DNA from: a virus | Length of the DNA stretch: 28,462 nucleotides | Strand: one strand, 5' to 3' | IMG/VR virus record: IMGVR_UViG_3300032242_002491 | Span: 1-28,462 of that record | In this document: positions 1 to 28,462 of the stretch, in pieces | Numbering within the stretch: position 1 is the stretch's first letter | Layout: each line of letters starts with the position of its first letter | Notes under the pieces: model-generated | What the model saw: only the letters and a program-made list of their open reading frames with translations | What the model was told of the DNA's origin: nothing | The model's database searches: none | Translations under genes and position numbers: made by a program

Positions 1-2
1 TA

Positions 3-125
3 ATGAAGACTTATTTTGTAGAACTTCAATTAGATGAGAAATGGTATAAAGCCGTTATGGACTTCATAGACGTAGATGTATATGAAGATGAGATCTGTCT
101 TGTTAATAAAGTGGAGGTATTGTAA
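3..125 (+). CDS. Hypothetical acidic small protein (40 aa)
   Basis: Function unknown. An ATG at position 3 opens a 40-residue frame beginning MKTYFVELQLDEKWYKAV, ending in a TAA that overlaps the next gene's ATG (TAATG). The product is acidic in its second half (DVDVYEDE) and has no membrane segment or cysteine motif. The window begins with TAATG, so an upstream gene probably ends in the same overlap and this is an internal gene of a + strand operon. Position in the operon and the overlap are the main evidence that it is translated. Confidence 0.6.
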   Translation: MKTYFVELQLDEKWYKAVMDFIDVDVYEDEICLVNKVEVL

Positions 126-421
126 TGTCTTTGTATGTTCAAACTAATACATATCTAGATAATCTAAAGAGGGAATTTCCTGATCATGCCCCGCTGGTCC
201 TATTGTACATGTGGGACATCATTCGTGATGTCTTTAATGATCTTGATTCTGGCCAAGCAACCTACTCTGGATTAATCCCCGTTCCTGGAACCACATTAGA
301 AGATGTGTGGGATAAGTTTATGAAAGATACTTGGGGCGGATTTGACGTAGACGAAGGCAATGTAGTAGACTGGCTGTCCTATAATGACTTGATCCAAGAG
401 TATGAAGAGGAGGAAGAGTAA
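125..421 (+). CDS. Hypothetical acidic protein (98 aa)
   Basis: Unrecognised. The 98-residue product begins MSLYVQTNTYLDNLKREF and ends in a run of glutamates, and is strongly acidic throughout. No signal peptide, membrane span or metal-binding motif is visible. Start and stop both use TAATG overlaps with the neighbouring genes, so it is translationally coupled as the second of three small + strand genes. GGAGGT lies about 6 nt before the ATG and is a good ribosome binding site. Small acidic early proteins of phages often bind host proteins or mimic DNA, but nothing here shows that for this gene. Confidence 0.75.
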   Translation: MSLYVQTNTYLDNLKREFPDHAPLVLLYMWDIIRDVFNDLDSGQATYSGLIPVPGTTLEDVWDKFMKDTWGGFDVDEGNVVDWLSYNDLIQEYEEEEE

Positions 422-717
422 TGGCCAAGGTAGACGAAGCAGCACACAAGAAGATCTCCGCCATCTTAGGCGACACAAGGGTATCACCTGCAGTGTTGGC
501 CCGACATATGCTTAATGAGTACAGGTATGTCAATGAATCCTTTATGCAATACTTCATTAACTATATTATCTTAATGGCTAACGAGACACACGTGCCATTG
601 CATCTGGCCGAAGTGCACAAAGATGCAAAGCTTTTATACAGTTCCCTGCAGGAGTTGGGCCTAACGGGAACCATTGGCAGAGGACCATTTGACACAAATG
701 AGTTCTTGGCTGTATAA
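421..717 (+). CDS. Hypothetical small protein (98 aa)
   Basis: Unrecognised. The 98-residue product begins MAKVDEAAHKKISAILGD and looks largely helical, without cysteine motifs or membrane spans. GAGGAGGAAGAG before the ATG gives a strong ribosome binding site inside the Glu-rich tail of the preceding gene, with a TAATG overlap. It is the last gene of the + strand set. Its final 30 nt also carry a consensus promoter (TTGACA at 689, TATAAT at 713) that overlaps the stop codon, so the gene end doubles as regulatory DNA. Confidence 0.75.
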   Translation: MAKVDEAAHKKISAILGDTRVSPAVLARHMLNEYRYVNESFMQYFINYIILMANETHVPLHLAEVHKDAKLLYSSLQELGLTGTIGRGPFDTNEFLAV

Positions 718-718
718 T
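689..718 (+). promoter_or_regulatory. Consensus sigma-70/SigA promoter for sRNA candidate
   Basis: TTGACA at 689-694 and TATAAT at 713-718, separated by 18 nt; both hexamers match the housekeeping consensus exactly. The -10 box overlaps the TAA stop of the 421-717 gene. Expected transcription start is near 725. The only thing downstream before the terminator is a roughly 75-nt non-coding stretch. Confidence 0.8.
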
Positions 719-724
719 ATATAA

Positions 725-798
725 AAAGGGCGATCAGGCTATTCAGCCGAGTCCACATATCAGACCCGTGGGTGGTGACCCCACGGGTCTTTTCTTTT
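725..798 (+). ncRNA. Candidate small RNA with its own promoter and terminator
   Basis: A perfect consensus promoter ends at 718 and a strong intrinsic terminator follows at 763-800, leaving a transcript of about 74 nt. I find no ORF with a start codon and ribosome site in it. The predicted RNA has a short 5' hairpin (GGCT-ATTC-AGCC near 737-748), a single-stranded linker (GAGTCCACATATCA) and the terminator stem, which is the usual layout of a trans-acting sRNA. It lies beside the parS/repeat region. I recognise no known RNA family. The alternative is that the terminator serves only the upstream mRNA and the promoter is fortuitous. Confidence 0.6.
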
Positions 799-800
799 TT
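763..800 (+). terminator. Strong rho-independent terminator
   Basis: Perfect 10-bp stem GACCCGTGGG (763-772) / CCCACGGGTC (780-789), 7-nt loop, followed by TTTTCTTTTTT. It ends the + strand operon and the candidate sRNA before the non-coding region. Confidence 0.92.
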
Positions 801-1013
801 CATACTTCCGCATAAAGCTTTAAAATAAACATTACGAAGGGCGGGAATTTTCGCTGGACTTTTTTTATCAGACATTACGAATACATATAAATTTCACTGG
901 GATATATATAGACATTACGAAGGCATATAAAATTTGCCTGGACTTTGTGTATTTCGATCTTATAAATGTATAAAATATTAATTATAAATAAAATATGATC
1001 AAAATCACACGAT

Positions 1014-1088
1014 ATTGTCTCAAAATATGGACAATATGTATACATTTACATCAAAATTGTCTAAAATATGACCATATTTGACCATATA
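1014..1088. repeat. A/T-rich direct repeats (ATTGTCT..AAATATG and TGACCATAT)
   Basis: ATTGTCT(C)AAAATATG is present at 1014 and 1056. A 10-bp unit TGACCATATT / TGACCATATA is tandem at 1069-1088, and its inverse TGGTCA returns at 1111, so the CRP-like palindrome at 1093-1108 is bracketed by TGACCA...TGGTCA. This stretch is extremely AT-rich, consistent with a DNA-unwinding element or a multi-protein binding region. No gene is visible. Confidence 0.65.
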
Positions 1089-1092
1089 TTTA

Positions 1093-1108
1093 TGTGATTT
1101 ATATCACA
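1093..1108. promoter_or_regulatory. CRP/GlxR-type operator, perfect palindrome
   Basis: TGTGATTTATATCACA matches TGTGA-N6-TCACA exactly, and the central TA fits the actinobacterial GlxR consensus TGTGANNTANNTCACA. It is centred about 50 nt upstream of the expected start site of the + strand promoter at 1119-1148, a position where CRP-family proteins act. Binding by a host regulator is inference. Confidence 0.6.
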
Positions 1109-1118
1109 TGTGGTCATA

Positions 1119-1148
1119 TTGACATTACGATGGGCATTATGGTATGCT
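1119..1148 (+). promoter_or_regulatory. Putative + strand promoter beside parS
   Basis: TTGACA (1119-1124), 18-nt spacer, TATGCT (1143-1148) preceded by TGG (extended -10). Start would be near 1155, immediately before parS. There is no + strand gene downstream; a transcript would run antisense to the two - strand genes at 1264-1824 or serve as an origin-activating transcript. Confidence 0.45.
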
Positions 1149-1156
1149 CTATTACA

Positions 1157-1172
1157 TGTTTCACGTGAAACA
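1157..1172. promoter_or_regulatory. parS centromere site (perfect consensus)
   Basis: TGTTTCACGTGAAACA is a perfect 16-bp palindrome identical to the bacterial chromosomal parS consensus bound by ParB, which loads there as a CTP-dependent clamp. The chance of this exact 16-mer in a random 28-kb window is below 1 in 100,000. It lies in the non-coding region between convergent gene sets, next to repeats and a CRP-type operator. No parA or parB gene is present in the window. Confidence 0.88.
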
Positions 1173-1210
1173 ATATTTGAGTATGATAATTTAAATATAT
1201 CTACTGAATT

Positions 1211-1243
1211 TATTCTCCACAATACTCCACTTTACTCCACTTT
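1211..1243. repeat. 10-bp tandem repeat (ACTCCACTTT), three units
   Basis: CTCCAC recurs at 1215, 1225 and 1235 with an exact 10-bp period; the last two units are identical (CTCCACTTTA). A spacing of one helical turn places all copies on one DNA face, typical of cooperative protein binding. It lies between parS and the 3' end of the - strand gene at 1264. Confidence 0.6.
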
Positions 1244-1263
1244 ATGATATAAAAATGGCGGGA

Positions 1264-1443
1264 CTATTGGCAATCTGTGCAATAATTTTCAGCCCTAATG
1301 TGCTCTAGGGCACGATATATGGCTGTACCACAATGAGCACAACGTATCTCTATAAGGTCTGATTTAGCTAGATTGATCTTAAATGTGTGTGTATAGTATA
1401 TCTTGGTTATATACCATAGTATAAGTAGTTCTGCTAGTATCAT
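1264..1443 (-). CDS. Small zinc-ribbon protein with hydrophobic N-terminus (59 aa)
   Basis: The ATG at 1443 directly abuts the stop of the HNH gene, and the frame runs 59 codons to TAG. Residues 1-13 (MILAELLILWYIT) are hydrophobic, possibly a short membrane anchor. Residues 35-57 carry CAHCG ... CTDCQ, two CxxC knuckles 18 residues apart that would form one zinc ribbon. It is the last gene of the - strand set and faces the parS region. Function unknown; nucleic-acid or protein binding is the usual role of such ribbons. No ribosome site is obvious, so coupling to the HNH stop is likely. Confidence 0.65.
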   Translation of the reverse strand: MILAELLILWYITKIYYTHTFKINLAKSDLIEIRCAHCGTAIYRALEHIRAENYCTDCQ

Positions 1444-1824
1444 TTATTTCCCGCCTTTCTTTAAATTACATATTGCATGTGTTGGCCTTACATTAGCCAG
1501 AGTATCGTCTCCGAGAAGCTTTATAGGCTTAAGATGGTCTATATGTAAGCCATACTCCCAGTTTCCATATCCAACTCTTCTGGAGGCATTTAGATCTATC
1601 TCTAGATTACATTTATTACATGTAGTACCATATGTTTGTAGTACCTCTGTTTCTGTATACTTTTCGTGCATCCCGCCCATTTTTAGGGCTCTACGTTTGC
1701 GAGATTTCTTTGCTTCATTTTCCCTACCTTTGGTGGTATTACGATAGCGTCTAGATTTCTCTGCATCGGCTCCTTTATGGCGTTCTCGCCATAATCTTGA
1801 GCGTTCTGTTGAAGTTAAGGCCAA
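1444..1824 (-). CDS. HNH endonuclease
   Basis: A 126-residue HNH nuclease. The basic N-terminal half (SRLWRERHKG, KSRRYRN, KKSRKRR) should bind DNA. The beta-beta-alpha-metal core has CNKC (69-72), HIDH (94-97) with catalytic His/Asp, asparagine 111, and HAICN (116-120), the second zinc-binding half. The family nicks or cleaves DNA; free-standing phage members are homing endonucleases or assist packaging. The start is a TTG at 1824 immediately after the previous gene's TAA, so translation is coupled. Nothing suggests truncation. Confidence 0.88.
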   Translation of the reverse strand: MALTSTERSRLWRERHKGADAEKSRRYRNTTKGRENEAKKSRKRRALKMGGMHEKYTETEVLQTYGTTCNKCNLEIDLNASRRVGYGNWEYGLHIDHLKPIKLLGDDTLANVRPTHAICNLKKGGK

Positions 1825-1995
1825 TTAGATATCCCAATCTTCTTTGTCTATATCCTCTGTCATATCCCACTCATACATGGTTCCCCATCTTATGTGTGGT
1901 TTTAAAAACATATGGGAGATCCTACCGCATATATTGCCTATGGCATTTAGGATCGGGTTATCCGATCCTTTGTGTTTCTTCCATTTTTCGCTCAT
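1825..1995 (-). CDS. Hypothetical small protein (56 aa)
   Basis: ATG at 1995 overlaps the TGA of the SGNH hydrolase (ATGA). The 56-residue product begins MSEKWKKHKGSDNPILNAIG: basic at the N-terminus and very acidic at the C-terminus (YEWDMTEDIDKEDWDI). No domain recognised. Its TAA is followed immediately by the TTG start of the HNH gene, so the three genes form a coupled chain. Confidence 0.65.
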   Translation of the reverse strand: MSEKWKKHKGSDNPILNAIGNICGRISHMFLKPHIRWGTMYEWDMTEDIDKEDWDI

Positions 1996-2543
1996 TTTTC
2001 CACCAAATCGTTTATATGTTGTGCAACTTTACGTGCTAAATTATTGTTTAGATGACAATTATCATTTGTCTCTTTTTCGGTTAATCTGTCTGTTTTAATT
2101 ATTTCAGAAATTTTAACTATCTCTATATCTTTTCTTGATAAAGCATTGTAAAATTTTTCTTGTTGCTCAAGCCTTTTTTCAATAGAATATCCTGCTGCAC
2201 CATTTGCTTCTTTTATTGATTGTGGCACAGGCTCAATAAAAATTATTCTATTGTTTAGAAATTTATTTTTAGTTTTTTTAACATAAATATCAACAACTTC
2301 TTCAGCATTATCATATTTTGGAAGATAGTTCCTTATATCATTTTCTCCAAAATTAACAACTATTATCTTATTTGTTGTATCTGGTATATCAAGATTGTCA
2401 TAATTTAGAGTATATGCTGTTCTTCCAGGTTCATCCACTTGAATGTCTGGACAAATCTGATTATTATTTTTTTCATGATATATCTGATAAACAGCATCAC
2501 AGAGTGTTTGAGCATGTGAATCGCCAATTATGATTTTATTCAT
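1992..2543 (-). CDS. SGNH/GDSL-type hydrolase
   Basis: A 183-residue SGNH-fold hydrolase, the family of esterases, acyl- and deacetylases acting on lipids or glycans. Block I is GDSH (residues 7-10) with nucleophile Ser9; block III is FGEND (residues 65-69); block V is DNCH with Asp161 and His164 completing the triad. There is no signal peptide, so it acts in the cytoplasm or after lysis or assembly. I chose the ATG at 2543, which puts the GDS motif at the expected N-terminal position; a TTG two codons earlier is possible. It follows a 2OG oxygenase gene by 8 nt. Esterases in this setting often add or remove O-acyl groups on surface glycans (inference). Confidence 0.85.
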   Translation of the reverse strand: MNKIIIGDSHAQTLCDAVYQIYHEKNNNQICPDIQVDEPGRTAYTLNYDNLDIPDTTNKIIVVNFGENDIRNYLPKYDNAEEVVDIYVKKTKNKFLNNRIIFIEPVPQSIKEANGAAGYSIEKRLEQQEKFYNALSRKDIEIVKISEIIKTDRLTEKETNDNCHLNNNLARKVAQHINDLVEK

Positions 2544-2551
2544 TATCAATA

Positions 2552-3217
2552 TTAACTAAATTCTTTAAATATATGAACTACTTCTCCAGGCTCAGGTTGA
2601 TTTACTTCTCCGTACATCATATTAAAGATAGTATTATATCTAAACTTATCTGAATCTACGGTACCATGCCTATATTTAGCATCATCACCTACATGCATAA
2701 TCATAGTGCCTGGAACTGGTTTAAACTTAATTCCAAGGTGAACATAGTCTATCTCCCCGCCCTCAAAATCGTCATTTAAATAAATAACACCACCCCATTT
2801 TACATTGTTAGGAATTCTTAATTCTCCATTACCTCTTCCTACATACTTGGGTGATGGATCTCCATCCCAATGTGGTGCCATTCCGTTTCCATTGATATCT
2901 TGACCTCTTCTTCTAACCCATATTACAGTTTGAGCATTAAAGTTTGGCCAATTTGATTTATTTTCGCCAAAGCTTGGCCATTTCATAAAATTATCGTAAA
3001 TAGATTGAATTTCTTTTTTAACTTCTTCATCTTTTACAACCATTATGTTCTCAAAGTTATGTCCATGTTCTTGATAAAACCAAGTAGTTTCATTTTTAAC
3101 TTCTTCCATGACTTTTTCAACAATATGTGGTGGATAAAAGTTTGGTATGTAAAATATACCCTCTTCTATAAATTTTGCCCCTTGACTTAAAAGCCATTCT
3201 TTATCTCTTTTATCCAT
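2552..3217 (-). CDS. 2OG-Fe(II) oxygenase (paralogue of the 3229-3963 product)
   Basis: Fe(II)/2-oxoglutarate dioxygenase of 221 residues. The metal triad is HWD (His116, Asp118) and His184, and Arg193 is placed to bind 2-oxoglutarate. The double-stranded beta-helix signature VIYLNDDFEGGEIDY lies at 144-158. The first 80 residues form a helical cap beginning MDKRDKEWLLSQGAKFIEEG. It is clearly paralogous to the upstream neighbour 11 nt away, sharing GAKFIEEGIFYI, APKYVG-type and KPVPGTMIMH blocks, so this is a tandem duplication. Substrate unknown; the fold is closest to prolyl-4-hydroxylase-like enzymes, which hydroxylate proteins. Confidence 0.88.
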   Translation of the reverse strand: MDKRDKEWLLSQGAKFIEEGIFYIPNFYPPHIVEKVMEEVKNETTWFYQEHGHNFENIMVVKDEEVKKEIQSIYDNFMKWPSFGENKSNWPNFNAQTVIWVRRRGQDINGNGMAPHWDGDPSPKYVGRGNGELRIPNNVKWGGVIYLNDDFEGGEIDYVHLGIKFKPVPGTMIMHVGDDAKYRHGTVDSDKFRYNTIFNMMYGEVNQPEPGEVVHIFKEFS

Positions 3218-3228
3218 TTTTTCTCCTT

Positions 3229-3963
3229 TTATTCTATTATTCTAAATTTATTACTATTTCCAACTGGTCTGTAAACTTGTTCGCCATCTTCTGGCAAATT
3301 TTCATCGCCGTAAGCCATGTTAAATATTAAATTATATCTAACTGCGTCTGCATCAAATGTTCCGTGTCTATATTTTGCAGAGTCTCCAATATGCATAATC
3401 ATGGTTCCTGGAACTGGCTTAAATGTTATATCAATTTCATTATAATGTATTTCTCCACCATTAAAGTTATCATTTAAATAGATAACCCCGCCCCATTTTA
3501 CTCTATTAATAATTTGAATTTGACCATCGCCTTTACCGACGTATTTTGGTGCTGGATCGCCGTCCCAATGAGGTTCTAGTGCATTTCCTTCGTTGCCAGG
3601 CCCTTTAGGCATGTTTGGGCCTTTACGGCAAACCCAAGGCACTTGTTGAGTTTGCATCCTAATCTCGCCACCGCCAAATTTAAATGGCTTTAAATTAGAA
3701 TAATTTTCTCCAAAGCTTGGCCATTTAGAAAATTTATCATAGATTTCATTCATTTTATTAACTGTTTCTTGATTTTGTAACACTTTAATATTTACAAAAC
3801 GATTTCCATTTTCTTCATGAACCCAAGTAGTTTCGGATTCAGCTTCTTCTAAAACTTTTGATACAAGATCTGGTGGGAAAAAATTAGAAATATAGAAGAT
3901 ACCCTCTTCTATAAATTTTGCCCCGTATTCGCTTATAAGCCAATCTTTGTCTACTTGATTCAT
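3229..3963 (-). CDS. 2OG-Fe(II) oxygenase (paralogue of the 2552-3217 product)
   Basis: Fe(II)/2-oxoglutarate dioxygenase of 244 residues with HWD (His132, Asp134), His200 and Arg209, plus VIYLNDNFNGGEIHY. Compared with its downstream paralogue it has an insert near residues 96-130 rich in Gly and Pro (MPKGPGNEG) before the HxD motif, which probably alters substrate entry. I prefer the ATG at 3963: GGGGGA sits 5 nt upstream, and the N-terminus then aligns with the paralogue. An ATG at 3975 is possible. An extended -10 promoter lies just upstream at 3989. The family hydroxylates proteins, nucleic acids or small molecules using O2, consuming 2-oxoglutarate. Confidence 0.88.
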   Translation of the reverse strand: MNQVDKDWLISEYGAKFIEEGIFYISNFFPPDLVSKVLEEAESETTWVHEENGNRFVNIKVLQNQETVNKMNEIYDKFSKWPSFGENYSNLKPFKFGGGEIRMQTQQVPWVCRKGPNMPKGPGNEGNALEPHWDGDPAPKYVGKGDGQIQIINRVKWGGVIYLNDNFNGGEIHYNEIDITFKPVPGTMIMHIGDSAKYRHGTFDADAVRYNLIFNMAYGDENLPEDGEQVYRPVGNSNKFRIIE

Positions 3964-3988
3964 TATTTCCCCCATGCTATATACTACA

Positions 3989-3997
3989 ATTATACCA
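3989..3997 (-). promoter_or_regulatory. Extended -10 promoter (TGGTATAAT)
   Basis: TGG-TATAAT read on the - strand, about 25 nt upstream of the oxygenase start at 3963. The -35 region is poor, as expected for an extended -10 promoter. The same TGGTATAAT string occurs at 13583 and 24179. Confidence 0.6.
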
Positions 3998-4011
3998 TCA
4001 AAAGGCTAAAT

Positions 4012-4146
4012 TTAATCCGATGCATGCTTGGATAAATGCTTAAAGCAGACTGCAATTTCTATGCCATCAATCCAGTCCGTGTAGGCCCCTGGTCTATAGC
4101 AATATTCACATTTAAACTCTTTTATTTTCTTGCTTACAATATTCAC
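4012..4146 (-). CDS. Tiny Cys-motif protein (44 aa)
   Basis: GTG at 4146 with GAGG 7 nt upstream opens a 44-residue frame: MNIVSKKIKEFKCEYCYRPG, then a tryptophan/aspartate stretch and CFKHLSKH. CEYC plus a later C and two H could make a zinc site. It overlaps the preceding tiny gene and shares its CEYC motif, suggesting relatedness or a common role. Function unknown. Confidence 0.5.
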   Translation of the reverse strand: MNIVSKKIKEFKCEYCYRPGAYTDWIDGIEIAVCFKHLSKHASD

Positions 4147-4201
4147 AAATTATCCTCTGATCCTGTATTACCCACTTGTGCTTACAATCTTTATTACTCA
4201 A
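4112..4201 (-). CDS. Tiny Cys-motif protein (29 aa)
   Basis: TTG at 4201 overlaps the stop of the coiled-coil gene. The 29-residue frame is MSNKDCKHKWVIQDQRIICE followed by YCKQENKRV; CKH and CEYC give a compact C-x2-H / C-x2-C zinc-knuckle pattern. Very short, but the operon position, coupled start and metal motif argue for a real microprotein. Function unknown. Confidence 0.45.
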   Translation of the reverse strand: MSNKDCKHKWVIQDQRIICEYCKQENKRV

Positions 4202-4475
4202 AACTTACCTGTGTTTCCCATATAGAAGGTGACATGAACCCTGTGTGAATGCCCGCCCTTAACTCTGAATTCTGTAATTTTAGCATCTCTAATTGATTCT
4301 GCAAAATTTTATTTTGTTTATCTAATGAAGATACTTGAGTGCTATTTCTAGCATACATTAATGCTCTTTTATAGTCATGTATTGAATCTTTATACTGCTT
4401 AACTGCTTCTTCATAGTGATGTATTGTATATATTAATCCAATAGTGTATATTCCCATTACCACTAATGTAATCAT
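4194..4475 (-). CDS. Membrane-anchored coiled-coil protein (93 aa)
   Basis: One N-terminal hydrophobic segment (MITLVVMGIYTIGLIYTIHH) followed by a long charged helix, with heptad-like SLDKQNKILQNQLEMLKLQN around residues 50-70. The layout of one membrane span plus cytoplasmic or periplasmic coiled coil is that of phage spanin-like, Rz-like or other membrane-tethered proteins, but I cannot assign one. Start chosen at 4475: GGAGCGGGAA precedes it and its ATG overlaps the TGA of the nuclease gene (ATGA). Confidence 0.7.
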   Translation of the reverse strand: MITLVVMGIYTIGLIYTIHHYEEAVKQYKDSIHDYKRALMYARNSTQVSSLDKQNKILQNQLEMLKLQNSELRAGIHTGFMSPSIWETQVSFE

Positions 4476-4909
4476 TTCCCGCTCCAGTTCCATTGATCAA
4501 AAAGGTCATCAAATGTATATAAAGGATTTTCTATATATATGACCTCATCTATTATTTTGGCATTTAATGCTACCTTAATCATTATATCAGATGAGCTGTT
4601 AGGTATAGGCATAGATGAGAAATAAACTTTATAGTGTGCGTCTGGTTTAAATGCCTTGATCAAGGCTCCATTGGCTATAGCCTTTTTTACACTATCTGTT
4701 CTTTTGGCTCCTGGCCTCTTCTTATCCCCGTCATTACCGCCTTTTGCTTCAATATAATGGCCATCTGCAAAAAAATCAACTTCTACACCTGCTTCTGGGA
4801 TAAAAACATTCTTTTGAATAAAAACGTATCCATCATCCATCAATTTGGACATTACAACTTCTTCAAAATGATCGCCAGACTTTTTTGATTCAGATTGAAA
4901 TAATGTCAT
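4472..4909 (-). CDS. PD-(D/E)XK nuclease
   Basis: A 145-residue restriction-endonuclease-fold nuclease. The core is GVEVDFFADGHYIEAKGG (residues 41-58): Asp45 and the E-x-K pair Glu54/Lys56 form the metal-dependent catalytic triad, with Glu17 in the preceding helix (GDHFEEVV). A basic segment KKRPGAKRTDSVKKA follows and probably contacts DNA. Such small phage enzymes act as recombination or junction nucleases, or degrade host DNA. It sits in an operon with dUTPase, which fits a DNA metabolism role. ATG at 4909 overlaps the previous gene's TGA. Confidence 0.8.
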   Translation of the reverse strand: MTLFQSESKKSGDHFEEVVMSKLMDDGYVFIQKNVFIPEAGVEVDFFADGHYIEAKGGNDGDKKRPGAKRTDSVKKAIANGALIKAFKPDAHYKVYFSSMPIPNSSSDIMIKVALNAKIIDEVIYIENPLYTFDDLFDQWNWSGK

Positions 4910-5028
4910 TCTGGGTTATATCCTGGTCCTTTATATGGGCCAAATATGGATTTAATTGCCATTTCAAAATCTTCATCAGTTATAAATTGATTTGGAAAAT
5001 TAATTATATTATCCTCTTTTTTGCTCAT
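4906..5028 (-). CDS. Hypothetical small protein (40 aa)
   Basis: ATG at 5028 immediately follows the dUTPase stop; the 40-residue frame ends in TGA overlapping the nuclease ATG (ATGA). Sequence begins MSKKEDNIINFPNQFITDED and ends with a Gly/Pro/Tyr-rich FGPYKGPGYNPE tail. No domain recognised. Coupling at both ends supports translation. Confidence 0.65.
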   Translation of the reverse strand: MSKKEDNIINFPNQFITDEDFEMAIKSIFGPYKGPGYNPE

Positions 5029-5478
5029 TTATTCCCAAAGCCCGCCATTACCAATACCAGTTGATCCAAATCCACCATTTCCACGTTCTGTTACGCCCAA
5101 TTCATCTACCTCTGTAAATATGGCATATTCAATCTTTTGGAAAACCATTTGAGCAATACGATCATCCTTTAAAATTTGATAATCTCTATCAGTATGATTA
5201 GCTAAGATGACTTTAATCTCGCCTGTGTAACCCGCATCAATAGTTCCTGGAGCATTTAGCACTGTAATACCGTATTTTGCAGCCAATCCAGAGCGTGGAT
5301 TTATGTATCCTACATATCCTTGTGGGATCTCCATGCAAATGCCTGTAGGCACCGTTCCAACGCTATCTTTAGGCAGTAAAAAATCTTCTGCAGAATATAA
5401 ATCTGCCCCCGCATCAGATTCATGAGAATATGTTGGCATTCTTGATTCTTGACTAAGTTTTTTTATTTTAATTTGCAT
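5029..5478 (-). CDS. dut: dUTPase (dUTP diphosphatase)
   Basis: Trimeric all-beta dUTPase, 149 residues, the full family length. All five motifs are present: I DAGADLYS (22-29), II PRSG (61-64), III GTIDAGYTGEIKV (78-90) with the catalytic aspartate, IV RIAQMVFQ (107-114), V RGNGGFGSTG (132-141), the glycine-rich arm that closes over substrate. It hydrolyses dUTP to dUMP and pyrophosphate, keeping uracil out of DNA and supplying thymidylate synthesis. Cytoplasmic. It overlaps the upstream gene by 11 nt in the - strand operon. Confidence 0.97.
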   Translation of the reverse strand: MQIKIKKLSQESRMPTYSHESDAGADLYSAEDFLLPKDSVGTVPTGICMEIPQGYVGYINPRSGLAAKYGITVLNAPGTIDAGYTGEIKVILANHTDRDYQILKDDRIAQMVFQKIEYAIFTEVDELGVTERGNGGFGSTGIGNGGLWE

Positions 5479-5734
5479 TAATTGATTCCTTTTTTTGCCT
5501 CATTGTTCGCTTTGCATTGCGAGAAACTAATCTATCAATAATTAATTTAGCTTGTTTCCTATTTCTTGCAGAGTCAATCAACTTACTCATATCAAGATTT
5601 TCTCCAGCATAAACAATGTGCTCAAGCCACTGCACTTTCTTATTTACTTCATCATTCATTCGTCTTTTTCTACGTGATACGTAATCTGCTCTTTTAATAT
5701 TGTGTAAAGAAATCTTATTGTTATTCTTCTTCAT
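5468..5734 (-). CDS. Basic hypothetical protein (88 aa)
   Basis: An 88-residue, strongly basic protein (MKKNNNKISLHNIKRADYVS, RRKRRMNDE, RNRKQAKLIIDRLVSRNAKR). The composition suggests nucleic-acid binding, but I recognise no fold. It overlaps the upstream membrane gene by 14 nt and dUTPase by 11 nt, within the small-gene operon driven from 6945. Confidence 0.7.
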   Translation of the reverse strand: MKKNNNKISLHNIKRADYVSRRKRRMNDEVNKKVQWLEHIVYAGENLDMSKLIDSARNRKQAKLIIDRLVSRNAKRTMRQKKESINAN

Positions 5735-5864
5735 CTAAATCTCCAATTTTTTTAATTAATAAATCTTTGTAATACTTTGCTTCTTGTTCAGAAATTTTCC
5801 ATAAACAAAAAAATGTTATACTTGCTGGAACAAATAGCCATACTATACCATTAATTATTTGCAT
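5721..5864 (-). CDS. Small single-span membrane protein (47 aa)
   Basis: ATG at 5864; residues 3-22 (IINGIVWLFVPASITFFCLW) form one clear membrane span, followed by a charged tail KISEQEAKYYKDLLIKK ending in acidic residues. No cleavage site, so it probably stays anchored with the tail in the cytoplasm. Overlaps both neighbours by 14 nt. Too little is visible to call it a holin or antiholin, though the size would fit. Confidence 0.65.
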   Translation of the reverse strand: MQIINGIVWLFVPASITFFCLWKISEQEAKYYKDLLIKKIGDLDEEE

Positions 5865-6063
5865 TTACTGGTTTTACTTTCTTACCATTTTTGTAAATAG
5901 AATGAACTGTACCGTTAGCAGGTATAATATTTAATGCTTTATGAGCATCTGATTCAGCAGACTCTAAACTATCACTACATCCTTGAACTTGATACTTGCC
6001 AGCTAAAATATACCAGTACTGTTTTCCTTTATTTTCCTCAAAAATAATCGTGCTATATTCCAA
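5851..6063 (-). CDS. Hypothetical protein (about 70 aa)
   Basis: The conserved-looking part reads EYSTIIFEENKGKQYWYILA, then a mixed alpha/beta stretch with GCSDSLESAESDAHKALN, ending in KNGKKVKPVNANN. I use the TTG at 6063, directly after the upstream stop. An ATG at 6156 is in frame but would overlap nearly the whole 6065-6211 gene and lacks a ribosome site. Function unknown; the aromatic-rich strand plus alpha helix pattern resembles small dsRNA-binding-like folds only superficially. Confidence 0.6.
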   Translation of the reverse strand: MEYSTIIFEENKGKQYWYILAGKYQVQGCSDSLESAESDAHKALNIIPANGTVHSIYKNGKKVKPVNANN

Positions 6064-6064
6064 A

Positions 6065-6211
6065 TTACTTACTCTTCTTCTTTTTATTTCTTGCTGACCA
6101 TGCTGCCTTTTGAGCACGTTCAATTCTACCATATTCGGGATTTGGTGGACATTCATTGCACCAATGACCAGCTATTGATTCTCCACGCTTGTAAGCACAT
6201 AAAGAATACAT
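6065..6211 (-). CDS. Small Cys/basic protein (48 aa)
   Basis: ATG at 6211 overlaps the previous stop as TAATG. The 48-residue product has LCAYKRGESIAGHWCNECPP, where C5, C18 and C21 with H16 could bind zinc, then a basic tail RIERAQKAAWSARNKKKKSK. A knuckle plus lysine tail suggests nucleic-acid binding. Unnamed family; member of the Cys-rich microprotein cluster here. Confidence 0.65.
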   Translation of the reverse strand: MYSLCAYKRGESIAGHWCNECPPNPEYGRIERAQKAAWSARNKKKKSK

Positions 6212-6363
6212 TATTTAAAGTTCCTAATATATTCTGCTGCTTCATGCCATTCTTGACTTTTTAGCTCTTCAACAATTTTTGCCTTTAAAGCCCTAATTGC
6301 TTTATGTGTACCATTACAGTTCTTATCTGGATCTGTTGTATATCCGCAACTACATGTTCCCAT
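6211..6363 (-). CDS. CDGSH-like small protein (50 aa)
   Basis: Begins MGTCSCGYTTDPDKNCNGTH: C-x-C-x9-C-N-G-T-H closely resembles the CDGSH iron-sulfur motif C-x-C-x2-(S/T)-x3-P-x-C-D-G-(S/T)-H, with one extra residue and Asn for Asp. CDGSH proteins bind a redox-active 2Fe-2S cluster through three Cys and one His. The C-terminal 30 residues are a helix. Starts and ends with TAATG overlaps. A zinc site is the alternative to a cluster. Confidence 0.6.
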   Translation of the reverse strand: MGTCSCGYTTDPDKNCNGTHKAIRALKAKIVEELKSQEWHEAAEYIRNFK

Positions 6364-6500
6364 TATTTCTCCTTGTTTTCTTTTATCCAAGCATCTCCCG
6401 CAAATTCTTCATAACAGTCAATGCATATTTTTTGTTCACCAAATGGCATATAACGTTTTCTAAGGCTTTTACAATATGGGCATCTATTGTATGCTCCCAT
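6363..6500 (-). CDS. Small zinc-ribbon protein (45 aa)
   Basis: MGAYNRCPYCKSLRKRYMPF followed by GEQKICIDCYEEF: two CxxC knuckles (C7/C10 and C26/C29) 15 residues apart make a classic four-cysteine zinc ribbon occupying most of the 45-residue protein. ATG at 6500, GAGAAAGAGGAAAAAA upstream provides a purine-rich ribosome site; TAATG overlap with the next gene. Likely nucleic-acid or protein adaptor; role unknown. Confidence 0.7.
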   Translation of the reverse strand: MGAYNRCPYCKSLRKRYMPFGEQKICIDCYEEFAGDAWIKENKEK

Positions 6501-6597
6501 TTTTTTCCTCTTTCTCCCATCGCAATTTTCCATCTTTATATACAGGCCAATAACCTAATGAACGCCAATCCATACGCATGATTTTAGGCTCAGTCAT
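6484..6597 (-). CDS. Tiny Trp-rich protein (37 aa)
   Basis: A 37-residue frame, MTEPKIMRMDWRSLGYWPVY then a charged tail. Four tryptophans/tyrosines are concentrated in the centre. Its ATG overlaps the preceding stop (TAATG), and its end overlaps the zinc-ribbon gene by 17 nt. No domain recognised. Confidence 0.5.
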   Translation of the reverse strand: MTEPKIMRMDWRSLGYWPVYKDGKLRWEKEEKNGSIQ

Positions 6598-6815
6598 TAG
6601 TATCCACCTAAACAATTAATAGATTTAGTATGTCTTGTATATTGCATTAAATACTCTGATTTAGTTGGAGCATAAAATTCTTTGTAACATGCCCCACAAT
6701 TACCTGACCATTCTTCTTCAAAGAAATCATAAGTCATAGGTTTGATGCGTGGATTTGTTGTTACTGGCGATGCCTTTTTTTGTTTCCGTATTTTTTCTCT
6801 ACGTCTTGTTTGCAT
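6597..6815 (-). CDS. Basic Cys-motif protein (72 aa)
   Basis: Basic N-terminus MQTRRREKIRKQKKASP, then CGACYKEF (residues 40-47) and a later His/Cys (RHTKSINC), giving a possible C-x2-C...H...C zinc site. With the ATG at 6815 it overlaps the upstream gene by 55 nt, unusually long for this operon. An internal ATG at 6737 would avoid that and drop the basic arm, but has no better ribosome site. Function unknown. Confidence 0.6.
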   Translation of the reverse strand: MQTRRREKIRKQKKASPVTTNPRIKPMTYDFFEEEWSGNCGACYKEFYAPTKSEYLMQYTRHTKSINCLGGY

Positions 6816-6910
6816 TTTTCTACAATCGCTTTCGTTAGTAGTTCAATACGACGGGAGGACTCAAGCACACGTATATCATCCCAGTCCATAGGGTCTTCTT
6901 GTTGGTTCAT
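6761..6910 (-). CDS. Small hypothetical protein (49 aa), first gene of operon
   Basis: MNQQEDPMDWDDIRVLESSR leads into a helical, increasingly basic tail (LTKAIVEKCKQDVEKKYGNK, then KRHRQ). Its ATG lies 5 nt after a TATAAT box of a near-consensus promoter, so the transcript is expected to start at or within a base or two of the ATG (leaderless). It heads the - strand small-gene operon. Function unknown; acidic head and basic tail suggest a helical adaptor. Confidence 0.65.
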   Translation of the reverse strand: MNQQEDPMDWDDIRVLESSRRIELLTKAIVEKCKQDVEKKYGNKKRHRQ

Positions 6911-6915
6911 ATTGT

Positions 6916-6945
6916 ATTATATCAATTAGTGTTGTGTTTTGTCAA
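6916..6945 (-). promoter_or_regulatory. Consensus promoter, leaderless, for the 6910-4012 operon
   Basis: TTGACA (6945-6940), 18-nt spacer, TATAAT (6921-6916) on the - strand, both perfect. The first ATG is at 6910, so transcription starts essentially at the start codon. It overlaps a possible 18-codon frame at 6926-6982. Confidence 0.85.
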
Positions 6946-6978
6946 TAGGAAATTCTTCATCAAATTCACGTTCATTAA

Positions 6979-7578
6979 TCATACTAAAATATACTTTCTT
7001 AAATCCATGTATGGAATAACAGTTGTATCAACCCAGTAATCTTCATCTGGGTATCTTTGAACAAGAAAATAGCCCAGACCGTAAAGAATTTCTCTCTGTG
7101 CATCTCTTATGGCAGCATTTTTATGATCAATTATTTCATCATGCTCAAAAGTTATTACCGTAAATCTATAAGTATTTAAAGGTAAAGCAATTAAACCCAG
7201 TAAACTGCTTGCTGGGTTGCCTTGGGGTCTACCAAATTTATCATAGCTTTCATCAACATCAATTTGTAAATAATCTATTTGTTTGGGAAAATTATTTTCT
7301 TCAAAATAAGATTTGTAATCAAACTTTAATGCATCTCCAAGTATGCATGGGTTTTTTCTATTTTCTGAAACTTCTTTATGAAATTCTGGAACAATTTCAA
7401 AGCTTACACCTTTCCAGTCAAATTCTGTTTCTAAAAGGTAGGTATTGCTTCCTCTTGTTGAATGACTTGCACCAAGTTCAACATAGTAACCGTTTCTTTT
7501 TTCTTCTAAAACATTTAAAATAAATGTTTCTTGAATTGTAGTATCATAAGTTTTTTTCCAATTATTAAATTGAGCCAA
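6979..7578 (-). CDS. FkbM-like SAM-dependent methyltransferase
   Basis: About 200 residues with a class I methyltransferase fold. Motif I is YYVELGASHSTRGSNT (around 36-50), where FkbM-type enzymes bind S-adenosylmethionine; VSFEIVPEF follows as the acidic ribose-binding strand, then CILGDALKFD and the catalytic-region strand IDYLQIDVDESYD. FkbM enzymes O-methylate sugars or polyketides. It ends the modification cassette after the flavin monooxygenase. I favour a TTG at 7578 with GGAG 6 nt upstream; an ATG at 7590 adds four residues and overlaps the neighbour by 26 nt. Confidence 0.8.
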   Translation of the reverse strand: MAQFNNWKKTYDTTIQETFILNVLEEKRNGYYVELGASHSTRGSNTYLLETEFDWKGVSFEIVPEFHKEVSENRKNPCILGDALKFDYKSYFEENNFPKQIDYLQIDVDESYDKFGRPQGNPASSLLGLIALPLNTYRFTVITFEHDEIIDHKNAAIRDAQREILYGLGYFLVQRYPDEDYWVDTTVIPYMDLRKYILV

Positions 7579-8359
7579 GTTTTTCTCCATCTATTATTTT
7601 TTTTACAAAATCATGAATTAATTCTGTTTTATTATCTTGATTATGAGTGCTTATAAGTATATCAGTTACGCCTAAATCTTGCAAAGATTTGATTTTATCA
7701 AAAACGTTTTGCTCATCTCCCCAAATTGTCCAATTTGATTCCCATTTGTTTGGTAAATTATCAATAAACAAATCTGCTTCTTCTTGAGTTGTTCTTATAA
7801 CAACTGCACAGCTTATCATAAGTCTTTTAAAGTTTTTATATTTTTCTGGATATTGAAAGTAATGATGTAACATTGCTATTGGAAAGTCTCCATATTTTCT
7901 AGCATTATCTAAAGTATTGTCTGAAATTCCAGCAATTGCCAATTCTGGTAATTTAGTCATTATTTTAATTTTTTTAAACTTTTCTAACCACCTGCCAGCG
8001 TATTCTGTTCTTTTTTCTGGCGTTGATATATCTATATCTATCATATCTTCTACACTTGTTTCGTGTTTTAATATGTCTCCAGCAACTATGTTAAAAAGCA
8101 ATCTATTTGGAGCATATTCATTAAAAGCTTCTACCATCATAGCAGCAAGTTCTGGGCTGATGCTGTATGGCCTTAAAGCTATCATATACTTTACTTTATG
8201 CTTTAAATTTAATGAAAATGCAGACTTTATCCATTTATCAGAAAATGCTGAATCATAAACAGTTAAAAAAGACTCATATCCAACTTCATCAAGTTTTGAC
8301 ATTAAATTTTTTAAATCTTGGACACTTGGAGAGCTTCTGTCCATCCAATGTATTTTCAT
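7565..8359 (-). CDS. Luciferase-like (LLM class) flavin-dependent monooxygenase
   Basis: A 264-residue TIM-barrel protein of the bacterial luciferase-like family. Family marks include the early YESFLTVYDSAFSDKWIKSA segment, KYMIALRPYSISPELAAMMV (the typical 'R-P/G-xx-P...A' helix), NRLLFNIVAGD (the family's LNIVxG strand) and a C-terminal DILISTH strand. Family members use FMNH2 and O2 to oxidise small organic molecules such as alkanesulfonates; a flavin reductase must be supplied by the host. It is shorter than typical 320-350 residue members but has no obvious frameshift. Flanked by an oxygenase and a methyltransferase, so probably part of a biosynthetic or modification pathway. Confidence 0.85.
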   Translation of the reverse strand: MKIHWMDRSSPSVQDLKNLMSKLDEVGYESFLTVYDSAFSDKWIKSAFSLNLKHKVKYMIALRPYSISPELAAMMVEAFNEYAPNRLLFNIVAGDILKHETSVEDMIDIDISTPEKRTEYAGRWLEKFKKIKIMTKLPELAIAGISDNTLDNARKYGDFPIAMLHHYFQYPEKYKNFKRLMISCAVVIRTTQEEADLFIDNLPNKWESNWTIWGDEQNVFDKIKSLQDLGVTDILISTHNQDNKTELIHDFVKKIIDGEKLGSI

Positions 8360-8361
8360 GC

Positions 8362-9183
8362 CTATTCCTTTGAAAAAAATGGCTTAGATTTTTGCATTGG
8401 ATCTAAAGATCCTCCTAGCGGTACAACGTATCTGTGATATTGACCAGAATCAAACTCTTTTTTAATTCTTTCTTTTTCCATTTCTTCCCAAACTTCTTTT
8501 CCATATTTATTTTGATTTTCAAACCATTCTGGAGATCCTGGATAATCTTCAAACCACCAAGTGCGTATAATGTATCTTTCGCCTCTTGTAACAGCTTTAA
8601 CGCCATGAAAATAAGGTGCTCCTGAAGGAAAAACTATTGCATCCCCAGCTTTTGGCTTATACTCTATAACTTTGCCAGTTGACTCATCCAAAAATGAAAT
8701 CTCTCCACCATCAAAATCATCACTTAAATAAATAGTGCAAGTTATTGCAAATTTGTTGCCTGGAGAATCTTTATCAAATTCATGAGTGTCTGTATGGTAT
8801 TCAAGTGCAAGATGATCTGGACTTTCTGAAACCCAATATTTACAAACTGATAAACCGCTGTGTTGCCATTTTGGTAAATCTATTTTGTTTTCTTCAATAA
8901 AATCTTTAGTAGTTTGAAAAAAAACATCTGCAATTTTATGCATAAATTTTTTTTGTTTTAATGCATGAGGAATATGATCAAATTCATTTGAAAGAACATT
9001 ATGTTCATCTGGCATCAAAGCACTCATAATTGAACCTAGTTTGTACCAAGGTCCCCACTCATTAAAGTAGTACTTACCACCAACTTCGTGTTCTGATTCT
9101 TTTAAAAATTCAACAAACTCTTTATATTCTGGAACCATGTCATGATAAACAGCGACCTTAGAGTACAAAATTTCTTTATTCAT
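8362..9183 (-). CDS. 2OG-Fe(II) oxygenase (prolyl hydroxylase-like)
   Basis: A 273-residue dioxygenase with H-x-D (His130, Asp132), distal His193 and 2-oxoglutarate-binding Arg203. The jelly-roll strand TIYLSDDFDGGEISF lies at 150-164 and the KPKAGDAIVFPSG turn before the distal histidine is typical of the P4Hc group. It has a long helical N-terminal region and an 80-residue C-terminal tail rich in charged and aromatic residues. Substrate unknown. The gene is separated by 2 nt from the flavin monooxygenase and overlaps the small gene upstream by 8 nt. Confidence 0.88.
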   Translation of the reverse strand: MNKEILYSKVAVYHDMVPEYKEFVEFLKESEHEVGGKYYFNEWGPWYKLGSIMSALMPDEHNVLSNEFDHIPHALKQKKFMHKIADVFFQTTKDFIEENKIDLPKWQHSGLSVCKYWVSESPDHLALEYHTDTHEFDKDSPGNKFAITCTIYLSDDFDGGEISFLDESTGKVIEYKPKAGDAIVFPSGAPYFHGVKAVTRGERYIIRTWWFEDYPGSPEWFENQNKYGKEVWEEMEKERIKKEFDSGQYHRYVVPLGGSLDPMQKSKPFFSKE

Positions 9184-9361
9184 TTTTGTCTTTTATCCTC
9201 TTCCATTTTCCATATAAATTAGGTTTTTCTGAACCAATGTATTCTTGACCAGTTTCCATATCAATAAGTTTCCATTTTTCTGGAGCTTTTGTATGAATAG
9301 TAAGATCAATTGCTTTTTCATATTCTTCAACTTCCGTTCCATCGAGCAGTTTTCTGGTCAT
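9176..9361 (-). CDS. Hypothetical small protein (61 aa)
   Basis: A 61-residue protein beginning MTRKLLDGTEVEEYEKAIDL, with a beta-rich central part (EKWKLIDMETGQEYIGSE) and a basic end. Its ATG overlaps the previous stop (ATGA) and its end overlaps the oxygenase start. The pattern 'W-x-LID-x-x-T-G-x-x-Y-x-G' resembles small beta-barrel proteins, but I cannot name a family. Sandwiched between two oxygenases. Confidence 0.7.
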   Translation of the reverse strand: MTRKLLDGTEVEEYEKAIDLTIHTKAPEKWKLIDMETGQEYIGSEKPNLYGKWKRIKDKNE

Positions 9362-9951
9362 AATATATACTCCTGTGGTAATATATCAAACATAAAATGA
9401 ATTCTATTAGTACTTCCATTGTTTTCTACTGAATGAATTAGGCTGTTGTTTATCTCCCAACATTCGCCTTCTCTCATTTGTTTAAATTCATCTCCGACAT
9501 AAAATTTTACACTATCATTAGTTATAATAGGAATATGATGCCTTCTTACCAAACCTAAATAATCACCTTTATCTGTATGGCCATGGACGTCTTTAGTGGG
9601 TGGAAGATTAATAAGCAAAGCTTTTCCTACTTTTCCATTGTGTATTAATTCTAAAGTTTTTATAATAGGCTCAAGCTCCAAAATTAACTTTTCATTATTG
9701 GAAATTAAAGATAATTGGTAAGGATCTCCTTTAGCCCAATAATGCGGATGACCATAAATATGATAGGACATTGTGTTTTCATGTACAGAATAGTCTTCTT
9801 GTCTAAAGGTGTCAATTGACCATTCATCAACAAACTTTAAAATTATTTCTTTAATTGAGCTTATATCAAATTTACCATGAAATTTAAATTTAAAATTTTC
9901 ATTTAATTTGTTAAAGTTAGAATTTAAATTGATAATCTCTTCTTGATTCAA
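9358..9951 (-). CDS. Aspartyl/asparaginyl beta-hydroxylase-like 2OG oxygenase
   Basis: The C-terminal half matches the Asp/Arg hydroxylase cupin: H-x-D (His125, Asp127) in DVHGHTDKGD, then LVRRHHIPI (the conserved R-x-H-x-P strand), REGECWEINNSLIHSV with distal His173, and NRIHFMFD with Arg183 for 2-oxoglutarate. This family beta-hydroxylates Asp/Asn or free amino acids. The start is uncertain: I use TTG 9951 just after the upstream stop with AGGGAA before it; ATG 9996 or TTG 10023 would overlap the DUF2061 gene by 41-68 nt. Confidence 0.8.
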   Translation of the reverse strand: MNQEEIINLNSNFNKLNENFKFKFHGKFDISSIKEIILKFVDEWSIDTFRQEDYSVHENTMSYHIYGHPHYWAKGDPYQLSLISNNEKLILELEPIIKTLELIHNGKVGKALLINLPPTKDVHGHTDKGDYLGLVRRHHIPIITNDSVKFYVGDEFKQMREGECWEINNSLIHSVENNGSTNRIHFMFDILPQEYIL

Positions 9952-9955
9952 AATA

Positions 9956-10285
9956 TTATTCCCTACCCCATTTAATTTTATTCCATACACGTTCATGGTA
10001 GTAATAAAGAATAATTTTAACAATCAACTCTATTCCCGATGCAGCAAGAGCCAATTTTCCATTATGTGTTAGTTCATAAATAATTACAAAAGAAATTAAA
10101 TTTCCAAAAAATCTCCAACTAATTGCTTTTGCTAAAGATCTTGCGTGTGACACCCACATAATTGGTTCTCTTTCTGACATATCAAACATCATTCTTTCTT
10201 CTGCATCGGCTATTCCTTCACCAGTTTTTTCTAATTGTTTAAATACCCATTTGCTTGCGTTTTTCAGTTGCTGAAATAGCTTCAA
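9956..10285 (-). CDS. DUF2061 membrane protein
   Basis: A 109-residue protein whose second half has the DUF2061 signature: RSLAKAISWRFFGNLISF, then a hydrophobic stretch and IVKIILYYYHERVWNKIKWG. Two membrane spans are visible (about 54-70 and 78-95), with an amphipathic 45-residue N-terminal extension. The family is a small inner-membrane protein of unknown function, sometimes next to or fused with APS kinase/sulfate-assimilation genes, which fits the neighbour here. Start is a TTG with AGGAG 7 nt upstream; it overlaps the kinase gene by 47 nt. A second DUF2061 protein is encoded at 13370-13573. Confidence 0.82.
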   Translation of the reverse strand: MKLFQQLKNASKWVFKQLEKTGEGIADAEERMMFDMSEREPIMWVSHARSLAKAISWRFFGNLISFVIIYELTHNGKLALAASGIELIVKIILYYYHERVWNKIKWGRE

Positions 10286-10997
10286 TATCTGCTCCTAACG
10301 ACACTTGTTCAACCTTATATCCTACGTCACGCCCATATACAATATTTGTTATGTTAGGCATCCTAACCACCATTGCATCTTTCATAAAATCATCTTGTGC
10401 AATATAACACTTAACTTGATCAAATGTTAACGGATCTTTGGGACTGGTATTATAAGTGTTCCTGACGCCAAGCATTATTTGATCTGTACGTTTTCCCGCC
10501 TCTTCATATAGGGCATGGTGACCTTCGTGCCAAGGCTGATAACGACCAAGCATAAGTGTTGTTGGTGCTGACCAATCATGAAGATTAAATTGTTCTATAA
10601 TTAAAGTTGATTTATCATAAGCATTATAATCATGATTTACAAATATATGGTCATAATTATCTGGTTGCTGGAACATTCTGTTAGTGTCTTCAAAGCGTCC
10701 CTCATCAATTGTATTCATCCAAATTAATAAATCTGGCTTACCAAAAGCTTCTCTGGTAGATTCTGTTGGACAAATAAAGTCTACAACAACATTAAGACCT
10801 TGCCCAGAAAGCATTTTTGCCATTTCTCCCATGCGACGTGAGTGCTCAATGCGATCTTCAATAGTAAATCCAAGATCTGAGTTTATGGTTGAACGCACAT
10901 AATCTGCATTTAAATGAACTGCATTAATTCTATCTGAAAGTGCGGTAGCAAGGGTAGTCTTACCACTTCCTGGAAGCCCTATAATTTGTATAATCAA
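10239..10997 (-). CDS. APS kinase-like domain fused to HxGH nucleotidyltransferase
   Basis: A 252-residue fusion. The N-terminal domain (1-130) is APS-kinase-like: P-loop GLPGSGKTT (7-15), LNADYVRSTINSDLGFT and DRIEHSRRMGEMAK, matching the adenylylsulfate kinase pattern D-x-D-x-V-R...LGF...D-R...R-R-x-x-E-x-A-K. APS kinase phosphorylates adenylylsulfate to PAPS, the universal sulfate donor. The C-terminal domain (145-252) is a nucleotidyltransferase with GRYQPWHEGH (HxGH 157-160) and ISATEKR (241-247), most like NMN adenylyltransferase/RibF-type enzymes. TTG start at 10997 overlaps the sulfotransferase TGA, AAGGAA upstream. The adjacent sulfotransferase supports a PAPS role; a generic small-molecule kinase is the alternative. 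Confidence 0.85.
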   Translation of the reverse strand: MIIQIIGLPGSGKTTLATALSDRINAVHLNADYVRSTINSDLGFTIEDRIEHSRRMGEMAKMLSGQGLNVVVDFICPTESTREAFGKPDLLIWMNTIDEGRFEDTNRMFQQPDNYDHIFVNHDYNAYDKSTLIIEQFNLHDWSAPTTLMLGRYQPWHEGHHALYEEAGKRTDQIMLGVRNTYNTSPKDPLTFDQVKCYIAQDDFMKDAMVVRMPNITNIVYGRDVGYKVEQVSLGADIEAISATEKRKQMGI

Positions 10998-11791
10998 GTT
11001 AATTTTTCCTTAACATATCGGTAAAGATCTACATCTAGACTATTATTGTATCGTATTTTTTCAATTTCGTCAACTGTTAGCATATCTTTAATTAAATCTG
11101 TATCATACAGAACACCTTTATAGCCTACTTGACCAGTTCTTAATTTATTTTTTGTTGGTTCTTCAAAATCTATACCATAATTATCTTTAAACCATTTATG
11201 AACTTTTAACTGAAATGGCAAAAGATTTTCAGTTATTCCTATTATTTTAAAAGAATCTACCTGTTTTTTTGCAAAATTTATATTTGTTCTATCATTTTCA
11301 ACAAAAAAATCTTTCCATATTAGTTCTAATCCGTACTTGTCTGGAAATGGTGAAATGTCTTTATTTTCTTGATACATTCCTAAAAAGGCTTCTGAGTTTA
11401 TTGGATTGCAAACAAATCTTGTTTGTAGGTTTCTATGGGCAATAAAATTTTTATCTTCAAAAGCATAAAATTTAAAACAATCTAAAATATTATTAAAAAC
11501 ATAATATTCTGGTTTATTAGACAAAATATCTTTAAAAATCCATAAAAAATTACTTATAGTTCTATCAACTGGATCTCTAAATACACAAGCAACATCAACA
11601 TCAAAAAAATTATCCATTGGATAAGTTCCTATATGAGCGTTTATAAACATTGTTTCGTTAATATCTAAACTAGTTTTTGACCAATCTCCAGGAAAATAAG
11701 GTAGATTGTTTTTTCTCATATATTTTGATACTGCGTAGTCCACTGAAGTACCACCAGTTTTTGGTATATGTAATAAATAAAGCTTTCTCAT
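10994..11791 (-). CDS. Sulfotransferase family protein
   Basis: A 265-residue PAPS-dependent sulfotransferase of the carbohydrate/heparan type. HIPKTGGTS (residues 8-16) is the 5'-phosphosulfate loop, and CVFRDPVDRTISNF (70-83) the 3'-phosphate binding element with Arg72 and Ser80. The family transfers sulfate from PAPS to hydroxyls or amines on glycans. ATG at 11791 overlaps the methyltransferase TGA (ATGA); the longer frame from 11809 is less likely. Downstream overlap with the APS kinase makes a two-gene donor/transferase unit. No signal peptide, so it acts in the cytoplasm. Confidence 0.88.
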   Translation of the reverse strand: MRKLYLLHIPKTGGTSVDYAVSKYMRKNNLPYFPGDWSKTSLDINETMFINAHIGTYPMDNFFDVDVACVFRDPVDRTISNFLWIFKDILSNKPEYYVFNNILDCFKFYAFEDKNFIAHRNLQTRFVCNPINSEAFLGMYQENKDISPFPDKYGLELIWKDFFVENDRTNINFAKKQVDSFKIIGITENLLPFQLKVHKWFKDNYGIDFEEPTKNKLRTGQVGYKGVLYDTDLIKDMLTVDEIEKIRYNNSLDVDLYRYVKEKLT

Positions 11792-12348
11792 TTTATAAAA
11801 GCCCAACATTCATTGTAATAACTTATGTTTTTAATATTAAATTCTTTTGAAAATTTTTCAACTTCTTCATAAACAACATCAAAATCAACATCGTGACCTG
11901 AAAATATGCCACCAGATTTAATTTTTGGAAACCATGCCCTTAAGTCATCATTAACATCTTGCGGAGTAAGATAAGAATCTAAAAATACAAAGTCAAGCGT
12001 ATTATCCTCAAATTTAGATGCACACTCAACAGAACTTCCAATTAAAATTTCAGCTTTTTCTGGATATTTTGATTTTGCTATATTTACTTCAGCATATATC
12101 TTTATTGAATCAATCTTACTTTTATCAAAGCTTTTAGCTGGAACATCTGGATTATACACGCCTTGCAGATAATCATCATATGGTAAATATTGATCTACCC
12201 CATATAATTTTGAAAACTTAGAACATTCTTTTAGCAAAAATGTAAAATTCTTTGCTTTACCTACGCCCACCTCTACGCCAATTGCATTTTCTGGCAGATT
12301 GCAGTTTAGCAGGTGAATTATGCTACCGCTAGATGCTTCATAAAACAT
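11788..12348 (-). CDS. Class I SAM-dependent methyltransferase
   Basis: A 186-residue methyltransferase of the Methyltransf_24-type. GVEVGVGKAKNFTFLLKE is motif I (SAM binding), KLYGVDQYLPYD the acidic strand, EILIGSSVECASKFED and LDFVFLDSYLTPQDVNDDL motifs II-III, and KSGGIFSGHDVDFD the late strand. It is preceded by membrane proteins and overlaps the sulfotransferase gene by 4 nt, placing it in the modification cassette. Likely O-methylates a sugar or small molecule; substrate unknown. Confidence 0.85.
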   Translation of the reverse strand: MFYEASSGSIIHLLNCNLPENAIGVEVGVGKAKNFTFLLKECSKFSKLYGVDQYLPYDDYLQGVYNPDVPAKSFDKSKIDSIKIYAEVNIAKSKYPEKAEILIGSSVECASKFEDNTLDFVFLDSYLTPQDVNDDLRAWFPKIKSGGIFSGHDVDFDVVYEEVEKFSKEFNIKNISYYNECWAFIK

Positions 12349-12363
12349 TAACTATCTACTTTC

Positions 12364-12447
12364 TTATCTGTGGTAACGCTTTAAATGACACTTAAAAGAT
12401 AATCCAAGCACTACAACCATACTTACCCAAAGGAGCAAACAGTCCAT
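12364..12447 (-). CDS. Tiny membrane protein (27 aa)
   Basis: ATG at 12447 in a TAATG overlap with the DUF1003-like gene, with GGGGGA 5 nt upstream. The 27-residue product, MDCLLLWVSMVVVLGLSFKC then HLKRYHR, is one hydrophobic helix with a basic C-terminal tail, so N-out or N-in single-span anchoring is likely. Role unknown; regulators of membrane complexes and antiholins can be this small. Confidence 0.6.
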   Translation of the reverse strand: MDCLLLWVSMVVVLGLSFKCHLKRYHR

Positions 12448-12815
12448 TATTCCCCCTTATCATCCATCAAATTACGCAAATCTTCTTGCATATCTCTGAT
12501 GACGTCATGAATTTCTTCTACCATTATATTGGTTTGTGTAGATATTCGCAAGTCTTTACGGGCTATTTTCTTCTCTGCTTCGCCTTCTCTATTTCCTGAT
12601 GAAAGTAGTAGAGATGACAATAAAATAGCTTCTAGGGAAACTATGAGGGTTAATAAGCCGTATGGAAATGGCTCTATGCCAAAACCTATCCAAACACCCC
12701 ACCAAATTGCATGGAATATTATAAATAATGGATGTGCAGAAATGTCTGCAACCCAATCTGAAACATGCTCTGCTGATTTTACAAATTTTTTAAAATAATG
12801 CTTAATTTTAAGCAC
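12447..12815 (-). CDS. DUF1003-like membrane protein
   Basis: The core reads ISAHPLFIIFHAIWWGVWIG and then PFPYGLLTLIVSLEAILLSS: two membrane spans with the DUF1003 pattern 'fiifH..W...PfpllTliVSleAiflS'. A charged helical C-terminus follows (EAEKKIARKDLRISTQTN...IRDMQEDLRNLMDD). Family function is unknown. The start is uncertain: GTG 12815 is given, but a perfect AAGGAG covers 12820-12815 and is best placed (8 nt) for an ATT at 12806; a TTG at 12848 overlaps the -10 box. Confidence 0.75.
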   Translation of the reverse strand: MLKIKHYFKKFVKSAEHVSDWVADISAHPLFIIFHAIWWGVWIGFGIEPFPYGLLTLIVSLEAILLSSLLLSSGNREGEAEKKIARKDLRISTQTNIMVEEIHDVIRDMQEDLRNLMDDKGE

Positions 12816-12863
12816 TCCTTGTATAACTGTATTTTTATTATAAAACAATTATACCATATATAA

Positions 12864-13088
12864 TTAATTAATTATATTTTTATCAATTGCTTCTTGCATC
12901 ATTTTTTCATTAAATAATTTCATAAATTTATTCATAACAAAAATTGTATCACTAACTGCATTTTGAGTTGCTTGAACAAGCTGGTCTTCTGTGAAACGAT
13001 CATTAATTGCCCATTCTTCTAAAAGATCTCTTGCTACCATTTCTGTAATTGTTTCAAGATGTGTTAAGCCTATTGGAATTGATGTCAT
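12864..13088 (-). CDS. Hypothetical protein (74 aa)
   Basis: A 74-residue, mostly helical protein beginning MTSIPIGLTHLETITEMVAR. No cysteine motif or membrane span. ATG overlaps the previous stop (ATGA). Lies in a group of small membrane proteins. Function unknown. Confidence 0.7.
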   Translation of the reverse strand: MTSIPIGLTHLETITEMVARDLLEEWAINDRFTEDQLVQATQNAVSDTIFVMNKFMKLFNEKMMQEAIDKNIIN

Positions 13089-13369
13089 AATTTACTCTTT
13101 CTATAATTTTGTAAAGGATTTACATGAAACATATTTTTAAGCTTGTTTGCTCTTGCTTCTGTAATCCATTTATTAATATTAAATAAATATACTGAAACGT
13201 ATATTGTTGATCCAAATATAAAGCCCCATTGCTTTGTTACAATAGCATACCATACCCAAGCACATTCTGTTACTATTCCTACCGCATATCCTCTCCAGTT
13301 CTTACGACCAGTCAAGTATATACCTATCACGCCTACTATTGATAGTGCCCATGATTGCCATTGTTGCAT
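13085..13369 (-). CDS. Small multi-span membrane protein (94 aa)
   Basis: Three hydrophobic segments: about 5-20 (QSWALSIVGVIGIYLTG), 27-44 (YAVGIVTECAWVWYAIVTKQ) and 46-66 (WGFIFGSTIYVSVYLFNINK), with a basic tail. The pattern 'LTGRKNWRGYAVG...W-x-YAI-x-T-x-QWGF' recalls small membrane proteins common in actinophages and related in pattern to PnuC-type spans. Holin function is possible from size and topology but not shown. The ATG abuts the stop of the DUF2061 gene. Confidence 0.75.
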   Translation of the reverse strand: MQQWQSWALSIVGVIGIYLTGRKNWRGYAVGIVTECAWVWYAIVTKQWGFIFGSTIYVSVYLFNINKWITEARANKLKNMFHVNPLQNYRKSKL

Positions 13370-13573
13370 TTATTTTAACCTTTTACCCCATTTAGCCCAA
13401 GCTCTCTCGTGGCTATAAAATAATATTGCTTCCCAAGCTATCTCCGCTGAAGCAAGTATCGCTGATATTCTTATGCTTTTAGTTACAATAAATGCTACTG
13501 AAGTTGCAACAGTTAAATGTGCAACATACCAAGTTATTGTTTTTGCAAAACTTTTTTTATTTGTATCTGTCAT
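13370..13573 (-). CDS. DUF2061 membrane protein (short paralogue)
   Basis: A 67-residue DUF2061 protein: FAKTITWYVAHLTVATSVAF, a second span (ISAILASAEIAWEAILF) and the signature YSHERAWAKWGKR. It is the minimal domain, lacking the N-terminal extension of the 9956-10285 paralogue. Function of the family is unknown. It has its own promoter: TGGTATAAT ends 9 nt before the ATG, giving a leader of only a few bases. Confidence 0.82.
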   Translation of the reverse strand: MTDTNKKSFAKTITWYVAHLTVATSVAFIVTKSIRISAILASAEIAWEAILFYSHERAWAKWGKRLK

Positions 13574-13582
13574 AATAATATT

Positions 13583-13591
13583 ATTATACCA
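13583..13591 (-). promoter_or_regulatory. Extended -10 promoter (TGGTATAAT) fused to terminator T-run
   Basis: TGG-TATAAT on the - strand, starting in the T-tract of the surface-protein terminator (13591-13619). The next ATG is at 13573. Terminator and promoter therefore share bases, insulating the membrane-gene operon from the surface-protein mRNA. Confidence 0.65.
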
Positions 13592-13619
13592 AAAAGGGTG
13601 GATTAATAATAATCCACCC
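13591..13619 (-). terminator. Rho-independent terminator of the surface-protein gene
   Basis: Perfect 10-bp stem GGGTGGATTA / TAATCCACCC with a 4-nt loop, followed on the - strand by TTTTT. It lies 17 nt after the stop codon of the surface protein. Confidence 0.9.
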
Positions 13620-13635
13620 CCCCTAGTTGTATTAT

Positions 13636-14715
13636 TTACTTAACTGCTGCGAACTTATACTTCTTAGCCTGAGCATTATACTTGGCAACTAATGCAAGGT
13701 ACGCCTTGTTTAATGTTGCAAGATCAGCAGCGTGTGCTGCCTTTTCAAGTGTAAGAGCAGTTGTTGCTGCATTAAGTGAAGATGTTGCTGCATCTGCTGC
13801 TGTTGCTGCTGATGCCTTTGTGGTAGCGTGTGCTGCCTTTTCTGCTGCAAGTGCAGCATTTGCAGTTGCAAGCTGTGTATTAAGTGATGCAACCTGTGCA
13901 TTAAGTGCAACAATTTGTGCACCAAGATCAGATACTGAGAATGTTGCAATTGCTGACTTAACTGCTGCAGGAAGTCCTGTTGCGGTTGCTGCAATTGTAG
14001 CATCTGTTGCAACTACAGTTACTGTTCCTGCTACTGCTGTAGCAAGTGTACCTGTTGCTGAACCCAATACTGTTACTGGTGTTACACCTGCTGCAGAAGT
14101 TACTGCAGAAGTTGTAAGAGTCTTTGTAATTGATGCATCAGAGAATGTTGCACCAATCAATGTTACAGAAACAGACTCAGATGCAACTGGATTTCCAAAT
14201 ACGTCTGTTGCTGAAACAGAAATTGTTGGAATAGTTCCTACTGCTGTTGCTGATGGCACTGCGACTGCAACGTTTGCTGCTACGCCTGCTGTACCCTTGA
14301 TGTAAACGATTGTTGAATACGCACCATTTGTAATGGTAACTGATCCGACAGAAGTTGGAGTTGTGTATGCATACACTGTTGCTGCAACACCTGTTGATGT
14401 TACAGAAATTGATGATACACCTGATGCAACAGATACTGGTGCAAGAGTTGTGTTAAGTGCTGAAACAAGCTTTACGCCTGATGCAACAAACGAAACTGAT
14501 GTTGCAGTATCTGCTGTAGCAGCAAGTGCTACTGTATTTGATGAATCAATTACATTTGATACTGGTACTGCCACCGTTACTGGTGCTGCAGATGTTGTTG
14601 TGTTTGTAGCCCCAGCCACGGTTACCGCAAGCGGTGCCGCATGTGCTGAAGTCGAGATGCCTGCAATAGCTAGAGCTGCAGCGGTAGCCAAGGCAATCTT
14701 CTTAGTTGTCTTCAT
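13636..14715 (-). CDS. Secreted Ala/Thr/Val-rich surface (S-layer-like) protein
   Basis: A 359-residue exported protein. Residues 1-26 are a Sec signal peptide: KTTKK, hydrophobic ALATAAALAIAGIST, AxA site at AHA|A. The mature part is dominated by Ala, Thr, Val and Ser in beta-sandwich-like stretches (including VSVTLIGATFSDASITKTLT, an Ig-like pattern 'T-DVFGNPV'), then a coiled coil at about 265-340 (QIVALNAQVASLNTQLATAN) and a C-terminal AQAKKYKFAAVK. It resembles abundant cell-surface proteins of actinobacteria. It has a dedicated promoter, a structured 5' leader and a strong terminator, so it is a stand-alone, probably highly expressed unit. Base composition is visibly richer in GC than its neighbours, consistent with host origin. 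Confidence 0.8.
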   Translation of the reverse strand: MKTTKKIALATAAALAIAGISTSAHAAPLAVTVAGATNTTTSAAPVTVAVPVSNVIDSSNTVALAATADTATSVSFVASGVKLVSALNTTLAPVSVASGVSSISVTSTGVAATVYAYTTPTSVGSVTITNGAYSTIVYIKGTAGVAANVAVAVPSATAVGTIPTISVSATDVFGNPVASESVSVTLIGATFSDASITKTLTTSAVTSAAGVTPVTVLGSATGTLATAVAGTVTVVATDATIAATATGLPAAVKSAIATFSVSDLGAQIVALNAQVASLNTQLATANAALAAEKAAHATTKASAATAADAATSSLNAATTALTLEKAAHAADLATLNKAYLALVAKYNAQAKKYKFAAVK

Positions 14716-14806
14716 ATATTTCCCATCTAGTTAGAATCCCTGTACAGGATTATCGTGCCAATTAGCACGAATACTTAATACTATCATAGTAGTTCATTTT
14801 AATCAA
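14716..14806 (-). promoter_or_regulatory. Promoter and structured 5' leader of the surface-protein gene
   Basis: TTGATT (14806-14801), 17-nt spacer, TAGTAT (14783-14778) preceded by TGA. The leader of about 55 nt contains hairpins TCGTGC-TAATTG-GCACGA and CCTGTACAGG, then GATGGGAAAT before the ATG. Such 5' hairpins commonly stabilise abundant mRNAs. The -35 box overlaps the stop codon of the upstream protease gene. Confidence 0.7.
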
Positions 14807-15357
14807 GCCTTTTTTGTTGGCTTTGATTGTTTTTGTTGTCTTACAATCTGATATGGACCAGAAGTATAAATATCATTGTTAGCAGCAATCTCTAATGCTT
14901 TTTCTACAGAAGCACCAGCGTACAACGCACCAATAGCGAATTTTGAACCATTACCCACACCGTATATGCCGTCGCTATTCAACAATACACTAAAATCATT
15001 ACTAATATCAAAAACTTCACCATCAAATGCAAACAAAAAACTGAATCCAGAATCTTTATCGTTTGGATCTGGTTTGTATCCATTTTCTTCTAAACACTCA
15101 CGCATAGATGGAACAAACTTTACAATCATAAACTTATAAAGGTTTTCTCTTTCTTTTGCTGCAGGAACTGGTGGAATAAACATGTTTTGAATAATATCGC
15201 ATGGGGTTGAATCTCCACTGCCAGCAATTAACCAGCCATTTACTTTGGAAATTTTTTCCATTTTTGGATGCATGTTTGGACGATCATTGTCTGTAACCTG
15301 CGAGTCTGCACCCATAGTTACATTGCCATTTTTTACAACTGCAACAATTGTTGTCAC
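14803..15357 (-). CDS. HslV/20S proteasome-like Ntn-hydrolase protease
   Basis: A 184-residue N-terminal nucleophile hydrolase. It starts MTTIVAVVKNGNVTMGADSQ, almost the HslV N-terminus (TTIVxVRxNGxVxMGxDxQ): removal of Met exposes catalytic Thr2, with Asp18 and Lys35 in the expected positions. GWLIAGSGDST and GVGNGSKFAIGAL are the family's inner strands. Length matches HslV (about 175). There is no hslU-type ATPase in the window, so it would act alone, with a host unfoldase, or as a maturation protease. ATG overlaps the thioredoxin stop by 4 nt. Confidence 0.85.
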   Translation of the reverse strand: MTTIVAVVKNGNVTMGADSQVTDNDRPNMHPKMEKISKVNGWLIAGSGDSTPCDIIQNMFIPPVPAAKERENLYKFMIVKFVPSMRECLEENGYKPDPNDKDSGFSFLFAFDGEVFDISNDFSVLLNSDGIYGVGNGSKFAIGALYAGASVEKALEIAANNDIYTSGPYQIVRQQKQSKPTKKA

Positions 15358-15650
15358 TTTTCAAGCTCCTTTAATATTGCTTCGGCTGTTCTTGATTTGA
15401 TTGTTTGTTTTACTTCACCTTTTTGCATTACAAAAACTTGAGGTATGCTTTGAATACCATAATATTTTACCGCATTTGGTTCTATTTTGTCAACATCAAG
15501 CATATAGTAGTTAGTTTCAGGATCCATTACTGCTGCACGACCATATTGTGGCTTCAAAGCCTTACAAGGTCCACACCATTCTGCAGTAAAATAAACTACA
15601 CAATTATCTTCTTCTTTAAATTCGCTAATATCATTAGTAATTTTAAGCAA
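15354..15650 (-). CDS. trxA: Thioredoxin
   Basis: A 98-residue thioredoxin with active site WCGPC (Cys26, Cys29) in VVYFTAEWCGPCKALKPQYG, and cis-proline in GIQSIPQVFVM (Pro70). It reduces protein disulfides in the cytoplasm; phage thioredoxins also support ribonucleotide reductase or peroxiredoxins. The window also encodes AhpC/AhpD, whose recycling needs such thiol donors. Gene lies between a zinc-ribbon protein and the HslV-like protease with 4-8 nt overlaps. Gene symbol is by family, not by orthology. Confidence 0.93.
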   Translation of the reverse strand: MLKITNDISEFKEEDNCVVYFTAEWCGPCKALKPQYGRAAVMDPETNYYMLDVDKIEPNAVKYYGIQSIPQVFVMQKGEVKQTIKSRTAEAILKELEK

Positions 15651-15873
15651 TTAATTCTTCCCCCGTAATAGTTTTTCCAGTGTATAAACGTTTAATTATG
15701 TATTCTCTTACAAATTCGGGTCCGCTCTGTCTTCCCGCCAGAATAATAACCCATCTGGGTTCATGCTTTAGATCTATACAAATTTGACACATAAAAAGTT
15801 GAACACCTTTTAGTATATTTGATTTTTGAGGATGCAATTCATTTTTTTGCTTACCACAAGAATAACAAACCAT
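15643..15873 (-). CDS. Zinc-ribbon protein (76 aa)
   Basis: MVCYSCGKQKNELHPQKSNI followed by MCQICIDLKHEPRW: knuckles C3/C6 and C29/C32 form a four-cysteine zinc site. The second half (WVIILAGRQSGPEFVREYII) looks like a beta strand and helix. Similar 'CYSCG...MCxxC...EPRW' proteins occur widely in actinophages, but the function is unknown. Overlaps both neighbours by a few bases. Confidence 0.75.
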   Translation of the reverse strand: MVCYSCGKQKNELHPQKSNILKGVQLFMCQICIDLKHEPRWVIILAGRQSGPEFVREYIIKRLYTGKTITGEELIA

Positions 15874-16094
15874 TAATTATTTTCTCCTGTTTCATAACCG
15901 ATTCCTATTTCATCAACAATGATAAATTCATCATTTGGTATTTCAACTTTATATTCAATTCCATCTTCATAGTATTGAATTAAAGACGCCCAAGCACCAT
16001 GCGAAATTACAGTTCCGTATACCCCATCATCTGGAACATAAACGTAAGTAATTGTTTCTTCATGCATTTCTTCTTCTGGATCTTGCTTGCTCAT
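15873..16094 (-). CDS. Acidic hypothetical protein (73 aa)
   Basis: A 73-residue acidic protein with a beta-rich core: ETITYVYVPDDGVYGTVISH, then WASLIQYYEDGIEYKVEIPN and DEFIIVDEIGIGYE. The alternating hydrophobic pattern and conserved-looking GxVxxHGAWxSxIxYYEDGxEYxVxxxNDEF suggest a small beta barrel. No family name. Embedded in the GroES-WhiB-thioredoxin operon. Confidence 0.7.
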   Translation of the reverse strand: MSKQDPEEEMHEETITYVYVPDDGVYGTVISHGAWASLIQYYEDGIEYKVEIPNDEFIIVDEIGIGYETGENN

Positions 16095-16338
16095 CAGTGT
16101 ATTTCATCCCTTCTATTTCACATGGTGTTTCATAAGATTGAATTAAATTTCTAACAAGTAGCAAATATTCCATTATTTGCATTCTTTGAGATTCATTATA
16201 TTCCATAATGTTGCTCTCATACACTGTTAAAGCAAGATAGTTAGGTCTTGCTCTAATATCTAGGATAAGATTTTTTACGGGAGGTTTTAATCCCCGTATT
16301 TTCTTAGCCATTTCAACCGTGTACTGTATTTTTTCCAT
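16060..16338 (-). CDS. Hypothetical protein (92 aa)
   Basis: Begins MEKIQYTVEMAKKIRGLKPP and continues LILDIRARPNYLALTVYESNI, then a helical stretch MQIMEYLLLVRNLIQSYETP and a basic C-terminus. Overlaps WhiB by 26 nt and the next gene by 35 nt. No recognised domain. Confidence 0.7.
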   Translation of the reverse strand: MEKIQYTVEMAKKIRGLKPPVKNLILDIRARPNYLALTVYESNIMEYNESQRMQIMEYLLLVRNLIQSYETPCEIEGMKYTDEQARSRRRNA

Positions 16339-16639
16339 GAAGCTTTTTTAATTTCTTCCAAATTTCTGGTTCTTTATGAGAGTTATGTTGTTTATCTGGT
16401 CTTCCAAGATCCATGTAAACACCACCCCATACTCCCTTTTCTTTGTTTTCTATGCCCTCTGCATGACAAATTTTAATTACTGGACAATGTATACAAACTT
16501 GATCTGTTTGTTTTGCAACTTCTTTATCATTTTCATAATCATCATAAAACCAATTAATTGACATATTTTTACATGCAGCAAGATGATACCATTTTAAATC
16601 TTGTTCATCAAGTCCTATTTGATTAAGTAAGTTTGGCAT
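16313..16639 (-). CDS. WhiB-family iron-sulfur transcription regulator
   Basis: A 108-residue WhiB-like protein, a family restricted to actinobacteria and their phages. The four cluster-binding cysteines are Cys23, Cys49, Cys52 and Cys58 (C-x25-C-x2-C-x5-C), followed by the hallmark GVWGG turn (69-73) and a basic C-terminal region KKLKKLHGKNTVHG that would contact DNA. WhiB proteins hold a redox-sensitive 4Fe-4S cluster and bind sigma factor region 4. Phage copies such as mycobacteriophage TM4 WhiB interfere with host regulation. It fits the redox theme of the window and identifies the host phylum. Confidence 0.93.
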   Translation of the reverse strand: MPNLLNQIGLDEQDLKWYHLAACKNMSINWFYDDYENDKEVAKQTDQVCIHCPVIKICHAEGIENKEKGVWGGVYMDLGRPDKQHNSHKEPEIWKKLKKLHGKNTVHG

Positions 16640-16853
16640 ATTTATCGCTTAACTCCCAGCAACCATTTGAATTTACTGGATATGTGTTTGCAAAACCCCA
16701 TTTATTATTTTTAAAAACACCGTTTTTATCTGTATAAGCAGCAGAGTGTGGAGAAAACTTTACAATTGTCCAACCATTCCAATAAAAACCCTTAGATTTA
16801 TTTTTTTCTACAAAATTGTGTGCTTGATCGTAAGATAATGTAATTTTAGGCAT
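16623..16853 (-). CDS. Hypothetical protein (76 aa)
   Basis: From the ATG at 16853 the product starts MPKITLSYDQAHNFVEKNKS and contains KGFYWNGWTIVKFSPHSAAY, a tryptophan/aromatic-rich beta region, then NKWGFANTYPVNSNGCWELS. The ATG overlaps the GroES stop by 8 nt; a TTG/ATG further upstream would run into GroES by 80 nt. The pattern 'GFYWNGWTIVxFxP...DKxGVFKNNKWGF' is seen in phage proteins of unknown role. Confidence 0.7.
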   Translation of the reverse strand: MPKITLSYDQAHNFVEKNKSKGFYWNGWTIVKFSPHSAAYTDKNGVFKNNKWGFANTYPVNSNGCWELSDKYAKLT

Positions 16854-17154
16854 TTGTTTGTTCCATTCCAAAAAGTTGTCTCCAGTTAATAAAGTGAAGC
16901 TTTTCTCCACTTTCATCTTCAATTTCTGTTGCATGATTAGGAGAATAAATAACTATGTCTCCAGCATTAAGAGGAATTGTGTGTAAATCACCATTGCTAT
17001 GATAGTCACCTGGTCCAGTTGCTACCACTGTGCCACGCTTTAATGATGAATCAATTACTGTAGCAGCAATAACAAGACCAGATTTAGTAGTCTTATCTTT
17101 TTCTTCTTCTGCTTTAATTAAAATTAAACTGCCTAGCGGTTTAATGTTTGTCAT
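16846..17154 (-). CDS. groES: GroES-like co-chaperonin
   Basis: A 102-residue Cpn10. IKPLGSLILIKAEEEKDKTT is the conserved N-terminal strand (IKPLxDRVxVKxxEEE...T), followed by the mobile-loop region TKSGLVIAATVID where GroEL binds (hydrophobic tripeptide LVI), the KRGTVVATGPGD roof loop, LNAGDIVIYSPNHATEIE and the C-terminal strand. It caps GroEL; no groEL is present, so the host chaperonin is presumably retuned, as with T4 gp31. It heads an operon under a strong promoter. Confidence 0.92.
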   Translation of the reverse strand: MTNIKPLGSLILIKAEEEKDKTTKSGLVIAATVIDSSLKRGTVVATGPGDYHSNGDLHTIPLNAGDIVIYSPNHATEIEDESGEKLHFINWRQLFGMEQTNA

Positions 17155-17182
17155 TTATTTCCTTTGTTAGTAGTAATATTAT

Positions 17183-17211
17183 ATTGTATCATTGTAATAA
17201 GCTTGTGTCAA
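17183..17211 (-). promoter_or_regulatory. Promoter of the GroES operon
   Basis: TTGACA (17211-17206), 17-nt spacer, TACAAT (17188-17183) on the - strand. The leader contains AAGGAAATAAATG as ribosome site. The -35 box sits in the centre of an inverted repeat (17196-17218). Confidence 0.8.
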
Positions 17212-17218
17212 GCTTATT
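17196..17218. repeat. 10-bp inverted repeat around the GroES -35 box
   Basis: AATAAGCTTG-TGT-CAAGCTTATT, perfect 10-bp arms with a 3-nt centre. It spans the stop codon of the SLOG-like gene (17214) and the -35 hexamer of the GroES promoter. It could be an operator or a weak terminator for the upstream gene; no T-run follows on the - strand. Confidence 0.65.
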
Positions 17219-17579
17219 TTATGTGCCTATAAGGCACTCCAAAAGATCTTAAAAGGTCTAAACACGAGCTATTTCTTACTGATTCTCCAAAAACTAATGC
17301 AAAATCTGGTAAAGACTCTATCATTGTTACATCTGAAAAAGAAGATTTATCTCTAACTATTTCTTCTTTAATCTTATATCCATTTTGACGAATTAGTTTT
17401 TCTACTTTACCAATATATTCTGTTACCATATTTTCAGCACCTCTTTGACCTTTATGAACAAATAAGTATTCTTTATCTTCAGGATAAAAATGCTTTCGAT
17501 CATCAATTAAAACAGTAATTTGTCTCATAAATTCGTTGTAATCTTCATAGTCTTTTGATCCAAAAACTAATACCTTCAT
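17214..17579 (-). CDS. SLOG/DUF2493-like nucleotide-binding protein
   Basis: A 121-residue Rossmann-like protein. It opens MKVLVFGSKDYEDYNEFMRQ, the DUF2493/YspA pattern (V-x-G-S-R-x-x), has FVHKGQRGAENMV (the 'H-G-x-x-x-G-A-D' loop) and ends FALVFGESVRNSSCLDLLRS plus a short final strand, as in the SLOG superfamily that binds nucleotide derivatives or ADP-ribose ligands. Typical phage/actinobacterial genes of this kind are uncharacterised; some SLOG proteins are sensors in defence systems. Overlaps the upstream oxygenase by 4 nt. Confidence 0.75.
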   Translation of the reverse strand: MKVLVFGSKDYEDYNEFMRQITVLIDDRKHFYPEDKEYLFVHKGQRGAENMVTEYIGKVEKLIRQNGYKIKEEIVRDKSSFSDVTMIESLPDFALVFGESVRNSSCLDLLRSFGVPYRHIK

Positions 17580-18097
17580 TTTTTCCTTTCTATAAAACCC
17601 AGCGAAAAACCGAGTCTTGGAGTAACAGGTATAACTTCATGCGTCATACCGCCTGGGCAATAAACAACATCATTTCTTTCTAAAATTTTTTTAAAAACTA
17701 CATTTCCATCATCATCAGAAATTATCCATTCAGATTTGCCATGAGCTTGCCAAAACAAAACTTCTTCTGAATCTTTATGTTCACCGCCAAAATTGCCTTC
17801 TTCTGTTGTTAAACTTGCATATAACATGCATTCTGCAATCTCAAATGGGTCAAAATAAGTATATATGTGATCCATTATTTCTTTAAGACGTGGAAGCCTA
17901 TCAACATGCCACAGCCTAAAAGCAAATCCAGAGTAAACCTTTTTACCATGTGGTTTTTTATTTTTAACATCTTCATTAAGCATTACAAATATATCGTTCC
18001 AATTTATTTCTGGCTCTTCTATTTTAAAATAAGTGGGAATTTTATTTTCTACAGCATCATGAAATTCTTCGCTATCTAAAAGAACGTGAAAATTCAT
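17576..18097 (-). CDS. Cupin/JmjC-like Fe(II) oxygenase
   Basis: A 173-residue cupin-fold protein. H-x-D (His107, Asp109) in GGEHKDSEEVLFWQ and a distal histidine (His153) in CPGGMTHEV, with Arg161 following, match the JmjC/cupin-like arrangement; QAHGKSEWIISDDDGN forms the sheet turn between them and NDVVYCPGGMTHEVIP is the typical cupin motif 2. It may hydroxylate protein or RNA side chains. AGAAAGGT precedes the ATG at 18097. It follows a terminator, and I see no clear dedicated promoter. Confidence 0.78.
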   Translation of the reverse strand: MNFHVLLDSEEFHDAVENKIPTYFKIEEPEINWNDIFVMLNEDVKNKKPHGKKVYSGFAFRLWHVDRLPRLKEIMDHIYTYFDPFEIAECMLYASLTTEEGNFGGEHKDSEEVLFWQAHGKSEWIISDDDGNVVFKKILERNDVVYCPGGMTHEVIPVTPRLGFSLGFIERKK

Positions 18098-18112
18098 TGA
18101 TTACCTTTCTAA

Positions 18113-18143
18113 AAACACATAAGAACGGTTTCCCGTCCTTATG
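18113..18143 (-). terminator. Rho-independent terminator
   Basis: CATAAGGACGG / CCGTTCTTATG stem (11 bp, one G-T pair) with a GAAA tetraloop on the - strand, followed by TGTTTTT. It ends the 19062-18167 transcript and precedes the cupin oxygenase gene. Confidence 0.88.
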
Positions 18144-18145
18144 CG

Positions 18146-18163
18146 AATATATACGTATATATT
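18146..18163. repeat. 18-bp perfect palindrome AATATATACGTATATATT
   Basis: Perfect dyad located between the stop codon of the 18167-18823 gene and its terminator. Being A/T-only around a central CG it may be a protein-binding operator or simply low-complexity sequence. Confidence 0.5.
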
Positions 18164-18166
18164 TAA

Positions 18167-18823
18167 TTACTTAACTGGTGCAAATGCTCCGCCCCAAATG
18201 GACTTCTTCATTGGCTTTTCAGTTCCTGCTTTTGCTTCTGCAGCCTCTTCATCTTTTGTTTCTCTTGCTTCATCAGCAGGAGTTTCCTTAGACTCTGAAT
18301 CTACTGCTTTGCCCATGCAATCGCATAAGTCCATTGACTTTCCGCAATCTGCACATGTTGATGATTTTGTAAGTTCATCAGCATCTTTTGGCTCATCAGC
18401 TTTTTCAACTGGTAATGATTGACCACATTCCTTACACTTTCCTGCAGATGCTTTCACAACTACATTTTCTGGTGTATTAACTTCATCTGTCTTAGATGGA
18501 GCAATTGCAGATGTTGCACTTGATGGAATTGTTTCCTGATTTGGAACTATTCCTGGATTATTTGGTGCATCTGAAACTGATACATCGCCTGTTGGACGTG
18601 TTGTCTGATTGATAAGGTCACCAGTATTTGGTGTTGGGAATGACTTTGTTACTGCAATGTCACCCTTTGGATCTGGTTCTGTTGTATTTTCCATTGTATT
18701 ACCTCCTGTTCTCACGTAGTTTTCAACGCTACGTTCGTCACGTTCTTCATTTATTGAAGATGAAGTTCCAATAGCTTTAATAAAAGCTTCTTTAACTTCT
18801 TCTAAAAATTTTTCAGTATTCAT
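18167..18823 (-). CDS. Low-complexity Cys-knuckle protein with WGGAFAPV tail
   Basis: A 218-residue, mostly disordered acidic protein: a short N-terminal helix (TEKFLEEVKEAFIKAIGTSS), a Pro/Thr/Ser/Asn-rich middle, then CKECGQSLP and CADCGKSMDLCDC, a likely zinc site, a charged Glu/Ala/Lys stretch, and a C-terminal KKSIWGGAFAPVK. The end resembles the FWNGSFAPV of the 23285-24172 product. No enzyme domain. Possibly a virion-associated or scaffold-type protein; this is inference from composition. Confidence 0.65.
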   Translation of the reverse strand: MNTEKFLEEVKEAFIKAIGTSSSINEERDERSVENYVRTGGNTMENTTEPDPKGDIAVTKSFPTPNTGDLINQTTRPTGDVSVSDAPNNPGIVPNQETIPSSATSAIAPSKTDEVNTPENVVVKASAGKCKECGQSLPVEKADEPKDADELTKSSTCADCGKSMDLCDCMGKAVDSESKETPADEARETKDEEAAEAKAGTEKPMKKSIWGGAFAPVK

Positions 18824-19062
18824 TATGCGTGTGATCCTGGTTCTGTTGTTGCAATTGGCCCACCTGCATACTGAGGTGTTGTCATTGAAACGTCTTTACC
18901 TGTAAATGGTCCAGCAGCAGTTGCCTTTCCTGGATTATTAACGCCTAAGTTTGTTACTGGTGCAGAATTTATTCCTGCTTGAGGTCCTGCTTGTTCTGTT
19001 ACTGCAGGGGATGATGCTGGCTGTTCTACGCCTGCTCCTGCTACTTGCTGATTGTTATCCAT
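18823..19062 (-). CDS. Low-complexity Gly/Pro/Ala-rich protein (79 aa)
   Basis: MDNNQQVAGAGVEQPASSPA and onward, almost free of hydrophobic core residues: a disordered 79-residue protein. Ribosome site AAGGTGGTGA is strong, and a TATAAT lies at 19088. It abuts or overlaps the next gene by one base, and shares the Pro/Thr/Gly composition of the middle of that protein (VTNLGVNNPGKAT), suggesting a functional pair. Role unknown, perhaps virion decoration. Confidence 0.65.
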   Translation of the reverse strand: MDNNQQVAGAGVEQPASSPAVTEQAGPQAGINSAPVTNLGVNNPGKATAAGPFTGKDVSMTTPQYAGGPIATTEPGSHA

Positions 19063-19087
19063 ATTTTAATCACCACCTTGTACGTTC

Positions 19088-19093
19088 ATTATA
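19088..19093 (-). promoter_or_regulatory. -10 box TATAAT for the 19062 operon
   Basis: TAAGG-TATAAT on the - strand, 26 nt before the ATG at 19062, with AAGGTGGTGA between. The -35 region is poor. The same TAAGGTATAAT string occurs before the RNA candidate at 25011. Confidence 0.5.
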
Positions 19094-19098
19094 CCTTA

Positions 19099-19449
19099 TT
19101 ATAAATCAGGGTCATTATCAAGCAAATAATCTATACCTAGCTCCATAAGCATTTCTTTTGCTTTTTCGCTTACCTTAAACATAGCCTGTAGATTTTCATC
19201 ATATTCTACGTCAACCAGGCCTTGTTCAAACAATCCTAACATGGTATTGTCTACATCTGCCATAATTTCTTTATAAAGATCTGGCATTATTTCTTGTAAA
19301 ACTGGCATATTAAATTTAAACATACGCTCACCATATTCATCCATGCCATCCCATTCTGCTGCACCTTGAGAAACTAGGTATTCTATAACCATTTCTGTTT
19401 CTTCTTCCATGCCCTCTTCAAAAAAATCGCCAAAATCTGGTCTCTCCAT
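19099..19449 (-). CDS. Acidic helical protein (116 aa)
   Basis: A 116-residue, strongly acidic protein (MERPDFGDFFEEGMEEETEM ... NDPDL). The middle, MVIEYLVSQGAAEWDGMDEY, then FKFNMPVLQEIMPDLYKEIM and a winged-helix-like ending (LFEQGLVDVEYDENLQAMFKV), suggests a helical protein possibly with a wHTH half. Short 'xxSQGAAEWDGxDExGERMFxFN' repeats this pattern of structural proteins of related phages, but I cannot name it. Leaderless start: TATAAT 6 nt before ATG. Confidence 0.7.
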   Translation of the reverse strand: MERPDFGDFFEEGMEEETEMVIEYLVSQGAAEWDGMDEYGERMFKFNMPVLQEIMPDLYKEIMADVDNTMLGLFEQGLVDVEYDENLQAMFKVSEKAKEMLMELGIDYLLDNDPDL

Positions 19450-19455
19450 ACGTTA

Positions 19456-19484
19456 ATTATACTCTACTTCAACGCTAATGTCAG
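19456..19484 (-). promoter_or_regulatory. Leaderless promoter for the 19449 gene
   Basis: CTGACA (19484-19479), 17-nt spacer, TATAAT (19461-19456), with the ATG 6 nt beyond. The whole promoter lies within the end of the subtilase gene. Confidence 0.75.
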
Positions 19485-20351
19485 ATTTAAAGTAGGGACT
19501 GAATTAATATATTGGTTTGTAGATACAGATGCTGTTTGTTGAATTAAAGAGTAAATTTGAGAATATGATAGTAAAGGTTTTGCTTGATGAATTGCTATCC
19601 ACCCCGCTCCAAAAACTTGAGTTGCAGCTGAAGTACCATTACTTGAGCCAATTTGACCCAGGGCATCAAAACTCATAGAATTAGAATAATTACTGTAAAG
19701 CTGATGAATACCATTTACAGATGCACCAATAGAAATAATACCAGTATTGCATGCTGGAAAATCAATATGAAGGCGATCATAATTATTTCCTGCTGCTGCA
19801 ATTACTGGAATATTTACAGATTTAAGTTGCACAACAGCATTTGTTAGCGGTACAGAATTTGGACAAGTTGATGAAGTAATTGCTCTTCCGTAACTCATAG
19901 TAACTGCACCAATATTATATACTTCTCTGTTAGCATATACCCAATTCAAAATATTAACAATGTCTGTATCTAGTGGGGCAATAACTGCTTTATTAATAGA
20001 AAAAGCACGAATAAATATAAATTTAGTGTTTGGATTTGTTGCAATTGAATCAAGCATCATTTCTGTTCCATGAATTGCAGTTCCAGTTGACAATTGTTTT
20101 GTATTTAATTGTGCTGAACCCGCACCATCCATTGATAGTTTTCCATTTGGACAAGTTGCTTCAAGCCAATTAACACATTTTTCATAAATTACTTTGTCTT
20201 TAAATGATGCAACTAGCGGGTCATAACCAGTGTCAATAATTGCAATATTTGAACCTGTTGACACTGCATGTGCTGGTATTGAACCAGATGCAGATAATAT
20301 TAAATAAATAACAATTAAAATAATACCAAAAGTAGTTAATATTCTTTTCAT
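19464..20351 (-). CDS. Secreted subtilisin-like serine protease (S8)
   Basis: A 295-residue S8 peptidase. Residues 1-29 are a signal peptide or anchor (MKRILTTFGIILIVIYLILS, then AHA). The triad is Asp40 (IAIIDTGYD), His94 (AIHGTEMM) and Ser241 (SSNGTSAAT), with oxyanion Asn189 (AAAGNNYD). There is almost no propeptide and the domain ends soon after the serine helix, so it is a minimal subtilase. Exported, so it would act on the cell surface or outside, perhaps on the host envelope or surface protein. It has a dedicated promoter directly after tRNA-Glu. Confidence 0.9.
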   Translation of the reverse strand: MKRILTTFGIILIVIYLILSASGSIPAHAVSTGSNIAIIDTGYDPLVASFKDKVIYEKCVNWLEATCPNGKLSMDGAGSAQLNTKQLSTGTAIHGTEMMLDSIATNPNTKFIFIRAFSINKAVIAPLDTDIVNILNWVYANREVYNIGAVTMSYGRAITSSTCPNSVPLTNAVVQLKSVNIPVIAAAGNNYDRLHIDFPACNTGIISIGASVNGIHQLYSNYSNSMSFDALGQIGSSNGTSAATQVFGAGWIAIHQAKPLLSYSQIYSLIQQTASVSTNQYINSVPTLNLTLALK

Positions 20352-20379
20352 TTTTTTCCTTTGTTAGTGGTTATATTAC

Positions 20380-20409
20380 ATTCTATCATTTAATGCTGAC
20401 ATATGTCAA
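20380..20409 (-). promoter_or_regulatory. Promoter of the subtilase gene, abutting tRNA-Glu
   Basis: TTGACA (20409-20404), 18-nt spacer, TAGAAT (20385-20380) preceded by TGA. The -35 box starts at the base after the CCA end of tRNA-Glu. AAAGGAAAAAA before the ATG is the ribosome site. Confidence 0.8.
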
Positions 20410-20484
20410 TGGTAGCCCTACAGGGAATTGAACCCTGTTCTGCAAGATGAAAGCCTGCAATCCTAACCAATAGACGATAGGGCC
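20410..20484 (-). tRNA. tRNA-Glu (UUC)
   Basis: Full cloverleaf: acceptor GGCCCTA/TAGGGCT, anticodon stem GCAGG/CTTGC with loop CTTTCAT (anticodon TTC), T arm CAGGG TTCAATT CCCTG. It is the only tRNA here with an encoded CCA. Reads GAA/GAG. Confidence 0.95.
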
Positions 20485-20487
20485 TTA

Positions 20488-20562
20488 GTGCCTCCAGTTG
20501 GGCTCGAACCAACGACCCGCAGATTAAAAGTCTGCTGCTCTACCATCTGAGCTATAGAAGCA
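20488..20562 (-). tRNA. tRNA-Lys (UUU)
   Basis: Acceptor TGCTTCT/GGAGGCA, anticodon stem CAGAC...with loop CTTTTAA (anticodon TTT), T arm GTTGG TTCGAGC CCAAC. No encoded CCA. Three bases separate it from tRNA-Glu. Reads AAA/AAG. Confidence 0.94.
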
Positions 20563-20593
20563 TGAACAGTTTTAGTCTTGTTCAGGACTATTG

Positions 20594-21106
20594 TTAAGCA
20601 GAAAGTATTTTACTTAAAGCATTAATTGTTGCTGCAATTCTTCCGATATCACGCAACTGCTCTACTGTATATCCCTCTTGCTTTAGTGTTTCATAATGCG
20701 CCTTAACGCAAAAGTGACACTTACCAATAATTGATGAAGCTAATGAATATGCTTCAAACTTGGCTTTTGTTGTACCGCCGTGTGATGCAATAGCATTCAT
20801 TCTCAACTGTGCTGGTAAACCAGACAAAGCAGAGTCATCCGCCATTTCAACGTAAGGATACCATACATTGTTTTGAGCCATCAAGGCACCAGCCGTTAAA
20901 GCAGCATTTTTTTCTACTTCATCAGTTGCACCTGAAGCAATAAATGCTAAAAGTTTTCCATTTCCTGTTGCAAAAGCAGCAGCAATAGCTAAGTAAGTAA
21001 CTTGCTCTGGGTCAATCGTAGAACGATTAACAACAGCATCTAAGTTTAACTTAATATCTTTTGCGTATTCTGGCAAAGAATCTTTTAGTTGATCAACCCA
21101 AGACAT
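20594..21106 (-). CDS. ahpD: Alkyl hydroperoxidase AhpD-like
   Basis: A 170-residue AhpD/CMD-family protein. GKCHFCVKAHYETL holds the C-x2-C-x3-H active site (Cys130, Cys133, His137), with Glu118 in the preceding helix. The start MSWVDQLKDSLPEYAKDIKL matches actinobacterial AhpD. In actinobacteria AhpD reduces AhpC, using dihydrolipoamide-type donors. The gene overlaps ahpC (TAATG), the same order as in actinobacterial chromosomes, so the pair was probably taken from a host as a unit. Confidence 0.93.
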   Translation of the reverse strand: MSWVDQLKDSLPEYAKDIKLNLDAVVNRSTIDPEQVTYLAIAAAFATGNGKLLAFIASGATDEVEKNAALTAGALMAQNNVWYPYVEMADDSALSGLPAQLRMNAIASHGGTTKAKFEAYSLASSIIGKCHFCVKAHYETLKQEGYTVEQLRDIGRIAATINALSKILSA

Positions 21107-21642
21107 TAAAGAGTTTCCCCTCCAAGTGGGCGGTTACAGGCACAAAGTTCTCCAGTTTGAAGTGCATCTAAAACACGAAGTGCTTCATCAGCATTACGGC
21201 CAACATCTAAATTGTTTACTGTGATGTGTTGGATCACGTTATCTGGATCAACAATAAATGTTGCACGTAATGTAACTCCCTGTGAAGTAATAATTCCTAG
21301 ATCTGATGAAAGCTCTCGGGCTGAATCAGCAAATGACCATGAATTTGTTTTTGCAAGATCACCATGGTTATTACGCCATGCAATTTTACAAAATTCATTG
21401 TCAACTGAGCCAGTCATGAGAACGGCATCACGATCATTAAAATCATTAACTAACTTATCATATGCAACAATTTCTGTTGGACATACAAATGTAAAATCCT
21501 TTGGATAAAATGCAATAATCTTCCACTTTCCAGCAAAAGAATCTTGATTTAAGTTCTCAAAGGAAGAGTCATCATAAGCTAATGCCCCTGGCTTTACACC
21601 AACAACATTAAAATTACCGAGCTTGTCTCCTACAGTTTTCAT
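21106..21642 (-). CDS. ahpC: Peroxiredoxin AhpC
   Basis: A 178-residue 2-Cys peroxiredoxin. Peroxidatic Cys54 lies in FYPKDFTFVCPTEI, and Cys167/Cys169 near the C-terminus (GELCACNRP) include the resolving cysteines, the three-cysteine arrangement seen in actinobacterial AhpC. It reduces H2O2, organic peroxides and peroxynitrite. With AhpD downstream, thioredoxin and Dps it forms a peroxide-handling set. The ATG is 33 nt after the 3' end of tRNA-Leu; a GATACT-TT-AGTATC dyad lies between them at 21661-21674. Confidence 0.95.
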   Translation of the reverse strand: MKTVGDKLGNFNVVGVKPGALAYDDSSFENLNQDSFAGKWKIIAFYPKDFTFVCPTEIVAYDKLVNDFNDRDAVLMTGSVDNEFCKIAWRNNHGDLAKTNSWSFADSARELSSDLGIITSQGVTLRATFIVDPDNVIQHITVNNLDVGRNADEALRVLDALQTGELCACNRPLGGETL

Positions 21643-21675
21643 ATTTCTCCTTATATAAGTGATACTTTAGTATCG

Positions 21676-21748
21676 TACCCCAAGACAGATTCGAACTGTC
21701 GCTGTATGGATTTTAAGTCCACTATCTCTACCGCTGGATTACTGGGGC
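21676..21748 (-). tRNA. tRNA-Leu (UAA), short variable loop
   Basis: Cloverleaf: acceptor GCCCCAG/TTGGGGT with A73, anticodon stem GTGGA/TCCAT with loop CTTAAAA (anticodon TAA), T arm GACAG TTCGAAT CTGTC. Variable region is only 5 nt, whereas bacterial tRNA-Leu normally carries a long extra arm. The D stem is only three pairs. No CCA encoded. Reads UUA by anticodon. Confidence 0.85.
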
Positions 21749-21749
21749 G

Positions 21750-21822
21750 TGACCTCTGTAGGATTTGAACCTACGACCAACAGGGTAGAAACCTGTGACT
21801 CTATCCACTGAGCTAAGAGGCC
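21750..21822 (-). tRNA. tRNA-Arg (UCU)
   Basis: Acceptor GGCCTCT/AGAGGTC, anticodon stem ACAGG/CCTGT with loop TTTCTAC (anticodon TCT), T arm GTAGG TTCAAAT CCTAC. One base from tRNA-Leu. Reads AGA/AGG. Confidence 0.94.
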
Positions 21823-21827
21823 AAATA

Positions 21828-21853
21828 AACAGGCCCTAATCTTAGGGCCTGTT
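21828..21853 (-). terminator. Hairpin after dps, directly before tRNA-Arg
   Basis: AACAGGCCCTAA / TTAGGGCCTGTT, 12-bp perfect arms, followed on the - strand by TTTATTT. It looks like an intrinsic terminator for dps, but only 5 nt separate it from tRNA-Arg, with no promoter between, so some read-through or RNA processing must feed the tRNAs. Confidence 0.75.
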
Positions 21854-21877
21854 ATTAACTATGATGTTATTATACTA

Positions 21878-22321
21878 CTACTTAAGAGTTGATGTCAATT
21901 GCCATTGCCAAAATTTATGTTGTTCAATTCTTCCAGCAATAAAATTACAAATTCCTTGTTCATCTAACTCATTTGATATATCGTAAGTTCTTCTTAACAT
22001 TGCAAGAACCACTGTGTTTGTTTGAACTAATTCCTGAAGCATAGTTTTTGCATCAAGATTTTCTGAATCATTAATTTCTAAAGCACTGCCTTCAAGCCAT
22101 GACTTTAAACCAAAAGGTGCTTTTGCACCAAGTTTGCGAATATTCTCTGCAATTGGATCAATAGACTCATATACATCTGAATAAATTTTTAATAAAAACT
22201 TATGATATTGTGGAAAATTTGAACCTTCAACATTCCAATGATACCCATGAGATTGAACATACATTTTCACAACCATTGATTTTAAAGTTTTTAAAGCATC
22301 AATTAAATCTTTTTCTTCCAT
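21878..22321 (-). CDS. dps: Dps-family DNA-binding/ferritin-like protein
   Basis: A 147-residue Dps. HGYHWNVEGSNFPQYHKFLL and SIDPIAENIRKLG contain the ferroxidase residues (His28, His40, Asp55, Glu59) that sit at the dimer interface. Dodecameric Dps oxidises Fe(II) with H2O2 and stores the iron, protecting DNA. The short N-terminus lacks a long lysine tail, so DNA binding may be weak. It fits beside ahpC/ahpD and many Fe(II) oxygenases. Start ATG overlaps the upstream membrane gene (TAATG). Confidence 0.93.
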   Translation of the reverse strand: MEEKDLIDALKTLKSMVVKMYVQSHGYHWNVEGSNFPQYHKFLLKIYSDVYESIDPIAENIRKLGAKAPFGLKSWLEGSALEINDSENLDAKTMLQELVQTNTVVLAMLRRTYDISNELDEQGICNFIAGRIEQHKFWQWQLTSTLK

Positions 22322-22569
22322 TATAAATTCCTTATCAATTTCTCATCTGGTGTATTTGGATCATTTTCTACATATAAAGCTTTTATTGTTTTTTTATCTT
22401 CAACTGTTTGGCTCCATTCTGCAAAACCAATTATAAAAATAATTGAAGGAACAATCAAATCAACTGCTGAAGAAGGTAAATATTTATGAAGCCATATTAT
22501 TATAGCAGAAATATAACCTGTAAGTCTAGCTGGGTATTTTTTAGTATACGTAAACAACTTTTTTAACAT
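22321..22569 (-). CDS. Small membrane protein (82 aa)
   Basis: LTGYISAIIIWLHKYLPSSA and VDLIVPSIIFIIGFAEWSQT give two membrane spans after a basic N-terminus (MLKKLFTYTKKYPAR), with a charged C-terminal tail. Topology suits a small phage holin-like or accessory membrane protein, but no family is recognised. TATAAT lies at 22582-22577, 7 nt before the ATG, so the mRNA is probably leaderless. Overlaps dps by TAATG. Confidence 0.75.
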   Translation of the reverse strand: MLKKLFTYTKKYPARLTGYISAIIIWLHKYLPSSAVDLIVPSIIFIIGFAEWSQTVEDKKTIKALYVENDPNTPDEKLIRNL

Positions 22570-22584
22570 ATAACTAATTATACA

Positions 22585-22722
22585 TTATTTTGAGCTTTTT
22601 GCCTTATGCCCTCTAAAACCTGTCTTTTTTGGGTTCATAGAACCAGGCTTTTTTTGACCTGGAGCAACTGCTGCTTGACGTTGTTTTAAGCCTGCTAAAA
22701 TTTTATCGTGATGTTTTCCCAT
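22585..22722 (-). CDS. Small basic protein (45 aa)
   Basis: MGKHHDKILAGLKQRQAAVA then PGQKKPGSMNPKKTGFRGHK and AKSSK: 45 residues, very basic, Gly/Pro-containing. It starts in a TAATG overlap with the oxygenase gene. Composition suggests nucleic-acid or virion-interior binding. Short but well supported by the coupled start. Confidence 0.65.
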   Translation of the reverse strand: MGKHHDKILAGLKQRQAAVAPGQKKPGSMNPKKTGFRGHKAKSSK

Positions 22723-23288
22723 TACTTTTCTCTATTTCCTTCCCACTCTGTTTCTTTAAGCAAATTCATTGATGGATAATCATATCTTGCTGTATTTTTT
22801 GTTGTTAACATGTTGAACATTCCAAACCTTGTCCCACCCTCCACTGTTAATACTGCATGATCAAAATCTGGATCGTTTGCTTTAAAAAACATTGCGTCAC
22901 CCATTTTTGGAATATATGTGTAATCTATGTTTGGAAAGCTTAATCCCCCACCTGAAAAATTATCATTAAGATATATTAAACAAGTATAATCATAATACTC
23001 TTCAACTTCATTAAAATAGCCATCTGTATGTAAAAACATAGAATAGCCTGGAAGATATTTCATAGTAGCAGTTTCCGCTAAATAAAGATCTTCTTTAAAA
23101 AGGTCCCTTGCTTTATCAACAAAGCGTAAAGAAATATTTTTATAATTTTCATCCATTTCTGAGTTCCAAAGTTGATATTTTAATTTTTTAGGTCCAGTAA
23201 AGGCTTTATCTATATTTTTTTCTAAAAATTCAATTTGAAGACTACATTCTTCTTCTGATAAAAAGTTTTCTATTACTATTGGTTTCAT
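22722..23288 (-). CDS. 2OG-Fe(II) oxygenase
   Basis: A 188-residue prolyl-4-hydroxylase-like dioxygenase: His87 and Asp89 (FLHTDGYF), distal His144 (DFDHAV) and Arg154 (GGTRFGMF). CLIYLNDNFSGGGLSFPNID is the typical core, with GGG in place of the usual GGE. It starts MKPIVIENFLSEEECSLQIE, the common 'V-x-ENFLSxEEC' opening shared with the 24180-24815 product. Substrate unknown. ATG overlaps the upstream stop (ATGA). Confidence 0.88.
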   Translation of the reverse strand: MKPIVIENFLSEEECSLQIEFLEKNIDKAFTGPKKLKYQLWNSEMDENYKNISLRFVDKARDLFKEDLYLAETATMKYLPGYSMFLHTDGYFNEVEEYYDYTCLIYLNDNFSGGGLSFPNIDYTYIPKMGDAMFFKANDPDFDHAVLTVEGGTRFGMFNMLTTKNTARYDYPSMNLLKETEWEGNREK

Positions 23289-24172
23289 GAATTGCTTCTT
23301 CCTTTTCTGTCTGATTTATTGCCATATCCTACCGATGTCTTACCATCATTTTGCGGTGGAGTGTTATATGTTGAATTATATCTCATATCTTGCATTTGTG
23401 AACCCATAACTGGTGCAAAAGAACCATTCCAAAAACTTAAAGAACCTATCCCTTCTTGTTCGTCTTGTTTTGCTTGATCACCTTTAACTACTGGCTCATT
23501 TATTGATATTGCTTTCATAGCTTCTTCTGCATGTTCTTTAGTTGTATAACAACCAATTACTTGTCCTGTTCCCGCTTTTGTAATTGCATAACCACCTAAG
23601 CAGTCTGGAACATTGTATTCTAATTTAAATCCTACGCCACCAGAAATTCTTCCAGCACCTGCGGATTCTTTTTCAATTTTATTTTCTTTATTTACAATAG
23701 CACGAGACCATGCATATCCTGCATCTCCGCCCCATGCATACCACATTACTTTACCGTGTGATGGCTTATCCCAATCTTTTCCTTTTTTATCAACTTCGTG
23801 ACGAGAAAAGAAAGAGTACATTCTTTTAACTGTATCAAGTGACATTGATCTTCCAGCAATGATATCGCTTGCACGTCCCCAACCAACAGGTGTGCCTGCT
23901 CCATTTGCTTTACCTTCTTCTTTCCATTTTAAAGCTTTACGAGCTGCTGCTTTCATTCCTGCATTTGGTTGATATCCATCAGCTTTTTTTACGGGAATAC
24001 AATTAGGAACTGTCTTACCATCTTTTTCTTTAGTCCCAGCATATTCGTAACCGTCCCAACATGGGCCTTGACCTTTATCAATACAATATGCACACTTTTC
24101 TGTATCTGAAACATAATGGTGATCATTACCTAAATCATCGCATCCACAAGTCATACATTTGGTCGTTGTCAT
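23285..24172 (-). CDS. Phage protein with Cys-rich head and FWNGSFAPV motif
   Basis: A 295-residue protein. The N-terminus has CMTCGC...CAYC (zinc-type knuckles), then GPCWDGYEYAGTKEKDGKTV with a following NCIP, a short domain seen in many phage structural or accessory proteins. Residues about 70-160 (AARKALKWKEEGKANGAGTP, GRASDIIAGRSMSLDTVKRM, YAWGGDAGYAWSRAIV) match a domain found beside phage prohead protease/capsid genes. A second Cys segment (DCLGGYAITK...GCYTTKEHAEEAMKA) and SLSFWNGSFAPVMG follow, with a disordered tail. Likely virion- or head-associated, though not proven. Leaderless start. Confidence 0.7.
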   Translation of the reverse strand: MTTTKCMTCGCDDLGNDHHYVSDTEKCAYCIDKGQGPCWDGYEYAGTKEKDGKTVPNCIPVKKADGYQPNAGMKAAARKALKWKEEGKANGAGTPVGWGRASDIIAGRSMSLDTVKRMYSFFSRHEVDKKGKDWDKPSHGKVMWYAWGGDAGYAWSRAIVNKENKIEKESAGAGRISGGVGFKLEYNVPDCLGGYAITKAGTGQVIGCYTTKEHAEEAMKAISINEPVVKGDQAKQDEQEGIGSLSFWNGSFAPVMGSQMQDMRYNSTYNTPPQNDGKTSVGYGNKSDRKGRSNS

Positions 24173-24178
24173 GCTTAT

Positions 24179-24187
24179 ATTATACCA
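24179..24187 (-). promoter_or_regulatory. Extended -10, leaderless promoter
   Basis: TGG-TATAAT on the - strand; the ATG at 24172 is 6 nt past the -10 box. It overlaps the last codons of the upstream oxygenase. Confidence 0.65.
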
Positions 24188-24815
24188 CTTTAGATATTAT
24201 TTCCATTGAATCAAACCCTTTAAACTCATATTCTTTTTGAGGAGTTGTCCATAAAATAATTGAATCTCTATCGCCTTTTTCAACAGTTTTCCCGCCATGC
24301 CATTTACCTGCTGGGAATAAGATAAAATCGCCCTTTTTAGGCTTATATATAAGCCCACCCATTTCATCTTCATATAAAGGCCAATCTTCTTTAGTTTCAA
24401 ATTTATCTAAAAACACTATTTCGCCACCAGCATAATTATCATTTAAATAAAGAACTCCGCTATAGTTTAATTCACAAAAATAATGATGAATATCTTGATG
24501 AAGCCTTAACTTTATGTCTTTTCTTAATCTTGCAATTGAAAAACCATAAAAATAAGATTTATCGTCGTCAAAGTTTTCTTTTATTTTTTGAATAAATATG
24601 CTTTTATATTTGTTCAAAATAGATTCAATATCTTTAAATAAATAAGGTGCCTTTTGATCTGGCGATAATGCTCTATATGCTGCACCTTTTTTAAAAGATA
24701 TACCTAGCCTTCTTTTAAATTTTTCTTTATTATGCATGTTTTTATTTATATAATCAATTAAAAAATTACAATCTTCTTCTGATACAAGATTGTTGTATAT
24801 AATAACATCTTTCAT
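24180..24815 (-). CDS. 2OG-Fe(II) oxygenase downstream of tRNA-Thr
   Basis: A 211-residue dioxygenase: His106 and Asp108 (RLHQDIHHYF), distal His173 (GKWHGG), Arg183. GVLYLNDNYAGGEIVFLDKF is the core strand pair, KPKKGDFILFPAG the typical turn. The opening MKDVIIYNNLVSEEDCNFLI matches the 22722-23288 product. The ATG lies 4 nt after the 3' end of tRNA-Thr with no ribosome site of its own, so tRNA processing would leave a nearly leaderless mRNA. Substrate unknown. Confidence 0.88.
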   Translation of the reverse strand: MKDVIIYNNLVSEEDCNFLIDYINKNMHNKEKFKRRLGISFKKGAAYRALSPDQKAPYLFKDIESILNKYKSIFIQKIKENFDDDKSYFYGFSIARLRKDIKLRLHQDIHHYFCELNYSGVLYLNDNYAGGEIVFLDKFETKEDWPLYEDEMGGLIYKPKKGDFILFPAGKWHGGKTVEKGDRDSIILWTTPQKEYEFKGFDSMEIISKVV

Positions 24816-24819
24816 TTTG

Positions 24820-24891
24820 AGCCCCGTTTCAGGATTGAACTGAAGACCTTCCGCTTACAAGGCGGATGCTCTACCACTGAGCTAACAAGGC
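24820..24891 (-). tRNA. tRNA-Thr (UGU)
   Basis: Acceptor GCCTTGT/ACGGGGC, anticodon stem TCCGC/GCGGA with loop CTTGTAA (anticodon TGT), T arm TTCAG TTCAATC CTGAA, discriminator T. It sits between the RNA candidate (3 nt upstream) and an oxygenase ATG (4 nt downstream). Reads ACA. Confidence 0.94.
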
Positions 24892-24894
24892 CTA

Positions 24895-25003
24895 GGACTA
24901 TACACGGATTCCAGCACTAATGGCTGCCCTGTCTCACCACAACTCTTACATCGGGTGTACATCATATGTAACTATAACATCCCAAGGTGTGCCGTGTATA
25001 GCC
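24895..25003 (-). ncRNA. Candidate structured RNA joined to tRNA-Thr
   Basis: The first and last bases of this 109-nt stretch pair: GGCTATACACGG (from 25003) with CCGTGTATAG-TCC (ending 24895), 12 pairs with one bulge. Inside are two arms: one with TTGGG/CCCGA and a TACAT/ATGTA hairpin, and one with CAGC-CATTAGT-GCTG. There is no ORF. A TATAAT at 25016-25011 places the start site at 25004-25003, exactly where the stem begins. The 3' end is 3 nt from tRNA-Thr, so RNase P would release it. I do not recognise the family. Confidence 0.62.
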
Positions 25004-25010
25004 TATTTAT

Positions 25011-25016
25011 ATTATA
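25011..25016 (-). promoter_or_regulatory. -10 box before the RNA candidate
   Basis: TATAAT on the - strand, in TAAGGTATAAT overlapping the Hsp20 stop codon region; predicted start at 25003-25004. The -35 region is weak. Confidence 0.55.
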
Positions 25017-25018
25017 CC

Positions 25019-25516
25019 TTACTTGATCTTTATTTGCTTTGGCTTAGCTTCTTCTGGAATTTCCCGTTCAATTTTAACAGTTAGCATTCCATTATCAAGT
25101 GAAGCAGATTTAACATTCATATACTCACCAAGAGTAAAGGTTTGTGTAAAATTACGACCAGCAATTCCTTTATGAAGGTAATCTGCTTTGTCTTCATTTT
25201 TACGTTCGCTCTTAATAACTAACGTATCTTTATCTACTGTTATATCAATATCTTCACGATCATATCCTGCAACTGCAAGTTCAACAACGTAGTTGTCCTC
25301 ATCAATTTTCTTTACATTATATGGAGGGAAGGTAGAAGTTGTTACCTTGTTAGTATTCCATCTTGCAAATTGATCATGAAATCCTAAAAAAAATGGATCA
25401 TTAAACCATGCTTCAATTGTTGCAAATGGATTATATTGTGTTGGTGTTGTTGCTTTCTTTTGTTTATTCATATGGACTTCATATTCGTCCCACCCATAGG
25501 GTTTTAGATGTGTCAT
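25019..25516 (-). CDS. Small heat-shock protein (Hsp20/alpha-crystallin)
   Basis: A 165-residue Hsp20. After a 50-residue N-terminal arm the alpha-crystallin domain runs from about 62: PYNVKKIDEDNYVVELAVAG, DREDIDITVDKDTLVIKSER, YLHKGIAGRNFTQTFTLGEY, ending SASLDNGMLTVKIEREIPEE with the conserved A-x-L-x-N-G-x-L motif; the C-terminal KPKQIKIK contains the I-x-I anchor. It prevents aggregation of unfolding proteins and is ATP-independent. Phage Hsp20 genes are widespread in cyano- and actinophages. Ribosome site AAGGAG, in a foldable leader. Confidence 0.95.
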   Translation of the reverse strand: MTHLKPYGWDEYEVHMNKQKKATTPTQYNPFATIEAWFNDPFFLGFHDQFARWNTNKVTTSTFPPYNVKKIDEDNYVVELAVAGYDREDIDITVDKDTLVIKSERKNEDKADYLHKGIAGRNFTQTFTLGEYMNVKSASLDNGMLTVKIEREIPEEAKPKQIKIK

Positions 25517-25588
25517 TTTACTTAGCTCCTTTTCAGCAAGTTAGTTGTATTCAGGACCCATAAGGCATCCTGTTGTATTATTATATCA
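25517..25588 (-). promoter_or_regulatory. Hsp20 promoter and structured leader (possible RNA thermometer)
   Basis: TGA-TATAAT (25585-25580) gives a start near 25573 and a leader of about 57 nt. Hairpin 1: CAGGA...TCCTG enclosing CC-TTAT-GG. Hairpin 2: ACTTGCT / AGC(T)AAGT, 7 pairs with one bulge; its loop and stem contain the AAGGAG ribosome site. Partial masking of the site before a heat-shock gene is the layout of bacterial RNA thermometers. Confidence 0.5.
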
Positions 25589-25600
25589 TAATTTTAAATT

Positions 25601-26221
25601 TTATTTAGAATCTATAAATATAGGGCCAACGTGAATTTTTCCTGTGTCTGGATTTCTCCACTCCATATTGCAATCATAAGCAAAGTTGGCATACAAATAT
25701 CTTTTTCCACTAATTACTGGATTGACACCATGTGCATATGGTGGCAAAGCACTATGTATTATTAAATCCCCTGGGTTTGGCTTTATTATTAAGTCAAGGT
25801 CTGGATAATATAATTCTCCACCCTCCCAGCTTCCAAAATAAAGTAAAATTCCCCATTCAACGTGACAACATGTTTCAAAATCATTATAATACTCATCAGA
25901 TAAATCTGGATCGCCACGATCAATATGTACATCCATGCCTTGACCTACTGGGGTTCTTGTAAATATTTTTACTGGTGGAACCATGTATTCTGGAGCAATA
26001 ATTTTGTTAATTTTATTTCCCAATTCATAAATTTCTTTATGATTTTGACTTAATTTTCCATTCCAAAATGGGTTAGGGTTGCTATCATGCATGCCCCATT
26101 CTTCTTCAGTAATGCTATCTGCAATATTAAAATAAAATTCTGTTTCTTCTTTGCTTAAAAAATTTTCCCAAATAAGTATTCCTTCTCTTATTTTTTTAAA
26201 ATTTTTATTTTCAGTAAACAT
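25601..26221 (-). CDS. 2OG-Fe(II) oxygenase
   Basis: A 206-residue dioxygenase: His99 and Asp101 (DVHIDRGD), distal His164 (PYAHGV), and SGKRYLYANF with Arg174 for 2-oxoglutarate. WGILLYFGSWEGGELYYPDL and KPNPGDLIIHSA are core strands. N-terminal helix reads EGILIWENFLSKEETEFYFN, again the 'ENFLSxEE' opening. GGGGGAAA precedes the ATG at 26221; TGG-TATACT lies upstream. Substrate unknown. Confidence 0.88.
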   Translation of the reverse strand: MFTENKNFKKIREGILIWENFLSKEETEFYFNIADSITEEEWGMHDSNPNPFWNGKLSQNHKEIYELGNKINKIIAPEYMVPPVKIFTRTPVGQGMDVHIDRGDPDLSDEYYNDFETCCHVEWGILLYFGSWEGGELYYPDLDLIIKPNPGDLIIHSALPPYAHGVNPVISGKRYLYANFAYDCNMEWRNPDTGKIHVGPIFIDSK

Positions 26222-26262
26222 TAATGTTTCCCCCTATTTACTATAAAAGTATACCATATTTG

Positions 26263-26336
26263 TGGAGCAGGTCAGACTTGAACTGACGATTACCGAATTA
26301 TGAGTTCGGGGCTTTGACCAACTAAGCTACTGCTCC
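26263..26336 (-). tRNA. tRNA with CAU anticodon (Met or Ile2)
   Basis: Acceptor GGAGCAG/CTGCTCC with A73, anticodon stem CCGAA/TTCGG with loop CTCATAA (anticodon CAT), T arm GTCAG TTCAAGT CTGAC. The anticodon alone cannot distinguish elongator Met from lysidine-modified Ile2. The adjacent Ile(UAU) favours Met. Confidence 0.9.
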
Positions 26337-26337
26337 G

Positions 26338-26412
26338 TAGGGGTACTTGGATTTGAACCAAGACTCGTTTGCGTATAAGACAAATGCTTTAACCAGATTA
26401 AGCTATACCCCC
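26338..26412 (-). tRNA. tRNA-Ile (UAU)
   Basis: Acceptor GGGGGTA/TACCCCT with A73, anticodon stem TTTGT/GCAAA with loop CTTATAC (anticodon TAT), T arm CTTGG TTCAAAT CCAAG. One base from the CAU tRNA. Reads AUA directly, without lysidine, which is unusual in bacteria. Confidence 0.92.
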
Positions 26413-26417
26413 AAACT

Positions 26418-26660
26418 TTAGTTTGAGGATCCTATAAGTTTATTCTGAATAATTTTTTCTCTTTCATCAATTACTTCATATGCAAATTTTTCAAGAGCTT
26501 TTTCATGCTTAGCATAATGATGCCCACAAAACATTAATTCTCCACTAAAACCTTTAACAAGAACCAACGCTTGTGAGCCACACGAATCGCAGCGATCTAT
26601 AACCTTAAGAACGTATTCTTTTTCTATTACATCTGCTGTTTTTTCTATCATTGTATTCAC
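26418..26660 (-). CDS. DUF7455-like zinc protein (80 aa)
   Basis: An 80-residue protein with CDSCGSQALVLVKGFSGELM then FCGHHYAKHEKAL: C-x2-C and C-x2-H-H pattern, exactly the arrangement of the actinobacterial DUF7455 family ('RCDxCGxxAxV...GGELxFCGHHxxKxxxxL'). It is a small zinc protein of unknown function, common in actinobacteria and actinophages. I use the GTG at 26660 (GAAAGAG upstream); ATG 26651 is the alternative. Sits between tRNA-Asn and tRNA-Ile. Confidence 0.82.
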   Translation of the reverse strand: MNTMIEKTADVIEKEYVLKVIDRCDSCGSQALVLVKGFSGELMFCGHHYAKHEKALEKFAYEVIDEREKIIQNKLIGSSN

Positions 26661-26695
26661 AATTAAACTCTTTCTAGTAGTTAGTTAATAATTTG

Positions 26696-26768
26696 CTGGG
26701 GTGGTAGGGATCGAACCTACGACATTCCGATTAACAGTCGAACGCTCTGCCAGCTGAGCTACACCCCA
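26696..26768 (-). tRNA. tRNA-Asn (GUU)
   Basis: Acceptor TGGGGTG/CACCCCA with G73, anticodon stem TTCGA/TCGGA with loop CTGTTAA (anticodon GTT), T arm GTAGG TTCGATC CCTAC. Reads AAC/AAU. Confidence 0.95.
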
Positions 26769-26776
26769 TCATTTGA

Positions 26777-27064
26777 TTATTCTACAATGCCAAATGGGTT
26801 TTTGTCAATCATTTTCAAAAGATCTTCTGGACCTTCAATCATTCTTTTTTGTGCTTCAAATTTTCCAAATTCAAGAATTTCCTGAGTTATACTAAACATT
26901 AAATCAACCATACCTTGTGCATAGTTTTTTGAATGCCTATCAACTGCTGCTGCTTCTTTTTTCATTTGAATACTTGCTTGTGTAAAATAATCACAAAGCT
27001 GTGTTAGTGATACATAAATGTCTGCATCATCTTCAATTGTTTTAAGTGTTCCGTTTGCTATCAT
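26777..27064 (-). CDS. Helical protein after the terminase gene (95 aa)
   Basis: A 95-residue all-alpha protein starting MIANGTLKTIEDDADIYVSL, with helical stretches and the C-terminal PEDLLKMIDKNPFGIVE. No domain recognised. It directly follows the large terminase gene; its promoter lies inside the terminase C-terminus and is leaderless. Confidence 0.75.
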   Translation of the reverse strand: MIANGTLKTIEDDADIYVSLTQLCDYFTQASIQMKKEAAAVDRHSKNYAQGMVDLMFSITQEILEFGKFEAQKRMIEGPEDLLKMIDKNPFGIVE

Positions 27065-27070
27065 GTGTGT

Positions 27071-27099
27071 AGTCTATCAGAGTATTCTCATGCTGTCAA
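27071..27099 (-). promoter_or_regulatory. Leaderless promoter inside the terminase gene end
   Basis: TTGACA (27099-27094), 17-nt spacer, TAGACT (27076-27071) preceded by TGA; ATG at 27064 lies 6 nt beyond. Confidence 0.78.
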
Positions 27100-28462
27100 T
27101 AGCAAACTCTGCATCATCTGGATCTTCATCTATTCCCATAAATTCCCGCAAATTATCTGGCATTTGTGGTTTATCTGGAAGCTTAATTGTTTTATTAGAC
27201 TGAAGTCTAACATCTGATTCTTGACGCAATTTTTCTATTTCTGTTTGAAAAACAGTGCCATATGTATACAACTCAACTTCTTTATTTAAATCTCTAGGGG
27301 TTAGAGCAGTAGCATTATATATTGCTCCGCAAACAGCGTCAGATAGGTCTTTAGAGCCTTTTCTAGGGTGGTCTACCTTATCCTTCATGATTCTAAGCTG
27401 AAGAAGCTCATCAATAAGCAATTGAATGTTTGGGCCGTAAACTCTTTCTTCTGTTATACATAAGGACATATCCTCGTAATGCTTTTTAGCAACAGAAAGT
27501 AACTCAGTATTTATACCATATGCTTTTAATTGCATCATTAAATCATGAGAGTTCCACCTATCAAATGTTACCATTTTAAGATTAAATCCACGTTCTTTAA
27601 GGCTAATTATATAGTCTTTAACTTCTTCAAAGTTTACAGATTTTTCTTTTGTTGGAGTCCAATATCTTACTGCATCTACAATAATTTTTGGTGCTGCTTC
27701 TTTATAATTATCACCAATTTTCATAGTTACCCAGCCATCTACATGAGATAACGCTACTGCACAATGGTCATGTTTTTGTGCTAAATCTACATGTATAAAA
27801 TATTGAGTGTCTTCTCTAGGCTTAAAATAGTCATCAAATCTTCCATCTTTATCTACACCCAGTCTTGGGTTTGAAAATGCTTTTTCAATTAATGGCCTTG
27901 ATCTAAAAAAGGCATCTACTGCATCAGGTGGCATGCAGGCAAAACGAGATAAGGCATCAACTGGATCTGTATAAAAATCAATAGTAAAATCTTCAATTTT
28001 TCTTGTTGGATTAATATCCCATGTTGGTCTTCTAAGTGCATAGACTCTGGGAACCTTATAAGATACTATATGATCTTCTTCCCATTCAAGCTCAAATTCA
28101 TTCCCCGCCGTTCCATCTGGAAGATCTGGATCTACCTTAAAAGAATGATGTCTAATAACTACTTCTTTTTCAGCTACAACTTCTTCATATCTTTGTTGAA
28201 TATAATCCATTTTAAAGCGTGGGAAAGAAAGCAAAACAAGTTTTCCAAAATCTGGAAAACGAGAATTTACAGATGCACGATACATCTTGTAAATAGCAGA
28301 AGCAGTTTTTGCTTGTTCATTACCGCTTGTTGATTCAAGATCAAAACCAGATATCTCATCAAGAATAACAACTAAAACGTTATATCCTTCCCAAGATTCT
28401 CTTTGAGAGTGACCTGAGTGAACTGTTATTTCATGATCAAATTCAATACTATTTGCTTTTGA
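27077..28462 (-). CDS. terL: Terminase large subunit (partial, N-terminus beyond window)
   Basis: 461 residues are visible, cut by the right edge. The first part carries the end of the ATPase domain: VLVVILDEISGFD is the Walker B strand with the catalytic Glu, and the motif III region follows. The RNase H-like nuclease domain begins at FIHVDLAQKHDHCAVALSHV (catalytic Asp), with MVTFDRWNSHDLMMQL and DLSDAVCGAIYNA giving the second and third acidic positions. Terminase cuts and pumps phage DNA into proheads. The DNA upstream (right of the window) should hold the packaging/head genes. Confidence 0.93.
   Translation of the reverse strand, partial: SKANSIEFDHEITVHSGHSQRESWEGYNVLVVILDEISGFDLESTSGNEQAKTASAIYKMYRASVNSRFPDFGKLVLLSFPRFKMDYIQQRYEEVVAEKEVVIRHHSFKVDPDLPDGTAGNEFELEWEEDHIVSYKVPRVYALRRPTWDINPTRKIEDFTIDFYTDPVDALSRFACMPPDAVDAFFRSRPLIEKAFSNPRLGVDKDGRFDDYFKPREDTQYFIHVDLAQKHDHCAVALSHVDGWVTMKIGDNYKEAAPKIIVDAVRYWTPTKEKSVNFEEVKDYIISLKERGFNLKMVTFDRWNSHDLMMQLKAYGINTELLSVAKKHYEDMSLCITEERVYGPNIQLLIDELLQLRIMKDKVDHPRKGSKDLSDAVCGAIYNATALTPRDLNKEVELYTYGTVFQTEIEKLRQESDVRLQSNKTIKLPDKPQMPDNLREFMGIDEDPDDAEFAIDSMRIL

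Follow-up and report, generated by a model that had tools for sequence, protein, structure and literature searches.

Why should a phage genome carry a perfect copy of the bacterial chromosomal centromere, parS, whose function is the loading of ParB clamps, on a stretch of sequence in which neither parA nor parB is recognised? The locus in question is found in IMG/VR record IMGVR_UViG_3300032242_002491, the entire 28,462 bases of which were analysed (henceforth the window) and which represents a fragment of a larger phage genome. Its terminase large subunit shares 61% amino acid identity with that of Streptomyces phage Francob, and up to 96% with those of other IMG/VR contigs. Such Streptomyces phages have genomes of ~128-133 kb, and several of those matched by the terminase are filed under Stanwilliamsviridae. 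A gene coding for a WhiB-type regulator furthermore points to an actinobacterial host for this freshwater phage. WhiB was used in place of AhpC, which as a host marker gave proteobacterial matches only; the nearest homologues of the AhpC-like protein are, among the matches listed, proteobacterial. The window also holds several 2OG-Fe(II) oxygenase-like genes (one of which was tested), as well as AhpC-like, ferritin-like, Hsp20-like and subtilase genes (2552-3975, 8362-9183, 17576-18097 and 22722-26221), and eight tRNA genes on the minus strand (20410-26768).

A first-pass annotation of this DNA had pointed to an exact chromosomal parS consensus, located in a long non-coding region amid repeats and regulatory sites, in a window without parA or parB, and each of these observations is borne out (Table 1). 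The palindrome TGTTTCACGTGAAACA is the sole match at three or fewer mismatches in the 28,462 bases, where 4.9e-6 copies would be expected by chance under a third-order Markov model and 1.1e-5 from base composition. It has the 16-bp palindromic consensus of a chromosomal-type parS and is conserved in sequence in non-coding DNA, and by this identity it should represent a target for ParB. The ParB_N domain (PF02195, a search that misses ParB-like proteins outside this family) was not found in the window, in 29 related records or in the parS-bearing set, the IMG/VR records being fragments. The ParA-type AAA_31 domain was likewise not found in the window, nor in nine of the parS-bearing records, and both domains were recovered from the control genomes. 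For the window, the absence of parA and parB holds for a 28,462-base fragment, the related cultured phages being ~130 kb in size.

Table 1. Features of the window discussed in the text, with their coordinates.
Feature	Position	Strand	Remarks
parS palindrome TGTTTCACGTGAAACA, perfect, chromosomal-type (site A)	1157..1172		Exact match to 16-bp consensus
Non-coding hub between convergent genes	718..1443		Rightward genes 125-717, leftward genes from 1824 down
Sigma-70-type promoter TTGACATTACGATGGGCATTATGGTATGCT, conserved	1119..1148	+	TTGACA, 18 nt, TATGCT preceded by TG
CATTACGA repeat, copy 1	829..837	+	Repeat family in hub
GACATTACGA repeat, copy 2	871..880	+	Repeat family in hub
GACATTACGA repeat, copy 3	911..920	+	Repeat family in hub
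CRP/GlxR-type palindrome TGTGATTTATATCACA	1093..1108		Similar sites in hubs of L221, L223, L226, L231
CTCCAC repeats, 10-bp period	1215..1244	+	Retained in most relatives' hubs
Intrinsic terminator, end of rightward operon	762..790	+	Within hub
98-aa protein, function unassigned	421..717	+	Hub flank, synteny anchor; homologues in relatives
WhiB-type regulator	16313..16639	-	PF02467, E 1e-10
Terminase large subunit	27077..28285	-	Puts phage near Stanwilliamsviridae actinophages

The hub that harbors site A is a candidate replication origin or control region, and also marks the point where convergent genes switch strand in G027, G105, G101, G114 and G108. Four CATTACGA repeats are located in the hub, the fourth of which falls within the promoter. 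The GC skew flips at the hub, but as gene orientation flips there too, it was set aside as uninformative on an origin. Three to four perfect DnaA boxes (TTATCCACA) are found within ~1 kb of the hub promoter in L216, L222, L224, L229, L230 and L233, and no box perfect to this sequence occurs in the window's own hub. It may be that the hub acts as a replication origin, and that the host proteins docked there vary from phage to phage. At 1225-1244 the window contains two copies of CTCCACTTTA, complementary to TAAAGTGGAG at 107-116 in the ribosome-binding region of the gene at 125-421, and the hub promoter might give rise to a small regulatory RNA.

Relatives were identified through a pattern search for the hub promoter, which recovered elements of the TTGACATTACGATGGGCATTATGGTATGCT type in 19 IMG/VR contigs, while the 98-aa protein as a query gave one IMG/VR relative only. 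Homologues of this protein, at 35-64% amino acid identity, are encoded in G008, G018, G027, G103, G106, G108 and G114. A 15-bp core of the palindrome, GTTTCACGTGAAACA, is retained at site A, after the promoter, in L218/G103 and L223/G108, where the flanks have diverged and where the 98-aa neighbour shares only 35% (G103) and 61% (G108) identity with that of the window despite the shared core. Site A lacks parS in L212, L214/G027, L226/G018 and the remaining hubs besides L218 and L223. The hubs of G114 and G106 are likewise without parS, yet a search of the whole records revealed exactly one exact copy elsewhere in each, in a common non-coding context, ACATTTTGACCAAATNTGG-TTTCACGTGAAACA, which represents a second place for parS (site B). 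A scan for this context identified a further exact parS in L399 (G118), a contig (L394) that is identical to G114 in the site-B stretch, and a variant, GTTTCACATGAAAC, in L395 and L400. In G103, whose parS is located at site A, a stretch resembling site B is devoid of it. There is thus one parS copy per assessable record, at A or B, in contigs that are partial and may hold further copies elsewhere. A CRP/GlxR-type palindrome was also observed in G103, TGTGATGCAGATCACA, near 17,700 in the site-B-like region without parS, in addition to TGTGATTTATATCACA in the window hub.

Other relatives carry the site at neither place. No parS within one mismatch is present in the large relatives G027 (108 kb), G018 (92 kb) and G101 (101 kb), nor in ten cultured Streptomyces relatives and Rhodococcus phage Weasels2, and G105 (112 kb) has only a one-mismatch parS-like site inside a gene. 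The one-mismatch sites of G030, G105/G110 and G046 fall within genes or small ORFs, and were dismissed as coincidental. The large and cultured relatives without parS indicate that the site is dispensable in the family of the window phage and, on the sequences compared, parS is gained and lost in this family rather than universal. A small tree of the 98-aa protein is poorly resolved and yields no single parS clade. Conservation in close relatives, which had been set as a test of the site, is obtained in part: the core persists at the same spot in G103 and G108, and is missing there in L212, L214/G027 and L226/G018.

The position of site A raises the possibility that host ParB bound at parS represses, roadblocks or insulates the adjacent hub promoter. 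The window parS starts 9 bases past the second hexamer of this conserved promoter, at approximately +2 of the inferred transcription start, and in L350/G108 and L353/G103 the corresponding spacing amounts to 10 nt. The same promoter is preceded by a CRP-type site, the parS copies of the cultured Gordonia phages described below are located within or beside a leftward gene block at the right end of the genome, and in Pseudomonas ParB represses genes adjacent to parS (PMC7022226). An operator, too, would be expected to take the form of a lone site beside a promoter, which counts against a centromere taken from the host. However, the hub promoter is retained in many relatives without parS, other relatives have parS at another locus, and host parS sites are mostly intergenic too (9/10 in C. 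glutamicum; PMC7083940), so that the setting is not diagnostic. A single copy that may occupy one of two places is more in line with a position-independent centromere than with a promoter-specific operator. Transcriptional control is unlikely overall, and conceivable for site A.

The palindrome is not restricted to this family. The exact 16-mer is found at no fewer than 120 IMG/VR loci, whereas two control palindromes gave 0 and 33; the parS count is a lower bound rather than a share of all viral contigs, and some of the contigs may carry host sequence. Among the matches listed, 64 of 146 parS copies are non-coding, that is, wholly outside ORFs of ≥80 aa, where 16.1 would be expected from ORF density, while the control palindrome is non-coding in 0/33 copies (3.1 expected; Fisher P 9e-8 for parS versus control). 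parS is thus over-represented in viral contigs and biased to non-coding DNA. The majority of 18 sampled parS loci have genes for phage terminases or for tail, connector or replication proteins. A ParB_N match is present in 4/50 viral parS records, three of these being above the cut-off. Two related phage contigs (L017 and L044) each carry five exact parS near a terminase gene, and no ParB_N. A functionless chance occurrence could account for the many relatives without parS, and the overall genome scan covered very much sequence. It is nonetheless exceedingly improbable, given that the identical 15-mer recurs at this position in two diverged relatives, and given the database-wide excess and non-coding bias.

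Cultured representatives of such phages exist. Gordonia phages Kampe, Gibbles and RobinSparkles (Orchidvirus) and Lidong (Woesvirus) each contain two exact parS, lying either intergenically or in non-coding sequence at the right genome end, and the Kampe parS stretches are identical in Orchid and PatrickStar. Neither ParB_N nor ParA is encoded in the complete genomes of Kampe, Gibbles and RobinSparkles, and Lidong has no ParB_N. Three of the four distinct Gordonia phage copies form the centre of perfect 30-36-bp palindromes with unrelated arms (L436 at 4771 and 5192; L422 at 18481), and two of these, when folded, gave strong hairpins (z -5.9 and -4.7), as might be expected if the palindrome acted as an RNA hairpin or terminator rather than as a ParB site. 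Against this, the hub transcript of the window folds no better than shuffled sequences (z -0.75), and it is the core sequence, not pairing alone, that is kept across sites A and B and in unrelated phages, making an RNA element highly improbable.

The Gordonia phages also bear on the life cycle in which parS may act. Woes belongs to Cluster CS, which is listed without integrase, parABS and repressor genes, while Cluster CX, which includes Kampe, falls by exclusion among the clusters with temperate features (PMC5559632). The first-pass annotation had envisaged, as one of three options beside genome positioning and ParB titration, an extrachromosomal prophage, or phage-plasmid, segregated by means of host ParB. 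Phages with their own parABS are maintained as extrachromosomal prophages (PMC7157519), and a parS of the host type might stand in for such phage genes. The proposal gains no direct support here: no ParA, integrase, repressor or RepA was recognised in the 28-kb fragment that the window represents, the parS systems known from phages rely on repeat sites of their own (PMC7157519), and Lidong has two sites even though its Woesvirus cluster is reported without lysogeny genes (PMC5559632). We regard a phage-plasmid segregated by host ParAB as decidedly improbable.

The latter observation would fit a sabotage of the host, in which many parS-bearing phage copies draw ParB off the host origin and disturb segregation and division. 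Such titration would follow from the identity of parS together with a high copy number in lytic growth, and extra parS in the genomic island SGI1 destabilise an IncC plasmid in a dose-dependent manner (PMC10954446). A genome aimed at titration would, however, be expected to carry arrays, such as the five sites of the unrelated phages L017 and L044, and one copy per genome is few by comparison; C. glutamicum, for its part, copes with losing nine of its ten parS (PMC7083940). Titration as the main function of the site is likewise unlikely.

We favour, with moderate confidence, the reading that the 16-mer is a stolen host centromere, and would load host ParB onto the DNA of the phage as a means of handling its genome. 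As parS loads ParB clamps, as a single site suffices in C. glutamicum and as SGI1 provides a precedent, recruitment of host ParB is the best reading of the locus. In C. glutamicum, where one parS is enough, ParB spreads up to 16 kb on each side and SMC is recruited at an ectopic parS (PMC7083940). The host ParB, the same palindrome being used in characterised actinobacteria, would bind the phage parS, form closed CTP clamps and then slide across neighbouring kilobases of phage DNA. Host ParA, SMC or polar anchors could act on the DNA thus coated, whereby phage genomes, whether incoming or replicating, may be positioned, compacted or held separate. When phage copies are numerous, these sites would also pull ParB from the host origin. 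This binding and everything downstream of it is what we infer from the features of the locus. The relatives that lack parS count against the reading. The earlier proposal of a phage-borne site for host ParB accordingly stands in part, in that the core is kept in two relatives, other relatives have one copy at a second spot and ParB_N was not found, while some relatives are without the site.

The occurrence of a lone parS in these relatives and in unrelated phages suggests that phages commonly recruit the host segregation machinery. In its broadest form, the proposal is that a lone host-type parS constitutes a widespread viral strategy, whereby many unrelated phages, probably including lytic ones, possess between one and five copies, lack ParAB and draw on host ParB, along with ParA and SMC, for viral DNA handling in lytic growth; we judge the case for it to be evenly balanced. 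No report of a lone host-type parS in phages was found in the open-access literature, subscription papers and preprints being outside the scope of the search. If host ParB does load on phage genomes, the phages would take direct control of the machinery for chromosome segregation and condensin loading and would need no genes of their own to do so, host ParB would be a phage host factor, and the strategy would suggest how some phage genomes come to be positioned or compacted in the cell. Cultured Gordonia phages such as Kampe, Orchid and Lidong make the recruitment of host ParB testable now.

Several known systems resemble the one proposed here. Cluster A parABS phages such as RedRock (PMC7157519) are, like the window phage, actinobacterial phages with centromere sites. 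They, however, encode ParA and ParB, carry arrays of short direct repeats and form extrachromosomal prophages, whereas the window phage has a single host-type 16-bp palindrome, and neither ParA nor ParB_N was found in it. The AlpC system of the C. glutamicum prophage CGP3 (PMC4446434) likewise concerns the subcellular placement of phage DNA in an actinobacterium, through a phage-encoded actin-like protein and not host ParB. A likeness in gene content exists to SGI1, which stabilises itself with a stolen plasmid parS (PMC10954446); there, as in the phage sequence analysed, parS is present on a mobile element and parAB is absent. SGI1 uses the ParB of another replicon for its own stability and displaces that replicon, a likeness that we propose for the phage. 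The effect has been demonstrated experimentally for SGI1, while its phage counterpart is predicted from sequence. Furthermore, SGI1 mimics the IncC-type parS of its helper plasmid, while the phage site is the chromosomal parS consensus and its carriers are phages, some of them probably lytic. The chromosomal parS of M. smegmatis (GTTTCACGTGAAAC; PMC7022226) and C. glutamicum share the same palindrome core and are mostly intergenic. These lie near the host oriC, whereas the phage parS is carried on the phage genome itself, in one or two copies.
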